Below, in pieces: positions 1 through 64,000 of a stretch of DNA of 64,000 bases (positions within the stretch are counted from its first letter, which is position 1; each line of letters starts with the position of its first letter). The notes beneath the pieces were generated by a model. It ran no database searches and was not told where the DNA came from. It was given only the letters and a program-made list of their open reading frames with translations. The stretch is from Sphingopyxis sp. (GTDB lineage Bacteria > Pseudomonadota > Alphaproteobacteria > Sphingomonadales > Sphingomonadaceae). Both the position numbers and the translations under genes were made by a program. Where the stretch lies: assembly GCF_025869345.1 (NCBI RefSeq), contig NZ_JAOZVW010000146.1, positions 62,001 to 126,000 on the forward strand, in the 5' to 3' direction.

Positions 1-183
1 AATGCCCAGTTGCAGCTCAACGGCGCCGACGACAAATGGTATGTGAAGGGCTTCATCCAGAACCTGTTCAATTCGAGCAGCGTCACCGGCCTCTACATCA
101 CCGACCAGTCGTCGGGTAACTACACCAATATCTTCACGCTCGAACCGCGCCGCTATGGCATCGCGGCCGGGATGAAGTTCTAA
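1..183 (+). CDS. TonB-dependent receptor, C-terminal fragment (cut by window edge)
   Basis: The reading frame is open from the first base to a TAA at 181-183, giving the last 60 residues of a larger protein. It has alternating beta-strand pattern and ends in RRYGIAAGMKF. A terminal aromatic residue preceded by a basic, glycine-rich strand is the usual last beta-strand of an outer-membrane TonB-dependent receptor, recognised by the BAM machinery. The stretch with FIQNLFNSSS resembles the 'V-x-N-L-F-(D/N)' motif near the end of such barrels. The substrate cannot be judged from this fragment. A strong terminator follows. Confidence 0.75.
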   Translation, partial: NAQLQLNGADDKWYVKGFIQNLFNSSSVTGLYITDQSSGNYTNIFTLEPRRYGIAAGMKF

Positions 184-216
184 ATCCGGGCGGCGGCAAC
201 GCCGAAGCGCCCAAAG

Positions 217-256
217 AAAGGCCCCGGCCTCTCCATCGAGAGGCCGGGGCTTTTTC
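217..256. terminator. Bidirectional intrinsic terminator between two convergent TBDR genes
   Basis: Perfect 12-bp stem (221-232 with 239-250) and a 6-nt loop, with A-rich sequence on the left and a T-run (251-255) on the right. Read on either strand it gives a GC-rich hairpin followed by U-rich RNA. It therefore fits termination of both the plus-strand TBDR ending at 183 and the minus-strand TBDR ending at 305. Confidence 0.85.
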
Positions 257-304
257 TTGTCCGCTGGGAACGGGCGGGACGGCGAACCGCCCCGCGGCCG
301 CTCG

Positions 305-2896
305 TCAGAATTTGAAGCGGCCGGTCACGCCATAGGTGCGCGGCTGGCTGGGGTAGCCCGACACGCTGCCCGACTGGGCGACGGCGTTGAACACCGTCGT
401 CAGATATTGCGCGTTGGTGAGGTTGCGGCCCCACACGCCAAGCTCGAACCCGTTGGTCAGCGCAACGGTGAACGACGCGTTGAGCTGGTTCACCTCGCGC
501 TTCAGATTCTGCGCGACCGTCGCCGGAAGGCCGAGCAGGCCGTCGACGATCTGGGTCGGGCTTTCATACTGATAGTCGATGTGCGCGATCGCCTTCGTCC
601 CGCCCGCGAATTCGTGGGTGTAGGTGCCGCCCATCGACACCGACAGGTCGGGGATGCCCGCGGGCTTCAGGCCCGACAGGTCGCCGAACGCCGACGCGAC
701 GAAACTGTCGTATTTGGGGTCGAGCCAGGTGACCGCCAGGTTCAGGTTCAGGCCCCGCACCGGCCGCACCGACCCGTCGAACTCGAGGCCCCAGGTCGAC
801 TGCTTGCCCGCATTGGCGAGCGCGAAGCCGGTGCCGGTGAAGACGTTCGACTGGAAGCCCTTGATCGACTGCTTGAACACCGCAAGGTTCAGCGAGGCGA
901 CCGACCACTGTGCCTTCAGCCCGGCCTCATAGACCGACGATTCTTCCGGCGCCGCAAAGCGTGTGCCCGACACGAGGTTCGGCGTGCCGAGACCACCCGA
1001 AATGATCGCCGGCAAATCGCTGGCGAGCGGACGGCTGTCGCGCGACAGGTTGACCGAGCTCGCCTTGAAGCCGGTCGCATAGGTCGCATAGACGTTGAGC
1101 GTATCGGTCACCTTATAGGCGAGGCGCGCGCTGTAGCTGAAGTCGCCGTCGTTGGTCCGGCCCGGCTCGACGCTGTTCGGAACGTCGAGGAAGGGCGGCA
1201 GGAACTGGAATGCCTTCAGCGGATTGAGCGGGTTCGCCGCCGGGTTGTTCTGGTTGGCGTTCGCGATGGCCTGGAACTGCGCGAAGGTCGCCGCGGTTGC
1301 CGGGTTGGTCGCAAATGCCAGAACGGCCGCCGGATCGTTCGGATTGACACCCGCCTGCTGCAGCGCGCCGCCGAGTATCAACTGGTTGCGGAACGGCGCA
1401 TAGGCCGGGGCATCGAGGTCGATACCCGAGAAGACGTCGGTGCTCGTCACGTCGGTCGAGAAACGCTTCTTGTCCTTGGTGTAGTTGCCGCCAAGGGTCA
1501 GCGTCAGGCGATCGGTGATCTCGAAATCGAGCGTACCGAAGATCGACCAGGCGGTGTTCTTCATGCGATAATATTCGTCCATGCCGTCACCCGCATGGAA
1601 GAAGGAGCCGCTCGGTGCACCGAGCGCGGCTTCGAGCACTGGAACGCTCAACGCACCGCCGCTCGCCGCCTGAATCAACGCATTGCCATAGGCGCGGAAG
1701 TCGTCGCCGAAATAGATCTGGCTGTGCTGCTTGATCTTCTCGTTGAAATAATAGCCGCCGACGAGGAAATTGATCGGGCCGTCGAAATCCGACGCCAGAC
1801 GCAGTTCCTGGGTGAAGGTGTTGATCGCGGTATCGTCCGACTTCTGCCCGATCAGGTCGGCGCTGGTGAAGTCCGAATCCTGGTTGGTGTCGGCGCGAAC
1901 CTGGCGATAGGCGGTGATCGAGGTCAGCGCCATATTGCCGAGATCATAGTCGATCTGGCCCGAGCCGCCGTAATTCTTGATCACGTTCGACGACAGGAAA
2001 TTATTGTAGACGCGGTAGGAGAAGGGATTTTCCGCATCGACGCTGGTGCCGCCCGCAAGGAAGTCGGTGATCGGCACGGTCGGACCGGCGATGACGTTGC
2101 CGGCGATGCAGCAATTCTCGTCGATCTTGTCATAGTCGCCGATCAGGCGGATCGACAGCGCGTCGGTCGGTTCGAACAGCAACTGGCCGCGCACGCCCCA
2201 GCGGTTGCGGTCGTTGACGTCGGTGTCGAGGTTCAGGTCCTTCGCATAACCGTCGCGGCGGTTGAAATTGGCGCCGAGCGAGAAGGCGATGGTGTCGCTG
2301 ATCGGGCCGGTGATGTCGCCCTTGAGGACGATGGCGTCATAATTGCCATAGCTCGCCTCGACCGAGCCGCCGAATGTATATTGCGGCTTTTGCGTGACGA
2401 TGCTGATGACGCCCGCCGAGGCATTCTTGCCGAACAGGGTCGACTGCGGACCGCGCAGCACCTCGATACGCTCGACATTGGGCAGGTCGCCGATCTGGGC
2501 GGCCGAGCGCGAGCGATAGACGCCGTCGATGAAGACGCCGACCGACGGTTCGATGCCGGGGTTGTTCGCGCCGTTGCCGAAACCGCGGATGATGAAATTG
2601 GTGTTCGCGCTCGACTGAAGCTGCGAAACGCGCAGGCTCGGCACCGCCGACTGCAGGTCGATAAGGTCGCGGATCTGCGCGTTCTGGATGTCGGCGGCCG
2701 AGGTCACCGAAACCGCGATCGGCGTGTCCTGCAACGTCTGCGACCGCTTCGACGCGGTGACGATGATGTCGTTGCCATAGTCGGTGACGTCCGACGTCGC
2801 GGCCGCATCGTCGGCAGGGGCTTCCTGAGCAAAGGCGAAAGCGGGGGTGGCGGCGCACAGCATGGTGGCGCCCAACAGAATGTTGCGCAAAGTCAT
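305..2896 (-). CDS. TonB-dependent receptor (863 aa)
   Basis: Outer-membrane active transporter driven by TonB-ExbBD. The N-terminus is a Sec signal peptide with a likely cut after AFA or FAQ near residue 22-24. A TonB-box-like DIIVTASKR follows at about residues 43-51, then the plug domain (DTPIAVSVTS, RGFGNGANNPGIEPSVGVFIDGVY, RIEVLRGPQSTLFGKNAS) and a long beta-barrel ending in GRFKF. The RBS GGAGAGAG lies just upstream of the ATG. It stands alone in its transcription unit, behind a leader that can form a hairpin. The plug sequence is typical of the large sphingomonad receptor family for small aromatic or terpenoid compounds, but no substrate can be assigned. Confidence 0.93.
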   Translation of the reverse strand: MTLRNILLGATMLCAATPAFAFAQEAPADDAAATSDVTDYGNDIIVTASKRSQTLQDTPIAVSVTSAADIQNAQIRDLIDLQSAVPSLRVSQLQSSANTNFIIRGFGNGANNPGIEPSVGVFIDGVYRSRSAAQIGDLPNVERIEVLRGPQSTLFGKNASAGVISIVTQKPQYTFGGSVEASYGNYDAIVLKGDITGPISDTIAFSLGANFNRRDGYAKDLNLDTDVNDRNRWGVRGQLLFEPTDALSIRLIGDYDKIDENCCIAGNVIAGPTVPITDFLAGGTSVDAENPFSYRVYNNFLSSNVIKNYGGSGQIDYDLGNMALTSITAYRQVRADTNQDSDFTSADLIGQKSDDTAINTFTQELRLASDFDGPINFLVGGYYFNEKIKQHSQIYFGDDFRAYGNALIQAASGGALSVPVLEAALGAPSGSFFHAGDGMDEYYRMKNTAWSIFGTLDFEITDRLTLTLGGNYTKDKKRFSTDVTSTDVFSGIDLDAPAYAPFRNQLILGGALQQAGVNPNDPAAVLAFATNPATAATFAQFQAIANANQNNPAANPLNPLKAFQFLPPFLDVPNSVEPGRTNDGDFSYSARLAYKVTDTLNVYATYATGFKASSVNLSRDSRPLASDLPAIISGGLGTPNLVSGTRFAAPEESSVYEAGLKAQWSVASLNLAVFKQSIKGFQSNVFTGTGFALANAGKQSTWGLEFDGSVRPVRGLNLNLAVTWLDPKYDSFVASAFGDLSGLKPAGIPDLSVSMGGTYTHEFAGGTKAIAHIDYQYESPTQIVDGLLGLPATVAQNLKREVNQLNASFTVALTNGFELGVWGRNLTNAQYLTTVFNAVAQSGSVSGYPSQPRTYGVTGRFKF

Positions 2897-2912
2897 GGTG
2901 TCTCTCTCCAGA

Positions 2913-2963
2913 CCACCGGAGCGCGGCCCATCGGGGCCTGTGGAGGGGGAGATGCTCCGGCGG
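2913..2963 (-). promoter_or_regulatory. Candidate structured 5' leader upstream of the TBDR
   Basis: On the minus strand, arms at 2954-2963 and 2913-2922 pair over ten bases with one G-U. They enclose an inner hairpin with 5-bp arms at 25-29 and 34-38 past 2900 (GGCCC/GGGCC, 4-nt loop). The structure ends just before the RBS of the TBDR starting at 2896. Nothing else is seen in the 284-bp gap between the two genes. It could be a leader controlling translation, or chance in GC-rich DNA. Confidence 0.3.
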
Positions 2964-3180
2964 TGACCGTGGCTGTAAGGCTCCGCCGCGCCGCGTCAAC
3001 GCACAGGACCGGAACAGGCCTATTTTGCGGGCATTCGTGACTTAAAAGCAACAGTTTACGCTACGGCGAAGCGCACCGGCTCCGTCGGCGCGCAGGTTCG
3101 GCGGAGCGGCGGCGGCAACGCATGACAGGCCCGCCGCAGAAGGTCATGCATCCCAAATGCGTCCGGCGCGTTGATAGGGC

Positions 3181-3786
3181 ATGGCGACCGTCCCCGAAGC
3201 CACGCCGCAGGAGCGGCTGCTGCGCTATAACGATGGCGCGGTGCTGTTGCATTGGCTGACGGCGCTGATCGTGGTCGCGCAGGTCATCGTCGGTTTCACC
3301 TTTGCCAGCATGGAACGCGGCGCGGCGCGCGGCGACCTTTTCACCGTCCACAAGACGATCGGCGCGACGATCCTGGTCCTCGCGCTCGTGCGGCTCGGCT
3401 GGCGCCTTGCCCATCCGCCGCCGCCTTTCCCGACCGAATTGCCGCGCTGGGAACGCATCGCGAGCGTCTGGACGCATCGGGCTTTCTATGTCCTGCTCAT
3501 TCTGCTTCCGCTGACCGGGCTGATGGCGGTGTCGGGGGGCGCGAGCGCCGAGGGCAAGACCAGCACCGCTTTGCTCGGCGGCATTCCCCTGCCGCTGATC
3601 CCCGGCGTATCGGACGATGCCGGCGAAGCGATCGGCGGCATCCACGAACTGCTGGTGTTCGTGACGCTGGCGCTTCTCGTGCTGCATATCGCCGCGGCGC
3701 TCAAGCATCAGATCCTGCGCCAGCGCGCCGCCGGACGGATGCCTCCTTTTCGGGCTCCGGGCGAACGCCCCCTCCCCGGCCCCTGA
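3181..3786 (+). CDS. Cytochrome b561 family protein (201 aa)
   Basis: Inner-membrane di-heme b-type cytochrome that passes electrons between quinol and a periplasmic or respiratory partner. About four hydrophobic helices are visible. Candidate heme histidines lie in LLHWLTAL near residue 23, FTVHKTIG near 57, GGIHELLVF near 161 and LHIAAALKHQ near 172-178, as in the bacterial CybB family. The length is normal for the family. It is monocistronic, divergent from the TBDR at 305-2896 and convergent with the acyl-CoA ligase. The physiological partner is not shown. It might serve electron transfer linked to the amine dehydrogenase operon next door, but that is a guess. Confidence 0.85.
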   Translation: MATVPEATPQERLLRYNDGAVLLHWLTALIVVAQVIVGFTFASMERGAARGDLFTVHKTIGATILVLALVRLGWRLAHPPPPFPTELPRWERIASVWTHRAFYVLLILLPLTGLMAVSGGASAEGKTSTALLGGIPLPLIPGVSDDAGEAIGGIHELLVFVTLALLVLHIAAALKHQILRQRAAGRMPPFRAPGERPLPGP

Positions 3787-3826
3787 CTCCCGCGATCGTC
3801 TCGCACCTCGGGGCGCGCGGGCGTTG

Positions 3827-5476
3827 CTATCCCTTCAGCAGTTCCAGCGTGCGCTCGCGCATCGCGAATTTCTGCACCTTTCCGGTCACCGTCATCGGAA
3901 AGCCGTCGACGAAGAGGATGTGGCGCGGAATCTTGAAATGCGCGATGCGGCCCCGGCAATAGGCGCGCACGGCATCCTCGGTCATCGCCGCGCCTTCGCG
4001 CAGCAGGATCCAGACGCACAATTCCTCGCCATATTTCCGGTCGGGAATGCCGACGCCCTGAACGTCGAGGATGTCGGGATGGGTGAGAAGATATTCCTCG
4101 ACCTCGCGCGGATAGATATTTTCGCCGCCGCGGATCACCATGTCCTTGATGCGCCCGACGATCCGGCAATAGCCCGCCTCGTCGATGGTCGCGAGGTCGC
4201 CGGTGTGCATCCAGCCCTCGGCGTCGATCGCCTCGGCGGTTCGCTCGGCGTCGTCCCAATAGCCGAGCATCACCGAATAGCCGCGCGTGCAAAGCTCGCC
4301 CGTCTGTCCGCGCGGCACGACCTCGCCCGCAAGGTCGATCAGCTTGACCTCGAGGTGCGGCTGGACGCGCCCGACCGTCGATACGCGAAGGTCGAGCGGA
4401 TCGCCCGGATCGCTCTGGAAACTGACCGGGCTGGTTTCGGTCATGCCATAGGCGATGGTGACCTCTGCCATATGCATCCGGTCGATCACCTCGCGCATCA
4501 CCGCCATCGGGCACGGCGATCCCGCCATGATCCCGGTGCGCAGCGACGACAGGTCGAACCGGTCGAAATCGGGATGGTTCAGCGCCGCGATGAACATCGT
4601 CGGCACGCCGTAGAGCGCGGTGCAGCGCTCGGCCTCGACGGTTTCGAGAACTGCCTGCGGATCGAAGGCCTCGGCCGGATAGACGATCGTCGCGCCGTGG
4701 ACGACGCAGGCGAGGTTGCCCATCACCATGCCGAAACAATGATAGAGCGGCACCGGGATGCACAGCCGGTCGGCGGCGGTCAGCCCGATCCGCGCGCCGA
4801 CGAAGGCCCCGTTGTTGAGGATATTGCGGTGCGACAGCGTCGCGCCCTTCGGAAAGCCGGTGGTGCCGCTGGTAAACTGGATATTGACCGGGCCGTCGGG
4901 ATCGATCGCGATATCCGCGAGCGCGCCGGTGGCGTCGCTGGCGAGCTCCGCGAACGGCAGGCAACCGGCGTGGGGCGCGTCGCCGAGCACGACGACGAGC
5001 CGCAGGTCGGGAAGGCGCGCGGCCCGCAGTTGGCCGGGCGCTGCGGTCGCCAGTTCGGGCGCCAGTTCGCCGAGCATCGCGACATAATCGCTGCTCTTGT
5101 GCGACGGCGCAAAGATCAGCGCGGCGCAGCCGACCTTGTTCAGCGCATAGTCGAGTTCGGCGACGCGATAGGCGGGGTTGATGTTGACGAGGATCAGCCC
5201 CGCCTTCGCGGTCGCAAACTGGACGATCGCCCATTCGGCGCAATTGGGCGCCCAGATGCCGACGCGATCGCCCGGCTTCAGCCTGCGTTCGAGCAGCCCC
5301 GCCGCGACCGCATCGACTCGTGCCTTGAGCGCACGCCACGTCCAGCGCACGCCTTGATGCCGGACGACCAGCGCCTCGCCCTCGGGATCGCGAAGCACGG
5401 CCCGGTCGAAGCAATCGCCGATCGTCCCATCGAGGAGCGGCGGGCTGTCGTCGCCGCGAACGAAGCTGGCGGTCAT
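3827..5476 (-). CDS. AMP-dependent acyl-CoA ligase 1 (549 aa)
   Basis: Adenylate-forming enzyme activating a carboxylic acid to its CoA thioester at the cost of ATP to AMP. Core motifs are present: the P-loop-like [11 protein letters not shown] (residues 201-211), [43 protein letters not shown], and the C-terminal catalytic lysine in TVTGKVQKF. Its start overlaps the stop of ligase 2 by ATGA (5473-5476), so it is the last gene of the long minus-strand mau operon. It belongs to the FadD/medium-chain group of acyl-CoA synthetases. The substrate is presumably the acid made by the aldehyde dehydrogenase, by inference from operon context. Confidence 0.9.
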
Positions 5477-7065
5477 GCGTCCGCTTTCCCGAACTCGGCA
5501 TCGCGCAATTCCTTGCGCCTGATCTTGCCGCTCACCGTCTTGGGCAGGCTGTCCACGAATTCGATGCGGCGCGGATATTTATAGGGCGCCGTCGTCCGCT
5601 TCACATGATCCTGCAACGCCGTGACGAGCGCGTCGGACGGGTGGTGGCCCGCGGCGAGGACGACGAAGGCCTTTACCACCTCGCCGCGCGTCGGGTCGGG
5701 GCTGGCGACGACGGCGCTTTCAGCGACCGCTTCATGCTCGAACAACACGCTCTCGACCTCGAACGGCCCGATGCGATAGCCCGAGGAGAGGATGACGTCG
5801 TCGGCGCGGCCGACGAACCAGAAATAGCCGTCGGCATCGACCGTCGCGCGGTCGCCGGTCAGATACCAGCCGTCCCGGAACACGCTCGCGGTGCGGTCCG
5901 CGTCGCCGCGATAGCCGAGGAACAGGCCCGGCGGCCGTCTTTCCCCGACGCGCAGCGCGATGTCGCCCTCCTCGCCCGGCCGCAGAATGTCGCCGTCATG
6001 GCCGATCACCGCCAGATCGATCCCCGGCGTCGGGCGCCCCATCGCGCCCTGCCGCGCCGCGCCGGCACGGTTGCAGCAGAGCAGCACGGTTTCGGTCTGG
6101 CCGTAGCCGTCATGGATATCGAGCCCGGTCGCCTTCTTCCACAGGTCGATGACCTCCGGGTTCAGCGGCTCGCCCGCGCTGACGCAATGGCGAAGATGCG
6201 GGAAGGACCGTCCGTCCAGATCGGCGCGCACGAACATGCGATAGGCGGTCGGCGGCGCGCACAATGTCGTCACCGGATGCGCCTCGAGCAGGTCCATCGC
6301 GGCGACGGGGTCGAAGCCCGGCGCATGGTGGACGAAGATCGCCGCGCCCATCAGCCACGGCGCGAACAGGCTGCTCCACGCCGCCTTCGCCCAGCCGGTG
6401 TCCGACATATTCCAGTGCAGGTCGCCGGGACCGAGGTCGAGCCAGAAGCGGCCGGTGATCTCGTGCGCCAGCGGATAGCCCGCGCCGTGGATCGTCATCT
6501 TGGGCTGGCCAGTGGTGCCGCTGGTGAAATAGCAGAGCGCGGGATCGTCGAACGCGGTGTCGGCGATCTCGGCCAGCGGTTCGGCGGCCGCCTTGACCGC
6601 GCTGTAATCGATCCATCCAGCGCGAGCGCCGCCGATGTGGATCAGCGGGATCGCGGCATCGACGGGGGTTTCGTCGACGCGCGGCGCGACATCGACCCCG
6701 GCGACGATGCAGCGCGCCTCTGCGGCTTCGCAGCGATAGGCGATGTCCTTGGGCGTGAGTTGGACGGTGCCGGGCGAGGCAATCGCGCCGAGCCGCAGGC
6801 AGGCGAGCATCAGTTCCCACCATTCGATCTCGCGCGACATCAGGATCAGCACCGTGTCGCCGCGCCCGACGCCCGCGGCGCTGAGCACCGCGGCGGCGCG
6901 CGCCGCATGGTCCGACAGTTCGGCGAAGCTGCGATCGACGACGGTGCCCGCGCCGTCGGTCCACAGCATCGCGCGATCGCCGGGCCTTTCGCTCGCCAGC
7001 CGGCCGATCGCGTCGCGCGCGAAATTATAGCGCGGCGGCGGATTCCAGTCGAAAGCTTCGTTCAT
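5473..7065 (-). CDS. AMP-dependent acyl-CoA ligase 2, ACSM/acetyl-CoA synthetase-like (530 aa)
   Basis: Second adenylate-forming ligase in the operon, of a different subgroup from its neighbour (medium-chain acyl-CoA or acetyl-CoA synthetase-like). Motifs seen are [64 protein letters not shown] and the C-terminal lysine in [13 protein letters not shown] chose the ATG at 7065 because it overlaps the aldehyde dehydrogenase stop by ATGA (7062-7065). A longer frame upstream, to 7263, lies wholly inside that gene. Two unlike ligases in tandem suggest either two acid products or sequential activation steps. Confidence 0.9.
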
Positions 7066-8471
7066 CCGCCGCGCGCCACGTTGATCACCGACAATTGCGT
7101 ATATTCGGCAAGCCCTTCCTCCGCCTGCTCGACCCCCAGGCCGGAGGATTTGACCCCCGCCATCGGAATATGCGGGCCGATGGCGACATGCTGGTTCACC
7201 CACACCGATCCGCTTTCGATCCGCTCCGCGACCGCCAGCGCGCGATCGACGTCGCGCGACCACACCGACGCACCGAGGCCATAGGGCGACGCATTGGCGC
7301 GCGCGACGACATCGTCGACGTCCGAAAAGCGGATCACCGGCAGGATCGGGCCGAATTGTTCCTCGTCGACGATCTGGTCGCCGTCGGTGACGTCGCGGAC
7401 GATCGTCGGGCGCAGGAAATAGCCGGCGCGGTCGATCACCTCGCCGCCCGCGACGATGGTGCCGTCGGCGCGGGCGCGGTCGAGGAAGGCCTTCACCTTC
7501 TCATATTGCGCCTTGTTCTGGATCGGCCCGATCTGCGCGCCCTGCGCCAGTCCGTCGTCGACCACCGCCGCCTCGGCCAGCCGCGCCAGTTCCTCGCACA
7601 TCGCGTCGTAAATGCTGTCGTGGACATAGGCGCGCTTGATCGCGAGGCAGACCTGCCCGCAATTGAGGAAGGCGGCGTTGAAGATGCCCTGCGCGGTGGC
7701 GCGGACGTCGACGTCGTCGAGCACGATGCCGGGGTCGTTGCCGCCGAGTTCGAGGGTCAGCCGCTTGAGCCCGTCGGCGGCGCTCGCCATGATCTTCTTC
7801 CCCGTCGCGGTCGATCCGGTGAAGCCGACCTTGGCGATGCGCGGATCGGCGGTCAGGTATCCGCCGAGGTCATTGGCATCGACGATGATGTTGACCACCC
7901 CCGGCGGGAAGATCTTCTGGCACAGTTCGCCCAGCATCAGCGCGGTCACCGGCGTCGTCGGTGCGGGCTTGAGCACGATCGTGTTGCCCGCGATCACCGC
8001 CGGGCCGATCTTCCAGCAGGCGACGAGCAGCGGGAAGTTCCAGGCGATGATCCCCGCGACGACGCCCAGCGGCTTGCGGCGGATCTGGATCAGCCCGCTC
8101 GCATCGTCCTGGATCGTCCGTTCGGCGATCTCGAGCGTCGCATAATGGCGCAGATAGCCGTCGGTCCAGGCGAGTTCCCCCTGCGCCTCGGCGAGCGGCT
8201 TGCCCTGTTCCTGGGTCAGCGCGCGGGCGAATCTGTCGGCGTTGGCGGCGATCGCGTCGGCCAGTTCGGCGACCTTCGCCTGCCGCTCGGCCAGCGGCAC
8301 CTCGGCCCAGGCGGGAAAGGCCGCCGCCGCCGCCTCGATCGCCTCGTCCGCCTGCCGCTCGGAGGCGCGCGCGACGGTCGCGAACACCTCCTCGGTCGCG
8401 GGGTTGATGACGTCCATTTCTTGGTCGCCGTCGACCAGCCGGCCGCCGATCAGCATCTTATAGTCAGACAT
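7062..8471 (-). CDS. NAD(P)-dependent aldehyde dehydrogenase (469 aa)
   Basis: Oxidises an aldehyde to a carboxylate in the cytoplasm. The family hallmarks are all visible: WNFP (Asn145), GFTGSTATGK for the cofactor (217-225), ELGGNDPGIV with the general-base Glu241, and FLNCGQVC with the nucleophile Cys275. The length is usual for the superfamily. RBS GGAGAGAGG precedes the ATG. It sits 12 bp after the TBDR stop and overlaps the next ligase. In this operon the aldehyde would be the product of the TTQ amine dehydrogenase, for example an arylacetaldehyde; that substrate is inferred. Confidence 0.93.
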   Translation of the reverse strand: MSDYKMLIGGRLVDGDQEMDVINPATEEVFATVARASERQADEAIEAAAAAFPAWAEVPLAERQAKVAELADAIAANADRFARALTQEQGKPLAEAQGELAWTDGYLRHYATLEIAERTIQDDASGLIQIRRKPLGVVAGIIAWNFPLLVACWKIGPAVIAGNTIVLKPAPTTPVTALMLGELCQKIFPPGVVNIIVDANDLGGYLTADPRIAKVGFTGSTATGKKIMASAADGLKRLTLELGGNDPGIVLDDVDVRATAQGIFNAAFLNCGQVCLAIKRAYVHDSIYDAMCEELARLAEAAVVDDGLAQGAQIGPIQNKAQYEKVKAFLDRARADGTIVAGGEVIDRAGYFLRPTIVRDVTDGDQIVDEEQFGPILPVIRFSDVDDVVARANASPYGLGASVWSRDVDRALAVAERIESGSVWVNQHVAIGPHIPMAGVKSSGLGVEQAEEGLAEYTQLSVINVARGG

Positions 8472-8483
8472 GCCTCTCTCCGA

Positions 8484-10721
8484 TCAGAATTTCGCGCCCA
8501 CGGTCACGCCATAGGTTCGCGGAGTCCCGACATGGTTATAGTCGAAACCGAAGCCCGCGAGCAGGTCGACGCGCGAGGTGAAGTAGAATTTATTGGCGAG
8601 ATTCTTGCCCCAGACCGATGCCGTCCAGCGCCCGTCGGCCGATTCCCAGTCGATGTGCCCCGACAAGAGGGCATAGGATTTCTGCCGCAGCCGGGGCACG
8701 TTGAGCACCTCGAAATATTGGTTCGACGAATAGTTGAGGTCGCCGTGCAGGCTGACCTTGCCGCTGCCGCCGTCGATCACCGTCGCGTCGAAGCCGCCGG
8801 TGAAGGTCAGCTTCGGCGCGTTCGACAGCCGGTTGCCGCTGACGTCGACGCCGCTCACCGTGCCGCGCTTGATCTTCGTGCTGAGCAGGCCGAGGCCGCC
8901 GCGCAGCGTCACCATGTCGCCCGCGCGGACGGTCAGTTCGGCCTCGCCGCCCTGGATACGCGAACGCGGGATGTTGAGCAGGGTCTGCGCCGCGGTTCCG
9001 GGATCGACGTTGATGAACTGCTGGTTGCTGTAGGTGTAATGGAACATCGCCATGTTGAGCGTGACGCGGCGGTCGGCGAACTGGCTCTTCAGCCCCAGCT
9101 CGAACGCATCGATCTTTTCGGCCTTTGCCACCGACAGCTCTGACGGATCGAAGAAAGCCTGCGCGTTGAAGCTCGGCGCGCGATAGCCGCGGCTGTAATT
9201 GCCATAGACCATCACGTCGGGGTTGATCTTGTAATCGGCGCCGATCTTGCCCGACAGATTTTCGGTGCTGTAATCGAGCCGCGACGGCGGGATCAGATTG
9301 GCGACGAGCACGCCGTCGACGCCAAGGGCGTTCGATTCGAAATTGCTCTGCACGCCCTTGTCGTAGGTGAAGCGGAGGCCGCCGCGCAGCGTGAGCTGGT
9401 CGGTGACCTCGAAGCTCATGTCGGTATAGAGGGCATAGCTCTTCTTGACCTGATCGAAGCTGTTGCGGAACAGGCAGGCGAGCGGAAGCCCGGCCGCGCA
9501 GTCGTCGACGTCGATCACGCCGTTGCCGTCGACGTCGATGTCCTTGCCGATCTCGAAGGTCGTTTCGTTATAGACCTTCTCGCGATTGAAATAGGCGCCG
9601 AGGATGAAGTTGAACGGGCCGTCGAAATCGCTCGTCAGCCGCAGGTCCTGCGCGAATTGCGTCGCGCGGTCGGTATAGGGGATTTCGAGCAGTTCGGTCG
9701 CGGTTCCGTCGGTGTCCTCATAGAAATTGAGCCGGCCCTTGTCCCACGAGGTGACGCTGGTGATCGCGAGCGCGTCGCTGAGATCGACGGTGCCGGTCAG
9801 CGATACCGACCAGGTGCGCGCGCGGCGGCGGTCGGTGACGTTTGCCTCGATCTGGCGCCGCCCGAGTCCCGGCCGGTTCGCCGCTTCGGGCTGGGCATAG
9901 ATGCCGTAATTGCGCGGATTCTGATAGCTGGTCGAGGCGCGGAGCACGAAGCGCGCGCTGTCGCTCGGCTCGAACAGCAGGCTGCCACGCACGCCATATT
10001 CGCGCACGCTGGCAAGGTCGGGCTGACCGGGAAGCTGGTTCTTGAACCAGCCATCGGCGCGCGCGAAGGTGAAGGCGACGCGTGCCGCCAGCGTTTCGCC
10101 GAGCGGCACGCCGAGCGCGCCGTTCGCTTCATAGCGGTCGTAATTGCCGTAGCCGAGGTTCAGATAGCCTTCGGTCTCGCCGAGCACGGGCGTCCGGCTG
10201 ATCAGGTTGACCGCGCCGCCGGTGGTGTTCTTGCCATAGAGCGTGCCTTGCGGCCCGCGCAGCACCTCGACGCGTTCAAGGTCGTACATCGCGACGCCGA
10301 GGAAGGCGAAATTGCCCTTGTAGACCTCGTCATAATAGGTCGCGACCGGGCTCGCCTGGTTGAGGCTGTAATCCGACATCGACACGCCGCGCAGCGCGAA
10401 GATCGGGGTGTTGTCGCCGACCGTCGAGGTAAGCTGAAGGTTGACGATCTTGCCCGCGAGTTCGTCGGCCTGCGTCACCCGCTGCTTGTCGAGTGCATCG
10501 CCGCCGAGCGCGCTGACCGCGATCGGGACGTCCTGAAGCCGTTCGGATCGCTTCTGCGCGGTGACGACGATGTCGGTCCCGTCGTCGGCGGCCGTCTCGG
10601 CCGGAGCGGGCGTTGAAGCGGCTGGAGCGGGGGCTTCCTGAGCCAGCACCGGAACCGACGCTCCGGTCAGCAGCAGCAGCAGCATGGGGCGCACTGCCCC
10701 GCCTTCATTCACCTTGATCAT
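8484..10721 (-). CDS. TonB-dependent receptor inside the mau operon (745 aa)
   Basis: Outer-membrane transporter with a signal peptide (RPMLLLLLTGASVPVLAQE), a TonB-box-like DIVVTAQKR near residue 49-57, a plug domain (DVPIAVSALGG, RGVSMSDYSLNQASP, RVEVLRGPQGTLYGKNTTGGAVN) and a barrel ending in GVTVGAKF. RBS GGGAGG lies eight bases before the ATG. It is 38 bp downstream of a cytochrome c gene and 12 bp upstream of the aldehyde dehydrogenase, so it is embedded in the catabolic operon. That makes a direct role in taking up the operon's substrate likely. Confidence 0.93.
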   Translation of the reverse strand: MIKVNEGGAVRPMLLLLLTGASVPVLAQEAPAPAASTPAPAETAADDGTDIVVTAQKRSERLQDVPIAVSALGGDALDKQRVTQADELAGKIVNLQLTSTVGDNTPIFALRGVSMSDYSLNQASPVATYYDEVYKGNFAFLGVAMYDLERVEVLRGPQGTLYGKNTTGGAVNLISRTPVLGETEGYLNLGYGNYDRYEANGALGVPLGETLAARVAFTFARADGWFKNQLPGQPDLASVREYGVRGSLLFEPSDSARFVLRASTSYQNPRNYGIYAQPEAANRPGLGRRQIEANVTDRRRARTWSVSLTGTVDLSDALAITSVTSWDKGRLNFYEDTDGTATELLEIPYTDRATQFAQDLRLTSDFDGPFNFILGAYFNREKVYNETTFEIGKDIDVDGNGVIDVDDCAAGLPLACLFRNSFDQVKKSYALYTDMSFEVTDQLTLRGGLRFTYDKGVQSNFESNALGVDGVLVANLIPPSRLDYSTENLSGKIGADYKINPDVMVYGNYSRGYRAPSFNAQAFFDPSELSVAKAEKIDAFELGLKSQFADRRVTLNMAMFHYTYSNQQFINVDPGTAAQTLLNIPRSRIQGGEAELTVRAGDMVTLRGGLGLLSTKIKRGTVSGVDVSGNRLSNAPKLTFTGGFDATVIDGGSGKVSLHGDLNYSSNQYFEVLNVPRLRQKSYALLSGHIDWESADGRWTASVWGKNLANKFYFTSRVDLLAGFGFDYNHVGTPRTYGVTVGAKF

Positions 10722-10759
10722 CGAACATCCTCCCTGTTTTTATCGCTATTTTCCTGTCG

Positions 10760-11230
10760 TCATTTCGGTGTCGTCACGTCCGTCTCGTCAAACTCCGCCA
10801 CCAGCCGCGCGCGCATCGCGCTCGCCTCGGCCCGCAGCGGTTTGCTCCGCAGCCCGCCGATTTCGGCGGCCGTGTAGGGTTTGAAATCGGCGGGCAGATG
10901 CGCCGGGTCGAACCGCGCCAGCGACCAGTTCACCACCTCCGCCAGATCGGCATCGGACAGCGCCGCCGTCGCGACGCCCGGTACCCGCGCCAGATATTCG
11001 CGCCCGCCCGGCACCTGCAGGAAACGCGCGACGAAGCCCGCCATCGTCGGGGCGGTCTGCGGCGTTCCGGTGGCATCGGCGCGGTGGCATCCCTGGCATT
11101 GCAATATCCAGTGCTGCCGCGCGCGCACCGGGTTGGCGACGCCGGGCATCGCGTCCGGACCGGCCGGGCCGGGTGTCGCCACGGCCGCCCCGGTCGCCAG
11201 CATCAGCGCGGGAACGGCCAGCCATTTCAT
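10760..11230 (-). CDS. Mono-heme c-type cytochrome (156 aa), second after mauA
   Basis: Periplasmic electron-transfer protein. A signal peptide ends near VATPG. A single CxxCH heme site lies at residues 45-49 (CQGCH), and a likely axial methionine in APTMAGF near residue 63. The start overlaps the preceding cytochrome gene by four bases (11227-11230, ATGA). Position straight after mauA suggests it accepts electrons from reduced TTQ, directly or through the first cytochrome, in place of the blue-copper amicyanin or azurin used elsewhere. A role in TTQ maturation is the other option. Confidence 0.85.
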   Translation of the reverse strand: MKWLAVPALMLATGAAVATPGPAGPDAMPGVANPVRARQHWILQCQGCHRADATGTPQTAPTMAGFVARFLQVPGGREYLARVPGVATAALSDADLAEVVNWSLARFDPAHLPADFKPYTAAEIGGLRSKPLRAEASAMRARLVAEFDETDVTTPK

Positions 11231-11667
11231 TTGCCGGCGGTGCCCGGCTGCAGACGCGCCACGGCGGAGGGAGCGAGCGAGGCGCCCCCCGCGCGGTAGC
11301 CCGCGATTTCCTTTGCCGTGAACGCTTTCGCCGACGAACCGCGGACCACATGGTTCAGGACCGAGGCGATTTGCGCGTCATTGAGTCCGGCCTGCGCCGG
11401 CATCGTCCCGCGATAGACTTTTCCGGCGACGGTGATCGGCCCCGACACGCCGCGGATCACGACGAGCGCGAGATAGCGGCGTCCGGCGGCCGTCGCCGCG
11501 AGCGCGCGGACATCGGCCTTCAGCGGCGGAAAGGCGCCGGGCACGCCCGATCCGTCGGCCAGATGGCAGGCCGCGCAACGCTTGTAGATCGTCGCGCCGT
11601 CCTGCGCGGTCGCCGGTCCCGCCGCTGCCAGCGCGGCCAGGGCAAGGAGGGTCGCCAGCCGCCGCAT
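11227..11667 (-). CDS. Mono-heme c-type cytochrome (146 aa), first after mauA
   Basis: Exported cytochrome with signal peptide LATLLALAALAAAGPATAQ and a heme-binding CAACH (Cys31, Cys34, His35). GTMPAQAG supplies a likely axial methionine. I placed the start at the ATG at 11667 because it forms a TAATG overlap with the mauA stop. An in-frame start 15 codons upstream would lie inside mauA. It fits the class of small c-type cytochromes that take electrons from periplasmic quinoprotein dehydrogenases. A single heme site excludes a di-heme MauG. Confidence 0.87.
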   Translation of the reverse strand: MRRLATLLALAALAAAGPATAQDGATIYKRCAACHLADGSGVPGAFPPLKADVRALAATAAGRRYLALVVIRGVSGPITVAGKVYRGTMPAQAGLNDAQIASVLNHVVRGSSAKAFTAKEIAGYRAGGASLAPSAVARLQPGTAGK

Positions 11668-12221
11668 TACTGCTGCTCCAGCGCGACGCCGAGGATCACG
11701 GCGGTCGAGCAATTATAGACCGAGCTTGAGGTGCCGAGGCACCAGTTGATGTCGTTGTTCGCCTGCGGGCGGACCATCGGCCGGTCGTTTTCGTTGCGGT
11801 TGCACAGGCAGCGCCCGCACGAGGATTTGCCGCAGCAGTCGTTATAGCTGATGATATAGGCACGGTTGTCGGCGGGGTTCTGGCAGGTGCCGATCCAGGT
11901 GATCGGCGACATCTCGGTCCCCGGCGGACACGAACTCGGCGAGCCACCGCAGCAGCTGCACAAAAAGCCGTCGATCGCGCAATAGCGCCAATAGTCGCAT
12001 TTCGTCTGGTCGCCGGGGTCCTGCGGATTGCCGCTCGATTGCGGCGCGACCGGATCGCCGCCGCCGCCGTGGGTCTGCGCCTGCGCGCGCGACACCGGCA
12101 GCACCGGGATGACCGCCGCGCCGGTCAGCGCGCCGCCGATCAGCGTCAGCAGGCTGCGCCGCGAGGTCGCGCGCGCGACGTTGCGCGTCACCTTCTCCGA
12201 AAATTTGTCGAGACCCGACAT
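11667..12221 (-). CDS. mauA: TTQ amine dehydrogenase light (catalytic) subunit, MauA/AauA type (184 aa)
   Basis: Catalytic small subunit of a methylamine- or aralkylamine-type dehydrogenase, which oxidises a primary amine to aldehyde and ammonia in the periplasm. A twin-arginine signal (SRRSLLTLIGG) ends near RAQA. Fourteen cysteines lie after it, in the family pattern CDYWRYCAIDG, CSCC, DCCGKSSCGRCLC. Aligned by eye to Paracoccus MauA, the TTQ-forming tryptophans are Trp109 (ITWIGTC) and Trp160 (INWCLG). The catalytic aspartate is Asp128 (SYNDCC), and Asp84 matches the conserved Asp32. All key residues are intact. An RBS-like AGGAAGGGG lies upstream. The insertion of GG-rich sequence after the signal (residues 51-70) is variable in the family. 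Confidence 0.96.
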   Translation of the reverse strand: MSGLDKFSEKVTRNVARATSRRSLLTLIGGALTGAAVIPVLPVSRAQAQTHGGGGDPVAPQSSGNPQDPGDQTKCDYWRYCAIDGFLCSCCGGSPSSCPPGTEMSPITWIGTCQNPADNRAYIISYNDCCGKSSCGRCLCNRNENDRPMVRPQANNDINWCLGTSSSVYNCSTAVILGVALEQQ

Positions 12222-12251
12222 ATTCGTCCCCTTCCTGTCGTTTCGCCCGGC

Positions 12252-12842
12252 TCAACCGCGCGCGAGATAATCCTGAATCGAGGCGACGCGGCGTTCCTTG
12301 GCCTCGAACAGGCTTTCCAGATGCTCGCGATTGTTGACGAGGCCGAGCGAGGCGATGCGGCCCTCCTCGTCGATCAGCACCGCATAGGGGAGCTTCGAGA
12401 CGCCGAGCGACCGGCCCAGTTCCTCCGACAGCACATAGTCGAAGCCGGTGAGCCCCTCGGCGATCGCCAGCCGGCGGTGCGCGGCGGGATCGCCGTCGCT
12501 CGCCAGCACGACATCGAGCCAGTCGTGCTCGGCGCCGCTCGCCGAGCGGACGATGGGGAGCAACGTCTTGCAGACGGGGCAGTCGGGCGAGAGGAAGAAG
12601 AGAAGCTGGCCGCGGCGGTGGCGCTTGCCGCCGATCGCGACCTGTCCGCCGTTCAGCGTGTCCAGCGTCATCGCGGGCGCCATGTCGCCGACATTGACCT
12701 TCTGGTGCAGCGTCAGCGCACCGGCGGGCGCGATCCGTTCGTGCAGGACGCCGACCTGCCGCGCGAGCGCCGCGACGAGGACGCCGAGGACGGCGATGGC
12801 GATCCAGAGCAATATTTGCGAAGCAAGGAAAAATCCGGTCAT
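12252..12842 (-). CDS. mauD: MauD-like thioredoxin-fold disulfide protein (196 aa)
   Basis: Membrane-anchored thioredoxin-fold protein needed in known mau systems for correct disulfide formation and stability of the cysteine-rich light subunit. An N-terminal helix (residues 4-26) anchors it. The redox site is SPDCPVCK, with Cys88 and Cys91, followed by the cis-proline region KLPYAVLID. The ATG at 12842 overlaps the mauE stop by ATGA. A longer frame upstream is only the antisense or offset of mauE. It lies 30 bp before mauA, the same order (B-E-D-A) as in described amine dehydrogenase clusters. Confidence 0.93.
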   Translation of the reverse strand: MTGFFLASQILLWIAIAVLGVLVAALARQVGVLHERIAPAGALTLHQKVNVGDMAPAMTLDTLNGGQVAIGGKRHRRGQLLFFLSPDCPVCKTLLPIVRSASGAEHDWLDVVLASDGDPAAHRRLAIAEGLTGFDYVLSEELGRSLGVSKLPYAVLIDEEGRIASLGLVNNREHLESLFEAKERRVASIQDYLARG

Positions 12843-13357
12843 CGAGTGACACTCCTGCGGGGTGCGGGAAGGCTGGCGAGTTCGCCGGCGGCAAAGAGCA
12901 GCGCGACAAAGGCGAGGGCGGCGAAGATCGACGGAATGTCGATGCCGCCGCCCCCGGCGGGAGAGAGGCAAAGCAGCAGCGCGGCGGCGGCGAGCGCCAG
13001 GGCGCGAACGATGGCGAAGCGGCCGATGCCGCTCTTGCGCGCGCCGAAGTCGCAGCCGCAATCGAGCTCACCGTCGCCGCGCCGCCGCGCCGCGAGCAGG
13101 GCGACGCCATATCCGGCCCACAGCAGCGCGGCGAGCAGCGCACCCGCGGGCCGCGAAGCGGGAAAGAGCAGCGCGAGCGCCGCCGCGAACTCGGTCGCCG
13201 CCGCCGCCATCGTCACCGGCATCGCGACCGCGGGCGACAGGCGCAGCAGGCCTGCGGCCGCCCGCATCAGCCGCGCGCGCTCGACGAGCTTGTGCGCCGC
13301 CGCGGTCGTCAGGACGATGGCGAGGAACAGCGCGAGGACGGGAAGCACGGCGGTCAT
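12839..13357 (-). CDS. mauE: MauE-like membrane protein (172 aa)
   Basis: Integral membrane protein of the MauE family (DoxX/VKOR-like four- to five-helix bundle), thought to work with MauD in disulfide supply to the light subunit. Hydrophobic helices are seen at about 3-20, 44-68, 74-90, 115-131 and 142-160. A cysteine pair sits in ELDCGCDFG, near residues 99-101, the usual place for MauE. The start overlaps the mauB stop as TGATG (13355-13359) and the end overlaps mauD by four bases, so translation is coupled along the operon. Confidence 0.9.
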   Translation of the reverse strand: MTAVLPVLALFLAIVLTTAAAHKLVERARLMRAAAGLLRLSPAVAMPVTMAAAATEFAAALALLFPASRPAGALLAALLWAGYGVALLAARRRGDGELDCGCDFGARKSGIGRFAIVRALALAAAALLLCLSPAGGGGIDIPSIFAALAFVALLFAAGELASLPAPRRSVTR

Positions 13358-14523
13358 CAGCGCGCCGCCGTCATCGTCATCGGATCGTGCACGACGCTGA
13401 CGATCGTGCGGACGAACGCGCCGCTCGCCGCGTCATAGACGTCGAGCGATCCGTCGGGGCGCGAGGCGACGAGCAGCGGCCTTTCCTGCTGCGTCGCCTC
13501 GATCGACACGCTGTGGTTCCTGAGCGCGATGCGGCGGACCAGCGTCTTCGTTTTCGGATCGACCACCCACGCCTCGGTCCCGCCGTCCTTGTGCGTTCCC
13601 TCGCCGCTCTTGGGGTTCATGAGGATATAGAGCAGCCCGGCGCGGTCGGCCGAGATCACCTGCCAGCCGCCGGGCCGCCATTCGGGTTCGCCGCCATCCT
13701 GTTTGGGCAGCGCGAAGCTGCCGAGATCCTTCGCAGCAGCGCCCGAAAAATCGATCGCGCGCACATGGCCCTTGAAGCTGACGAACCAGCCCGTCCGTCC
13801 CACCATCGCGGGGGTCATGAACAGCGGATCGTCGTCGATGTCGTTGAACACGGCGCTGGTCACGGCCGGCCCGGCGTTGCCGGCGGCGTCGAGCGCGATG
13901 CTCGTCATCGTTCCGTCGGCGCAGAGCGAGGTGAAACCGCGCGGCCCGGTCGGATAGACGAGCGAGCAGCCCGGAAGCTCGATGTCCGACAATATCTTGC
14001 GGCCGTCGAGATCGACGACGGTGACCGACGCGCCGGGCGTGAAATTGAACACCAGTGCCCATTTCTCGTCGTTGGTGAGTTGCAGGCTGTTGCGCAGCGT
14101 GACGAACAGCCCGCGCTTGCCGCCGGGCAGGACGATCTCGTCCTTGGGCGTCAGCGTCTTCGTGTCCCAGATGGTGATGACGTCGGTCCGCTCGCCGCGC
14201 GTCAGCCGCGAATAGAAGGTTTCGCCGACATAGATTTCGCCGCGCGTCGTCGAGGGCAGCATCACGCCGAATTGCGCGACCGGAATCTGTCCGCGCAGAT
14301 TATTGTTGTCGGCGCCGACGTCGACGATCGCCGCGCGGCCGTCGGGCAGGCTGTTGAAGTGCAGGTCCTGCACGAAGACCCAACTGTCCGGATAATGTTC
14401 GGGAAGTTCGGCGACGGCCGGGACCGGCTCTTCAGGCAGCGGCTGCGGATAGTCCGCGGCGCCCGATGCGCTCGCCGACACCATCAATGCGGCAAAAATC
14501 GCTCCTCTCGCGATGCGTGGCAT
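13357..14523 (-). CDS. mauB: TTQ amine dehydrogenase heavy subunit, MauB/AauB type (388 aa)
   Basis: Large subunit of the periplasmic amine dehydrogenase, a seven-bladed beta-propeller that holds the TTQ light subunit (alpha2beta2 in the family). A Sec signal (RIARGAIFAALMVSASASGA) is followed by blades with motifs typical of the family: DSWVFVQDLHFNSL, GRAAIVDVGADNNNLRGQI, RGEIYVGETFYSRLTRGERTD and SGEGTHKDGGTEAWVVD. I chose the ATG at 14523 for its strong RBS (GGAGAGGGAG) and the signal peptide directly after it; an in-frame start 24 codons upstream lacks both. It is the first gene of the operon. Whether the substrate is methylamine or an aromatic amine cannot be settled by eye, though the B-E-D-A arrangement without mauF or mauG is closer to aromatic amine clusters. 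Confidence 0.94.
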   Translation of the reverse strand: MPRIARGAIFAALMVSASASGAADYPQPLPEEPVPAVAELPEHYPDSWVFVQDLHFNSLPDGRAAIVDVGADNNNLRGQIPVAQFGVMLPSTTRGEIYVGETFYSRLTRGERTDVITIWDTKTLTPKDEIVLPGGKRGLFVTLRNSLQLTNDEKWALVFNFTPGASVTVVDLDGRKILSDIELPGCSLVYPTGPRGFTSLCADGTMTSIALDAAGNAGPAVTSAVFNDIDDDPLFMTPAMVGRTGWFVSFKGHVRAIDFSGAAAKDLGSFALPKQDGGEPEWRPGGWQVISADRAGLLYILMNPKSGEGTHKDGGTEAWVVDPKTKTLVRRIALRNHSVSIEATQQERPLLVASRPDGSLDVYDAASGAFVRTIVSVVHDPMTMTAAR

Positions 14524-14673
14524 CCCGGCACTCCCTCTCCTGTTTGAACAATGGCTCTGGCGGCCGATTCGAGTGGATATTGATCGGACGCCCAAATTTA
14601 GTCAAGCGCCAAAATTAGGTCACTTGTCCAAGTGCGCCGAGGGAGCTACCTAGGCCGCGGAGGCTGCTGAATC
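14524..14673. promoter_or_regulatory. Divergent mauB/tetR promoter with candidate TetR operator
   Basis: The 150-bp gap holds a 14-bp palindrome at 14621-14634 (CACTTG-TC-CAAGTG). It also holds two similar tracts on one strand, CCAAATTTAGTCA (14592-14604) and CCAAAATTAGGTCA (14609-14622). On the minus strand TTGACT (14600-14605) could be the -35 of the mauB promoter, with a weak CAATAT 17 bp further. A TetR-family dimer would fit the palindrome. The promoter call is weaker than the palindrome itself. Confidence 0.5.
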
Positions 14674-15360
14674 TTGGCGAATTTCATTGTTCCCGACCTG
14701 AAAATCACCCCGCGTTCGGGGGGCTATGCCCGCGGCCAGGATGGCTTTGAGCATATTCTCCGTTCGGCCCTGTCGCTGCTGGTGAACCATGGCTCGGCGG
14801 CACTGACGCTGCGCCGGATCGCCGCCGAATCGGGAATGAACGTCGGCAACCTCAACTATTATTTCCGCTCGAAGGACGAGCTGATCCGCGAACTGCTCGA
14901 TGCCGTGATCAGCAGTTATGAAGAATCGTTCGACGAGATCATCCACGAGCCGGGGGCCAGCGCCGAGGCGCGGCTCGAGAATCTGGTGACGCTGATCCTC
15001 GAAGACATAACGACCAAGAAGACGACGCGCTTCTTCCCCGAACTATGGGCGATGGCGAACCACGCCCCCTTCGTCCACGACCGGATGAACGAGCTTTACG
15101 AACGCGCGCGCGTTTCGCTCAACGAGCTGATTGCAGAGATCAATCCGGCGCTGCCCGGCGACGAGCGCGAGATATTGGCGCTGTTCATTTCGGGGTCGAT
15201 GGAGGGGCTGACGATGTTCGCGGGCTATGAAAAGCCGTGGTGCAGGCAGATGCCGATGCTCGAAGTGATCGCGCGCCGCTCGTTCGTCCATCTGGCGCGC
15301 ACCTTGCGCCCAGGCGAGATCAAGCGGACGATGGACATCCCGGCCCCCGCCCGCGACTGA
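14674..15360 (+). CDS. TetR-family transcriptional regulator (228 aa)
   Basis: DNA-binding repressor type. The N-terminal helix-turn-helix reads FEHILRSALSLLVNHGSAALTLRRIAAESGMNVGNLNYYFRSKDEL (about residues 25-70), a clear TetR_N pattern, followed by an all-helical ligand domain. The start is TTG at 14674: an in-frame stop lies at 14668-14670 and an RBS (GGAGG, 14659-14663) stands ten bases before it, so no ATG is available. It is divergent from mauB and likely controls the mau operon through the palindrome in between. It converges with the araC gene, with seven bases between the stops. Confidence 0.9.
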   Translation: MANFIVPDLKITPRSGGYARGQDGFEHILRSALSLLVNHGSAALTLRRIAAESGMNVGNLNYYFRSKDELIRELLDAVISSYEESFDEIIHEPGASAEARLENLVTLILEDITTKKTTRFFPELWAMANHAPFVHDRMNELYERARVSLNELIAEINPALPGDEREILALFISGSMEGLTMFAGYEKPWCRQMPMLEVIARRSFVHLARTLRPGEIKRTMDIPAPARD

Positions 15361-15367
15361 AGCGGCG

Positions 15368-16393
15368 TCAGGCGCTGTCCGTCCGCGCGGCCTTGCGCGC
15401 CGCCTGCCACTCGCGCGGCGACTGGCCGAAGGTCTGGCTATGCCAGCGCGTGAAGGCGCCGATCGACGCATAGCCGAGCAACTCTGCGACATCGGTGATC
15501 CGCATCCGCGGATTGGCGAGATATTGCGCCGACAATTGCATCCGCGCGCGGTTGAGCAGGTCGCTGAACCCCGTGCCGTCGGCGACCAGCATCCGCTGAA
15601 GCGTCCGCACCGTCAGCCCCATCGACGCCGCCACATGCTGGATCGTCGCACGGCCGGTCGGCAGAAATATCATGATCGCCTGTTCGACATCCTGCGCCGT
15701 CGTGCGCAGCGCGGGGGTCATGATCGATTCGATCAGGTCGCGCGCATGATGCGCGAGATCCGAATCGGCCCGCAGATTGGGACGGTCGAGATCGCTCGCG
15801 GCGATGACCAGCCCATGGAATTCGCAGTCGAATTCGGGCTGGCACCGGAACAGGCGGCGAAAGATCGGCAGGTCGGCGGCGGGCGGTGCCTCGTGCGCGA
15901 AGCAGACCGACAGCGGCGCCCATGCCTCGCCCAGGACGCTCGCGCAAAGCCGCGCCAGCACCCCGAGCGCAAGGTCCGACGACTGCCGCGTCGCCTCGGG
16001 CGTGCTCAGCGAGAAATCCTCGCGCAGGATGATCTCGTCGCCGAACCGCTCCATCTGCAGCACGAGGGTCGAATTGATCCGGTTGCGAAATTCGGCGAGC
16101 GCGTGAAGGACATGCCCGAGCGTCGGCTGATGCGCGATCACCAGGCTGGTCACGCCCAGATTGGCGACCGCGCGCTCCTCGGCCATTCGCAGGCCGAGCG
16201 TGAGGCAGCCGCTCGCCTCCGCGCTGCGTTCGAGCAGGCGGATCGCCGCGCGCGCCGAGATGAGCTGTTCCGGATTCGCGAGCAGTTCGGGCGACAGGCC
16301 GTTTTCGCGGAGCAGCGAACGCGGGTCGGTGCCCAGCGATCGCATGATCGGGAAATAGCCGGTCAGCGCGGCCACGCGGACGAGTTCCGCCAT
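15368..16393 (-). CDS. AraC-family transcriptional regulator (341 aa)
   Basis: The N-terminal arabinose-binding-like domain of the OruR/ArgR type (AALTGYFPIMRSLGTDPRSLLRENGL) is followed by a C-terminal AraC helix-turn-helix. The latter includes RTLQRMLVADGTGFSDLLNRARMQLSAQYL and RITDVAELLGYASIGAFTRWHSQTFGQSPREW. The ATG at 16393 has a good RBS (GGAAGGAAAG); an in-frame start further upstream has none and would run through the promoter. It is divergent from the quinone oxidoreductase operon. It probably activates that operon and the TBDR at 21970, which shares a promoter element with it. Confidence 0.92.
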   Translation of the reverse strand: MAELVRVAALTGYFPIMRSLGTDPRSLLRENGLSPELLANPEQLISARAAIRLLERSAEASGCLTLGLRMAEERAVANLGVTSLVIAHQPTLGHVLHALAEFRNRINSTLVLQMERFGDEIILREDFSLSTPEATRQSSDLALGVLARLCASVLGEAWAPLSVCFAHEAPPAADLPIFRRLFRCQPEFDCEFHGLVIAASDLDRPNLRADSDLAHHARDLIESIMTPALRTTAQDVEQAIMIFLPTGRATIQHVAASMGLTVRTLQRMLVADGTGFSDLLNRARMQLSAQYLANPRMRITDVAELLGYASIGAFTRWHSQTFGQSPREWQAARKAARTDSA

Positions 16394-16426
16394 CTTGCTT
16401 TCCTTCCGCGCCTTGGCGTCGATTGC

Positions 16427-16452
16427 AAAAATACTGTCATGAATTGTGAAAA
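16427..16452 (+). promoter_or_regulatory. Candidate AraC-regulator binding element, copy 1
   Basis: An A-run followed by CTGTCATGAATTGTGAAA lies between the araC start (16393) and the quinone oxidoreductase start (16498). It is repeated with three mismatches over 25 positions at 21879-21904, upstream of a TBDR. The two TGT(C/-)xTGAA/TGTGAA half-sites in tandem look like the direct repeats bound by AraC-type activators. Confidence 0.6.
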
Positions 16453-16497
16453 GTGCAAGTGGACTCCCGGCTAATCCCGACAAAAGAGGAGAGGATC

Positions 16498-17475
16498 ATG
16501 GCGAAAGCTGTTCGCTTCCACGAAACCGGCGGACCCGAAGTATTGCGTGTCGAGGAGGTCGCGGTCGGCGACCCCGGCCCGGGCGAGGTCCGCGTCCGCC
16601 ACGCCGCGGTCGGCTGCAACTTCGCCGATACCTATTTCCGTTCGGGCTATTATCCCGCCCCCCTCCCCGCCGGCATCGGGGTCGAGGGCGCGGGGACGGT
16701 CGAAGCGGTCGGAGAGGGCGTGACCGGCTTCGCACCGGGCGACCGCGTCGCCTATAACGGCAGCCCGCTCGGCGCCTATAGCGAGGCGCGCGTCATGCCC
16801 GCCGCGCCGCTGTTCAAGCTGCCCGACGGCATCGCGATCGAGGACGCCGCGGCTTCGACGATGCGCGGCCTGTCGGCGACCTATTGGCTCACCAGGACCA
16901 ACCCGGCGATGAAGGCGGGCGACACCATCCTGCTCCACGCTGCGGCGGGCGGGGTCGGTCTGCTCGCGGTCCAGCTTGCGAAGCTGATGGGGCTGCGTGT
17001 CATCGGCACCGTGTCGAGCGAGGCCAAGGCCGAAAAGGCGCGCTCGCTCGGCTGCGACGAGATCATCTTCTATCGCCGCGAGGATGTCGCGGCGCGGGTG
17101 AAGGAACTGACCGGCGGCGAAGGCGTGACGACGGTGTTCGACAGCGTCGGCCAGGACACGTTCGAGGGGTCGCTGAAATCGCTAAAGCGGCGCGGCGTGC
17201 TCGTGGCCTGCGGCACCGCATCGGGGCCGTTTCCGCCGATCGACGTCTTTCAGTTGCTGATGCAGGGGTCGGTTTACGTCACCCGCCCCGGCTTCGCCGA
17301 CTATTATGCCGATCCCGCCGAGCGCGCCGAACTGTCGGCGCTGTGGTTCGGCCATCTCGCCGCCGGGCGGGTCAAGGTCGAGATCGGCCAGCGCTATGCC
17401 CTCGACGACTGTGTCGCGGCGCACCGCGAGCTCGAAGCCGGGCAAACCATCGGATCATCCATCTTCATACTCTGA
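16498..17475 (+). CDS. NADPH:quinone oxidoreductase, zeta-crystallin type MDR enzyme (325 aa)
   Basis: Medium-chain dehydrogenase/reductase of the quinone reductase group, reducing quinones or alpha,beta-unsaturated carbonyls with NADPH. It opens with KAVRFHETGGPEVLRVEEV, has the family signature in GCNFADTYFRSGYYPAPLPAGIGVEGAGTVEA, and a nucleotide-binding HAAAGGVGLLAVQLAK. No structural zinc cysteines are present, as expected for this group. The ATG at 16498 is placed by the RBS AGGAGAGG and by homology of the N-terminus. It is the first gene of a six-gene plus-strand operon; its substrate there is unknown. Confidence 0.9.
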   Translation: MAKAVRFHETGGPEVLRVEEVAVGDPGPGEVRVRHAAVGCNFADTYFRSGYYPAPLPAGIGVEGAGTVEAVGEGVTGFAPGDRVAYNGSPLGAYSEARVMPAAPLFKLPDGIAIEDAAASTMRGLSATYWLTRTNPAMKAGDTILLHAAAGGVGLLAVQLAKLMGLRVIGTVSSEAKAEKARSLGCDEIIFYRREDVAARVKELTGGEGVTTVFDSVGQDTFEGSLKSLKRRGVLVACGTASGPFPPIDVFQLLMQGSVYVTRPGFADYYADPAERAELSALWFGHLAAGRVKVEIGQRYALDDCVAAHRELEAGQTIGSSIFIL

Positions 17476-17487
17476 GGGAGAGAGGCG

Positions 17488-18336
17488 ATGAAGATCGAGA
17501 AGCTCACCTGTCATATCGGCGCCGAGATCAGCGGCATCGACCTGGCCGAAGCAGCGCAGAGCGACGATCTGTTCGGCGAAATCCGCGCCGCGCTGATCGA
17601 GCACAAGGTGCTGTTCCTGCGCGATCAGGACATTGCCCGCGCCGACCATGTCGCCTTCGCCAGCCGCTTCGGCGCGCTCGAGGATCATCCGGTGGTCGGC
17701 AGCGACCCCGACCATCCGGGGCTGGTCCAGATATACAAGGACGAAAGTTCGCCGCCCGACCATTATGAGAATAGCTGGCATTGCGACGCGACCTGGCGCG
17801 ACGCGCCGCCGCTCGGCGCGGTGCTGCGCTGCATCGCCTGCCCGCCGGTCGGCGGCGACACGATGTGGGCGAATATGGCAAAGGCCTATGCCGACCTGCC
17901 CGAGCATGTGAAGGCGATCATCGCGCCGCTTAAGGCGCGCCATTCGATCGAGGCGAGTTTCGGCGCGCGGATGGGCGAGGAGCAGCGTCACGCGCTGAAG
18001 GCGCGCTTTCCCGACGCCGAGCATCCGGTCGTCCGCACCCATCCCGAAACCGGCGAAAAGATCCTGTTCGTCAACGGCTTCACCACCCATTTCACCAATT
18101 TCCACACCGCCGAAAATGTCCGCTACGGCCAGGATTATGCGCCGGGGGCGGGCCAGCTCCTCGCCTATCTGATCGGCCGCGCGGCGATCCCCGAATATCA
18201 GGTGCGCTGGCGCTGGCAGCCGAACAGCGTCGCGATCTGGGATAACCGCTCGACCCAGCATTACGCCGTGATGGATTACCCGCCGACCACCCGCCGCATG
18301 GAGCGTGCGGGGATCGTCGGCGACCGCCCGTTCTGA
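17488..18336 (+). CDS. TauD/TfdA-family Fe(II)/2-oxoglutarate dioxygenase (282 aa)
   Basis: Non-heme iron oxygenase that hydroxylates a substrate with 2-oxoglutarate and O2, often leading to cleavage of a C-O, C-N or C-S bond. The iron triad is His98 and Asp100 in SWHCDATWRD plus His258 in STQHYAV. Arg269 (TTRR) is in position to bind 2-oxoglutarate. The length and N-terminal ISGIDLAE match TauD and TfdA relatives. It lies 12 bp after the quinone oxidoreductase, with RBS GGGAGAGAGG, and 22 bp before the BKACE gene. The substrate is not known. TfdA-like release of an acid or aldehyde, or gamma-butyrobetaine-like hydroxylation, are both possible. Confidence 0.93.
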   Translation: MKIEKLTCHIGAEISGIDLAEAAQSDDLFGEIRAALIEHKVLFLRDQDIARADHVAFASRFGALEDHPVVGSDPDHPGLVQIYKDESSPPDHYENSWHCDATWRDAPPLGAVLRCIACPPVGGDTMWANMAKAYADLPEHVKAIIAPLKARHSIEASFGARMGEEQRHALKARFPDAEHPVVRTHPETGEKILFVNGFTTHFTNFHTAENVRYGQDYAPGAGQLLAYLIGRAAIPEYQVRWRWQPNSVAIWDNRSTQHYAVMDYPPTTRRMERAGIVGDRPF

Positions 18337-18358
18337 TCATCGCACAAGGAGAGAAGAG

Positions 18359-19423
18359 ATGCAGTTTCTTGACGACAGCCTGCTTCCCGAAACGCAGGAC
18401 AAATTGGTCATCACCGTCGCGCCCTATGGCCCGGAATGGCACCCGAGCGACTTCCCCGAGGACATCCCCGTCACGATGGAGGAGCAGATCCAGAAAGCGG
18501 TCGACTGCTACAACGCCGGCGCGACCGTGCTCCACCTCCATTGCCGCGACGAGGACGGCTCGGGCTCCAAGCATCTCTCGAAATTCAACGAGCTGATCGC
18601 CGGGGTGCGCGAGCGCGTGCCCGACATGATCATCCAGGTCGGCGGCTCGATCTCCTTTTCGCCCGAAAGCGAGGAAGAAGGCGCCGAGGCGAAATGGCTG
18701 TCGGACGAGGTCCGCCACATGCTCGCCGACCTCAAGCCCGCGCCCGATCAGGTGACGATCGCGGTCAACACGACCCAGATGAACATCATGGATCTGATGA
18801 CCGAGGAAGAATATGGTAACACCTCGCTCGCCGCGCCCGCGCTCTATCACGCCTATCGCGAGATGGTCGTCCCCGCGACCCCGCAATGGGTCGAGGAGCA
18901 TCTGCGGCGGCTGACCGCGGCGGGCATCCAGCCGCATTTCCAGCTGACCTGCATGCCCGACATGGAAACGGTCGAGCGGCTGGTGCGCCGCGGGCTCTAC
19001 AAGGGACCGCTCAACCTGACCTGGGTCGGCATCGGCGGCGGCTTCGACGGGCCGAACCCCAATAATTTCATGGAGTTCATCCGCCGCGCCCCCGACGGAT
19101 CGACGGTGACGCTCGAATCGCTGATGCGCCATGTGCTGCCGGTCAACGTCATGGCGATGTGCCTCGGCCAGCATGTCCGCTGCGGCATCGAGGACACGCT
19201 CTACGATCAGCATGGCAACAAGATGACCTCGGTCCAGGGGATCGAACAGATCGTCCGGGTCGCCAGGGAACTGGGCCGCGAGGTCGCGACCGCGAAGGAA
19301 GCCCGCGAAATCTACAAGATCGGCGTGCAATATAATTCGGTCGAGGAAACGCTCGCCAAGCTGGGCATGGCGCCAAACCGCCAGCCCGGCCAGCGCGCGC
19401 TGCCGCTGCGTTACGCGGCCTGA
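18359..19423 (+). CDS. BKACE-family beta-keto acid cleavage enzyme (DUF849, 354 aa)
   Basis: TIM-barrel zinc enzyme family that condenses a beta-keto acid with acetyl-CoA to give acetoacetate and a new CoA ester. The metal-binding motif VLHLHCRDEDG is present (His59, His61), followed by MIIQVGGSISFSPES, where the family has its conserved glycine and serine region, and LTWVGIGGGFDGPNP. The ATG at 18359 follows RBS AAGGAGAGAAG; an earlier in-frame start lies within the dioxygenase gene. Substrates of characterised members range from 3-keto-5-aminohexanoate to dehydrocarnitine, so the family name does not fix the substrate here. Its place next to a TauD enzyme suggests that oxygenation creates the carbon skeleton later cleaved here. 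Confidence 0.9.
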   Translation: MQFLDDSLLPETQDKLVITVAPYGPEWHPSDFPEDIPVTMEEQIQKAVDCYNAGATVLHLHCRDEDGSGSKHLSKFNELIAGVRERVPDMIIQVGGSISFSPESEEEGAEAKWLSDEVRHMLADLKPAPDQVTIAVNTTQMNIMDLMTEEEYGNTSLAAPALYHAYREMVVPATPQWVEEHLRRLTAAGIQPHFQLTCMPDMETVERLVRRGLYKGPLNLTWVGIGGGFDGPNPNNFMEFIRRAPDGSTVTLESLMRHVLPVNVMAMCLGQHVRCGIEDTLYDQHGNKMTSVQGIEQIVRVARELGREVATAKEAREIYKIGVQYNSVEETLAKLGMAPNRQPGQRALPLRYAA

Positions 19424-19441
19424 GGCGGGAGCAAGACGACG

Positions 19442-20026
19442 ATGACTTTCGGCGGCGACACCACCATCCTCTTCGTTCCCGGCCTCAGGGATCATGTCGA
19501 GGATCATTGGCAGACCCATGCCGCGCGGGCGATCCCCGGCGCGGCGACGGTCGCGCCACTCGCCGCCGATCGGCTCGCCCGTGCCGGGCAAGTGGCGGCG
19601 CTCGACGCCGCGCTCCGCGCGATCCCCGGCGAAGTGGTAATCGTCGCGCACAGCGCCGGCTGCCTGACCACGATGCATTGGGCGCTCGCGCCGACGCGGC
19701 CGGTCCGCGCGGCGCTGCTCGTCACGCCCGCCGACATCGAGAACCCGCTACCCGCCGGCTATCCGGAGCCCGAGGCACTGAAGGCAGGCGGCTGGTTTCC
19801 GATCCCGAAGAAGCCCCTGCCTTTCCCGGCGATGGTCGTCGCGAGCCGCAACGATCCGCTCGCCGCCTTCGACCGCGTCGCGGGTTTCGCGGACGCCTGG
19901 GGCGCGGCGCTGCACGACGCGGGCGATGTCGGGCACCTCAATCCGGCGGCGGGCTATGGCCCATGGCCCGCACTGACCGATATGCTCGATCGGCTCGGCG
20001 ATCACGCCCGGAGCGCCGCGCTGTGA
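19442..20026 (+). CDS. RBBP9/YdeN-like alpha/beta serine hydrolase (194 aa)
   Basis: Small alpha/beta hydrolase of the RBBP9/YdeN family. It starts TTILFVPGLRDHVEDHWQTHAA. The nucleophile is the serine in VIVAHSAGC, the acid is likely Asp in VASRNDPLAAF, and the histidine is in DVGHLNPAAGYGPWP; the GHLN pattern is characteristic of this family. No signal peptide is seen. It ends in a GTGA overlap with the next gene. It could be a thioesterase or lactone hydrolase of the pathway, but the family is poorly characterised. Confidence 0.85.
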   Translation: MTFGGDTTILFVPGLRDHVEDHWQTHAARAIPGAATVAPLAADRLARAGQVAALDAALRAIPGEVVIVAHSAGCLTTMHWALAPTRPVRAALLVTPADIENPLPAGYPEPEALKAGGWFPIPKKPLPFPAMVVASRNDPLAAFDRVAGFADAWGAALHDAGDVGHLNPAAGYGPWPALTDMLDRLGDHARSAAL

Positions 20027-20406
20027 GCACGACCCCGGTCAGCGACGCGATGCGCGCGGGCGGCCAGTGGAACGCCGCGTGGGACGAGATGGCGGCACTC
20101 GACCCCATATGGCTCGAAACCTTTCTCGCCGCGGGCACGCTGCCGCTGCGGCGCGGGGTGCTCGATCCCAAGATCTACGAATTTCTCGCGATCGCGGTCG
20201 ATGCTTCATGCACCCACATGTATGCGCCGGGCACCCGCCGCCACATCGCCGCCGCGCTCGACAAGGGCGCGACGCCAGAGGAAGTGATGGCCGTGCTCGA
20301 AGCGGTCGCGGTGCTCGGTCTCCATTCGGTGGCGCTCGGCGCGCCCATGCTGGCCGAAGAAATGCAGGCGCGCGGACTGACGATGCCCGGCGCGGCGCGG
20401 GATTGA
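20023..20406 (+). CDS. Carboxymuconolactone decarboxylase/AhpD-family protein (127 aa)
   Basis: Small all-helical protein of PF02627. The core reads KIYEFLAIAVDASCTHMYAPGTRRHIAAALDKGATPEEVMAVLEAVAVLG, with the conserved Cys and His (SCTHMY) and the GATxEEV signature. Only one cysteine is present at the site, so the CxxC peroxidase chemistry of AhpD is not supported. The GTG at 20023 overlaps the hydrolase stop (GTGA); an ATG nine codons in (20050) is an alternative start. Members act as decarboxylases or have unknown roles; the job here is not assigned. Confidence 0.85.
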   Translation: MSTTPVSDAMRAGGQWNAAWDEMAALDPIWLETFLAAGTLPLRRGVLDPKIYEFLAIAVDASCTHMYAPGTRRHIAAALDKGATPEEVMAVLEAVAVLGLHSVALGAPMLAEEMQARGLTMPGAARD

Positions 20407-20451
20407 CATGAGCGCGTCCGCCGGCTTCTCGACATTCAGGTGGAGGCGGTT

Positions 20452-21741
20452 ATGGCGGTAATGGCACCCACGGCAAATGGCGACATCGCGCAGGGCGGTC
20501 CGCGCGATACCACCCTCTATGGCTGGATCGTCTTTGCGTTGAGCTTCGGGCTCCTCATCTCCGACTATATGGCGCGGCAGGTGCTGAATGCGGTCTTCCC
20601 GCTGCTCAAGGCCGAATGGGCCTTGAGCGATGCCGAGCTCGGCCTCTTGTCGGGCGTCGTCGCGCTGATGGTCGGCTGCCTGACCTTTCCACTCTCGCTC
20701 GCCGCCGACCGCTGGGGCCGCGTGCGCAGCCTCGCGTTCATGGCGGCGCTGTGGAGTTTCGCCACCTTGTTTTGCGCCATGGCCGCCAGCTATCCGCAAA
20801 TGCTGCTCGGCCGCGTCATGGTCGGGGTCGGCGAGGCCGCTTATGGCAGCGTCGGCATCGCGGTGGTGATCAGCGTCTTTCCGCAGCGGCTGCGCGCGAC
20901 GCTCTCGGCCGCCTTCATGGCGGGCGGATTGTTCGGCCAGGTTCTGGGCGTCGCGATCGGCGGCGAGATTGCCGCGAGCCATGGCTGGCGCACCGCCTTC
21001 GCCGTGATCGGGCTCGGCGGCCTCGCGCTCGCGATCGCCTATCCGCTGGTGGTTCGGGAAAAGCGGATCGCCACGATCGCCGGTCCCGACGCGCGGGCAC
21101 CGGACGCCCGCAAGCGCACGCCACTACGCGCGCTGTTCGCGAACCGCAGCGTGCGGCTCGCCTATCTTGCGAGCGGCATCCAGCTTTTCGCCGCGGGCGC
21201 CCTGCCCGCCTGGCTGCCGAGCTATTTCAACCGCTATTATGCGATGCCCGTCGATGCGGCTGGGCGGATGGCGGCGATCTTTCTGCTGATCTGCGGCTGC
21301 GGCATGGTCCTCTGCGGAATCGCGAGCGATCGCGCGGCGCAGGGGCGGCCCGACCGCAAGATATTGCTCGCCTCGGGCTATGGCTTCGGCAGCGCGGTCG
21401 CGCTCAGCCTCGCGCTGCTGTTGCCGCCGGGACCGGCGCAGCTCGCCCTCCTCGGCATCGCGATGTTCCTCGTCGCCGGGACAACCGGACCGGCGGGCGC
21501 GATGGTCGCCAACCTCACGCCCGCCGCGCTCCACGGCTCGGCCTTTGCAACGCTGACCCTCGCGCACAATCTGCTCGGGCTCGCGCCGGGACCGATCGCG
21601 ACCGGGCGCATCGCCGATGCGGTCGGCCTGCTCGACGCGCTGCGCCTTCTCCCCGCCACCGCCGTCATCGCCGCACTGATCTTTCTCGCGGCGCGGCGAA
21701 GCTATCTCACCGACCTCGAAACCGTCGCGCCGCAACCCTAG
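20452..21741 (+). CDS. Major facilitator superfamily permease (429 aa)
   Basis: Inner-membrane secondary transporter with about twelve hydrophobic segments. The loop 2-3 signature is present as SLAADRWGRVRS, and the second half repeats it around GIASDRAAQGRPDRK. It resembles the aromatic acid/H+ symporter and spinster-like MFS groups. I prefer the ATG at 20452, five bases after GGAGG; an in-frame GTG at 20440 is possible. As the last gene of the operon it would move the substrate or an intermediate across the inner membrane, after the TBDR has carried it through the outer membrane. Confidence 0.9.
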   Translation: MAVMAPTANGDIAQGGPRDTTLYGWIVFALSFGLLISDYMARQVLNAVFPLLKAEWALSDAELGLLSGVVALMVGCLTFPLSLAADRWGRVRSLAFMAALWSFATLFCAMAASYPQMLLGRVMVGVGEAAYGSVGIAVVISVFPQRLRATLSAAFMAGGLFGQVLGVAIGGEIAASHGWRTAFAVIGLGGLALAIAYPLVVREKRIATIAGPDARAPDARKRTPLRALFANRSVRLAYLASGIQLFAAGALPAWLPSYFNRYYAMPVDAAGRMAAIFLLICGCGMVLCGIASDRAAQGRPDRKILLASGYGFGSAVALSLALLLPPGPAQLALLGIAMFLVAGTTGPAGAMVANLTPAALHGSAFATLTLAHNLLGLAPGPIATGRIADAVGLLDALRLLPATAVIAALIFLAARRSYLTDLETVAPQP

Positions 21742-21878
21742 GATACCCCATCACGACCTCCTTTGCTGCGCGCCGCTGTCCCCGGCGCCAGGCCCTGCCG
21801 TCGCGCTTGCCATTGCGGCGGCCGCCGCCTTCCTTTGCGGCACTGGCCCTATTTCCCGCGCCAATGTGTCGCGTATTG

Positions 21879-21904
21879 AAAAAATTCTGTCGTGAAATGT
21901 GAAA
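21879..21904 (+). promoter_or_regulatory. Candidate AraC-regulator binding element, copy 2
   Basis: A-run followed by CTGTCGTGAAATGTGAAA, matching the element at 16427-16452 at 22 of 25 positions. It lies about 65 bp before the TBDR start at 21970, the right range for activation of that gene. The rest of the 228-bp gap after the permease shows no gene and no clear terminator. Confidence 0.6.
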
Positions 21905-21969
21905 TATCGCCCCGAGCGCCTCGATAGCCTCCGGCCAAACACAACGACGAATCATCTTGGGAGGGACGT

Positions 21970-24339
21970 ATGAAGACGATTGCCTACACCAGCCTTGCCG
22001 CTTTCGCCGCTGCGCTTGCGGCCACGCCCGCCGCCGCGCAGGACGCCGCGCAGGACGCCAGGCCTGCCGATGCCACCAGCGGCGACATGGGCGACGCGAT
22101 CGTCGTCACCGCACAAAAGCGCGCCGAGAATATCCAGGACGTGCCGATCTCGATCGCCGCGGTCAGCGGCGAAACGATGGAGAGCGCGAACATCCTCACC
22201 GTGATGGACCTCGGCCGCGTCGCGACCAATTTCCAGACGGTGCGATCGTCGAACACCGGCTCGACGCGCATCGGCATCCGCGGCGTCGGCAGCCTCGCCA
22301 ACACGCTGATCGAGCCGAGCGTCGCGGTGTTCGTCGATGGCGTCTATGTCCCGCGCTCGGGCTCGATCCTCGGCGCCTTCCTCGACATCGACGGGGTCGA
22401 GGTGCTGCGCGGGCCGCAGGGCACCCTGTTCGGCCGCAACGCCAGCGTCGGCGCGCTGTCGATCCGCAGCGCGCTGCCCGAAGACGAGTTTTCGGGGCAG
22501 GTCTCGGCAGAGGCCGGCTCGTTCGACCGCTACAAGCTGTCGGGCCATGTCAACATTCCGCTGGGCGAGAATGTTTCCGCGCGCGTCGCGGCGATGGGGC
22601 AATGGTATGACGGACCGTGGAAGAACCGCTACGACGGCAAGACCTATGGCGGGTCGGACGATGTCGCGGTGCGCGGCACGGTGAAGGCCGAGTTCGGCAA
22701 TCTCGAATGGATCGTGCGCGGCGATTACACGCGGCTCGACGGCGACGGCGTCGTGAATTTCGATTTCGACCCCGCCTCGATCGCCCCGGCCCGCCTCGCC
22801 TTTCTGCAAGCCGCGTTCAGCGGCGGTCCCGACACCGATTTGAACGACCGGGTGATGAACCAGTCGGTCGCCTCGGGCCTGCTCGACAAGAATTGGGGCG
22901 TGTCGAGCACCGCGTCGCTCGAAATCGGCGGCGGATCGACGCTGCGCCTGATCAACAGCTATCGCAAATGGACCAACGACCAGCTCGACGGCGACATCAT
23001 CTTCCTGCCCGTCCCGCTCGCGACGCGGCGCAGCCTGTTCGATTCGGGAAGCTGGAACCACGAGCTGCAATTCATCTCGCCCGAACGCGAATGGCTGGGC
23101 GGCCATTTCGACATGGTCGCGGGCGTCTATTATTTTCAGGAGAAGTTCGCGCTCGGCGAACAGCTCAACATGGACTCGCAGTTCTGCAACGTCCTTGTCC
23201 CCGCGGGACCGGGGCGCACCGCCTGCGCCGCTTATTACGCCAGCACCGGCGGCATCGCGGCGACCGATCAGGACGTGTTCCAGAAAGTCCGCAGCATCGC
23301 CGCCTATGCGCAGGGCAACATCTATATCGCCGACGCGCTGACCCTGACGCTCGGCGGACGCTGGACCAACGACCGCAAGCGCGGCAGCTATTCGCAGCTC
23401 TCGAGCCCCTTCACCCAGACGATCCGCGCGCCCGAGGTGCTCGACTATCCCGGCCTGTCCGAAAGCCGCTTCACCTATCGCATCAGCCTCAACTACAAGC
23501 CGGCGGACGCCGTGATGCTCTTCGTCAACCATTCGACGGGTTACAAGTCGGGCGGCTATAATTCGGGCGGCGGGGTGCCGGCACTGTCGACCTTCGACCC
23601 GCAGGGCAATCTGATCTCGACCCGGCGCGTGTTCGACCGCGAGACGGTCAAGAATTACGAGTTCGGCGCCAAGACGAGCTGGCTCGATCGCGCGCTGACC
23701 GCCAATTTCACCGTCTTTCGCATGGACATCGCGGGCTTTCAGGACCGCGCGTTCGACGGGGTCAGCTTCGTCGTCCGCAACGCCGGCAACCTCCGCCAGC
23801 AGGGCGTGGAGCTCGACCTCAGGCTTGCGCCGACCGATCGCTTCGCGCTCTCGGGCTCGCTTGCCTATCTCGACTCGAAATTCACCGATTTCGCCAATGC
23901 CTCGGGTCTTCCGGGGATCGGCGGGACGCAGGACCTGACCGGCAAGCCGAACAGCTTCTCGCCCGCCTGGTCGGGCAATGTCGCGGTCGACTGGAACGGC
24001 GATATCGGGTCGAGCGGGCTGGGATGGGCCGCGAACGCCAACGTTTCCTTCGTGTCCGACCAATATGTCGGCACCGTCAACGACGCCAACCCGCAATCGA
24101 TCGCCGACGGCTATGCGCTGCTCGGCGCGCGATTGACGCTGAACGGCCCGGACGATCGCTGGTCGCTGGCGATCTTCGGCAGCAACCTCACAGGCACCCA
24201 TTATCGCCCGCTCGCCGTCTATCAGCCGCTTGGCGCCGCGCTCGGCCTCAACAATGGGGCTTTTCCCGGCAGCACCGCCAATCGCATCATGGCGAACGAA
24301 CCGCGCACCTATGGCGTGTCGGCGAGCGTGCGGTTCTAA
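21970..24339 (+). CDS. TonB-dependent receptor, AraC-regulon partner (789 aa)
   Basis: Outer-membrane transporter with signal peptide ending near PAAAQ, TonB-box-like DAIVVTAQKR near residue 42-51, plug (DVPISIAAVSGE, IGIRGVGSLANTLIEPSVAVFVDGVYVPRSG, GVEVLRGPQGTLFGRNASVGALSI) and a long barrel ending GVSASVRF. RBS GGGAGGG stands before the ATG. It shares an upstream element with the araC/quinone oxidoreductase promoter, which ties it to the catabolic operon at 16498-21741. A bidirectional terminator follows it. Confidence 0.94.
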   Translation: MKTIAYTSLAAFAAALAATPAAAQDAAQDARPADATSGDMGDAIVVTAQKRAENIQDVPISIAAVSGETMESANILTVMDLGRVATNFQTVRSSNTGSTRIGIRGVGSLANTLIEPSVAVFVDGVYVPRSGSILGAFLDIDGVEVLRGPQGTLFGRNASVGALSIRSALPEDEFSGQVSAEAGSFDRYKLSGHVNIPLGENVSARVAAMGQWYDGPWKNRYDGKTYGGSDDVAVRGTVKAEFGNLEWIVRGDYTRLDGDGVVNFDFDPASIAPARLAFLQAAFSGGPDTDLNDRVMNQSVASGLLDKNWGVSSTASLEIGGGSTLRLINSYRKWTNDQLDGDIIFLPVPLATRRSLFDSGSWNHELQFISPEREWLGGHFDMVAGVYYFQEKFALGEQLNMDSQFCNVLVPAGPGRTACAAYYASTGGIAATDQDVFQKVRSIAAYAQGNIYIADALTLTLGGRWTNDRKRGSYSQLSSPFTQTIRAPEVLDYPGLSESRFTYRISLNYKPADAVMLFVNHSTGYKSGGYNSGGGVPALSTFDPQGNLISTRRVFDRETVKNYEFGAKTSWLDRALTANFTVFRMDIAGFQDRAFDGVSFVVRNAGNLRQQGVELDLRLAPTDRFALSGSLAYLDSKFTDFANASGLPGIGGTQDLTGKPNSFSPAWSGNVAVDWNGDIGSSGLGWAANANVSFVSDQYVGTVNDANPQSIADGYALLGARLTLNGPDDRWSLAIFGSNLTGTHYRPLAVYQPLGAALGLNNGAFPGSTANRIMANEPRTYGVSASVRF

Positions 24340-24344
24340 AAAGA

Positions 24345-24376
24345 AAAGGCCGGCCCGCGGGTGCGGACCGGCCTTT
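24345..24376. terminator. Bidirectional terminator after the TBDR
   Basis: Stem of 14 positions with one mismatch (24345-24358 with 24363-24376) and a 4-nt loop. On the minus strand it is followed by a U-rich CTTTTCTTTTT, giving a good terminator for the small gene at 24400-24570. On the plus strand it follows the TBDR stop by five bases but has only a short T-run. Confidence 0.75.
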
Positions 24377-24399
24377 CCGGACGGAGAGGATGTAACCGA

Positions 24400-24570
24400 T
24401 CAGTGGGCCTTCTTTTCGACCTTCTTCGCGGTGACGTGCTTGGCCGGGGCCTTCTTGGTCACGGCGGTCTTCGCCGGCTGGCTGGCGGGCGCGGTCGCTG
24501 CGAAGGCGGTTCCGCTGACGATCGCGAGCGACAGGGCACCGGCGGCGGCGAGTTTGGCAACGTTACGCAT
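24400..24570 (-). CDS. Small secreted lysine/alanine-rich protein (56 aa)
   Basis: Not recognised as a characterised family. A clear signal peptide (VAKLAAAGALSLAIVSGTAFA, cut near residue 24-25) is followed by about 32 residues made almost only of Ala, Pro, Lys, Thr, Val and His, ending AKKVEKKAH. The mature peptide would be strongly basic and disordered. The ATG at 24570 has RBS AAGGAGAG at good spacing, and a terminator follows, so this is a complete one-gene unit rather than a stray frame. The 175 bp upstream of it hold nothing else visible. Possible roles include binding of acidic surface polymers; none is shown. Confidence 0.72.
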   Translation of the reverse strand: MRNVAKLAAAGALSLAIVSGTAFAATAPASQPAKTAVTKKAPAKHVTAKKVEKKAH

Positions 24571-24745
24571 GGACTTTCTCTCCTTGACTGTTGATCCGCC
24601 CCTTCCAGTGCGGGCGAAGCCAGGGGAGCCGATCCATGCCAGGGTCAGGGGGGATGGTGCGGACCGGCTCGACCCGACGAGAACGGGATAGACCCGTGCG
24701 CCTGCCCGGCGCATGACCGCCGGATTACAAGACCGTCATCTAGGG

Positions 24746-26950
24746 TCAGTCCTGCCAGATGCGCTCCTTCAACGACACCGAGACGGGGGCCTGAAGCGTT
24801 TCCGCATCCTCGCCGAGCGCGAAGCGATAATCGCCCTTCGCGATCGTCCACCCAGTCCCGTTCCAGTCGGCGAGCAGTCGCGGATCGATCGTCAGCCGGA
24901 TGGTCCGTTCGGCACCGGGCGCCAGTTCGACCCGCTGGAAACCGACCAGCCGCTGCATCGGCTTGCCGCCGCGCGCCACGAGATAAAGCTGCGCCACCGT
25001 CGCACCCGCCCGCTCGCCGCCGTTGCGGACGGTGAAGCTGGCGGTTGCGCCGTCGGTCCTGAGCCCGTCCGTCGCGAAGCGTGTATAGGAAAGCCCGTGG
25101 CCGAACGGGAAAAGCGCCTTCACCCCGGTCCGCGCGTTCCACCGATAGCCGACGTCCGACCCCTCGTTCATCGTCGCGGTGACATGCGTGTTTTCGGGCG
25201 TGCCATAGCCGGGAATCGCGGGGCGCGGCAGCGTGTCGGTCGATGCGGGAAAGCTGACCGGCAGGCGGCCCGACGGATTGACCTTGCCGGTCAGCACGTC
25301 GGCGATCGCCGCGGCGCCCTCCTGTCCCGGATACCAGGCGGCGACGACCGCCTTCACCTTGTCCAGCCACGGCATGGCGACGGGATTGCCCGTTTCGAGC
25401 ACGACGATCGTATTGGGATTGGCCGCGACGGTCGCCTCGACGATCGCGTCCTGATTGCCGGGAAGCGACAGGTCGGGCGAATCGAACCCTTCCGCCTCAT
25501 ATTTGCTGACGAAGACGATCGCGACGTCCGAGCGCGCGGCGAGCGCCGCGGCGTCCTGCGGATAGAGGCCGGGATCGAAGCCGACATGCGCCTTGGGCAA
25601 GGCCTCGCGCAGCGCCGCGAGCGGCGCGCCCGCGAACCAGCGTTCGATCCGCCACGCGCCGATCGATCCGTCGCCGCCGCCGACCGGAACCGACGCCGCC
25701 CAGCCGCGCGGCGGCAGACCCTGCGACGATCCGCCGCCCGACAGTACGCCGACATGGGCATTGCGGCCGATCACCGCGACCGAGCCGACGTTGGCGGCGA
25801 GCGGGAGCGCACCGCCGTCATTCTTGAGCAGCACGATCCCCTGCTCGGCGATCCGCCGCGCGACCGCAGCGTGCGCCGCCATGTCCACCGCCGGCGCCGG
25901 GCCTGCGTCCACCAGCCCGTTCGCCTTCATCGAGCGCAGGATGCGGCGCACCATGTCGGACAATCGGTCGCGCGTCAGGCTGCCGTCGGCGAGCTTGGCC
26001 TTCAGCGGCGCGTCGAACCAGACCTGCTTGTCGAGCTGCTCGCCCGCCTGCTGGTCGAGGCCCTTGATCGCGAAGTCGGCGCCCGACACCGCGCCCCAGT
26101 CCGACATCACCCAGCCCTTGTAGCGCCAATCCTTCTTGAGGACAGTGTTGAGCAGATGGTCGTTACCGCACGCCTTTTGCCCGTTGACCAGATTATAGGC
26201 GCACATCACCGAGCCGGGATGGCCGCGCTCGATCGCGATCTGAAAGGCGAGCAGATCGCTTTCGCGGTGCGCCGCATCGTCGATCTCGGCGTTCCATGTG
26301 TGGCGGTTGGTCTCGTTCGAATTGAGCGAGAAATGCTTGACCGTCGACACCACCCCCGCCGATTGCGCGCCCCGCACCGCCGCGCCGCCCATGACGCCCG
26401 ACAGCAGCGGATCTTCGGAAATATATTCGAAATTGCGGCCGTTCCGCGGGTCGCGGATCAGGTTCATGCCGCCGCCGAGCAGGACGTTGAACCCCTTGGC
26501 GCGCGCTTCGCTCGCCACCGCCTCGGCGCCCGCGAAGGCCAGGTCGGGGTTGAAACTTGCGCCGAGCGCGAGGCCGGCGGGCAGCGCGGTCGCGCTGTCG
26601 CCCTTGCGGATGCCGAAGGGGTTGGTGACGCCCAGGCTGGCGTCGGTGGCGCGCTGCGACGGGATGCCGAGGCGCGGCACGCCCGCGACATAACCGGCGC
26701 CCGGAATCACGTCCTTCGGCCATTTCGCCTGCCATTCGGGGTCGGCATAAGGCCCGATCGGAATCGGCATGAAGCCGTGGAGCAGCGAGAAACGCTCGTC
26801 GTCGGTCATCTGCGCTTCGGTCTTCGCGGCCCAGTCGTCGGCCGCCGCCTCGGCCGCCGGAACCGGCCGTGCCTGGTCCTTCGCCGAAGCCGTCATCGCC
26901 GCGCATCCCAGAAGCATCGCCAGCGCCGTCGTCGCATAATATCCTCGCAT
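24746..26950 (-). CDS. Glycoside hydrolase family 3 beta-glucosidase (734 aa)
   Basis: Exported GH3 enzyme, most likely a beta-glucosidase or beta-xylosidase trimming non-reducing ends. A Sec signal (TTALAMLLGCAAMTASA) leads to the (alpha/beta)8 domain with LGGGMNLIRDPRNGRNFEYISEDP and VKHFSLNSNETNR. The nucleophile Asp is in WVMSDWGAVSG. The second domain has SVAVIGRNAHVGVLSGGGSSQ and a conserved KYEAEGFDSPDLSLP, and the C-terminal fibronectin-III-like domain holds FPFGHGLSYTRF. The ATG at 26950 is placed by the signal peptide. It lies 25 bp after the sulfatase stop, in the same operon. Confidence 0.93.
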   Translation of the reverse strand: MRGYYATTALAMLLGCAAMTASAKDQARPVPAAEAAADDWAAKTEAQMTDDERFSLLHGFMPIPIGPYADPEWQAKWPKDVIPGAGYVAGVPRLGIPSQRATDASLGVTNPFGIRKGDSATALPAGLALGASFNPDLAFAGAEAVASEARAKGFNVLLGGGMNLIRDPRNGRNFEYISEDPLLSGVMGGAAVRGAQSAGVVSTVKHFSLNSNETNRHTWNAEIDDAAHRESDLLAFQIAIERGHPGSVMCAYNLVNGQKACGNDHLLNTVLKKDWRYKGWVMSDWGAVSGADFAIKGLDQQAGEQLDKQVWFDAPLKAKLADGSLTRDRLSDMVRRILRSMKANGLVDAGPAPAVDMAAHAAVARRIAEQGIVLLKNDGGALPLAANVGSVAVIGRNAHVGVLSGGGSSQGLPPRGWAASVPVGGGDGSIGAWRIERWFAGAPLAALREALPKAHVGFDPGLYPQDAAALAARSDVAIVFVSKYEAEGFDSPDLSLPGNQDAIVEATVAANPNTIVVLETGNPVAMPWLDKVKAVVAAWYPGQEGAAAIADVLTGKVNPSGRLPVSFPASTDTLPRPAIPGYGTPENTHVTATMNEGSDVGYRWNARTGVKALFPFGHGLSYTRFATDGLRTDGATASFTVRNGGERAGATVAQLYLVARGGKPMQRLVGFQRVELAPGAERTIRLTIDPRLLADWNGTGWTIAKGDYRFALGEDAETLQAPVSVSLKERIWQD

Positions 26951-26975
26951 CCTTACCGCTCCCCTGTTTCTGGCT

Positions 26976-28715
26976 TCATCCTTCGCGTCCGGCAAGCGGG
27001 TGGCGGTCGAACAGGTCGGACAGGCGGCACGTCAGCGCCCCCGGTTGCGCCAGCACGCCGTTGCCGTAACGCGCCCATTGATCGTCCCACAGCGCCTTCA
27101 TCTCGGCGACCTTGGCCGGATAGCGAACGGCCAGATCGGTGCTTTCCGAAAAATCGCGGTCGAGGTCGAACAGCTCCCAGCGGTCGTTCGCATAGGGCTG
27201 ATCGCAATCGTGGAGCGCGACCGCGCGCCAGCGCCCGCTGGTGATCGCGCGGTTGCCGCGCAGCTCGAAATACTGGACCTGCCGGCCGGGCGCCTTGCGG
27301 CTGCGCACCGTCGGCAGGAAGGAGCGGCCCGCGACCGGAATCTGGGTCACGCCGCCGACCACCGGGTCGAAACGCGCGCCGGCCGCGTCGAGCAGAGTCG
27401 GCGCGATATCGACGACATCGACGAACTGGCGCCGGATCGCGCCCGGGTCCGTCACATGGTGCGGCCAGTGAAAGATCATCGGGGTGCGCGTGCCGCCCGA
27501 ATAGGGCCACAGCTTGTAGCGCCGCAGCGGCGTGTCGCCGACCATCGCCCACGGGCGCGGATATTCGGCCTGCGTCTTGGCGGTCCCCAGCTCGTCGATG
27601 CGCGCGCGCTGCTCGGCCGGAGTCAGGCTGTTCGCGCGATAGAGCCCGTCGAAGAAACCGCCCTGCCCCGCCTCCGACGCCGCGCCATTGTCGGACAGAA
27701 GGATGATGATCGTATTGTCGAACAGCCCCTGCTCGCGCAGCGCGCCCAGCAAACGGCCGATCTGCCGGTCGCAATGCTCGATGAAGCCGGCATAGACCGC
27801 CATATAACGGGCAAAGACGGCTTTCTCGTCATCCGACAAATCGGCCCACGCCCGGTCGCGCGGCTCGCGCGGCGGCAAAAGCGTGTCGGCGGGGATCAGC
27901 CCCATCTGTTTCATGCGGGCGAAGCGATCCTCGCGGACCTGGTCCCACCCCTTTTCGTAGATCGCGTCATAGGGCGCCGAATATTCGCGCGGCACCTGGA
28001 TCGGCGAATGCGCGGTGCCGAAGCCGAGGTTCATGAAGAAAGGGCTGTCCTTCTTTTCCGCGACATGGCGTTCGATCAGGTCGATCGCCTTGTCGGCGAG
28101 GTCGGCCGACAGATGATAGCCGGCGGGAAAGTCGCGCTTGATATAGGCATTATTCTCGACCAGCTCGGGCCGATACTGATCGGTCCAGCCCCTCGGAAAA
28201 CCGTAGAAATAATCGAATCCGCGCTGGAGCGGCCAATTGTCCCGCCCGGCGTCCTCGCCCAGTTCGTCCATCGGGATCATGTGCCATTTGCCGACCGCCC
28301 AGGTCGCATAACCCCGCCCTTGCAGCGCCTGCGCCATCGTCTGCGCATTGCCCGGCATCCGGAACAGCCGCGCCATCTGGGGATCGCCCGGCAGCACCGC
28401 GGCGACGTCGGGCACGTCGGGCATGTTGACCGTGTGGCAATTGCGCCCGGTCAGCAGCGACGCGCGGGTCGAGGCGCAGACCGCCTTGGTATCGAAATGC
28501 ACGTAGCGCAGCCCTGCCTCGGCAAGGCTGTCGATCGCCGGGGTGCGGATTTCGGCGCCGAAGCAGCCGATATCCGAATAGCCGACGTCATCGAGCACGA
28601 TGGTGATGATATTGGGCCGCGGCCCCGCCCTGCCGATCGCGCGCGCGGGCGTCAGGCCGCACAGGGTCGTGGTGGCCAGAAGGGTGCCGACGAAGCGGCG
28701 GCGGGAATAGTCCAT
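26976..28715 (-). CDS. Cys-type sulfatase (arylsulfatase family, 579 aa)
   Basis: Hydrolyses sulfate esters in the periplasm. A Tat signal (SRRRFVGTLLATTTLCG) is followed by the metal-binding LDDVGYSDIG (Asp42, Asp43). The active-site motif C80-A-S-T-R84 is followed by ASLLTGR; the cysteine is to be converted to formylglycine. Position 82 is Ser where the common motif has Pro or Ala. Downstream LLSDNGAASE holds further metal ligands. RBS GGAGCC lies before the ATG at 28715. The formylglycine-generating enzyme at 32535 supplies the needed modification. Operon order TBDR-sulfatase-GH3 implies a sulfated glycoside as substrate. Confidence 0.93.
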   Translation of the reverse strand: MDYSRRRFVGTLLATTTLCGLTPARAIGRAGPRPNIITIVLDDVGYSDIGCFGAEIRTPAIDSLAEAGLRYVHFDTKAVCASTRASLLTGRNCHTVNMPDVPDVAAVLPGDPQMARLFRMPGNAQTMAQALQGRGYATWAVGKWHMIPMDELGEDAGRDNWPLQRGFDYFYGFPRGWTDQYRPELVENNAYIKRDFPAGYHLSADLADKAIDLIERHVAEKKDSPFFMNLGFGTAHSPIQVPREYSAPYDAIYEKGWDQVREDRFARMKQMGLIPADTLLPPREPRDRAWADLSDDEKAVFARYMAVYAGFIEHCDRQIGRLLGALREQGLFDNTIIILLSDNGAASEAGQGGFFDGLYRANSLTPAEQRARIDELGTAKTQAEYPRPWAMVGDTPLRRYKLWPYSGGTRTPMIFHWPHHVTDPGAIRRQFVDVVDIAPTLLDAAGARFDPVVGGVTQIPVAGRSFLPTVRSRKAPGRQVQYFELRGNRAITSGRWRAVALHDCDQPYANDRWELFDLDRDFSESTDLAVRYPAKVAEMKALWDDQWARYGNGVLAQPGALTCRLSDLFDRHPLAGREG

Positions 28716-28781
28716 CGATCGGCTCCATATTCCGGCGGGGACGCGGCGCTCGGGCCGGCGTCCCCGCCATCTGCGGGCGGG

Positions 28782-31073
28782 TCAGAAGCGAACCCGGCCT
28801 TCGACCCCAAAGGTGCGGAAGGCATCGGGGGTCAGCAATTGCGTGTAGCCGGCGCCCGTCGCCGACGTGTCGAGCAGGCCGGCGCCGATGAAGCTTGCGA
28901 AATGCTTGTTGGTCAGATTCTTGCCGAACACCGACACACCATAGCGGCCGTCCTGCGTCTCGAGCGACAGGCGCCCGTTCAGCAGGCCATAGCCCGGCTG
29001 GGCGGTGTTCGGATCGCGATAGCCGAAGAGCGTCTTCGACCGATAGGTGAACGCCAGATTGGCGCTGCCGCGCAGGGTGCTGCCGATATCGGCGCCATAG
29101 TTGGCGTTCAGCGTCCACGCCCATTTCGGCGCGTTGGTCAGCGCTTCGCCGGTAACGTCCTGACGGCCGCCGACGCAGCCTTGCTTTGCGGTCTGCCCGG
29201 CATAGCAGCTCACGATCAGCCCGCGCACTTCGGTGTCGGTAAAGGCAAGGTTGCCCGACAGATTGAGTCCATCGACCGGCCGCAGAATCGCCTCGACCTC
29301 GGCCCCCTTGGTGATCAGCTTGCCCGCGTTGGTGAGCTGGAACGAGGTCAGGAGCGCGCTGTAGGTCTGCGCCTGGAAATCGGTGAAGGTCTCGTAAAAG
29401 CCCGTGACGTTCAGCGTCAGCATCCGGTCGAACAGCGTCGTGCGGACGCCAGCTTCCCAGTTGCGCGCGATCTCGGGCCGCAGCACCGCCAGCCCCGCGT
29501 CGACCGTTACCGCGGTCAGATTGTTGAGCATGTTGAGCGCCGGCCCCTTGTAGCCGCGCGTATAGGTGGCATAGGCCATGACATCGGGCGACGCCTGATA
29601 TTGCACGCCCAATTTATAGCTGAGGTCGGTGTCGGTGGCCTTCAGCGTCGGCGCGGCATAGGCGGGTCCGCCCAGGCTCGGCATCGCGGCGACGGCGCCC
29701 GGCAGGATCGTCCGGTCGAAATGCGCCACCGCCTGCTCTGACGTCAGGCGAAAGCCGCCGATCAGCGACAGGCTGTCGGTCAGATGCCCGGTGACCTGCC
29801 CGAAAGCGGCGACATTCTTGGTCGTAATGTCGCGGTCGACCTGGTTGCCGAGATACAGGTTCCCGGGCAGGTTCACGACCAGCTTGCCCTTCACCTGCGT
29901 CTGGCTGACGACGTCCTGCCAGAAATAAAAGAGGCCGACGACATATTCGACCGGCTCGCCCGCGGGCGACGTCAGCCGCAGTTCCTGCGTGAACTGCTGC
30001 TGCTTCTGACGGGCGCTGTTGAGGCTCACCACCGGCAGGGGAACCCCATCGGGGTCGTTGTTGTCGAACACCTTGAACTCGCGATAAGCGGTGATCGAGG
30101 TGATCGTCTGGCCGCCGAGTTCGGTGTTGATCTCGACCGATGCGCCGCCGGTCTTCTGATGGTTGAAATAATCGCCGTCGATCGTCACCTCGCGGTTGAG
30201 CGGGCCGAGCGTCTGGCCGGCGAGCAGGTCGGCCCGCTTGTCGCCATTGTAATAGACCGTCGTCGGCAGCACCGAGCGCACGGTCGAGACGCAGCAATTG
30301 CGATTGCTCTCGCCATAGTCGCCGATCACATAGATCGAGGTGACGTCGCTCGGCTCGAACAGAAATTTTCCGCGCACGCCCCAACTGTCGTTGTCGTTGA
30401 GCTTTTCGCCGTTGACGGTGTTGGTGATGATCCCGTCGGCCTTCGACCGGAATCCCGAGATGCGCAGCGCCGCGCGTCCCTGGTCGAGCACCAGCGACCC
30501 GGTGGCCTTGAGCCGGACATCGTCGAACGTGCCATAGCTCGCCGACGCTTCGAGACTCGATTCATGAAGGTCGGGCTTGCCGGTGACGACGTTGAGCGCG
30601 CCGGCCGAGCTGTTCTTGCCGAACAGGGTTCCCTGCGGCCCGCGCAGCACCTCGATGCGTTCGATATCGTTGAAATCGAAGAAGGAGGCGGCCGAGCGGC
30701 CGATGACGACGCCGTCGATCACCGTGGAGACCGAGGGTTCGACGCCGTCGGAGAAGTTGAGCGTGCCGATCCCGCGGATCGAAAGCCCCTGCCCGCGCGT
30801 GTTGGCGCTGTTGGTGAAGCCGATCGAGGGCGACACCAGCGAGAGCTGCTCGAGCCCGCTGACCCGATTGTCGGCCAGCACCGCCGACGACAGGACCGAG
30901 ACCGAAACCGGCACTTTCTGAAGATTCTGTTCGCGCTTTTGCGCGGTCACGACGATCTCGTCGCCCGCGACATCGTCCGCCGCGGCGGGCGCCTCTTGCG
31001 CGTGCGCGGCAACCGGCGCCGACAGCGCGAGGGCGGCGCTGCTCATCCAGCAGGCTTTGCGGCGGTAATTCAT
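28782..31073 (-). CDS. TonB-dependent receptor of the sulfatase locus (763 aa)
   Basis: Outer-membrane transporter, first gene of the TBDR-sulfatase-GH3 operon. The signal peptide ends near VAAHAQE; then TonB-box-like DEIVVTAQKR, plug (VPVSVSVLSSAV, RGIGTLNFSDGVEPSVSTVIDGVVIGRSA, RIEVLRGPQGTLFGKNSSAGALNV) and a barrel ending GVEGRVRF. RBS GGGAGG precedes the ATG at 31073; an in-frame start 12 codons upstream lacks one. A perfect palindrome 68 bp upstream is the likely LacI operator. The partner enzymes suggest import of a sulfated saccharide or glycoside. Confidence 0.94.
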   Translation of the reverse strand: MNYRRKACWMSSAALALSAPVAAHAQEAPAAADDVAGDEIVVTAQKREQNLQKVPVSVSVLSSAVLADNRVSGLEQLSLVSPSIGFTNSANTRGQGLSIRGIGTLNFSDGVEPSVSTVIDGVVIGRSAASFFDFNDIERIEVLRGPQGTLFGKNSSAGALNVVTGKPDLHESSLEASASYGTFDDVRLKATGSLVLDQGRAALRISGFRSKADGIITNTVNGEKLNDNDSWGVRGKFLFEPSDVTSIYVIGDYGESNRNCCVSTVRSVLPTTVYYNGDKRADLLAGQTLGPLNREVTIDGDYFNHQKTGGASVEINTELGGQTITSITAYREFKVFDNNDPDGVPLPVVSLNSARQKQQQFTQELRLTSPAGEPVEYVVGLFYFWQDVVSQTQVKGKLVVNLPGNLYLGNQVDRDITTKNVAAFGQVTGHLTDSLSLIGGFRLTSEQAVAHFDRTILPGAVAAMPSLGGPAYAAPTLKATDTDLSYKLGVQYQASPDVMAYATYTRGYKGPALNMLNNLTAVTVDAGLAVLRPEIARNWEAGVRTTLFDRMLTLNVTGFYETFTDFQAQTYSALLTSFQLTNAGKLITKGAEVEAILRPVDGLNLSGNLAFTDTEVRGLIVSCYAGQTAKQGCVGGRQDVTGEALTNAPKWAWTLNANYGADIGSTLRGSANLAFTYRSKTLFGYRDPNTAQPGYGLLNGRLSLETQDGRYGVSVFGKNLTNKHFASFIGAGLLDTSATGAGYTQLLTPDAFRTFGVEGRVRF

Positions 31074-31140
31074 CTTATCCTCCCAGATTGCCGCCGTCGC
31101 AATTCGCATCGACAGCGAAGCCCTGCCCCGTTCACGATTC

Positions 31141-31156
31141 GGGACAACGTTGTCCC
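31141..31156. promoter_or_regulatory. Candidate LacI operator, perfect 16-bp palindrome
   Basis: GGGACAACGTTGTCCC, a perfect palindrome with the central CpG usual for LacI-family operators. It lies 68 bp upstream of the TBDR start. The lacI gene at 31417-32475 is next to it in the same orientation. Confidence 0.7.
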
Positions 31157-31229
31157 AATCCTCTAATGGAGCATCGATCCATCGTCAATATCGGGCGATC
31201 GATCGATGGACGCGGTGGCTATGGCCTAT

Positions 31230-31403
31230 GGATTGTGGGGATTCAGGCTTCAGCTGTAGGATTATCGAAAAACCGTGTTCCCCCGCGAAGGCGGGGGTCC
31301 AGAGCGGGCTGGCGCAGGGCTGCTCTGGACCCCCGCCTTCGCGGGGGAACACGATACTATCCTCATATCAGTCACTTCATACGTGGCTGAATCCCCACAA
31401 TCC
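31230..31403. repeat. Nested inverted repeats, possible small non-autonomous element
   Basis: An outer pair of perfect 17-bp inverted repeats (31230-31246 and 31387-31403) encloses an inner pair of perfect 32-bp inverted repeats (31274-31305 and 31322-31353) separated by 16 nt. The inner arms are built on CCCCCGCGAAGGCGGGGG, which is itself nearly palindromic. It carries no reading frame of note. It could be a MITE, a REP-type element, or a strong terminator after the lacI gene, which ends at 31417. The 343-bp gap 31074-31416 holds this element and the operator only. Confidence 0.75.
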
Positions 31404-31416
31404 CTAGTCGAAGGGC

Positions 31417-32475
31417 TCAGTCGGGTGCGCGCGCCAGCGACTGGCGCGTCGCCAGTTCGTACGGCATCGTCACCACCTGATTCCATTCCTTGCCGGATCG
31501 CCCGTCGCGCGTGATGAGCCGTTCGCCCGCGATCCTCGCGATGTCGATCGTGGGCTGGCTGACGGTGGCGAGGCGCGGCCAGCTATGTTCGGAAATGGCG
31601 AGGCCGCCGAACCCGATCAGCGACAGTTCGCGCGGGACGTCGATGCCGAAACCGACCGCCGCCGCAAGCACCCCCGCCGCCATTTCGTCGTTCGCGGCAA
31701 AGATCGCCGTCGGCCGTTCGGGAAGCGACAGCAGCTCGCGCCCTTTCTCAAGTCCCGAGCTGAACAGGAAATTGCCCTGGCGCACCTCGACCGTAACGCC
31801 GGCAACGCGGCGGACGGCATCGAGGAAGCCCGCCCTGCGTTCGCCGAGCGCGACGTGGCTCCGCGGGCCGTCGATGAAGCCGATCCGCCGGTGCCCGTGC
31901 GACAGGATCGCCTCGCCCACGTCGCGCCCCGCGCTCTCATTGTCGATGACGAGGCAGAGCGCGCGGTCGAGGTCGAGCCCCGGATTGATCCGCGCGCAGG
32001 CGATGCCGCGGCTGTCGAGCAGGTCGAGCACCCAGGGCGTGTCGCACAGCGGCGGCACGAGGATCACGCCGTCGAGCTTCACGAGGTCGAGAAAACGCCC
32101 GAGCATCGCCTGCGCTTCCGGCGTGCCGCGGGGCGAGATATTCTCGATCACCAGATGATATTCGGCCGCGTGGCAGGCCTGCAGCAGCCCCAGGATCACG
32201 TCGGCGGCATAGCTCGGCATACGGCGGTCGGGCTCGGGCGATTGGGCGATCGCCTGCGTCTGCGATCCGACGATCAGCCCCAGCGCGTGCGCCTTGCCGC
32301 CGCGCAACAGCCGGGCGGCGCGATTCGGCTTGTAATCGAGGTCGCGCATCGCCTTTTCGACCCGCGCGCGTAGGTCCTGGGCGACGGTCGGCGCGCCGTT
32401 CAGGACGCGCGAAACGGTCTTGAACGACACGCCCGCGTGGTTGGCGATATCGATGATCGTGACGGCCCGCTTCAA
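31417..32475 (-). CDS. LacI-family regulator of the sulfatase locus (352 aa)
   Basis: Sugar-responsive repressor. The N-terminal helix-turn-helix is VTIIDIANHAGVSFKTVSRVLNG (residues 5-27) with the hinge region YKPNRAARLLRGG. A periplasmic-binding-protein-like effector domain follows (LGLIVGS, HGHRRIGFIDGP, AIFAANDEMAAGVL, DVPRELSLIGFGG). The start codon is TTG at 32475, preceded by RBS GAGGAGG; no ATG is available in frame. It is divergent from the FGE gene, with 59 bp between. The palindrome at 31141 is the best candidate operator. Confidence 0.92.
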   Translation of the reverse strand: MKRAVTIIDIANHAGVSFKTVSRVLNGAPTVAQDLRARVEKAMRDLDYKPNRAARLLRGGKAHALGLIVGSQTQAIAQSPEPDRRMPSYAADVILGLLQACHAAEYHLVIENISPRGTPEAQAMLGRFLDLVKLDGVILVPPLCDTPWVLDLLDSRGIACARINPGLDLDRALCLVIDNESAGRDVGEAILSHGHRRIGFIDGPRSHVALGERRAGFLDAVRRVAGVTVEVRQGNFLFSSGLEKGRELLSLPERPTAIFAANDEMAAGVLAAAVGFGIDVPRELSLIGFGGLAISEHSWPRLATVSQPTIDIARIAGERLITRDGRSGKEWNQVVTMPYELATRQSLARAPD

Positions 32476-32534
32476 AAATCCTCCTCATGCTGCGATCCTT
32501 GAGCTAACCGCCCCCTGACGATAGACGGCGGCCG

Positions 32535-33545
32535 ATGCAAATCAAAGCCGGGCCCGAGGCGAAAGAGACCATGCGCGACACGAACGGCGAAATTTCCGCA
32601 GGCGGGCCGCCGGGCATGATCTTTCTGCCCGGCGGGGCCTTCGCCATGGGATCACGGAATTTCTATCCCGAGGAAGCCCCGGTGCGCCAGGTGCGGATCG
32701 ACGGTTTCTGGATCGACACCGCGCCCGTCACCAATCGCGACTTCGCGCGCTTCGTCGCGGCGACGGGGCATGTCACGGCGGCCGAGATCGCCCCCGATCC
32801 TCGCGATTATCCGGGCATGTTGCCCGGAATGGATCGCCCCGGCTCGCTCGTCTTTCGCAAGACGCGCGGCCCCGTCGATCTCGGCAACCCCGCCAACTGG
32901 TGGCAGTTCGAATTCGGCGCCGACTGGCGCCATCCGGACGGCCCCGACAGCGCGATCGCAGGGCTCGAAGATCATCCGGTCGTCCATATCGCCTATGCCG
33001 ATGCAGAGGCCTATGCCGCATGGGCGGGCAAAGCGCTGCCGACCGAGGCGGAGTGGGAATATGCCGCGCGCGGGGGTCTCGACGGCGCGGACTATGCCTG
33101 GGGGGATGAACTGGCGCCGGGGGGTGCGATGCTCGCCAATTATTGGCAAGGTCTCTTTCCCTTTGCCAACCAGCGTCTCGACGGGTGGGAGGGCACCTCC
33201 CCGGCAGGCAGCTTTCCCGCCAACGGCTTCGGGCTGCACGACATGATCGGCAATGTCTGGGAATGGACGCAGGACTGGTGGTCCGAGCCCGCGGCGCGCG
33301 CGACCCGTGGCGGCAGATCCTGCTGCGCGATCGACAATCCGCGCGGAGGACCGATGCGGCGGAGCTATGACCCCGCCCAGCCGGACATCCGCATCGGCCG
33401 CAAGGTGCTCAAAGGCGGCTCGCATCTTTGCGCCCCCAATTATTGCCAGCGCTACCGGCCCGCCGCGCGCCACCCCGAAACCGTCGACAGTTCCACCAGC
33501 CATATCGGTTTCCGCTGCGTGGTCCGAAACGCCATCGAATCCTGA
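32535..33545 (+). CDS. Formylglycine-generating enzyme (sulfatase maturase, up to 336 aa)
   Basis: Aerobic copper-dependent FGE converts the sulfatase active-site cysteine to formylglycine. The FGE-sulfatase fold is clear (GGAFAMGSRNFYPEEAPVRQVRIDGFWID, TEAEWEYAARGG, GNVWEWTQDWW, KGGSHLCAPNYCQRYRPAARH). The catalytic cysteine pair is Cys299 and Cys304, in the same C-x4-C spacing with RYR after it as in characterised enzymes; many non-FGE family members lack it. No signal peptide is seen, so it would act in the cytoplasm before Tat export of the sulfatase. A second in-frame ATG at 32571 has a better RBS-like GAGGCGAAAGAG and may be the true start. Confidence 0.93.
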   Translation: MQIKAGPEAKETMRDTNGEISAGGPPGMIFLPGGAFAMGSRNFYPEEAPVRQVRIDGFWIDTAPVTNRDFARFVAATGHVTAAEIAPDPRDYPGMLPGMDRPGSLVFRKTRGPVDLGNPANWWQFEFGADWRHPDGPDSAIAGLEDHPVVHIAYADAEAYAAWAGKALPTEAEWEYAARGGLDGADYAWGDELAPGGAMLANYWQGLFPFANQRLDGWEGTSPAGSFPANGFGLHDMIGNVWEWTQDWWSEPAARATRGGRSCCAIDNPRGGPMRRSYDPAQPDIRIGRKVLKGGSHLCAPNYCQRYRPAARHPETVDSSTSHIGFRCVVRNAIES

Positions 33546-33851
33546 TCTGGCGCTGGAATATAGGGTCAGCCGCCGGCAATCCCAATCCCGTCAGGACATG
33601 ATGGTCCGCATCGGCTGGCTGGCGCGGCAGGATTCGAGTAATATTATCTAAACAATTGAAATTTATACATTTAATTTTGTAAAGTTGCAAAAATACCAAC
33701 ATCTCCGCGGGCTTCGGAGGCAGCTTCTAGCACGCTTTGGCCGATTATCGACCACCTTGGCTTTAAATGGGATGGAGTGAGACAAGATTTGCTCCTGAGA
33801 TCACGGTGCCTTGCTGATATGAGGCTCCCCGAGACCAAGGTTAGCTGCGTT
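33546..33851. other. Gene-free AT-rich stretch
   Basis: No gene is supported here. About 33640-33700 is strikingly AT-rich compared with the rest of the window, with runs such as GAAATTTATACATTTAATTT. This is a compositional break between the FGE gene and the toxin gene, as expected at the edge of acquired DNA. Confidence 0.6.
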
Positions 33852-34289
33852 TCAGCGCAGGAGACGCGGGTCCAACTGGAACGGCTCATTCGCGATGATC
33901 TTCACCTTGCCCATGTCGGCGTGTCGGACGTTGAGCAGGATATTCCATTCCTGCGGCACTACGACACTTCGCACTCGAAGCGACAAGGCTTCTCCAGCGA
34001 CGAGAAAGGCATCGCCCTGGGCAAGGCACGCGGCATCGTCCGCGGGACCGGCATCGAGCCGGTACGATGGCGCATCGTCCGGAACCTCGATAGTCAGAAG
34101 ACGCAGATCGTCGGGGAGCAATTCGGCGGGCAGGTCGAGATGCACGAGTATCTCCAGAACCGCGAGAGAGGGTGTCGCTGCCGTATAGACCATCGGGCGG
34201 CCCGCCGAGTTCCAGCGCCCGCCCCAAAGGCGGGCGCCCTCCCCATCCAATGCGATATGGGCGGCCTTGCAGAGCCGATAGACGATCAC
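33852..34289 (-). CDS. RES-domain toxin (145 aa)
   Basis: Toxin of the RES family; characterised members break down NAD+. The domain starts at the N-terminus: MIVYRLCKAAHIAL, then GARLWGGRWNSAGRPMVYTAATPSLAVLEILVHL. The conserved residues Arg25 (GGRWN), Tyr35 and Glu46 are in place. The length is normal. Its start overlaps the antitoxin stop by four bases (34286-34289), the usual antitoxin-first order. It stands on a small island with an IS66 remnant. Confidence 0.9.
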   Translation of the reverse strand: MIVYRLCKAAHIALDGEGARLWGGRWNSAGRPMVYTAATPSLAVLEILVHLDLPAELLPDDLRLLTIEVPDDAPSYRLDAGPADDAACLAQGDAFLVAGEALSLRVRSVVVPQEWNILLNVRHADMGKVKIIANEPFQLDPRLLR

Positions 34290-34717
34290 GCAGCGATGCC
34301 GTGCTCGATCCGTCCCAACAGGGCTTCGACCGCGCGCGCGCCGCGATCGGTGTCGGCCATCGCGAGAGGCGTCTCGTCATCGAGGGCGCGGTTTTTGCGG
34401 TTCAGCCAGAGCTGTGCCTTGTCGGGATTGCCGAAGACTTCCTCGGCCGCGGCAACGATGCCGACTACGCGCAGCAGGCGATCGGACTCATCCTGTTCCA
34501 GCGGCTGTGCATTCTGCTTGCGCCGCTTGAAGGTGCGAAGGTTGATCACCTTGGGATCGAGCAGATTGAACGGAAGCCGCGCTGCTTCCAGAAAATGCTC
34601 GACCGCCTGGGTCGGCACACCGCGACGCACGAGGCGGACGATATCCCGTTCATTGTGAAGCGGTCCCGTCACGGCCTCGCCACCAAGCAACTCCTGAATT
34701 CGTGCAACCGCCGTCAT
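34286..34717 (-). CDS. Xre/MbcA/ParS-type antitoxin (143 aa)
   Basis: Cognate antitoxin of the RES toxin. The C-terminal part (ESDRLLRVVGIVAAAEEVFGNPDKAQLWLNRKNRALDDETPLAMADTDRGARAVEALLGRIEHG) is the typical toxin-binding MbcA_ParS region, with the 'W-L-x-x-x-N-x-A-L-x-x-x-T-P-L' pattern. The N-terminal half is a helical Xre-like DNA-binding domain. I chose the ATG at 34717 because GAGGCG lies six bases upstream. An in-frame ATG at 34753 would fall inside the operator and lacks an RBS. Confidence 0.87.
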   Translation of the reverse strand: MTAVARIQELLGGEAVTGPLHNERDIVRLVRRGVPTQAVEHFLEAARLPFNLLDPKVINLRTFKRRKQNAQPLEQDESDRLLRVVGIVAAAEEVFGNPDKAQLWLNRKNRALDDETPLAMADTDRGARAVEALLGRIEHGIAA

Positions 34718-34727
34718 CACACGCCTC

Positions 34728-34758
34728 GCAATATGCCGATCCATTATCGGCATATTGC
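34728..34758. promoter_or_regulatory. Operator of the RES/Xre module
   Basis: Perfect 13-bp inverted repeat (34728-34740 and 34746-34758) with a 5-nt spacer, built on GCAATATGCCGAT. It lies just before the chosen antitoxin RBS and downstream of a minus-strand promoter, so antitoxin binding would block transcription, as in autoregulated toxin-antitoxin operons. Confidence 0.75.
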
Positions 34759-34759
34759 A

Positions 34760-34788
34760 GATATAGGATAGCAGCCGGGAATCGGCAA
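34760..34788 (-). promoter_or_regulatory. Predicted sigma-70 promoter of the RES/Xre operon
   Basis: Minus-strand TTGCCG (34783-34788), 17-bp spacer, TATATC (34760-34765). Transcription would start inside the adjoining 13-bp inverted repeat. Confidence 0.55.
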
Positions 34789-34942
34789 GCCGCTAAACGC
34801 GGCCTTCTATCTGCAAGGAGAAACGCGCGGCCCAGGAAAGGGAAGACATTTTCGATCTTGGAAGGCGGCAATCCGAAGGCGCAATCGGCACATCAGAAAC
34901 CCCGGCGAGACAATATGACCGCCCACGCTTCATGGACCCTAT

Positions 34943-35203
34943 GCTACCTGGCTCCTCGACAACGGCCGCATCGATCTCGACAACAACCCCGCGGAGCGGT
35001 CGATGCGCCCCCTCGCATTGAACCGGAAGAATGCCCCTGTTCGCCGGCTCCATGAAGACGGCAACAATTGGGCGGTCATCGCCACGCTCATCGAGACCTG
35101 CAAGATCTCGAGTATCAAGCTGACCGAAACACTCGGCAAGCTGGCCGCGGGTCATCCCGCCAATGCCGTCGGCAACCTTATGTCTTGGACCGTCGTGGCC
35201 TGA
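34943..35203 (+). pseudogene. IS66-family transposase, C-terminal remnant
   Basis: The open frame from 34943 reads NGRIDLDNNPAERSMRPLAL, then NRKN, NNWAVIATLIETCKISSIK and ends at the TGA at 35201-35203. This matches the end of IS66 TnpC transposases, including the catalytic glutamate region (D-N-N-x-x-E-R-x-x-R-P). No start codon, no upstream catalytic domain and no tnpA or tnpB are present, so it is a decayed fragment of about 86 codons. Nothing recognisable fills 34790-34942 or 35204-35501. Confidence 0.85.
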
Positions 35204-35501
35204 AGACGCCGCTTACTGCTCCTCCGTCAGCCAGATCCAATCTCATTCTTCAGGCTCCTCACCGCGAGCTTGAATCACAGCCGCCATATCAAATGGGTTC
35301 TGACCATAATATCAAATCCAGGACGACGCCCGCACTCCGCATTGTTCTTGAGGGTCGACGACGGGTCGAGGTTTGCCTGATCGAGCGTTTTGTAACTCTG
35401 GCAACCCGTATCGCGATCTTCCATGCGGCAGCGCGGATATGCCAAAACCTCACGAGCTATGGGCGAGAAACAATCGTTGCCCGTCCTTGGATTCCCAATA
35501 T

Positions 35502-37391
35502 TCACGGCACGTTTTGCTTCCCTATGGCGACCCCCGTCATCGCCCCCACTGCGGGATCCTTGATATTGAAGACTGCCGCATATTCCTGAGCCGCGTTGCC
35601 GTAAAAACGGCCGGCCAGTGTTCCCGGTCCCAAGTTCCACGCTCCCGTGAAAGCCGCCGAGAAGGCATCGATCACCCCTGAGAAATCATATCGCCCCAAA
35701 GCGGTCGTGACGCCGTCTGCGGTGACCCGCGTGGGAAACAGGCTAGCCGTCAGCGCGCCGGTCCCGAAATTTGCCGTGAGATCCGATCGGCCGACCAATG
35801 CGGCGACAAGCTTCGAACCGTCGTCGATGTCTCCGAAAAGGCGGCCTGCATAGGTCGCGCTGCCACTACGCGGCAATTGATCGGGCGGCGTGAAATTGCC
35901 GAAGCCGATATATTCGACGCTTTCGCCAAGGGGCTTGCCGTCAAAGTCGGTGCGTGCCGCCAGAACGCGCATGAAGCCAGCATAGGTCAACTGGATACCG
36001 TCAGCCTCGCCATCGAACAGGCCGATCGAATATTGCACCTTTCCGTCGACAAAGGGCTGCGCCACGCCATAGGCTCGATAATCCCCCGAATCGTTCGCTG
36101 CAACGCGATTGGCAGGACCGAAGGAAAACTGGAATCCAGCGGCCGATCGACTGGACACCGTGTATGTTCGCGTATCGGCGTCGTAGATGATCGTTTCCGC
36201 GAAGGGAGGATTTATCCTATCGTCAGGCGGATCCATATTCTCTTCGGCAGGCAGGTTGATCGCCGCCCAAACGGTCCGGAAACGGGTCACCCCTTCCAGA
36301 TTGGCGAGCGTATCGTCAGCGGCGGTTTCCGGCAGGCCATAGCCCGCAAAGGCAAGGCTGTAATAGAGCGGACCCGAACTGCCATAGAGTGTCCCGCCGA
36401 TGTCCTCGGCAGCAGGACCGAAGAAGGACCCGGACAAATTGCCCGCATAGGTGTCCGACGCCCCGGCCTTTGCCGTGAAGGTGCCGGTAAAGCGATTTTC
36501 GCCGGCGACGATCGCACCACTGGCTTTGACCTCCCCTTCGCTTTCGACAACCGGAATCCGGGCACCGGAGAAATTGAACGATGCCGTCTTGCCGGCGATT
36601 TCCAACTGCCCCGTTCCAAAATCCACGAGGGCCGTCCCGTCCCCGACCACATCGAGCAAGCTGTCGGTGACGCTGGAGGAGCGCGAGCCGCTGAACCTCA
36701 GGTCATAGGCGGCGTGCCCTGTCTTGGGCACGGCGGACGCCTCGCTCGGAAAGCCGAAGACCAGATCGAGCGTTCTATAATGGTCGATGCCGGTCGGTAT
36801 ATCCGTTTGTCTTATGAGAAGTTGGCCAAGCGCAACATAATCGGGAGTGGTCGTCCAGTCGGATCGCATACCCCAATCGAGATCGAGTTGCGTGACCTTG
36901 TCGCCCTCGACCTTTTCATAGCGCAGCAGATTTGATGACGCGATTTTCACGTCGGCCGGATTGAACACGAACTCCTCGGATCCCGCGCTGAGCGTAAAGC
37001 TGTCCGCACCGGCATCATAGATCAGGCTCGCTTCGGCCACGGGGCCGCCGGTTGCGGGCTGCGCACGGCCGACATCATAATCGACCGCAGCGAGATTTGC
37101 GGCCGCGGCGAAGGTCGCGCCGGCCGTGGGTTTCCCGACGATCTTCGTCGCTGTTGGCGGGGGAGTAGGCGTCGGTGTGGGTGTCGGCGTAGGCGTGGGC
37201 GTGGGCGTGGGCGTGGGCGTGGGCGTGGGCGTCGGCGTCGGTGTCGGCGTGGGTGTCGGTGTGGGCGTCGGTGCCGGGGGCGGCACGGGCGTTGAATTGA
37301 CGCCGCCGCCCCCGCCGCAACCAGCGAGCATCAGGCTGAGCGTCGTCAACGAAACCATCGCGGCCAGCCTCTTGGAACGTGTAAGACGCAT
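35502..37391 (-). CDS. Surface lipoprotein with TbpB-like beta-barrel domains (629 aa)
   Basis: Lipoprotein of the transferrin-binding-protein-B-like group. The signal peptide ends in a lipobox LAGC with lipidated Cys25, followed by glycines and a (Pro-Thr)n linker at about residues 35-80. The rest holds repeated TbpB-like beta-barrel elements such as [28 protein letters not shown] and [21 protein letters not shown]; 'F-x-G-x-x-A-x-E-x-G-G' is the family signature. The barrel pattern recurs near the C-terminus ([25 protein letters not shown]). RBS GGGGG precedes the ATG. It lies 14 bp after the Slam gene, which probably moves it to the cell surface. The ligand is unknown; such proteins bind metal carriers or haem in pathogens. 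Confidence 0.87.
37160..37275. repeat. Hexanucleotide tandem repeat coding the Pro-Thr linker
   Basis: Roughly twenty GGYGTN-GGYGTN units on the plus strand (GGCGTG, GGCGTC, GGTGTC variants), with a pure GGCGTG block in the middle. On the coding strand it reads as alternating Pro and Thr codons. Units are multiples of three, so changes in copy number would change linker length without a frameshift. Confidence 0.85.
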
Positions 37392-37405
37392 GAACTATTC
37401 CCCCG

Positions 37406-38803
37406 TTAAAATGCCGATGTGACGCCGAATTCAGCGGCAACGCGGCGATAATCATAGATTTCGATCGAGGAGCGGTTGCGCTCCCATTTCAGGCGGACCA
37501 GCGGCGCGAGACGGCCGAGCCTCAGGGCGCGCAGCGTCATCGCGAGGCTTGCATTATAACGGTCCTCGACCCGGCGTTTCGGATAAAGGAACAGGCGCTC
37601 ATCGGCTTCGAGATGACTGTAGCCCAGCGTCCCGACCAACGTGGCGCGCCCAAGCTCACGAAACAGATAGAAGGAGGTTCCCCCGCTCGCCAGCGAATAG
37701 CCGGGATCGCGCGCGGCCTCCCGGAATCCATAGAGTTGCGCCCCGCCGCCCATTCGCGCGCTGAAGGCCCGGTCGAAACTCGCGGAGAGGGTGAAATCAT
37801 CGGCGGTCTGAAGCGCGTTGCGCAGGTTGGTCTGGTGCGCGATACCGCCTTCGATCCTCATCTGGCTTCGCTTGCCGGTGGGGCGTTGCCAGCTCACGCT
37901 GCCGCCGACCGCCCTGCTATAGGGATCGCGCCCATACCAGCGCCACGACGGCCCGAATGAAAAGGTCAATTGGCTGCGGCCCCACGCATATTGCGGACCG
38001 GCCTGAACCCCGACCGTGACGTCATTGAAGTCGGCATCGCGATAGAGCACGGCGCCGGCCGATGCGTGGACCAGAAGATCAGCGCCGGGCTCGATCCCGA
38101 TGCGGACATAGCCTTGTCCTTGCAGATCGAGACCGACGCCCGATTTTGCCTTGGCTTCCTCGTCGAGGACGAAGTCGCCGATCACCGTGCCCAGCGTGTC
38201 GGAACGGGTAGCGCGGTTGATGTTGCTGTCAGGCGCGAGCGCCAGCTTGACCGAGCCGCCGACAGGCTTTCGGGCATCGAGGGCGCGCGAATAAAAGCGC
38301 ACGATCTGTTCGACCTCCGGCGGCAGGCCCGCGGCCTCGGCGGCGCGCAATTCCTTGCGCGCTGCGGCAAGATTGCCGAGCATGGCCTGCATGCGCGCCA
38401 GTTCCAGCCGCACCCGTGCGACATCCGGCTTGTCGTCGAGGATATGGCGAAACTCGATCGCCGCATCCGAATAGCGCTTGAGATCGTCGGCCAGCATCAT
38501 TCCGAGGCGAAATCTCGCCTCGGTACGCAGTTCGATGTCGGGATCCCTGGCGAGCGCCCGATAGGCCGATTCCGCCGTTATGAAGTCGCGGCGCCCCCGG
38601 GCCTGATCGGCCAATTTGAAAAGTTGCGCTGCGGAAAGTTTTACGCTGGTTGGTGATGCGACAGGGTTCGCGCTGGACACGCCCGGGTCCATCGTTTCCT
38701 GCGCACTGCCGACAGTAGAAAAGCTCGCCGCGACCAAGGCCGCTACGAATATTCGAACGCGAATCACCCACCCCCTTGTAAGGCCCCCTATCTCACCCAT
38801 CAC
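37406..38803 (-). CDS. Slam-type surface lipoprotein assembly modifier (DUF560, about 465 aa)
   Basis: Outer-membrane protein that delivers lipoproteins to the cell surface. After a signal peptide ([18 protein letters not shown]) the N-terminal half is TPR-like and helical ([67 protein letters not shown]). From about residue 180 it is a beta-barrel with many aromatic and alternating strands, ending in [13 protein letters not shown] with a terminal Phe. The two-part layout and length match Slam proteins of Neisseria. The annotated GTG at 38803 is next to an ATG at 38800; neither has a strong RBS, and a GTG 12 codons further in (after AAGGGGG) is a rival. It is followed by its likely client lipoprotein. 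Confidence 0.85.
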
Positions 38804-38912
38804 TTATCAAAATCGGAAACGCCACTTGCTTTTTCATCCAAATCACGAGGAGGTTGGAGATCAGTTTGCAGGACCGAGGTTGCATGTTTTGGCAACTGCG
38901 TCTGTCAGGTTG

Positions 38913-39002
38913 TTAGGGTCAGGACCCTAATGGTTCCAAACCGGAGAATGAAACAGCGGGATATCAATATCGGGTACGCGTCATCTAACAGGATATCCCG
39001 CT
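38913..39002. repeat. Two inverted repeats in the gap before the Slam gene
   Basis: TTAGGGTC-AG-GACCCTAA at 38913-38930 is a perfect 8-bp hairpin. AGCGGGATATC (38955-38965) pairs with GATATCCCGCT (38992-39002), a perfect 11-bp arm pair around 26 nt. The second could fold downstream of the truncated DUF488 gene (minus strand). No gene is seen in 38804-39057. Their nature, whether insertion-sequence ends or terminators, is not clear. Confidence 0.4.
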
Positions 39003-39057
39003 CTTTATGGATGCAGCACGGGCGCCAAGAAATGGCCGGCGCTAGCGTCGCAAGCTG

Positions 39058-39279
39058 TCAGCATTGCCGCCGGCCACCAAAAGCAGGCCAATGGCGATAG
39101 CCGGTTTGCACTTGCGCCAGGGCTTCGGGCAGCCGGTCGACATTATAGACGGGATTGCTCCGTGATCGCGGAAACCGCCTGACGTCAATCACCTCGCCGA
39201 CCTGGGCGGCGCGCAGCATATCAAGAAACTGGTCGAAACTTCGGTTGGAGTGACCGATCGTAACGAATTGTGCGGTCAT
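39058..39279 (-). pseudogene. Truncated DUF488 protein (73 codons)
   Basis: The frame starts like a DUF488 protein: FVTIGHSNRSFDQFLDMLRAAQVGEVIDVRRFPRSRSNP, then AFGGRR, and stops two residues later. Family members run to about 120-180 residues, so the C-terminal half is missing; I found no continuation in the other frames downstream. It is translationally coupled to the gene before it (TAATG). Probably a decayed gene, though a short product could still be made. Confidence 0.75.
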
Positions 39280-39488
39280 TACTTGATCTTTGTCAGCGCA
39301 GCTTCCTTGTGAGCCGCGATGTGATCCGTTTTGTCGCTCTTGATCTCATATTGCGGATCATCTCTGGAAGCCCGGTGCCGGTGCCCCTTATAATCGAAAT
39401 CCGCATGATGAACCCGGATGATCCTGCCGGTCACATGGCCGGCTTCGGAATTCCAGCGCACATGATCGCCGATCGCATATTTTGCCAA
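39279..39488 (-). CDS. DUF2945 (hypervirulence-associated TUDOR-domain) protein (69 aa)
   Basis: Small cytoplasmic protein with the DUF2945 pattern: YAIGDHVRWNSEAGHVTGRIIRVHHADFDYKGHRHRASRDDPQYEIKSDKTDHIAAHKEAAL. This includes the conserved G-D-x-V-x-W, the G-x-V-x-G-x-I and the S-D-K-(T/S)-D-x-x-A-x-H-K segment. The start is TTG at 39488, after an AGGAA RBS. The function of the family is unknown. It is often found with small stress-related genes in alphaproteobacteria. Confidence 0.85.
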   Translation of the reverse strand: MAKYAIGDHVRWNSEAGHVTGRIIRVHHADFDYKGHRHRASRDDPQYEIKSDKTDHIAAHKEAALTKIK

Positions 39489-39518
39489 GATTCCTGTCCC
39501 GCTTAAGGGGCGGACAGG

Positions 39519-39749
39519 TCAGCCGCGCCAATAATCATTGGCAGCGGCGACCGTCTGAAAATGGATGGCAATCACCTGCGAAGAAGCGATCAACTGCGCC
39601 GAATCCTGTTCATAGGAGGCGCGGAGCTTGTCGCGCACGTCCGCCGATGGCTGGGTCAACTTCACACCGACGCGGGCAAGTTTCGTGGCGAGTTCAAATC
39701 CTTCCTGCGGCGTTGCCGTCTTGAGCGATGGAAGCCAGGTTTCAGCCAT
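39519..39749 (-). CDS. Small hypothetical protein (76 aa)
   Basis: Not recognised. Predicted mostly helical (PQEGFELATKLARVGVKLTQPSADVRDKLRASYEQDSAQLIASSQVIAIHFQTVAAAND), without signal peptide or cysteine. The helical amphipathic character is loosely phasin-like, but this is weak. The ATG at 39749 has RBS AAGGA at good spacing; a longer frame upstream has none. It lies 30 bp before the DUF2945 gene in the same direction, so the two may be co-transcribed. Confidence 0.7.
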   Translation of the reverse strand: MAETWLPSLKTATPQEGFELATKLARVGVKLTQPSADVRDKLRASYEQDSAQLIASSQVIAIHFQTVAAANDYWRG

Positions 39750-39887
39750 CTCACAGTCCTTTTTCTCACGGTTCCGGTGCTTCACAGCCTATCAACCGGG
39801 CGGCGCCTTTCAACCCACTCTCGTGACGAGCCGGTCATCGGCCGTCATGCTGCCATCCGCACCTGGGCCATGAGCCTGCCGATATCA

Positions 39888-40685
39888 TCAGTGGATAAGC
39901 AACTTCACCCCCGAGAGCAGCAGCACGGCAGCGAGCGCCGGGCGCAGAAGATGGTCGGGGGCACGGCTTGACAGGAGACTGCCGATGATCACGCCAGGGA
40001 TTGATCCCATGAGCAGACTGACGAGCAATTCGGGGTCGACGTCGCCATAAAGCCAGTGTCCCGAGCCCGCAACCAACGCCAGCGGGACCGCATGAACGAT
40101 GTCGGTGCCGACGATCCGCGACACCGGCAGCCTTGGATAGAGCATCAACAAGGCCGTCACGCCGATTGCTCCTGCCCCAACGGAGGAGATCGAGACAGCA
40201 ACCCCAATGAACGCGCCGAGCATTACCGTAGGAAGCAGCGCGCGCCGGTCGTCGCGACCGCCTCCGCGGCGTGCGAACCGCACAAGCCGTTTCTGGAAGA
40301 GCGCGGCGAACGCCGTGAGAATGAGCATGCAGCCAAGGAAGGCGATAATGACGCGCTCGGCATGAGCGCCGATCTCGCCTACCCACTGCAACGCGATGAC
40401 CGACAGCAATGCGGCCGGAATCGATCCCGCCGCAAGACGGCGGAAAATGCGCCAATCGACCGTATCACGCCAGCCGTGAACGGTGCTGCCGACTGTCTTC
40501 GTTATCGCTGCAAAGAGCAGGTCGGTTCCGACCGCCGTCTTGGGATTCACACCAAACATCAGCACCAGCAGCGGCGTCATCAGCGCCCCGCCGCCGACAC
40601 CCGTCAGCCCCACCAAAGCCCCGACGAGAAAGCCCGCGGTCATATGCATCACGTCGAATTGACCAAGCACAGTCTGGAACAACAA
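39888..40685 (-). CDS. TauE/SafE-family membrane exporter (265 aa)
   Basis: Inner-membrane protein of the sulfite/sulfoacetate exporter family, with about eight hydrophobic segments in two similar halves. The first half contains FLVGALVGLTGVGGGALMTPLLVLMFGVNPKTAVGTDLLFAAITKTVGS, the classic family signature. The second has FIGVAVSISSVGAGAIGVTALLML and RIVGTDIVHAVPLALVAG. The start is TTG at 40685, supported by AGGGGAGGG upstream; ATG codons 12-14 residues in lack an RBS. The substrate is unknown and no sulfur genes are nearby. Confidence 0.88.
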   Translation of the reverse strand: MLFQTVLGQFDVMHMTAGFLVGALVGLTGVGGGALMTPLLVLMFGVNPKTAVGTDLLFAAITKTVGSTVHGWRDTVDWRIFRRLAAGSIPAALLSVIALQWVGEIGAHAERVIIAFLGCMLILTAFAALFQKRLVRFARRGGGRDDRRALLPTVMLGAFIGVAVSISSVGAGAIGVTALLMLYPRLPVSRIVGTDIVHAVPLALVAGSGHWLYGDVDPELLVSLLMGSIPGVIIGSLLSSRAPDHLLRPALAAVLLLSGVKLLIH

Positions 40686-41209
40686 AACCCTCCCCTATCC
40701 TTCTATGCTGGCAGCGGTCGTTCCGACCTGTCAAATAATGATCAACCGGAAGCCCAGCATAAGGGTGCGGCAGCTTCGTTGCTGTTCAGATAGGATAATC
40801 GCCATCCATGGTGGCGCTGCTGGTCAGGTCGATCCAGGGACCCCGCTGCCAATCGAGCCGCGCTTATTCGGCCGGGACGAGCTCTTGTTTACCAGCGCCT
40901 GAGCCGCCGCCTGCAAGCTGCGATTAGCGTCGGCGAAGCGCGATCGATTCCTTTGATCAGGCCGAGATTGCCGAGATACCCCGACAGGCATTGACGCCGA
41001 AACTGGTCAGGCCGATGAGGCGAACCATGACAGGTAACAATTTCCATCGCGCTTTGCGCGCCGGCAGACTGATCGCGGGCCTCTAGCCCCGGGTGCACTC
41101 GCGGCTACCCGGGGTCAGATATCCGCGCAGCGCTGCTTTCTCCCTGCCTCTTTCCGTTCCAGTCATGCTCCTTCCCGAAAATGCAGCTTCGGTGGGCCGG
41201 ACCTACATC
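40686..41209. other. Gene-free interval upstream of the pseudouridine synthase
   Basis: No convincing gene in 524 bp. One GC-rich hairpin is visible (41087-41094 with 41107-41114, CCCCGGGT/ACCCGGGG, no T-run). A longer start for the next gene, from 41093 or 41165, would shorten this gap but has no RBS support. Confidence 0.45.
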
Positions 41210-42001
41210 ATGTCCCGTCACGATTCCTGGCAAGGTGCCCCGCGCTCTGCCACCCGGCGCATCCAGCCGCCTTTCCATCCCGCGACCATTGTCAGCCTAC
41301 CGCGCGCGCTTTCAAAGCTGGGATATTGTTCCCGGACCGAAGCGCTCGCCCTGATCGAGGCTGGGCGGGTGCTCGTGGATGGCCGGCCTGCGCGTGCTGC
41401 CAGTCAGCGGGTCGATATGGCCCGGGCGGTGATCGTTGTCGATGGCGCCAAGATCACCGCCCAGGACAAAGTCTACCTGATGCTCAACAAGCCGCGCGGG
41501 CTCGTAACCACCCGGCGCGATCCGCGGCAGCGCGATACGGTCTATGATTGCCTTCCTGACGGACTGCCGTTTCTTTCGCCGGTCGGCCGACTCGACAAGG
41601 CGAGCGAAGGGCTGTTGCTCCTGACCAACGATACACAGTGGGCCGAACAGCTGATGAACCCGGCTTCGGGCGTCCCGAAGACCTATCACGTTAAGATCGA
41701 TCGCGTTGCAGACGAGCGTTTCGTCTCGGCCCTTAGCGAACCGGTCGAGGATGACGGAGAGCGCCTCAGCGCCGCATCGGTCGGGCTGCTGCGCACCTCC
41801 GGGCGATCGAGTTGGATCGAAATAGTGCTGACCGAAGGGAGGAACCGGCAGGTTCGACGCATGGTAGCTTCCCAGGGCGCAAATGTCCTGCGGCTGGTGC
41901 GCGTTGCCATCGGTGGCGTGTCGCTCGGCGATCTGACGAAAGGGCAGGTCCGATCTCTTGCCCCGAACGAACGCGTCGATCTGCAATTGTCTTGCAGTTA
42001 A
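41210..42001 (+). CDS. RsuA/RluE-family rRNA pseudouridine synthase (263 aa)
   Basis: Isomerises a uridine in rRNA to pseudouridine. An S4 RNA-binding domain (LPRALSKLGYCSRTEALALIEAGRVLVDGRPA) is followed by the catalytic domain with DKVYLMLNKPRGLVTTRRD. The active-site aspartate is in PVGRLDKASEGLLLLTND. The terminal motif EGRNRQVRRMVASQGANVLRLVRVAIGG is also present. The start at 41210 (MSRHDSW) is the best guess; upstream in-frame ATGs would add unconserved residues and no candidate has a strong RBS. The exact site (16S or 23S) is not determined. Confidence 0.9.
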   Translation: MSRHDSWQGAPRSATRRIQPPFHPATIVSLPRALSKLGYCSRTEALALIEAGRVLVDGRPARAASQRVDMARAVIVVDGAKITAQDKVYLMLNKPRGLVTTRRDPRQRDTVYDCLPDGLPFLSPVGRLDKASEGLLLLTNDTQWAEQLMNPASGVPKTYHVKIDRVADERFVSALSEPVEDDGERLSAASVGLLRTSGRSSWIEIVLTEGRNRQVRRMVASQGANVLRLVRVAIGGVSLGDLTKGQVRSLAPNERVDLQLSCS

Positions 42002-42265
42002 CCAAGGGAGATAATTGCCGCTGGCCTCCCCACCCTTGTTGATTTCGGCAATGCGCCCAGTCACATTGCCGGAGCCGAAGCGGCAAAGATGGAGTCGGTT
42101 CCAGCCTATGTCATTGACGGGCGACCGCTCCCCATCATTTCGGCGTATCGCTGGCAGCAATGAGAGGCATGGCCTGACGGCATTTATTCGCTTGCGCATA
42201 CGACACCATGACGGCTGGCTTCGCCAGCGGGAGCCCATCGTTTCATGAAGAAGGAAATCCCGCAA

Positions 42266-42799
42266 ATGCCTCCCTATCCGGCCCCGGAATGGGCAGTAAC
42301 TCAGTGGTTCAACAGCGCGCCCCTGTCGCCAGACTCATTGCGAGGCCGCATTATCGTGTTGGGCGCCTTCCAGATGCTGTGCCCCGGCTGCGTTGCGCAC
42401 GGCCTGCCGCAATTACAGCGCGTGGAGCAGACGTTCAGCCGCGAAGAAGTCGCGGTGGTCGGCCTGCACACCGTGTTCGAGCATCATGCAGCGATGACCC
42501 CGGTCGCGCTCGAAGCTTTTCTGCACGAATATCGGATCGGCTTTCCGGTGGGTGTCGATACCCATACCGATCCCGCGGGGCCGCCGGTAACGATGCAGCG
42601 CTATAAGCTGCGCGGCACGCCATCGTTGATATTGATCGACCGCTTGGGTCAGGTCCGGCATGATGCGTTCGGACAGGAGCCCGATCTGGCATTGGGAGCG
42701 CGCATTGCCATGCTGCTGGCAGAGGGAAGCGGCGCTGAGGTTGCGGTCTCTGATCAACAAGAGCAGCCGAACTGCACGATCGAAGGCGGGTGCAATTGA
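42266..42799 (+). CDS. Thioredoxin-fold redoxin with CPGC motif (177 aa)
   Basis: TlpA/peroxiredoxin-like protein. IIVLGAFQMLCPGCVAHGLPQLQRVEQTF gives the redox CxxC at the expected place after the first strand, and KLRGTPSLILIDRLGQVRHDAFG supplies the cis-proline region. No signal peptide is seen. I prefer the ATG at 42266, preceded by GAAGGAAAT; an ATG seven codons upstream (42245) has no RBS. The tail ends in CTIEGGCN with two further cysteines. The partner is unknown. The 264 bp before it hold no supported gene. Confidence 0.82.
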   Translation: MPPYPAPEWAVTQWFNSAPLSPDSLRGRIIVLGAFQMLCPGCVAHGLPQLQRVEQTFSREEVAVVGLHTVFEHHAAMTPVALEAFLHEYRIGFPVGVDTHTDPAGPPVTMQRYKLRGTPSLILIDRLGQVRHDAFGQEPDLALGARIAMLLAEGSGAEVAVSDQQEQPNCTIEGGCN

Positions 42800-42928
42800 C
42801 CATATGAAACACAGGGACTGCCCTCCCCTTCCGATCCAGACCGCTTCCGCGCGCGAGCGGCAAGAAGCGGCCATAGGCGGAAATACAGTGCCTTAAACAA
42901 AACGGCGCAGCAGCCTGCCCGGGGAGCC

Positions 42929-44254
42929 CTAAGGCTCCGGACGCCAACCCGATGCAAGCAGCCCCCCCGCGCCGAACAGCCGCTGCCGCGCATCGGGCTG
43001 CACCGCCGCTTCGCGAAGCGCGTCCGCCATCGGGTCGTCGATCGGCCAGCGGCCGCTTGCCAGAAAGTCGATCCACGCGTCGATCGCCAGACCCAGCGAC
43101 GGGCATGTGTCGCCGCGCTGCTGATGCCAGGCCAGCGTTTCGAGCCAGCGTTGCGGAATCTTCTGGCTGCCGTCCATCGCGATCTGGATCAGCCGGTGCG
43201 CAAGCGCGGGATTGGCGAAGCGATCGAGCAGCGATGCGGCATAAGCGTCGAGATTCTGCCCCGGCGCCGCATCGATGGTCGGCGCGGCTTCGCGGCGCAT
43301 GATCGCTTCGACGACTGGCCGGATGGCGGGATCGGCGATCGCCTGATGAACATAGTCATGGCCGCGCCCAAGGCCGATATAGGCAAGAGCCGAATGGGCG
43401 CCGTTGAGCATCCGCAGCTTGGCGGTTTCATAGGATGCGACGTCCGCGACCAGTTCGGCCCCCACCTGCTCCCAGCGCGGGCGCGGGCCGGCGAAATCAT
43501 CCTCGATCACCCACTGACGGAAATCTTCGGTGACCACCGTGCCCTCGTCGCGCGCACCGAGCGCGGCTTCGATCGCATCGCGATCAGCGTCGGTGGTCGC
43601 GGGCACGATGCGATCGATCATCGTTGCCGGACAGCGACAGTTGGCATCGAACCAGTCCACCAGATCGGGGTGCGCGGCGACAAGATATTGCCGCATCAGC
43701 CCGCCCAGCACGGCGCCATTATTCGCGAGATTGTCGCAGCTCAATAGCGTAACGCCGGGAAGCCCCGCCGCCTTGCGCGCCGCCAAACCGGCGCCGACGA
43801 AGCGGTAGAGGCTCGATGCCCCCCTTGCCGCGGCGAGGTCGAGCGTGCCGTCGGCGGCACGCAAATAGCCCTTTTCGGTCACCGTGAAACTGAGGATATG
43901 CGTCGTCGGCGCGGCGACAGCGTCGATGACCGCCTGCGGGGCAACCGATCCGACCAGAACATGCCGCACCGCGCCGATCAGACGAAGCGAGGCATCCGCG
44001 GCGCTGCGGGTGCTGATCGAATAGAGACCGTCCTGCGGGTTGAGCTGCGCCGCAACGTCGCCCGAGCGCAAGGAAACGCCGACGATCCCCCAATCGCGAT
44101 CGCCCGCCGCCATCGCATCGTCGGTATAGACCGCCTGATGCGCGCGGTGGAAAGCACCGATCCCGAAATGGACGATTCCGCTCGCTTGCGCGGCGCGGTC
44201 ATAGGCGGGCGCGGCGATCGAAGACGGCAGGCGCGTGTCGGCGGACAATCTCAC
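42929..44254 (-). CDS. Mannitol dehydrogenase-family uronate reductase (tagaturonate or fructuronate reductase, 441 aa)
   Basis: NAD-dependent polyol/uronate oxidoreductase. The N-terminal cofactor domain begins IVHFGIGAFHRAHQAVYTDD. The catalytic region has the family signature YETAKLRMLNGAHSALAYIG, with the lysine of the active site, and DGSQKIPQRW. By sequence it resembles fructuronate reductase (UxuB type). It lies with uronate isomerase and altronate dehydratase and without mannonate dehydratase, so its task here is more likely tagaturonate to altronate. The start is GTG, overlapping the uxaC stop (GTGA). Last gene of a four-gene operon under the operator at 47802. Confidence 0.88.
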   Translation of the reverse strand: MRLSADTRLPSSIAAPAYDRAAQASGIVHFGIGAFHRAHQAVYTDDAMAAGDRDWGIVGVSLRSGDVAAQLNPQDGLYSISTRSAADASLRLIGAVRHVLVGSVAPQAVIDAVAAPTTHILSFTVTEKGYLRAADGTLDLAAARGASSLYRFVGAGLAARKAAGLPGVTLLSCDNLANNGAVLGGLMRQYLVAAHPDLVDWFDANCRCPATMIDRIVPATTDADRDAIEAALGARDEGTVVTEDFRQWVIEDDFAGPRPRWEQVGAELVADVASYETAKLRMLNGAHSALAYIGLGRGHDYVHQAIADPAIRPVVEAIMRREAAPTIDAAPGQNLDAYAASLLDRFANPALAHRLIQIAMDGSQKIPQRWLETLAWHQQRGDTCPSLGLAIDAWIDFLASGRWPIDDPMADALREAAVQPDARQRLFGAGGLLASGWRPEP

Positions 44255-45663
44255 AGCTTATAGGCCGCCTTGGCGAGACGGTAGCTGAGGTCGGTCGCCA
44301 GTTCGGCGGCTTCCCATTCCTCCATCCGATGCTCCGCGACAAGCTGGGCCAGAAAGCCGCAATCGATCCGCCGCGCGACGTCATGCCGCGCCGGGATCGA
44401 CAGGAAGGCCCGCGTGTCGTCGTTGAAGCCGACCGTATTATAGAAGCCGGCGGTTTCGGTCGTCTGCTGCCGGAACCTGCGCATCCCTTCGGGACTGTCG
44501 TGGAACCACCAGGCGGGGCCAAGCTTCAACGCCGGATAATGGCCCGCGAGCGGCGCAAGTTCACGCGCATAGCTCGTCTCGTCGAGCGTGAAGAGAATGA
44601 CCGTCAGCGCCGTCTCATTGCCATAGCGGCCGAGCAGCGGGCGCAGCGCATGAACATAATCGGTGCCCGTTGGAATATCGGCGCCCTTGTCGCGGCCATA
44701 ATGGGCGAACAGCCAGGGGTTATGGTTGCGGAAAGCGCCGGGGTGGATTTGCATGACCAGGCCGTCGTCGAGGCTCATTCCCGCCATCACGGTCAGCATA
44801 TGCGCGCGGAACAGTTCGGCGTCGGCCGCGCTGACATCGGTGCCGGTGACCCGCGCGAACAGGGCTTCGGCCTCGGCATCGGAAAGGTCTGCCGTCGCCG
44901 CGCTGGGATGCCCATGGTCGGTCGAGGTCGCCCCCATGCTCGCAAAGAAGGCGCGGCGCCGGCGATGCGCGGCAAGATAGCCGGCATAGGAAAAGGCATC
45001 CTCGCCCGACAGCTCCGACAGGCGCGCCAGATTGTCGCGAAAGCCCTCGAACTCGGGATCGACGACCGGATCGGGCCGATAGGCGGTGATGACGCGCCCG
45101 CCCCATTCGCCCTTTTCGTTGGCGGTGCGGATGACCGCGTGATGGTCGAGCGTGTCGAGCGGGCTTTCGGTCGTCGCGATCACCTCTATCCGGTAACGAT
45201 CGAACAGCGCGCGCGGACGAAAGGCGTCGGCCGCCAGCGTTTCGGTGATGTGGTCGTAATAGAGATCCGACGTCTCGGCTGAAAATTGCACCTCGAGCCC
45301 GAACACCTCGGCGAACACCCAGTCCATCCACATTCGCGACGGCGTTCCGCGAAAAAGATGATAATGCTGCGCGAACAACCGCCAGCTCTCGCGCGGGTCG
45401 GCATCGGGATTGCGGATGCCGAGCGCGTCGAGCGAAACGCCCTGCGAATACAGCATCCGGAACACATAATGGTCGGGATGCAGCAGCATTTCCGTCGCAT
45501 TTCCGAAAGGCGCGTTGGCCGCAAACCAGGCCGGGTCGGTGTGTCCGTGCGGGCTGATGATCGGCAGATCGGCAACCTCGGCATACAGGCGGCGCGCAAT
45601 GGCGCGCTGAGCCGGATCGGACGGAAAGAGCCGGTCCGGATGGAGGGTCAGCGGACGAAACAT
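44251..45663 (-). CDS. uxaC: Uronate isomerase UxaC (470 aa)
   Basis: Isomerises galacturonate to tagaturonate (and glucuronate to fructuronate), the first step of the bacterial hexuronate pathway. Full-length match in character: ADLPIISPHGHTDPAWFAANAPFGNATEMLLHPDHYVFRMLYSQGV, with the metal histidines in HGHTDP (39-44), and VITAYRPDPVVDPEFEGF, QIHPGAFRNHNPWLF and KLGPAWWFHDSPEGMRRFRQQTTETAGFYNTVGFNDDTRAF. It lies seven bases after the permease gene and overlaps the reductase gene. Confidence 0.96.
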   Translation of the reverse strand: MFRPLTLHPDRLFPSDPAQRAIARRLYAEVADLPIISPHGHTDPAWFAANAPFGNATEMLLHPDHYVFRMLYSQGVSLDALGIRNPDADPRESWRLFAQHYHLFRGTPSRMWMDWVFAEVFGLEVQFSAETSDLYYDHITETLAADAFRPRALFDRYRIEVIATTESPLDTLDHHAVIRTANEKGEWGGRVITAYRPDPVVDPEFEGFRDNLARLSELSGEDAFSYAGYLAAHRRRRAFFASMGATSTDHGHPSAATADLSDAEAEALFARVTGTDVSAADAELFRAHMLTVMAGMSLDDGLVMQIHPGAFRNHNPWLFAHYGRDKGADIPTGTDYVHALRPLLGRYGNETALTVILFTLDETSYARELAPLAGHYPALKLGPAWWFHDSPEGMRRFRQQTTETAGFYNTVGFNDDTRAFLSIPARHDVARRIDCGFLAQLVAEHRMEEWEAAELATDLSYRLAKAAYKL

Positions 45664-45670
45664 CGCGAGC

Positions 45671-46957
45671 CTATACCGTCACGCGGTCGAGACGCGGCGA
45701 CAGAAGATGCACCGCCAGCAGCGCGACGAAATAGGCGCTCGCGCAGATGCCGAACAATATCTGATAATTATTGCCCGTCGTCTCGAGGATATAGCCGGTG
45801 AACAGCGCCATGCCCATGCCGCCGACCGCCCCGACGGTGCCGCCGATGCCGACCACCGAGCCCACCGCCCCGCGCGGGAAGATGTCCGACGGCAGCGTGT
45901 AGAGGTTCGCGGAGAAAGCCTGATGCGCGGCGGTTGCGAGCCCGATGATCAGCACCGCAGTCCAGACGCTGTCGATGTCCTGCGCGAAATAGACCGGCAC
46001 GACGCAGCAGGCGCAGACGAACATCGTCAATTTCCGGGCGAAATTGGGGGTGCGCCCCGCCTTGATCAGCCGCGAGGAGAGCCAGCCGCCGGCCACGCTG
46101 CCCACATCGGAAATCAGATAGATGGCCGCAAGCGGCAGACCGAAGCTCTTGAGGTCCATGTCATAGCGCTCGAACAGATAGCCGGGCAGCCAGAAGAGGA
46201 AGAACCACCAGATCGGGTCGATGAAAAATTTCCCGAGCGCATAGGACCAGGTCTCGCGTATGCCGAGCAGCCGCCCCCAACCGATCGGCGTCACCGGGTC
46301 CGCCGGATCCTGCTGGATCCAGGCGCGCTCACCCTCCGACAGTCTGGGATGCTCGTCGGGATGGCGATAGATCGCCCACCAGGCAATCAGCCACAACACC
46401 CCGAACAGACCGGTGACGTAAAAGGCGACGCGCCAGTCGAACATGAGGACGAGGAAGGGAACGAGCAGCGGCGTGACGATCGCGCCGACATTCGCGCCCG
46501 CATTGAACAAGCCGATCGCGAAAGCCCGCTCCTTTTGCGGGAACCAGTCGGTGACGGCACGGATGCCGGCAGGGAAATTGCCCGATTCGCCGATACCAAG
46601 ACCGGCCCGCGCGAGCGCGAACTGGGTTACGCTCGACGCCAGACCGTGCGCCATGTGGCTTACCGTCCAGATGACGATCGCAACAAGATAGCCGACGCGC
46701 GCGCCGACCTTGTCGACGATCCGTCCGAAACCGATATAGCCGATGGCATAGGCGACCTGGAACCAGAAGACGATGTTGGCGAAATCACCCTCGGTCCACC
46801 CCATTTCATGCTGGAGCGTTGGCTTGAGGACGCCGATCATCTGGCGATCGACATAGTTGATTGCGGTGGCGAGAAAGAGCAGGCCGACAATGACCCAGCG
46901 ATATCGTCCGACATTGGCCACCGGCGGCACGATCTTTTCTGCGATTGCGTCTGCCAT
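45671..46957 (-). CDS. Hexuronate MFS permease, ExuT-like (428 aa)
   Basis: Twelve-helix major facilitator of the anion:cation symporter type (ExuT/GarP family). Family features are RWVIVGLLFLATAINYVDRQMIGVLKPTLQHEMGWTEGDFANIVFWFQVAYAIGYIGFGRIVDKVG and GLGIGESGNFPAGIRAVTDWFPQKERAFAIGLFNAGANVGAI, both typical of hexuronate carriers. The ATG at 46957 follows GGGGAGAG; the GTG one codon earlier is less likely. It would import galacturonate released by the pectinases, 20 bp after the hydratase gene. Confidence 0.92.
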   Translation of the reverse strand: MADAIAEKIVPPVANVGRYRWVIVGLLFLATAINYVDRQMIGVLKPTLQHEMGWTEGDFANIVFWFQVAYAIGYIGFGRIVDKVGARVGYLVAIVIWTVSHMAHGLASSVTQFALARAGLGIGESGNFPAGIRAVTDWFPQKERAFAIGLFNAGANVGAIVTPLLVPFLVLMFDWRVAFYVTGLFGVLWLIAWWAIYRHPDEHPRLSEGERAWIQQDPADPVTPIGWGRLLGIRETWSYALGKFFIDPIWWFFLFWLPGYLFERYDMDLKSFGLPLAAIYLISDVGSVAGGWLSSRLIKAGRTPNFARKLTMFVCACCVVPVYFAQDIDSVWTAVLIIGLATAAHQAFSANLYTLPSDIFPRGAVGSVVGIGGTVGAVGGMGMALFTGYILETTGNNYQILFGICASAYFVALLAVHLLSPRLDRVTV

Positions 46958-46977
46958 CACTCTCCCCTTATCTGCCT

Positions 46978-47775
46978 CTAGAGGCTTTCGATCAGACAGC
47001 CGACGCGGATTTTTCCGTCGAACAGCGCCTCCACCGTCTGGCCCGGCGTGACTTCATGGACGCCCGTTATGGCACCCGACGACACCCAGGTGCCGGGCGC
47101 TATGGATACCCCCCGTCGATGCAGGGTGCGTACCAGGAAGGCGGCAGCGCCGAAGGGGCCGTCGAGCATCGTCTCCATCGTCGCTTCGCCCACTTTCGCT
47201 CCTTCGATGAACATCGCGACAGGCATGCGGATCAGGTCGACATCGCGCCATGCCGCGATAGGCGGGCCGAGCACCAATCCCTTGTTGTTGCCATAATCCG
47301 ACGCCGTGACGGCAGGTCCGTGCTGGTTGATTTCGGCAAAGGGCGAGCTTGCGATCTCGATCCCGGCGCGCACTTCTTCGATGCAATCGCGGATCGAAAC
47401 CGCGTCGTAATCGACATCGCCGACCGCGCCGAGCCGTAGCAAAACTTCCGCTTCGGCGGCAGCGAATCCCGGCACGAATACCGGCATCGCGGGCGCGGCA
47501 CCAGATGACTCCTCGCGAATTTCCTCGGAGAAAATGGGCCCCGTGAGACGATTGTCGCCATAGCGGTCCGCAAGATCGTCGGCGATCCGGCCGACCTTCC
47601 AGCCGCCGACAGGCCGGCCGTCGAGCCGGATCGCATGGTCCTGAATCGCATAAGCCGCAGCCATGGTTTGCGGCACGGCGCCGGGATAAGAGGTAAGCGG
47701 TGTCTTTCCGGCGCGCGCGGCAAGAAGCGCCCGGGCCACAGTTTCCGCTTCGTTCGTCGCACTCATCTTTGTCAT
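46978..47775 (-). CDS. 2-keto-4-pentenoate hydratase/FAH-family enzyme (265 aa)
   Basis: Member of the MhpD-like branch of the fumarylacetoacetate hydrolase superfamily, metal-dependent hydratases or decarboxylases of 2-keto acids. Motifs: AAYAIQDHAIRLDGRPVGGWKVG at the N-terminus; GFAAAEAEVLLRLG with the metal-binding ExE; GIEIASSPF and NQHGPAVTASDYGNNKGLVLGPP. It is the first gene of the hexuronate operon, right behind the LacI operator. No step of the known galacturonate pathways in this locus needs it, so its substrate (perhaps a 2-keto-deoxy sugar acid) is open. A second ATG three codons in (47766) is also possible. Confidence 0.85.
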   Translation of the reverse strand: MTKMSATNEAETVARALLAARAGKTPLTSYPGAVPQTMAAAYAIQDHAIRLDGRPVGGWKVGRIADDLADRYGDNRLTGPIFSEEIREESSGAAPAMPVFVPGFAAAEAEVLLRLGAVGDVDYDAVSIRDCIEEVRAGIEIASSPFAEINQHGPAVTASDYGNNKGLVLGPPIAAWRDVDLIRMPVAMFIEGAKVGEATMETMLDGPFGAAAFLVRTLHRRGVSIAPGTWVSSGAITGVHEVTPGQTVEALFDGKIRVGCLIESL

Positions 47776-47801
47776 TTCCCTCTTCTGGCTTCTACTCTAA
47801 A

Positions 47802-47815
47802 AGACACCGGTGTCA
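47802..47815. promoter_or_regulatory. LacI-regulon operator 1 (hydratase operon/lacI)
   Basis: AGACACCGGTGTCA, with a perfect 12-bp palindrome GACACCGGTGTC at 47803-47814. On the minus strand it overlaps a TTGACA that may be the -35 of the hydratase operon. It lies between the hydratase start (47775) and the lacI start (47933) and could control both. Confidence 0.85.
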
Positions 47816-47932
47816 AAAACAAGCGATTAGGCGAGCCCGCCTGTTGATTTCGGTTCCCCGAACGCTCACTAGGCAAGAAATAGCGCCGATCTGCGGATCA
47901 TCCGGCGGACCAACGAGCGGAGTGCGGACAAT

Positions 47933-48979
47933 ATGCGAGCAAACAAAGGTGAGCCGGGTTCCAAACAGCCGACGATCAACGACGTCGCCGCCTTGGCCGG
48001 TGTGTCGAAAAAGACCGTCAGCCGCGTCATCAATCGATCCGAGTTCATCGCCGAAAAGACGCGCAAGGCGGTGCAGGACGCCATCGAAACCCTAGGCTTC
48101 GTTCCCAATCCCCAGGCGCGCGCCCTCGCCTTTCGCCGCAATTTCCTGATCGCGCTACTCCACGACAATCCCAATGCCCAGACGGTGCTGAACTTCCAGC
48201 AAGGGGTTCTCGATGCGATCAAGGACAGCGACCTGGCTTTGCTCGTCCGTCCGGTCGACCGCGGATCGGACCGCATGTTGGAAGACGTCCGCATCTTTCT
48301 GGAAAAGCAGCGTCCGATCGGTGCCATGCTGCTCCCTCCCATTTCCGAGAATGATGCGCTCGCGGCGCTGTGCAGCGAATTGGGGGTGCGTTACGTCAGA
48401 GTCGGATCGGCGCTCCTCGACGACGCGGTGCATTGCGTATCCTCCAACGATCGCGAGGTGGTGGCGGAGGCGGTGCGCAGGCTGATCGGCCTCGGCCATC
48501 GCCGAATCGGTTTCGTGCGCGGCCCCGTAGGTTTTCGGTCCGCTGCCGAGCGCGAGGAAGGTTTCCACACCGCGCTCCGCGAGGCGGGCCTGACGCTCGC
48601 GCCCAACCATTTCGCACCCGGCAATTATCGCTATGCCGCGGGCGTCGAGGCGGGCGAGGCCTTGCTGTCGCTGGCTGAACCCCCGACGGCGGTTTTCTGT
48701 TCGAACGACGAAATGGCAGCGGGGGTGATGAGCGTCGCTCATAGCAAGGGTCTTTCGGTTCCGGGGCAACTTTCGATCATCGGATTCGACGATTCGCCTA
48801 CGGCAACCCATATCTGGCCGGCGCTGAGCACGGTGCGCTGGCCGATCCGCGAGATGGGCGCGCGCGCCGCACGGACGCTGGTCCCCGATTTCCTCGACGG
48901 CACCGCGATCGAGGAAAGCCCGGTGCTTGCCTCGACCTTCATCGAGCGCCAGTCGGTCGCCGCGCCGGCCCAGCCCTGA
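47933..48979 (+). CDS. LacI-family regulator of the pectin/galacturonate regulon (348 aa)
   Basis: Repressor with N-terminal helix-turn-helix PTINDVAALAGVSKKTVSRVINRSEFIAEKTRKAVQDAIETLGFVPNPQARALA (about residues 13-65), whose recognition helix and hinge are standard for LacI. The effector domain follows (FLIALLHDNPNAQ, GHRRIGFVRGPVGFRSAAEREEGF, AVFCSNDEMAAGVM, PGQLSIIGFDDSPTATHIWPALSTVRWP). The DxxP and DDSPTA stretch is common in uronate-responsive members. No strong RBS is visible. It is flanked by two operators (47802 and 49013) and likely regulates itself. The effector is probably a galacturonate-pathway intermediate. Confidence 0.93.
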   Translation: MRANKGEPGSKQPTINDVAALAGVSKKTVSRVINRSEFIAEKTRKAVQDAIETLGFVPNPQARALAFRRNFLIALLHDNPNAQTVLNFQQGVLDAIKDSDLALLVRPVDRGSDRMLEDVRIFLEKQRPIGAMLLPPISENDALAALCSELGVRYVRVGSALLDDAVHCVSSNDREVVAEAVRRLIGLGHRRIGFVRGPVGFRSAAEREEGFHTALREAGLTLAPNHFAPGNYRYAAGVEAGEALLSLAEPPTAVFCSNDEMAAGVMSVAHSKGLSVPGQLSIIGFDDSPTATHIWPALSTVRWPIREMGARAARTLVPDFLDGTAIEESPVLASTFIERQSVAAPAQP

Positions 48980-49011
48980 ACTATCGGCCATCATCAAAGC
49001 GAGGCGCATAT

Positions 49012-50502
49012 ATGACACCGGTAACCGCAATCAGGATCGACCCCGACGACAATGTCGCGACATTGCTTGCCAACGGCGCTGCGGGCGATCTGCTGCGCAT
49101 CGACGACGCCCCCATCGCGCTCTCCGTTGCCGTTCCGCATGGTCACAAGGTAGCGATCGCGCCGATTGCCCGCGGCGACAAGGTGATCAAATATGGCTTT
49201 CCGATCGGTATCGCCTCGACCGATATCGCGGTCGGCGACCATGTTCACAGCCATAATCTTTCAACCGCGCTGACGCCCGATACGTCATTCAGTTTCACGC
49301 CCGCGGCGGCCAAAATCGTCGCGGCGGCAAGTAGCGGCCCGAGCTTTCGGGGCTATCGGCGCGCCGATGGGCAAGTGGGAACGCGTAACGAAATCTGGAT
49401 CATCCCTACCGTCGGCTGTGTCGGCAATCTCGCCGAACGGGTCGCGCGGATCGCCGCCGCGCGTCATGCCGGACGGATCGATGGCATCCATGCGTTCAAA
49501 CACCCTTTCGGCTGTTCGCAGCTTGGCGATGACCTGGGCCACACGCGCGCGTTGCTCGCCGCGCTGGCGCGCCATCCCAATGCCGGCGGGGTGCTGATCG
49601 TCGGGCTCGGCTGCGAGAATAACCAGCTCGGCGCACTCCTCGACGGCATCCCGCCCGAAAGCCGGACGCATATTCGCAGCCTTGCCGCGCAAGCGGTCGA
49701 GGACGACGAGGCCGCGTGCCTGGCGCTGGTCGATGAACTGGTCGCCGATGCGGCACAGGCCGAGCGCAGCGACGTCCCGCTCGCCGACCTCGTGCTGGGG
49801 GTCAAGTGCGGCGGGTCCGACGGCATGTCCGGCCTGACCGCCAATCCGCTGGTCGGCCGGATGGGCGATGCCGTCGCGGCGGCCGGCGGGCGGGTCATTC
49901 TTTCGGAAATACCCGAAATCTTCGGCGCCGAACCCATGCTGCTCGGCCGCGCCGTATCGCGCGACGTCTTCGATCGCGCCGCGACGCTGATCGACGACTT
50001 CAAGGCCTATTTCACGCGCCACGGCGAGCCGGTCAGCGAAAACCCCTCCCCCGGCAATCTTGCGGGCGGGATCACGACGCTGGAGGAAAAGTCGCTGGGC
50101 GCCGTGCAGAAAGGCGGACGAGTCCCCCTCACCGACGTGCAGCGCTACGGCGGCCGGGCATCGCTCCCCGGCCTCACGCTGCTGGAGGCGCCGGGCAATG
50201 ACGCCGTATCGTCGACGGCGCTCACCGCCGCGGGGGCGACGCTGATCCTGTTCACGACGGGACGCGGAACCCCGCTCGGCTTTCCCGCCCCCACGCTCAA
50301 GATCGCGTCCAATTCGGCGCTCGCCACGCGCAAACGCGGCTGGATCGATTTCGACGCGGGGCAAGTGCTAGCCGATGGGTTCGAAGGCGCCGCCGATGCG
50401 CTGCTTACCCTGCTGGTCGATACCGCCTCCGGCCGCGAGACGCGTTCCGAGGTCAATGGCGAGCGCGACATCGCGATCTGGAAATCGGGCGTGACGCTGT
50501 AG
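49012..50502 (+). CDS. uxaA: Altronate dehydratase UxaA (496 aa)
   Basis: Converts altronate to 2-keto-3-deoxygluconate. The N-terminal SAF domain (IALSVAVPHGHKVAIAPIARGDKVIKYGFPIGIASTDIAVGDHVHSHNL) is fused to the catalytic part with GYRRADGQVGTRNEIWIIPTVGCVGNLAERVA, FKHPFGCSQLGDDLGHTRALLAALARHPNAGGVLIVGLGCENNQ and VLGVKCGGSDGMSGLTANPLVGRMGD. The length matches full-length UxaA. RBS-like GAGGCG lies upstream. The start codon sits at the edge of a LacI operator, which runs on into the first codons. It converges with the GH43 gene, ten bases apart. Confidence 0.96.
   Translation: MTPVTAIRIDPDDNVATLLANGAAGDLLRIDDAPIALSVAVPHGHKVAIAPIARGDKVIKYGFPIGIASTDIAVGDHVHSHNLSTALTPDTSFSFTPAAAKIVAAASSGPSFRGYRRADGQVGTRNEIWIIPTVGCVGNLAERVARIAAARHAGRIDGIHAFKHPFGCSQLGDDLGHTRALLAALARHPNAGGVLIVGLGCENNQLGALLDGIPPESRTHIRSLAAQAVEDDEAACLALVDELVADAAQAERSDVPLADLVLGVKCGGSDGMSGLTANPLVGRMGDAVAAAGGRVILSEIPEIFGAEPMLLGRAVSRDVFDRAATLIDDFKAYFTRHGEPVSENPSPGNLAGGITTLEEKSLGAVQKGGRVPLTDVQRYGGRASLPGLTLLEAPGNDAVSSTALTAAGATLILFTTGRGTPLGFPAPTLKIASNSALATRKRGWIDFDAGQVLADGFEGAADALLTLLVDTASGRETRSEVNGERDIAIWKSGVTL
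49013..49026. promoter_or_regulatory. LacI-regulon operator 2, overlapping the uxaA start
   Basis: TGACACCGGTAACC, overlapping the ATG (49012-49014) and coding for Thr-Pro-Val-Thr. It differs from the palindrome only in the right half, like operators 3, 4 and 5. Repressor bound here would block elongation rather than RNA polymerase binding. Confidence 0.7.
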
Positions 50503-50512
50503 GGTCCGGCCC

Positions 50513-52129
50513 CTAACCGAGCGCGCGAAAGCGGAAATTGCGGAAGCGCGCCTGCCCCGCGCCCGCGGCATAAAGGCCCGGGCGCAGCATCAGGAAACCG
50601 CCGCGGACATTGTGGTGATAGCCCGACACTTCCATCCCGCGATCGAAGCGCGCCCAATTCCTCCCACCGTCGCCGCTGGTATCGAAGGTGACGATATGAG
50701 CATCGTTGGTCACGCGCAGCCGCATCCGGCGGCCATGGGGATTGGCGGGCCTGCCCCGTTCCATCCCATATTGATGCGTGACGAAGCGCTCCGCATCGAA
50801 ACCGAGGCCGCAATAGAGATGCTCGTCGTAAAAAAGGATCAGCCCGGCGGTGACCCCCGGATCGATCTCGATATCGCATTCGAAGCTGTAGGAACGATCG
50901 CCCGCGATCAGCAGCAACGGCGATGAATCGGACGGCGCCCGCCCGCGCGCCGCCAGCAGCAGCGCCCCTTCGCCCAACGTCGCGCGGGTGCTCTCGTCCG
51001 CGGCGGGCTTAAAGAAATTCCATTTCGAACCGAGCGCCAGCGAAGAGAAATCGTCCGACAGCGCCATGCCGTGCGGCCCGGGCGTTCCGCCCTCCGGCTT
51101 GGCGATCGGCTGCGACAGGTCGCCGCCGGTCATCCGCGGCCAGCCGTCATCGGTCCACGTCACCGGATCGAGCAGGGTTTGGCGCCCCAGCGTCCAAAAT
51201 CCCTTTTCATAGCCGTGGTAGACGCTCCACCAATCGCCGCTCGGCCCCTCGATCAATGTCGCGTGCCCCCGGGACCACCAGGCTTCTTCGGATGAAAGGG
51301 TGCGGACGATCGGATTGTCGGGGCAATTTTCCCACGGCCCGTGGATCGAGCGCGAACGCGCCACGATGACCATATGGCCGGTGGGCGGCCCCGCGGTCCC
51401 GCCCACCGCCGTGACGAGATAGAACCAGTCGCCGCGACGGGCGATCTTCGGCCCTTCGGGCGAAAAGCCTTCGACCACCCAGTCGGCGGGGTAGCGCCAG
51501 GGGTCATAGACATGTTCGGGTTCGCCGACCCGCGACAGCCCGTCGTCGGCCAGACGAACCCGGTCGCCGCCCGACAGGAACAGCCAGCGCGATCCATCCT
51601 CGCCGACCGCGTGGCCGGGGTCGATATGATGCGGCAGATCGAGGTCGATGGGGTCGCTCCACGGCCCCTCGATCCGGTCGGCCCAGATCACCCAGCTCGT
51701 GTTCGGTCCCTTGGTCGGAACATAGAGGAAATAGCGCCCGGCGTGCTTGCACAGTTCGGGCGCCCAGACCGATCCGATGTTGCGCGTCAGCGCGGGTCCG
51801 ATGGGACGCCAGTTCACCAGGTCGCGCGAATGCCAGATGACCAGTCCGGGATAGGAATCGAAGGTCGAGAAGGTCATGTAATAATCGTCGCCATCCTTCA
51901 GGATCGACGGATCGGGATGGTCGCCGGCCATGACGGGGTTGAGGAAACTGCCGTCGCCGCGGTCGGCCCGGCGCTGGCCATCGGCCCCCCGGCCCCGGCC
52001 CGGTCCGGTTTGGGCGGATACGCCGTCCGAACCGGCAGGCACCGCTGCCGCGCCGCCGGAAGGGGCGCCGAACCCGGCCGACAGCAAAGCGGCTCCCGCC
52101 AGTTTTAGCACTTCGCGGCGATCGGCCAT
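50513..52129 (-). CDS. Glycoside hydrolase family 43 enzyme with C-terminal beta-sandwich (538 aa)
   Basis: Probably an arabinosidase or xylosidase acting on pectin side chains or hemicellulose. After an N-terminal signal (LKLAGAALLSAGFGAPSGGAAA) comes a Gly/Arg-rich linker and then the five-bladed propeller. The catalytic base is in AGDHPDPSILKDGDDYYMTFSTF, the pKa-modulating Asp is in HIDPGHAVGEDGSRWLFL, and the general acid is in WVVEGFSPEGPKI. From about residue 355 a second beta-sandwich follows, related to DUF1349/XynB C-terminal modules (LSDDFSSLALGSKWNFFKPAADE, GLILFYDEHLYCGLGFDAERF). It is separated from the TBDR upstream by a terminator, so it has its own promoter or depends on read-through. 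Confidence 0.9.
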   Translation of the reverse strand: MADRREVLKLAGAALLSAGFGAPSGGAAAVPAGSDGVSAQTGPGRGRGADGQRRADRGDGSFLNPVMAGDHPDPSILKDGDDYYMTFSTFDSYPGLVIWHSRDLVNWRPIGPALTRNIGSVWAPELCKHAGRYFLYVPTKGPNTSWVIWADRIEGPWSDPIDLDLPHHIDPGHAVGEDGSRWLFLSGGDRVRLADDGLSRVGEPEHVYDPWRYPADWVVEGFSPEGPKIARRGDWFYLVTAVGGTAGPPTGHMVIVARSRSIHGPWENCPDNPIVRTLSSEEAWWSRGHATLIEGPSGDWWSVYHGYEKGFWTLGRQTLLDPVTWTDDGWPRMTGGDLSQPIAKPEGGTPGPHGMALSDDFSSLALGSKWNFFKPAADESTRATLGEGALLLAARGRAPSDSSPLLLIAGDRSYSFECDIEIDPGVTAGLILFYDEHLYCGLGFDAERFVTHQYGMERGRPANPHGRRMRLRVTNDAHIVTFDTSGDGGRNWARFDRGMEVSGYHHNVRGGFLMLRPGLYAAGAGQARFRNFRFRALG

Positions 52130-52151
52130 GGTGTTTCCTCCTCCGCCAAAG

Positions 52152-52190
52152 AAAAGACCCGGCCCTCGCGCAGGAAGACCGGGTTCTTTT
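52152..52190 (-). terminator. Terminator of the pectin-locus TBDR gene
   Basis: Arms 52152-52162 and 52179-52190 (AAAAGACCCGG / CCGGGTTCTTTT) pair with a single bulged base. On the minus strand the hairpin is followed by TCTTTTCTTTGG. It lies between the TBDR stop (52211) and the GH43 start (52129). Confidence 0.65.
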
Positions 52191-52210
52191 CCGGGACTAT
52201 TCGTTCGGCA

Positions 52211-54997
52211 TCACATCTTGAAGCGCGCACCGAACAGGATGGTGCGGCCGAAGTGATTATTCTCGTAACTGCGGTCGGCATCGAAATCGGTGAAGCGATA
52301 GCGATAGGTGTCGAGCAGGTTGTTGCCCTCAACCGATAGCTCGACCCATTCGGTCAGCTTGTAGCGAACCGACGCATCCATATTCCAAGTCGCGCCATAG
52401 CCTTCGAAGATGTTGCCGGTGCCGCTGTTCGCATCGACATAGCGGCTGCGATAGCTTGCCGACACGCGCGCGCTGAACGCACCGTCGTCATAATAGAGCG
52501 TGCCGTTATAGGCGCGCTTCGACACGCCGAACAGCGTCGTGGACCGCGTCTCGGAGATCAGCGGACCGCCCGGAACGACCGCCGGTCCCTGGACGGTATA
52601 ATCGGCCTTCGACGAGATGAACGTCGCGTTGGCGAGAATGCCGAAATGGCTGATGAAGCCCTGATCGACGAAGGCGCTGAACGGCACCTGTGCCGCCAGT
52701 TCGACCCCCTTCAGCTTCGCGCCCTTGCCGTTGACCTGCGCGGAGACGACATATTGCTGGTTCGGGTCGAAATTGATGTAGGCTGGCGAGCTGGGCAGCA
52801 GCGCACTCTTGTCGAGGCCCAGTTGGGCCAGCGTCGCGCTGTAGGTGCCCGACACGGGGAAACTGTCGATCGATTTGATGAAACCGGCGATCGACAGCAC
52901 CGCCTGCGGCGCGAAATACCATTCGATCCCGGCGTCGAAATTGGTCGCGCGATACGGATCGAGATAGGGGTTCCCATAGGTCGCCTTGTAGTTGAAGCCG
53001 TCGATCGAACCGCTGGGATTGAGGTTGCCGAAGCTCGGCCGGGTGATCACCTTGCCGATCGCGCCGCGGACGATCACGTCGTCGGTGGGGAACAGCGCAA
53101 TGTTGAACGACGGCAGCCAGTCGTCATAGTGACGGCGCACCGTGACGCCCGATCCCGACGAAGACACCTGCGCCGTCCGGACATAGCGAATACCCGCATT
53201 GCCGGCGTAGCGCAGGCCGAGCAATTCCCCCTTCGCGTCGAACTGCAGATAGCCGCCCGAGGTCGTTTCCTGCACCGAACGCGTGTTGCCGATGTCGGGA
53301 TTGGCGGTGCGATCGTACAAATGGGTGTAGTCGGTCGCCGCCGGGAAATTGGCGATCACCCACTGGTTGCTGTTGCCCGCGGGCTGTCCCGAGCGGCCGA
53401 GCGTGAACAGGTCGGAAAGCTCGCTCGTCACCGGGAAACCGTATACGGAGGACGAGCAGGTGATGGTGCCGAGCACATTGTCGGGGCCGCTGCTGCCGCA
53501 GACCACGGTATCGCGCGTGAAAGCGACCGTGTCGAAGTTGAAGCGGCGCCACATCCCGCCGGCCTTGATCTGGAACCCGTCGGCCACGTCCCATTCGGTA
53601 CGGAGTTGTGCCGTCTTGAACTTGTTGGTGACGTTCGACGGGCGGTCGCGGATTTCGGCGAGCTGGAAATTCGACGGGTCGGTGACGTCGGTGCCGAAAG
53701 TCAGGAGCGGACTCTTCATGTCGCTGTAATCGTAGGAATAGCCCTGCGCATCGCGATCGTCGAACGCCACCGTCGTTTCCACCGGAATGTTGGCGTCGGA
53801 CTTGGAAAAGCCGCCGAGCAGCGTGAAGCGGAAGCTGTCGCCGATGTCCTGGTCCCACGACCCGCCGATCTGGTAGAATTCGGTCTGGCTCTGGCGCAGA
53901 TAATGTTCGGTGCGGACATAGGCGTTGTTGAAGGTCGCCGAAATCAGATTATTGTTGCTGTCGATGACCGGGTTGAGGACGTCGAAATTCTTCTCGTTCG
54001 ATCGGAGCAGCACCTCGCCCCATTTTTCTTCGCGATCCTCGCGGAAGCGCGAATAGAGCGCGTCGATCGAGATTTTGGTCGCATCGGTCGGTGCGAACTG
54101 CACCGATCCGGTCAGGCCGAGCCGCTCGCGGCGATGCGCGATTTCGCCGTAGCGCGGAATGCGCGGGTGAAAGGCGAGCGAAACGGGATCGCAGGTCGCA
54201 TTGGCCGCTGCGCAGGAGACGCCATCGACCGACCGGAACTTGGCCTGCGCCCAGCGCACGCTGTTGTTGCCGAGTTCGAGCGTGTTCTGCTTCGAATAGG
54301 CGGCCGAAACCGAGGCGCCGAACGTCCCGGCGTCGTTGCGCCAGCTCAGCAGCCCGGCGACGCGCGGGCCCAGATCCTTCGACAGGTCGTTATACGATCC
54401 GACGAGCGACAGCGCGCCGTGCAGTCCCGCCTTGCCGCCGAGCGGATTGCCGGTGTTGAGGTCGACCACCGCGCCGAGCGAGCCTTCGTCTAGCGAGGCT
54501 TCGGCCGTTTTATGGACGACGATGCTGCTGAACAGTTCGGATGCGAAGACGTTGAAATCGAAGGCGCGGTCGCGGTTCGACGAAGCGCCGTCGGTTGAGG
54601 TTGCAACGGTTTCGAGGCCGTTCAGACGGACGCGCGTGAATTGCGCGCCCAGCCCGCGGACGGTGATCGCACGGCCTTCGCCGCCATCGCGCTGGATCGA
54701 GATACCGGGTATGCGCTGAAGCGATTCGGCGAGATTCTGGTCGGGGAATTTGGCGATGTCCTCGGCGACGATCGCATCGACCGCGGCGACCGAATCGCGC
54801 TTGACGTTGAGTGCGGCCTGAAGCGACTGGCGAAAGCCGGTGACGACGATCTCGTCCTGCCCCCCATCGGCCGCCGTATCGGCGGGCACCGCTTCCTGTC
54901 CCCAAGCGGGCGCTACTGCGAGCGCGGCGAGCGATGCGCCGCAAGCGAGCCTGCCGAGCGTGCGAATGCCCCGCGCCATCTGAATAGCCATCATCAT
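52211..54997 (-). CDS. TonB-dependent receptor, carbohydrate (Caulobacter) type (928 aa)
   Basis: Large sugar-type receptor. The signal peptide ends near APAWGQE. DEIVVTGFRQSLQAALNVKRDSVAAVDAIVAEDIAKFPDQNLAESLQRIPGISIQRDGGEGRAITVRGLGAQFTRVRLNGL is the hallmark plug of the TIGR01782-like group used for oligosaccharides, unlike the other receptors in this window. The barrel ends in GRTILFGARFKM. Three ATGs follow one another; RBS AGGGAGG best suits the third (54991). A LacI operator at 55037 lies 40 bp upstream. It likely imports oligogalacturonides produced by the lyase and polygalacturonase. Confidence 0.95.
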   Translation of the reverse strand: MMMAIQMARGIRTLGRLACGASLAALAVAPAWGQEAVPADTAADGGQDEIVVTGFRQSLQAALNVKRDSVAAVDAIVAEDIAKFPDQNLAESLQRIPGISIQRDGGEGRAITVRGLGAQFTRVRLNGLETVATSTDGASSNRDRAFDFNVFASELFSSIVVHKTAEASLDEGSLGAVVDLNTGNPLGGKAGLHGALSLVGSYNDLSKDLGPRVAGLLSWRNDAGTFGASVSAAYSKQNTLELGNNSVRWAQAKFRSVDGVSCAAANATCDPVSLAFHPRIPRYGEIAHRRERLGLTGSVQFAPTDATKISIDALYSRFREDREEKWGEVLLRSNEKNFDVLNPVIDSNNNLISATFNNAYVRTEHYLRQSQTEFYQIGGSWDQDIGDSFRFTLLGGFSKSDANIPVETTVAFDDRDAQGYSYDYSDMKSPLLTFGTDVTDPSNFQLAEIRDRPSNVTNKFKTAQLRTEWDVADGFQIKAGGMWRRFNFDTVAFTRDTVVCGSSGPDNVLGTITCSSSVYGFPVTSELSDLFTLGRSGQPAGNSNQWVIANFPAATDYTHLYDRTANPDIGNTRSVQETTSGGYLQFDAKGELLGLRYAGNAGIRYVRTAQVSSSGSGVTVRRHYDDWLPSFNIALFPTDDVIVRGAIGKVITRPSFGNLNPSGSIDGFNYKATYGNPYLDPYRATNFDAGIEWYFAPQAVLSIAGFIKSIDSFPVSGTYSATLAQLGLDKSALLPSSPAYINFDPNQQYVVSAQVNGKGAKLKGVELAAQVPFSAFVDQGFISHFGILANATFISSKADYTVQGPAVVPGGPLISETRSTTLFGVSKRAYNGTLYYDDGAFSARVSASYRSRYVDANSGTGNIFEGYGATWNMDASVRYKLTEWVELSVEGNNLLDTYRYRFTDFDADRSYENNHFGRTILFGARFKM

Positions 54998-55036
54998 CCT
55001 CCCTTATCGCGGCATCTTTCTGCTCGTGGCAAGAAA

Positions 55037-55050
55037 TGACACCGGTTACC
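55037..55050. promoter_or_regulatory. LacI-regulon operator 3 (TBDR promoter)
   Basis: TGACACCGGTTACC, 40 bp upstream of the TBDR start (minus strand). Confidence 0.8.
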
Positions 55051-55170
55051 TTGTTGAACGGCCGATTGATTGACCATCCGAATTTGCGAGATGAGCATGC
55101 CGACGGCCGCCGCCCTTGCGGCTGGCGAGGCGTCCTCTTCCCACGACTCCATCTGTGTTGACCGGCTTTA

Positions 55171-55184
55171 GGTAACCGGTGTCA
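55171..55184. promoter_or_regulatory. LacI-regulon operator 4 (pectate lyase promoter)
   Basis: GGTAACCGGTGTCA, the exact reverse complement of operator 3, about 70 bp before the pectate lyase start. A TTGACC (55158-55163) just upstream could be its -35. The rest of the 256-bp divergent region shows no gene. Confidence 0.8.
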
Positions 55185-55253
55185 AAAATGATTGAAGGAT
55201 ATGGCCGTCTATGTCAAGACCCCAATCGACGAGTCTGAATTTGGGAGAATAGG

Positions 55254-56630
55254 ATGCTGAAAACGCTTTGGCTGGCGGCGCTTTTGCTGGCGCCGGCGCT
55301 TCCCGCGAGCCCCGCGACCGCGGCCGAGTCGGCCACCGCCTTTCCCGGCGCCGTAGGCCCTGCAGCGCAGACCCCGGGTGGCCGCGGGGGCAAGATCATC
55401 CGCGTCACCACCCTCGCCCCCGATGGCCCCGGGTCGTTCAAGGCGGCGGTCGAAGCCAAGGGGCCACGCATCGTCGTGTTCGAAGTCGGCGGCGTGATCG
55501 ACCTCGGCCGCACGACGCTGACGATCACCGAACCCTATCTGACCATTGCCGGCCAGACTGCGCCGGGACCAGGCATCACGCTGATCCGCACCGGCATCGA
55601 CCTCAAGACCCACGATGTGATCATGCGCCATCTGCGCGTCTATACCGGCGCCGATGGCCAGCCGAAGCGTAGCGGATGGGAGGCCGATGCCTTTTCGACC
55701 GTCGGCGCGTATAATGTCGTGGTCGATCATTGCACCTTCCTGTGGGCGATCGACGAGAATATGTCGGCATCGGGTCCGCGCTTCGACGGCAAGACCGTCG
55801 CCGAGTGGCGAAAGAACACGAGCCACGACATCACCTTCTCGAACAATCTCGCCGCCGAGGGGCTCGCCGATGCGAGCCATCCGAAGGGCGAGCACAGCAA
55901 GGGCTCGCTCGTCCACGACAACACCACCGGCATCGTCTTCTACCGCAACATCTGGGCGCATAATGTCGAGCGCGCGCCGCTGGTGAAGGGCGGAGCGCAG
56001 GTGCTGATGATCAACAATCTGATCTACAACCCCGGGCACCGCGCGGTGCATTATAATCTGATGAATCTCGAGTGGGTCGGGCACGACTATGTCACGGGCG
56101 AGATCACCGCGATCGGTAACGTCATGCGCGGCGGAAACGACACCGACGAAGGCCTGCCCTTTCTGATGCTGGGCGGCGACGGCGACCTGCAATATTATGG
56201 CAAGGATAATCTGGCGGTCGATCGCCACGGCAATCCGCTCCCCGAATTCGGCCGCTATGGCGAAACGCGCGCCGAGATGATCCGCGCCAAGGCGCCACTC
56301 GCTCCGGTCGCAGGCTATGACATTTTGCCGACGCGTGACGTCGAAACCTCGGCTCTGGCGAGCGCCGGAGCGCGGCCATGGGCGCGCGATGACGAGGAAA
56401 TCCGTATCCTCTTTTTCGTCGCCGAAGGGCGCGGCGACATCATCGACGACGAAAAGCAGGTGAGCGCCTATCCAAAGGTCGGAGCGCCGGTGCGCGCACC
56501 CTTCGTCGAGGCCGACTGGAACCTCGCGACGATGGAGCCGAAGTCGGGCCGCTATCCGGCGCAGACCGCGCCGATGCCGCAGGAGCATCTGTCGGCACGC
56601 GACCTCGATTCTCGCGGAGGCGTCAAATGA
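55254..56630 (+). CDS. Pectate lyase, polysaccharide lyase family 1-like (458 aa)
   Basis: Exported right-handed beta-helix enzyme that cleaves polygalacturonate by beta-elimination. The Sec signal is LAALLLAPALPASPATAAE. FPGAVGPAAQTPGGRGGKIIRVTTLAPDGPGSFKAAVEAKGPRIVVFEVGGVIDLG is the typical pectate lyase N-terminus. The helix turns follow, including VIMRHLRVYTG, NVVVDHCTFLWAIDENMS (calcium-site region) and FYRNIWAHNVERAPLVKGG. RBS GGGAGAATAGG precedes the ATG. First gene of a lyase-cupin-esterase operon, with ATGA overlaps between all members. Confidence 0.92.
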   Translation: MLKTLWLAALLLAPALPASPATAAESATAFPGAVGPAAQTPGGRGGKIIRVTTLAPDGPGSFKAAVEAKGPRIVVFEVGGVIDLGRTTLTITEPYLTIAGQTAPGPGITLIRTGIDLKTHDVIMRHLRVYTGADGQPKRSGWEADAFSTVGAYNVVVDHCTFLWAIDENMSASGPRFDGKTVAEWRKNTSHDITFSNNLAAEGLADASHPKGEHSKGSLVHDNTTGIVFYRNIWAHNVERAPLVKGGAQVLMINNLIYNPGHRAVHYNLMNLEWVGHDYVTGEITAIGNVMRGGNDTDEGLPFLMLGGDGDLQYYGKDNLAVDRHGNPLPEFGRYGETRAEMIRAKAPLAPVAGYDILPTRDVETSALASAGARPWARDDEEIRILFFVAEGRGDIIDDEKQVSAYPKVGAPVRAPFVEADWNLATMEPKSGRYPAQTAPMPQEHLSARDLDSRGGVK

Positions 56631-57043
56631 GCGCGCTATTCGCGCTGCTGCTCGGCGGCGCGGCGGCACCCGCCCCCGCCCCGGCGATGGTCGTGATCGA
56701 CGAGACGGCGACGGTGCGCGAGGAAGCGCCACCCCACGGCGCCATCGGCATGTCGACGGCGTGGCGGATCAGCGACAGCGTTCCCGCGCCGCGAAGCTTC
56801 GAATTCAGGAAGCGCGCGCTCCATGTCGGCGCCGCGATCGGCGTGCATCCGATCGCCCACGACGAAATCTATTATGTCGTTTCGGGCACGGGGATCGTCC
56901 ATTCGGACGGCGAGGAGAAAGCGCTGAAGCCGGGTCTGGCGGCATGGCTCTACAAGGGCGCAGAGGTCGGCATCCGTCAAACGGGAAGCGAGCCGCTGGT
57001 GCTGATCATCGCTTACCCCAATCCGCCGCTGGCCGGACAATGA
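56627..57043 (+). CDS. Exported cupin-domain protein (138 aa)
   Basis: Single cupin barrel with a probable signal peptide (SALFALLLGGAAAPAPAPA). The cupin core shows IGVHPIAHDEIYYVVSGTGIVHSDGEEKALKPGLAAWLYKGAEVGIRQTGSEPLVLIIAYP, with likely metal ligands His and Glu in HPIAHDEIYY. It lies between a pectate lyase and an esterase with four-base overlaps on both sides. A role in binding or isomerising unsaturated uronides outside the cytoplasm, as KdgF-type cupins do inside, is possible but inferred. Confidence 0.82.
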   Translation: MSALFALLLGGAAAPAPAPAMVVIDETATVREEAPPHGAIGMSTAWRISDSVPAPRSFEFRKRALHVGAAIGVHPIAHDEIYYVVSGTGIVHSDGEEKALKPGLAAWLYKGAEVGIRQTGSEPLVLIIAYPNPPLAGQ

Positions 57044-58020
57044 CGCTCGGCCGCCGCGACCTGCTCGCCGCCGGCCTCGCGCTGCCGCTGGCGAGCGCCG
57101 CCGCAACCGAAGCGAAGAAGGGCTGGACGCGGCCGGCTGGCGTCGCGCCCGACGCAAGCATCCCGCTCTGGCCCGACGATCATCTTCGGGTGCCCGTCGG
57201 CCTCGCCGAGCGCGTCGTCCAGCGTAGCGACGATCCCCAGGCCAGCGACCGGATGCTCGAACATATCGTCCGGCCGCGGCTCGACATCTTCCGCCCGGCC
57301 AATCCCAACGGGGCCGCCATGATTCTCGCGCCCGGCGGCGGCTATCGCTATGTGGTGATCGACAAGGAAGGCTATGAACTCGCGCGCTGGCTCGCGGCGC
57401 GCGGCGTTACCGCCTACGTCCTCTTCTATCGTCTGCCCGGCGATGGCTGGGCCGACGGCGCCGACGTCCCGCTCGCCGACGCGCAGCGCGCGGTACGACT
57501 CGTGCGTAGTCGCGCGGGCGCCGACGGCATCGACCCGACCCGCGTCGCCTTCGGCGGCTTTTCGGCGGGCGGCCATGTCGCGACCAGCCTGCTGACACGC
57601 TTCGACGCCAGCGTCTATGAAGCAGTCGGCGCCGCCGACACGCTGCCCGCACGCCCCGATGCGCTGGCCGGTATCTACCCGGTGGTGTCGATGGATCCGG
57701 CAATCGCCCATCCGGGGAGCCGCGAGAAGCTGCTCGGCGCCGCGCCCGACGCGGCACGGGCGGCGCTTTATTCACCTGACCGCAAGGCCCGTCCCGATCA
57801 GCCGCCACTGTTCCTGCTCCACGCCGAGGACGATGATACCGTCACGGCCGAGAACAGCGTGCGCTTGCGTGCGGCTACGCGCGCGGTGGGCACACCGTGC
57901 GAAAGCCATTTCTTCGAGCACGGCAAGCATGGCTTCGGACTGATGAAAACAGCGGGCCTACCGGTCGCGATCTGGCCCGACCTGCTGTGGAATTGGCTCG
58001 GCAGCCATGGGATGGTCTGA
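57040..58020 (+). CDS. Alpha/beta hydrolase esterase, acetylesterase-like (326 aa)
   Basis: Exported esterase of the BD-FAE/acetyl-xylan-esterase-like group. A Tat-like signal (LGRRDLLAAGLALPLASAAA) is followed by MILAPGGGYRYVVIDKEGYELARWLAARGVTAYVLFYRLPG with the oxyanion region. The nucleophile is in FGGFSAGGHVA, the acid in LHAEDDDTVTAEN and the histidine in FEHGKHGFG. The ATG at 57040 overlaps the cupin stop; longer frames upstream lie in the cupin gene. In this locus it would deacetylate pectin to give the lyase and GH28 access. Confidence 0.9.
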   Translation: MTLGRRDLLAAGLALPLASAAATEAKKGWTRPAGVAPDASIPLWPDDHLRVPVGLAERVVQRSDDPQASDRMLEHIVRPRLDIFRPANPNGAAMILAPGGGYRYVVIDKEGYELARWLAARGVTAYVLFYRLPGDGWADGADVPLADAQRAVRLVRSRAGADGIDPTRVAFGGFSAGGHVATSLLTRFDASVYEAVGAADTLPARPDALAGIYPVVSMDPAIAHPGSREKLLGAAPDAARAALYSPDRKARPDQPPLFLLHAEDDDTVTAENSVRLRAATRAVGTPCESHFFEHGKHGFGLMKTAGLPVAIWPDLLWNWLGSHGMV

Positions 58021-58026
58021 CGGGGT

Positions 58027-59547
58027 TTACGTCCCAGGCTGGATATAGGGCACCCGCGCGAACAGTTCGCGCTCCCATCGGCGCGGATCGCCTTCCACGC
58101 GGCTTTCGCTATCGAAGATCATCGTCTGCCGCTTTGCGAGATCATAGGCCGGCCAGCCCGGATCGCCCGTCCGCGCGAAGCGAACGAAGGCGTCCATTAC
58201 AACGTCGCTCATCGCCTGCTGCGCCGCCGTCGGATCGGGAATGGTTCCGAAGCTGAGGCCGATGTCGTCGGTGTGCTTCGCATCCCCGAAATCGAGCTGG
58301 TAGACGAACGCCGGCGCCCCTGCCCTTGCCCGCGCTTCGGCCTCCTCGACCTGTCCGCGCCAGCTTCGGGCTGCGGTAACGATGCGGTGAAAAAGCTCGA
58401 GCGGAGCCGCATCGGGATAGCGCGCGCGGAACTGCGCCACGACCCATTCGGGATGAATGTCGATCCGCATCTCGGGCGCGATGCGCGCGGCAAGATTGCC
58501 GAAATCGAGCCCCCCGAGTTGTCGGCTATCGGGCGCATAAAAGGCCCGCGTTTCCATCATCGCGTTGCCGAGCATCATCGGAATGCCCAACGATTGCGGC
58601 GCGGCATCGGGCCAGAAGGGATGCCGGGTCAGATGCACCATGTCGAGCACCGGCCCCATATAGAGCCCGCCGCCGAGGACCGGGTCGGGCGCGGAGAGCG
58701 CCGCGACTATGCGTTCGACCGGCGCGGTCGCTGGGTCGACGTCTTTGCCGAGCTTCGCGAGAAAGGCCTCGGCACGTTTGGTCGCGTTGAGCGGGCCCGA
58801 GGCAGTAACCTGCTGCCCGCTCATCGTGATCCCCTTGTGGAACAGCCCCTGCGCCTCGGGCATCGCCATCAGCGTCGCGATCTTCGCGCCGCCGCCCGAC
58901 TGGCCGAACAGGGTGACATTGCCCGGATCGCCGCCGAAGGCCGCGATGTTGCGGTGGATCCACCGGAGCGCGAGGATCAGGTCGAGCTGCCCCGCGTTGC
59001 CGCTATCGGGAAAACGCGGGTCGAGCCGCGCCAGATAAAGATAGCCGAGTGCGTTGAGACGGTGATTGACGGTGACGACGACCACGTCGCCGCGCGCCGC
59101 GAGGCGGGCGCCGTCGTTGATCGGATCGGTCACGCTGCCGGTCGAATAGGCGCCGCCGTGGAAATAGACCATGACCGGACGCTTCACCTTCGACCCGGTC
59201 GATGGCGTCCAGACGTTGAGGAACAGGCAGTCTTCGGATTGCGGCTGGTAGCGGTCGCCCCGCTGCGGGCAAACGGGGCCAAAGGCGGCCGCGGGCATCT
59301 GCTCTGCCTTCAGAGTCGCCACCGGCGCCCGAAACCGCGCCGCGCGGCCGTAGCGGATGCCCGCGAAACAATGCGCAAGTGGCGCACCATTACAGGCCCG
59401 GCTTTGATAACGCCCGTCGGGCGCCTCCACCCAAATGGTCAGACCGGCACCCACCCGCGCGGCGACCGACCGCATCGGTCCGGTCAGTCCGATAGCAAGC
59501 GCCCCGCCGAGCAGCGCGCGGCGACTGACGTCTTCAACGCCGGACAT
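58027..59547 (-). CDS. Type B carboxylesterase (506 aa)
   Basis: Exported COesterase-family hydrolase. The Tat-like signal is SRRALLGGALAIGLTGPMRS. Family motifs are CLFLNVWTPSTGSKVKRPVMVYFHGGAYSTGS, DVVVVTVNHRLNALGYLYL, and the nucleophile in VTLFGQSGGGAKIATLMAMP. The likely acid Glu/Asp and His lie further on. It is the last gene of the kduI-kduD-kdgK operon; its start overlaps the kdgK end by 14 bases. By context it would remove ester groups (acetyl, methyl or feruloyl) from pectin; no pectin specificity is visible in the sequence. Confidence 0.9.
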   Translation of the reverse strand: MSGVEDVSRRALLGGALAIGLTGPMRSVAARVGAGLTIWVEAPDGRYQSRACNGAPLAHCFAGIRYGRAARFRAPVATLKAEQMPAAAFGPVCPQRGDRYQPQSEDCLFLNVWTPSTGSKVKRPVMVYFHGGAYSTGSVTDPINDGARLAARGDVVVVTVNHRLNALGYLYLARLDPRFPDSGNAGQLDLILALRWIHRNIAAFGGDPGNVTLFGQSGGGAKIATLMAMPEAQGLFHKGITMSGQQVTASGPLNATKRAEAFLAKLGKDVDPATAPVERIVAALSAPDPVLGGGLYMGPVLDMVHLTRHPFWPDAAPQSLGIPMMLGNAMMETRAFYAPDSRQLGGLDFGNLAARIAPEMRIDIHPEWVVAQFRARYPDAAPLELFHRIVTAARSWRGQVEEAEARARAGAPAFVYQLDFGDAKHTDDIGLSFGTIPDPTAAQQAMSDVVMDAFVRFARTGDPGWPAYDLAKRQTMIFDSESRVEGDPRRWERELFARVPYIQPGT

Positions 59548-60544
59548 CGAGCCCGCCGCCGTGGAAGGCGTCGATGTCGGCCTGCCCGAAGCGGCTCGCG
59601 TCGCCCGGCAGCGAATGTTTGAGGCAAGTGAGCGCGAGCCCGGTTTCGGCCATCATCTTCGCGCCCCCGTCTGCCAGATGCGCGTGGAGCACACCCGCGG
59701 CAAAGGCGTCGCCGGCGCCGATGCGATCGACGATGCCGGTTACGTCGATCTCGTCCGTCTGGTGCGCCCCTTCGCGCAGATCGACGCGCGCCGCGATGCG
59801 ATGGTGGTCGGCGGTGACCGTATGGCGCGCGGTCGACGCGATGAGTTGCAAGCCGGGGAAAGCCGCGAAACCCGCCTCCGCGGCTTCGCGCCGCCGCTCC
59901 TCGCCCTCGCCGCTGAACGGCCGGCCGAGAACCAGCGACAGATCGCGGTGGTTGCCGAAAAGGATATCGGCGGCGCCGATCAGTTCGGACAGAATGGCGC
60001 GCGGATCGCTGTCCCACGCCTCCCACAGCATCGCACGATAATTGCCGTCGAAGCTGACCGGCACGCCGAGCCGCTTCGCCGCGCGCGCCGCAGCGAGCGC
60101 CGCTTCGGCCGAACGCGGCCCGAGCGCCGGGGTGATGCCCGAAAGGTGGAGAAGCCGTGCGCCTTTCAGCAATCGGTCGAAGTCATAATCTTCTGCGCCG
60201 CTCGCGGCGAAACTCGACCCGGCACGGTCATAGACGATTTCGGATGCCCGCAGCCCCGCGCCGACGCTGAGGAAATAGAGCCCCATGCGCCCCGGACGAG
60301 GCGTGACGGCGGTGCAATCGACGCCTGCGCCGCGCACCGCCGCCACTGCGCCGCGACCCAGCGCATTGTCGGGAATATGGCTGACCATCGCGCAATCATG
60401 GCCCAGATGCGCGAGCCCGATGGCGACATTCGCCTCGGCCCCGCCGACGTGCAGCGCCAGCGACGGCGACTGCATGAGCAGTTCGTTGCCCGGCGCCGTC
60501 AGACGGATCAGCAGTTCGCCGAAGAAGACAAGACGGCCGGACAT
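59534..60544 (-). CDS. kdgK: 2-keto-3-deoxygluconate kinase KdgK (336 aa)
   Basis: PfkB-family sugar kinase. FFGELLIRLTAPG, HVGGAEANVAIGLAHLGH, the substrate region and the ATP/anion-hole signature DRIGAGDAFAAGVLHA with its catalytic aspartate are all present. The context (kduI, kduD, uxaA) makes 2-keto-3-deoxygluconate the natural substrate, giving KDPG for Entner-Doudoroff cleavage. The aldolase is not in this window. It starts eight bases after kduD. Confidence 0.92.
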   Translation of the reverse strand: MSGRLVFFGELLIRLTAPGNELLMQSPSLALHVGGAEANVAIGLAHLGHDCAMVSHIPDNALGRGAVAAVRGAGVDCTAVTPRPGRMGLYFLSVGAGLRASEIVYDRAGSSFAASGAEDYDFDRLLKGARLLHLSGITPALGPRSAEAALAAARAAKRLGVPVSFDGNYRAMLWEAWDSDPRAILSELIGAADILFGNHRDLSLVLGRPFSGEGEERRREAAEAGFAAFPGLQLIASTARHTVTADHHRIAARVDLREGAHQTDEIDVTGIVDRIGAGDAFAAGVLHAHLADGGAKMMAETGLALTCLKHSLPGDASRFGQADIDAFHGGGLDVRR

Positions 60545-60552
60545 GGGTCAGC

Positions 60553-61323
60553 CTAGCGCGCGAGCCAGCCGCCGTCGACGGCGAGGATGTGGCCCTGAAC
60601 ATAGTCCGACGCGGACGAGGCGAGGAAGACCGCAGCGCCGCCGATGTCGGCGGGGTCGCCCCAGCGCCCCGCCGGGATACGCTCGACGATCTGACGGTTG
60701 CGCGTCTCGTCCGCCTGCAGCGCGGCGGTGTTGTTCGTCGCGATATAGCCTGGCGCAATCGCGTTGACCTGAATGCCCTTCGCCGCCCATTCGTTGGCAA
60801 GCAGCTTGGTCAGCCCGCCGACGCCCGATTTCGACGCGGTATAGCTCGGCACGCGGATGCCGCCCTGGAAAGTGAGCATCGAGGCGATGTTGATGATCTT
60901 GCCCGAACCCCCTTCCTTTTCGATGCGCGCGATCATGTGCCTGCCCACCGCCTGACAGAGAAAGAAGAGCGTCTTCAAATTGGTGTCCATCACCGCGTCC
61001 CAATCGGCCTCGGTGAAGTCGACCGCATCGGCGCGGCGGATGATACCGGCGTTGTTGACGAGGATGTCGATACGCCCGAACTCACCCAGCACCGCATCGA
61101 CGAGCGGCTGCACCACGCCGACACTCGACAGGTCGGCGCTGAAATTCCCGGCCCTGCGGCCAAGGCCGCGGACCTTGTCCACCGTCTCGTCGGCCGGCGA
61201 CCGGCCGGCGGCGGCGATGTCCGCCCCCGCTTCGGCGAGCGAGCAAGCGATGCCCTGCCCGATGCCGGTGTTGGCGCCGGTGACGAGGGCGACCTTGCCC
61301 GAAAGATCGAACATGCCGGCCAT
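60553..61323 (-). CDS. kduD: 2-deoxy-D-gluconate 3-dehydrogenase KduD (256 aa)
   Basis: Short-chain dehydrogenase converting 2,5-diketo-3-deoxygluconate to 2-keto-3-deoxygluconate. It begins MFDLSGKVALVTGANTGIGQGIACSLAEAGADI (cofactor motif TGxxxGIG), with DILVNNAGIIRRADAVDF and the catalytic Ser-Tyr-Lys in NIASMLTFQGGIRVPSYTASKSGVGGLTK. It ends in GHILAVDGGWLAR, typical of KduD. The ATG at 61323 overlaps the kduI stop by ATGA; ATG 61314 is a possible alternative. Confidence 0.94.
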   Translation of the reverse strand: MAGMFDLSGKVALVTGANTGIGQGIACSLAEAGADIAAAGRSPADETVDKVRGLGRRAGNFSADLSSVGVVQPLVDAVLGEFGRIDILVNNAGIIRRADAVDFTEADWDAVMDTNLKTLFFLCQAVGRHMIARIEKEGGSGKIINIASMLTFQGGIRVPSYTASKSGVGGLTKLLANEWAAKGIQVNAIAPGYIATNNTAALQADETRNRQIVERIPAGRWGDPADIGGAAVFLASSASDYVQGHILAVDGGWLAR

Positions 61324-62159
61324 CACTTGAGCTGGCAGATGTCGAGAACGTTCATGTCGGTATAGTCGAGATTCTCGCCGCCCATCGCCCAGATGAAGGC
61401 ATATTTCTTCGTCCCCGATCCCATGTGGATCGACCAGGGCGGGCTGATCACCGCTTCCTCGTTCCCGATCACGATGTGCCGCATGCTGTCGGGCTCGCCC
61501 ATATAGTGGAAAATGCGGTCATTCTCTTCGGGCAGATCGAAATAGAGATAAATCTCGCTGCGCCGGTCGTGAAGATGCGGCGGCATCGTGTTCCACACGC
61601 TCCCCTCTTCGAGCACCGTCAGGCCGAGGAGCAATTGCGCGCTCTCGCACACGCCGGGAATCACGAGCTGATAGATCGTCCGCTGGTTCGAATTGGCGAG
61701 GTCGCCGCGCGCGAGCGGGTTCGCCTGGTCGAGCGTGACATGCTTGATCGGGCAGACCTTGTGCGCGGGCAGCGACGCCAGATAGAAGCGCGCGCCCTCG
61801 CCCTCGAAAACCACCTCCTTCGACCCCATCGGGATATAGAGGCATTCCTTGTTCTTCATCTCGAAGCGCTGGCCATCGACGCTGATCGCGCCGTCGGTGC
61901 CGATGTTGACCGCGGCCATCTCGCGCCGTTCGAGGAAGGGATGCCCCGCCGCCGACGCGGGCTCGCTCTGCCCGGGAAGCGGCAGCGCCCCTCCCTTCGG
62001 CACAGCGCCGCCGATGACGAAGCGTTCATTGTGCGAATAATTGAGGTTGACCTTGCCGTCCTCGAACATCCCCGAAACGAGATAGCGCGCGCGCAATTCG
62101 TCGTTCGATACATCCTCCATCATGTCGGGGTGCGTCGCGTGATAGGTCTTACAGAACAT
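61323..62159 (-). CDS. kduI: 5-keto-4-deoxyuronate isomerase KduI (278 aa)
   Basis: Cytoplasmic cupin enzyme that isomerises the unsaturated uronate released by pectate lyase. Full-length family pattern: [61 protein letters not shown], and the zinc-binding [21 protein letters not shown] with HxH and Glu. [24 protein letters not shown] is also present. RBS GAGGA lies six bases before the ATG. First gene of the minus-strand operon, behind operator 5. Confidence 0.96.
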
Positions 62160-62192
62160 GGTTCATCCTCATGAATTTCTGACTTCGGGATA

Positions 62193-62222
62193 AGGTTAGA
62201 CATCAGGGTAACCGGTGTCAAT
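62193..62222 (-). promoter_or_regulatory. kduI promoter with LacI-regulon operator 5
   Basis: Minus-strand TTGACA (62217-62222), 17-bp spacer, TAACCT (62193-62198). Operator GGTAACCGGTGTCA (62207-62220) overlaps the -35 and most of the spacer, so the repressor would block RNA polymerase directly. Confidence 0.8.
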
Positions 62223-62343
62223 ATCGCCTTTTCCTGCATCCGCGCGATCGAGTGCCGCCCTCCCCCCAATCGCGGCCGGTTAGCCAGCCGCGGCGAGCCG
62301 TCAGCCTTGAGGCCGGTCTCGATCGCAATTTACAGCATAGCAT

Positions 62344-62357
62344 TGACACCGGTGTCT
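62344..62357. promoter_or_regulatory. LacI-regulon operator 6 (GH28 promoter)
   Basis: TGACACCGGTGTCT with the same perfect 12-bp palindrome as operator 1 (62345-62356). It starts within a plus-strand TTGACA (62343-62348) that is the likely -35 for the polygalacturonase gene starting at 62424. Confidence 0.85.
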
Positions 62358-62423
62358 TTAATTTGCCAGATAGCATTCCCTCGCCTTTCTCCACGCCTAT
62401 ATCTTGCAAGGGACGCCCGATCG

Positions 62424-63869
62424 ATGCCATCCCGTTTCGCCGCCAGTCGCCGCAGCTTTATGGGCGGAATTCCGGGCCTCCTTGCGCTGCTGACACCGCG
62501 CGATGCGCGGGCCGCGGCGGACGAAGATGACTCCTGGGCGGCCGCAGCCGCGATCCGGCGCCGCATCGCGCCGCCGCGTTTCCCGCGCGCAAACCGCTTC
62601 ACTCCACAGCAGTTCGGCGGATTGCCCGACGGCAGGACCCTGGCGACCGAAGCCTTCGCCAAAGCAATCGAGGCCGCTTCGAAGGCACCGGGCGGGGGGC
62701 GCGTGGTGGTAGAGGGCGGAACCTGGCTCACCGGACCGATCCATCTGCGCTCGAATGTCGAATTGCATATCGACCGTGAGAGCATCGTCCGCTTCTCCAC
62801 CGATCCCGCGCATTATTTCCCACCGGTCCTGACCCGCTTCGAGGGCAATGAACTGATGGGCATCTCGCCCTTCATCTACGCGGTCGATTGCGAAAATATC
62901 GCGATCACCGGGCACGGCATCCTCGACGGACAGGCGGACGCCGCGCATTGGTGGCCCTGGAAACGCTCCCCCGCCGATGGACCGGAAAGCGACGACGCGC
63001 GACTTAAGCGAGTAGCCGAAGAGGGCGTGCCCGTGGCCGAGCGCGTGTTCGGACCGGATTCGACCATCCGTCCGCAATTCATCCAGCCCTATCGCTGCCG
63101 TAACGTGCTGATCGAAGGCCTCACGATCATCCGCTCGCCCATGTGGGAGATTCACCCGGTCGAGTGCGAGAATGTGACGGTGCGCGGCCTCACCATTTCG
63201 AGCCACGGCCCCAACAACGACGGCTGCGATCCCGAGAGTTGCCGCGATGTCCTGATCGAGAACTGCCTGTTCGACACGGGCGACGACTGCATCGCGATCA
63301 AGTCGGGCCGCAACGCCGACGGGCGCCGCCTCAACCAGCCGACCGAGAATGTGATCATATCGGGCTGCACGATGGCCGACGGCCACGGCGGCGTGACGCT
63401 GGGCAGCGAGATCAGCGGCGGCGTGCGCAATATCTTCGTCGAGAATTGCCGGATGGACAGCCCGCGACTCAACACCGCAATCCGCTTCAAGAACAACGCG
63501 GCGCGCGGCGGTACGCTGGAAAACATCCATATTCGCAACGTCACTGTGGGCCAGGTGGGCCGCGCGGCGATCACCATCGACTATAATTATGGCGAAGGCG
63601 CCAGGGGAAGTTTCACGCCGGTCTTTCGCGGGCTGACGATCGAACGGCTGCTCGTCGGTCGCTGCCAGCGCGTGCTTGACCTTCAGGGGTTCGCCAACGC
63701 GCCGATCCGCGACATAAGGCTGGTCGACTGCGCCGTAGTGCGCGCCGCCGAGCCCGACATCGTCGCCCATGTCGAAGGACTCCGCTATGAGAATGTCCGC
63801 CGCAACGGCCAGCCGGTATCCGGCCCGACGCCAGGCGGCGTCGTTGCGCCGGCGGACAGGGACGGCTGA
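62424..63869 (+). CDS. Glycoside hydrolase family 28 polygalacturonase (481 aa)
   Basis: Exported beta-helix enzyme hydrolysing galacturonan. A Tat signal (SRRSFMGGIPGLLALL, cut near DARAAA) is followed by FTPQQFGGLPDGRTLATEAFAKAIEAA. The catalytic strands have SSHGPNNDGCDPES, FDTGDDCIAIKSGRN and MADGHGGVTLGSEISGG (the NxD, DD and GHG motifs of GH28). The ATG at 62424 follows AAGGGA and begins the Tat signal. A longer in-frame start at 62307 would put the start before the operator. It precedes the next gene by one base. Confidence 0.94.
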   Translation: MPSRFAASRRSFMGGIPGLLALLTPRDARAAADEDDSWAAAAAIRRRIAPPRFPRANRFTPQQFGGLPDGRTLATEAFAKAIEAASKAPGGGRVVVEGGTWLTGPIHLRSNVELHIDRESIVRFSTDPAHYFPPVLTRFEGNELMGISPFIYAVDCENIAITGHGILDGQADAAHWWPWKRSPADGPESDDARLKRVAEEGVPVAERVFGPDSTIRPQFIQPYRCRNVLIEGLTIIRSPMWEIHPVECENVTVRGLTISSHGPNNDGCDPESCRDVLIENCLFDTGDDCIAIKSGRNADGRRLNQPTENVIISGCTMADGHGGVTLGSEISGGVRNIFVENCRMDSPRLNTAIRFKNNAARGGTLENIHIRNVTVGQVGRAAITIDYNYGEGARGSFTPVFRGLTIERLLVGRCQRVLDLQGFANAPIRDIRLVDCAVVRAAEPDIVAHVEGLRYENVRRNGQPVSGPTPGGVVAPADRDG

Positions 63870-63870
63870 A

Positions 63871-64000
63871 ATGAAGGCAATGTTCCACCTCTCGGCCGCG
63901 CTCGGCACGATACTCTGGCTGGCGACGCCCGCCGCCGCCCAGCAGGCGACCGCGCCCAGCCCGCGCGACCGGTTGATCGCGCATCTCACCCGGATCGCTG
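63871..64000 (+). CDS. Start of an exported protein, cut by the window edge
   Basis: The ATG lies one base after the GH28 stop. The visible 43 residues are a signal peptide (FHLSAALGTILWLATPAAAQ) followed by SPRDRLIAHLTRI. It is part of the GH28 operon, so another pectin-degrading enzyme (lyase, rhamnogalacturonyl hydrolase or esterase) is likely, but the family cannot be told from this much. Confidence 0.7.
   Translation, partial: MKAMFHLSAALGTILWLATPAAAQQATAPSPRDRLIAHLTRIA

Follow-up and report, generated by a model that had tools for sequence, protein, structure and literature searches.

A tandem direct-repeat element before a catabolic operon and a TonB-dependent receptor gene of Sphingopyxis, predicted to be the operator of the adjacent AraC-type regulator

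Introduction

In Escherichia coli, the araBAD promoter carries araI1 and araI2, which are direct repeats spaced 21 bp apart, with araI2 overlapping the -35 box and araC transcribed divergently. The PEG operon of Sphingopyxis macrogoltabida contains the receptor gene pegB, and its genes differ from those of the cluster described below. The shift of E. coli AraC between half-sites at araI1/araI2 is treated in PMC6018408, and a title cited in PMC7142613 places the PEG-degradation operon of S. macrogoltabida under an AraC-type regulator. Two further precedents are the CUT loci of Xanthomonas, in which a local regulator is grouped with degradative enzymes, an inner-membrane transporter and a TonB-dependent receptor (TBDR) (PMC1790865), and the predicted HutC regulons of Sphingomonadales, which combine a regulator with enzymes, a transporter and a TBDR (PMC5343134). 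Gene control of this sort is well supported and ordinary among bacteria. No paper on the present cluster or its operator was found in open-licence PMC text. This study concerns a stretch of 64,000 nucleotides from Sphingopyxis sp. (the window), in which a first-pass annotation had noticed a short repeat before two genes.

Results

The repeat lies in a cluster with the following genes and flanking features:

14674-15360: TetR-family protein, adjoining araC
15368-16393, minus strand: AraC-family regulator, 341 aa, with PF12625 sensor and PF12833 HTH_18 (domain search; ATG at 16393)
16498-17475, plus strand: zinc-type NADPH:quinone oxidoreductase-like protein (QOR), first gene of the operon (domain/family models)
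17488-18336, plus strand: TauD/TfdA-family 2-oxoglutarate dioxygenase (PF02668; nearest solved structure 5vn6, 485.7 bits)
18359-19423, plus strand: beta-keto acid cleavage enzyme (BKACE; PF05853)
19442-20026, plus strand: small serine hydrolase (PF06821)
20023-20406, plus strand: carboxymuconolactone-decarboxylase-like protein (CMD; PF02627; alternative ATG at 20050)
20440-21741, plus strand: MFS transporter (PF07690)
21970-24339, plus strand: TBDR (PF07715 plug and PF00593 barrel)
24343-24378, minus strand: 16-pair terminator-like hairpin with its T-tail on the minus strand, directly after the TBDR stop (pattern match only)

The TBDR, which had been taken for a separate and distant locus, is the last gene of this same-strand cluster, and the hairpin that follows it may mark the end of the cluster. 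The dioxygenase scored 256.9 bits against the taurine dioxygenase model PRK09553, below the curated cut-off of 313; in the alignment the window protein matches E. coli TauD at H70, R266 and R270 and differs from it at Y73 and N95, all five being positions with functional roles in that enzyme. The regulator exceeded the cut-offs of both its domain models (PF12625, 132.2 bits; PF12833, 55.7 bits), which places it in the PF12625-sensor class of AraC/XylS regulators. Its best NCBIfam models were QhpR (172.9 bits, curated cut-off 250), GliR (101.8, cut-off 570) and CypR (92.5, cut-off 500), and since these scores fall far below the cut-offs, it is not an equivalog of any of the three. The VirS structure 8rcx aligned over nearly the whole length (108.5 bits). 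QhpR, GliR, CypR and VirS are regulators with PF12625 sensors.

The match reported in the first-pass annotation was reproduced: AAAAATACTGTCATGAATTGTGAAA (16427-16451) and AAAAATTCTGTCGTGAAATGTGAAA (21880-21904) share 22 of their 25 bases and lie, as it had stated, in two promoter regions. Within the window there is no third match at up to 3 mismatches (expected 0.00). When the two intergenic regions were shuffled 1000 times with dinucleotides preserved, the best 25-base match averaged 15.5 and peaked at 20, so that none reached 22. Over the whole window, same strand only, 25-mer pairs with 22 or more identities occur on 21 diagonals, and 22/25 is therefore not by itself rare in so G+C-rich a sequence (65%); the other 20 pairs are visibly higher in G+C than the promoter pair, whose members have 19/25 and 18/25 A+T.

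The repeat is real, but its boundaries had to be redrawn, as the 25-mer lies within a longer tandem element of two direct 18-bp half-sites spaced 21 bp apart (16414-16452 and 21867-21905). The last bases of the upstream half-site are what had been described as a leading A-run, and both TGAA and TGTGAA, read earlier as tandem half-sites, fall inside a single one. The parts, all on the plus strand, are:

16414-16431: operator 1, upstream half-site, TGGCGTCGATTGCAAAAA (motif comparison)
16435-16452: operator 1, downstream half-site, TGTCATGAATTGTGAAAA (21 bp after the first; 12/18 identical to it)
16470-16477: likely -10 region of the operator 1 promoter, GCTAATCC (TA at 16472-16473 at the invariant offset; hexamer phase inferred)
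21867-21884: operator 2, upstream half-site, TGTCGCGTATTGAAAAAA (motif comparison)
21888-21905: operator 2, downstream half-site, TGTCGTGAAATGTGAAAT (21 bp after the first; 12/18 identical to it)
21923-21930: likely -10 region of the TBDR promoter, GATAGCCT (TA at 21925-21926 at the invariant offset; hexamer phase inferred)

Compared with itself, the element profile has a single peak of similarity, at a shift of 21 bp (r 0.78; next 0.34), and the best inverted matches (10/20 and 12/22) mark it as a direct repeat and not a palindrome. Mean information content inside the element is 1.54 bits per column at QOR sites and 1.60 at TBDR sites, falling outside it to 0.33 and 0.53 on the upstream flank and to about 0.7 on the downstream one; these profiles used 20 of 27 QOR rows and 16 of 21 others, omitting divergent, paralogue and other-gene sites, and then 17 and 13 rows once L061-L063, near-copies of L060, were dropped. 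A TA dinucleotide, which was not part of the search pattern, begins exactly 58 bases from the element start at 28/28 QOR and 19/19 TBDR sites, counts that include divergent and paralogue rows and the near-copies L060-L063; at any other offset between 52 and 65 it occurs at most once. Excluded from this count and from the co-variation test below were L069:1088 and L084:5917, where AraC does not face QOR. The invariant TA probably belongs to the -10 box. The downstream half-site ends some 17-19 bp upstream of that presumed box and would therefore overlap the -35 region. Two features expected of an AraC-type class II operator are present, namely direct half-sites about two helical turns apart (here with a 21-bp period) and a fixed position before the -10 box (TA offset 58). 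A scan for consensus sigma-70 promoters returned nothing at either site, and no -35 consensus can be recognised there; activated promoters commonly look like this, which agrees with activation yet is not proof of it.

The genome-wide motif search that the first-pass annotation had proposed, with many random copies as the outcome that would tell against its reading, returned only five tandem sites from the 4.0 Mb when up to 3 mismatches were allowed, and a reversed-pattern control returned 0. Two of the five are those of the window and three belong to the cluster of a 61% identical AraC paralogue. One further half-site match (C146:37377, 3 mismatches), outside the window, has no tandem partner and was set aside as chance. 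Across the genus, 25 sites were found in 10 of 80 genomes, nine of which are exactly the genomes with a full-length AraC match (74-100% identity), and all nine have the element at both promoters. Among the other 71 genomes a site occurs only in G041, which has no such regulator and has lost the operon; its locus is a decayed remnant, with a single element before a TBDR gene that has an internal deletion. In the family, 26 sites at up to 2 mismatches were found in 14 of 397 genomes; 13 of these belong to the set of 20 genomes whose AraC relative reaches E <=1e-60, and the remaining one is the decayed remnant. Counting against a strict association, 7 of the 20 have no site at up to 2 mismatches, and their regulators are 38-57% identical; G104 (50%) and G330 (57%) do have one. 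Among those seven, weak sites are in place in L080-L083 (24-26/31), and L085 has a background-level match only (20/31).

At loci with a facing AraC relative, a tandem match of at least 24/31 lies between AraC and QOR in 27 of 28, the second-best places in the same regions scoring 17-22 apart from a second copy in L071 (30), although these scores are partly circular because the pattern was drawn from part of the same sites. The best site lies 65 bp from the regulator in L081 and 190 bp in L071, where the second copy (30/31) is nearer. At L069:1088 the upstream match is at background level (20/31). The element is present at the TBDR promoter in 19 of the 22 loci carrying this TBDR, and no full element was found at the TBDRs of L080, L081 and L082. 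The fetched stretches L066, L067, L086 and L087 contained no such cluster. A YeiH/TauZ-type sulfate exporter occurs in relatives.

Operator sequence co-varies with the DNA-binding domain of the AraC regulator to a degree that the neighbouring QOR protein does not account for. After control for QOR distance, operator and HTH distances gave a partial rank correlation of 0.57, reached by 0 of 2000 permutations (maximum 0.49), against 0.20 for operator and QOR with HTH fixed. The operator correlates almost as closely with the sensor domain (0.80) as with the HTH (0.85), so part of the signal reflects shared ancestry.

Discussion

It is very probable, judging from sequence comparison, that the two elements serve as operators for the neighbouring AraC-type regulator (15368-16393), which would activate the catabolic operon and the TBDR gene together. 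That a single AraC protein governs both catabolism and outer-membrane uptake had been suggested in the first-pass annotation, and the distribution, co-occurrence and co-variation data now support it. Since the predicted operators at the two promoters are nearly identical, uptake and breakdown of one compound are probably switched on together. The regulator would sense a ligand, presumably the substrate or an intermediate; its dimer would suit tandem half-sites 21 bp apart on one face of the helix, and in the ligand-bound state it would bring RNA polymerase to both promoters by class II activation, turning on the QOR-TauD-BKACE-hydrolase-CMD-MFS operon and the TBDR. Operator 1 starts 20 bp before the araC start codon, on the opposite strand, so binding probably also limits araC transcription. 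What the analysis shows is the element itself, conserved in where it lies, in its spacing and in its promoter geometry, and both occurring and varying together with the regulator; binding, activation over repression, the ligand and autoregulation are predictions.

The same operators could be used in another way, with AraC acting mainly as a repressor, or in both directions, over the -35 region until released by ligand. The overlap of the site with the presumed -35 region agrees with this, as does the repressive reading given to AraC sites overlapping -10/-35 boxes in Caenibius tardaugens (PMC12882949). It is nevertheless unlikely, as neither promoter has a recognisable -35 consensus and the distance to the -10 TA is fixed at 47/47 sites, which favours polymerase contact because blocking needs no fixed distance.

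Slightly less likely again is that the TBDR is transcribed chiefly by read-through from the QOR promoter, the second element being a relic or mere booster. The TBDR gene does follow the MFS gene on the same strand after 228 bp, with only two overlapping weak terminator-like matches between them (21815-21829, 5 pairs), a kind of match that is not enriched in the region over chance (6 found against 5.6 expected). The TBDR nevertheless looks to have its own promoter: conservation of the second element matches that of the first (1.60 bits per column), its -10 geometry is unchanged in 19/19 sites, and G041 has retained it despite loss of the operon.

A lower probability still attaches to a different regulator as the binder, either the TetR protein (14674-15360) or the AraC paralogue. 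The TetR gene adjoins araC, but outside the window it was found in only 1 of 32 fetched stretches (L056; L074 ends too close to araC to judge), and the element is not palindromic; TetR was rejected on these grounds. The QOR operator of the paralogue is 74% identical to operator 1, so cross-binding is possible. The paralogous araC gene (C159) looks intact, a TGA within the match, at residue 334, being no more than its stop codon. A paralogue near 60% identity is absent, however, from 7 of the 9 genus genomes that carry the element before both genes, and in the paralogue sites of L064, L065 and L068 the downstream half reads TGGC instead of TGTC, though L077 and L079 share this. Chance likeness of A-rich promoter sequences, suggested by A+T-rich 25-mers in a 65% G+C window, can be dismissed, given 0/1000 shuffles at 22/25 and conservation of the element across genera.

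The substrate may be an organosulfur compound. The pathway would then comprise TonB-dependent uptake, TauD-type oxygenolytic desulfonation, BKACE cleavage and, in relatives, sulfate export of the YeiH/TauZ type; sulfur is kept as a hint only, because the cluster of the window itself is without a sulfate exporter. A bolder reading, tentative and rather less than evenly likely, is of a new sphingomonad pathway for large organosulfonates or sulfate esters, run by duplicated AraC regulators; as the HTH domains of these diverged, their operators would have followed, giving parallel, insulated regulons within one genome. For an AraC regulator of the PF12625 class, the analysis supplies a predicted operator with its sequence, spacing and promoter geometry; it also links one sphingomonad TBDR to a catabolic operon. 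The predicted operator offers a reporter handle for finding the substrate, and the paralogous cluster with its shifted operator in the same genome is a natural test of regulator and operator divergence after duplication.

Among described systems, the closest regulators are the PF12625 proteins QhpR, GliR, CypR and VirS (8rcx), and the regulator of the window is not an equivalog of the first three. The arrangement resembles that of E. coli AraC at araBAD, a dimer on two half-sites beside polymerase with a divergent regulator gene, but the half-site sequence differs, and the sensor is PF12625 and not the arabinose-binding cupin of E. coli AraC. The PEG operon of S. macrogoltabida, which is probably a near relative, is likewise a catabolic operon under an AraC-type regulator, according to the cited title. 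With the CUT and HutC loci the cluster shares one local regulator, degradative enzymes, an inner-membrane transporter and a TBDR; it has the TBDR, MFS transporter and regulator of a CUT locus but no carbohydrate enzyme among its operon genes, and so falls outside that class in the narrow sense, and it pairs an AraC-type regulator with tandem direct repeats, in contrast to the palindromic motif of the xylose regulon described there.

Organization of the gene cluster

The predicted operators belong to the following arrangement:

15368-16393, minus strand: AraC regulator gene (PF12625 and HTH_18 domains), opposed to the operon
16414-16452: operator 1, before QOR
Operon, in order: zinc-type NADPH:quinone oxidoreductase-like protein (QOR), TauD-family dioxygenase, beta-keto acid cleavage enzyme (BKACE), serine hydrolase, carboxymuconolactone-decarboxylase-like protein, MFS transporter
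21867-21905: operator 2, before TBDR
After the MFS gene, same strand as the operon: TonB-dependent receptor (TBDR)

The two 25-mers of the first-pass annotation (16427-16451 and 21880-21904) were correctly placed and are identical at 22 of 25 bases, a level never reached in 1000 shuffles of both intergenic regions (maximum 20); allowing up to 3 mismatches, a third copy is absent from the window. Since 20 other same-strand diagonals in the whole window also reach 22/25, identity alone is unconvincing, and it is the comparison with relatives that convinces. Because the TBDR follows the MFS gene on the operon strand, the second element seems to mark a promoter inside a single cluster, not a distant second locus. 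The adjoining stretch (24746-33545) carries, judging the sequences by eye, a GH3-like beta-glucosidase, a sulfatase, a second TBDR, a LacI-type regulator and a formylglycine-generating-enzyme-like protein, and could represent an independent locus for uptake of sulfated glycans.

Element structure and promoter geometry

Alignment of sites from related clusters gives a conserved unit longer than the 25-mer, TGGCRYNNAWTGNNAAAA-N3-TGTCRYGAAWTGTGAAA. Two 18-bp half-sites, directly repeated every 21 bp, make it up (12/18 identical within each window pair). Compared with upstream stretches, the half-site profile shows a single similarity peak, at a shift of 21 bp (r 0.78, against 0.34 for the second-best shift). 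The match first reported is real but its boundaries needed correction: its leading A-run is the end of the upstream half-site. The element has an information content of 1.54 and 1.60 bits per column (17 and 13 rows), and the flank upstream of it 0.33 and 0.53. A TA dinucleotide lies 58 bases downstream of the element start in all 28 QOR and all 19 TBDR sites (rows that include the near-copies L060-L063); at each of the other offsets between 52 and 65 it occurs no more than once. It is read as part of a putative -10 box; the downstream half-site would then cover the -35 region, as expected for a class II activator.

Distribution among relatives

A full-length AraC match (74-100% identity) was found in nine of 80 genus genomes, all nine with the element at both promoters. 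One further genus genome, G041, has a single element; no AraC, QOR or TauD was detected in its fetched 19 kb, and its locus (contig C1, L115:9541-11538) is a decayed cluster remnant, with a YeiH C-terminal piece, an operator that departs from the pattern at 1 base, and a TBDR with an internal deletion of approximately residues 266-554. Across 397 family genomes, AraC was found in 20 (E ≤1e-60) and the tandem site (≤2 mismatches) in 14, namely 13 of those 20 plus G041. As a control, the reversed pattern gave 0 in every genome listed. The seven AraC-bearing genomes without a site at that threshold have regulators 38-57% identical, though sites do occur in G104 (50%) and G330 (57%).

The AraC-QOR intergenic element scores at least 24/31 in 27 of 28 loci, scores that are partly circular because some of the same sites served to build the pattern; the TA lies outside the pattern. 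The exception, L085, is at background level (20/31), yet has the TA at the usual offset. On the TBDR side, 22 loci include this TBDR type (≥52% identity) within the sequence fetched, and 19 of them have the element before it; in L080, L081 and L082 a full element is missing. L071 carries two complete tandem operators before QOR, oriented alike at a distance of 161 bp (G114:C12:88549 and 88710), and L068 and L069 hold three AraC relatives (60, 68 and 77% identity) on roughly 20 kb of a single contig (G403:C11), with tandem sites nearby.

The probable binding protein and a paralogous cluster

When operator distance is compared with protein distance across 28 loci, the correlation is higher for the AraC HTH domain (0.85) than for the QOR protein (0.77). 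The partial correlation with the HTH, QOR fixed, is 0.57 (reached by 0 of 2000 permutations), and with QOR, HTH fixed, 0.20. This supports recognition of the operator by the AraC HTH domain, short of proof, since the sensor domain correlates almost as highly (0.80).

The same genome carries a second cluster (L064, G000:C159:48000-67000) with a 61% identical AraC, QOR, TauD, MFS, TBDR and two BKACE genes. Tandem sites precede its QOR, two BKACE genes and TBDR, with TGGC instead of TGTC in the downstream half-site, a shift also seen in L077 and L079; the TBDR site matches the pattern of the paralogue at only 27/35. The same architecture thus recurs with a paralogous regulator and an altered operator, and cross-talk between the two is possible. 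A short YeiH-like stretch lies at C159:58906-59154. Elsewhere, G000:C138:70583-70792 matches AraC residues 141-211 (73%) with an internal stop, and is probably a decayed further copy.

Possible substrate

In the TauD-like protein, H70, R266 and R270 of TauD align with the same residues, and Y73 and N95 do not. A PF03601 (YeiH-type) gene, from the family of TauZ-type sulfate exporters, directly follows the MFS gene at ≥62% identity in 16 of 32 fetched loci, one of which (L058) supplied the query. It is missing after the MFS gene in the window (21741-21970); two nearly full-length matches are located on other contigs of the genome (C128 and C47). PMC5320631 describes TauZ, a member of taurine regulons, as exporting sulfate. 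The YeiH-type gene in relatives and the partly kept TauD residues hint, with low confidence, that the substrate is a sulfate ester, or a sulfonate different from taurine.

Proposed regulation

Most likely, ligand-bound AraC dimers would bind at the two tandem operators and thereby activate transcription from both promoters. The araC start codon is 20 bp away from the beginning of operator 1, and the best site lies 8-37 bp from the AraC match start in 26 of 28 QOR-facing loci (65 in L081, 190 in L071); given this closeness, AraC autorepression through operator 1 would be plausible. That one AraC regulator governs catabolic operon and uptake together, as originally proposed, is supported by the comparison with relatives. 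The predicted system belongs to a known kind, in which a local AraC-type regulator acting on tandem direct-repeat operators co-regulates catabolism and TonB-dependent uptake.
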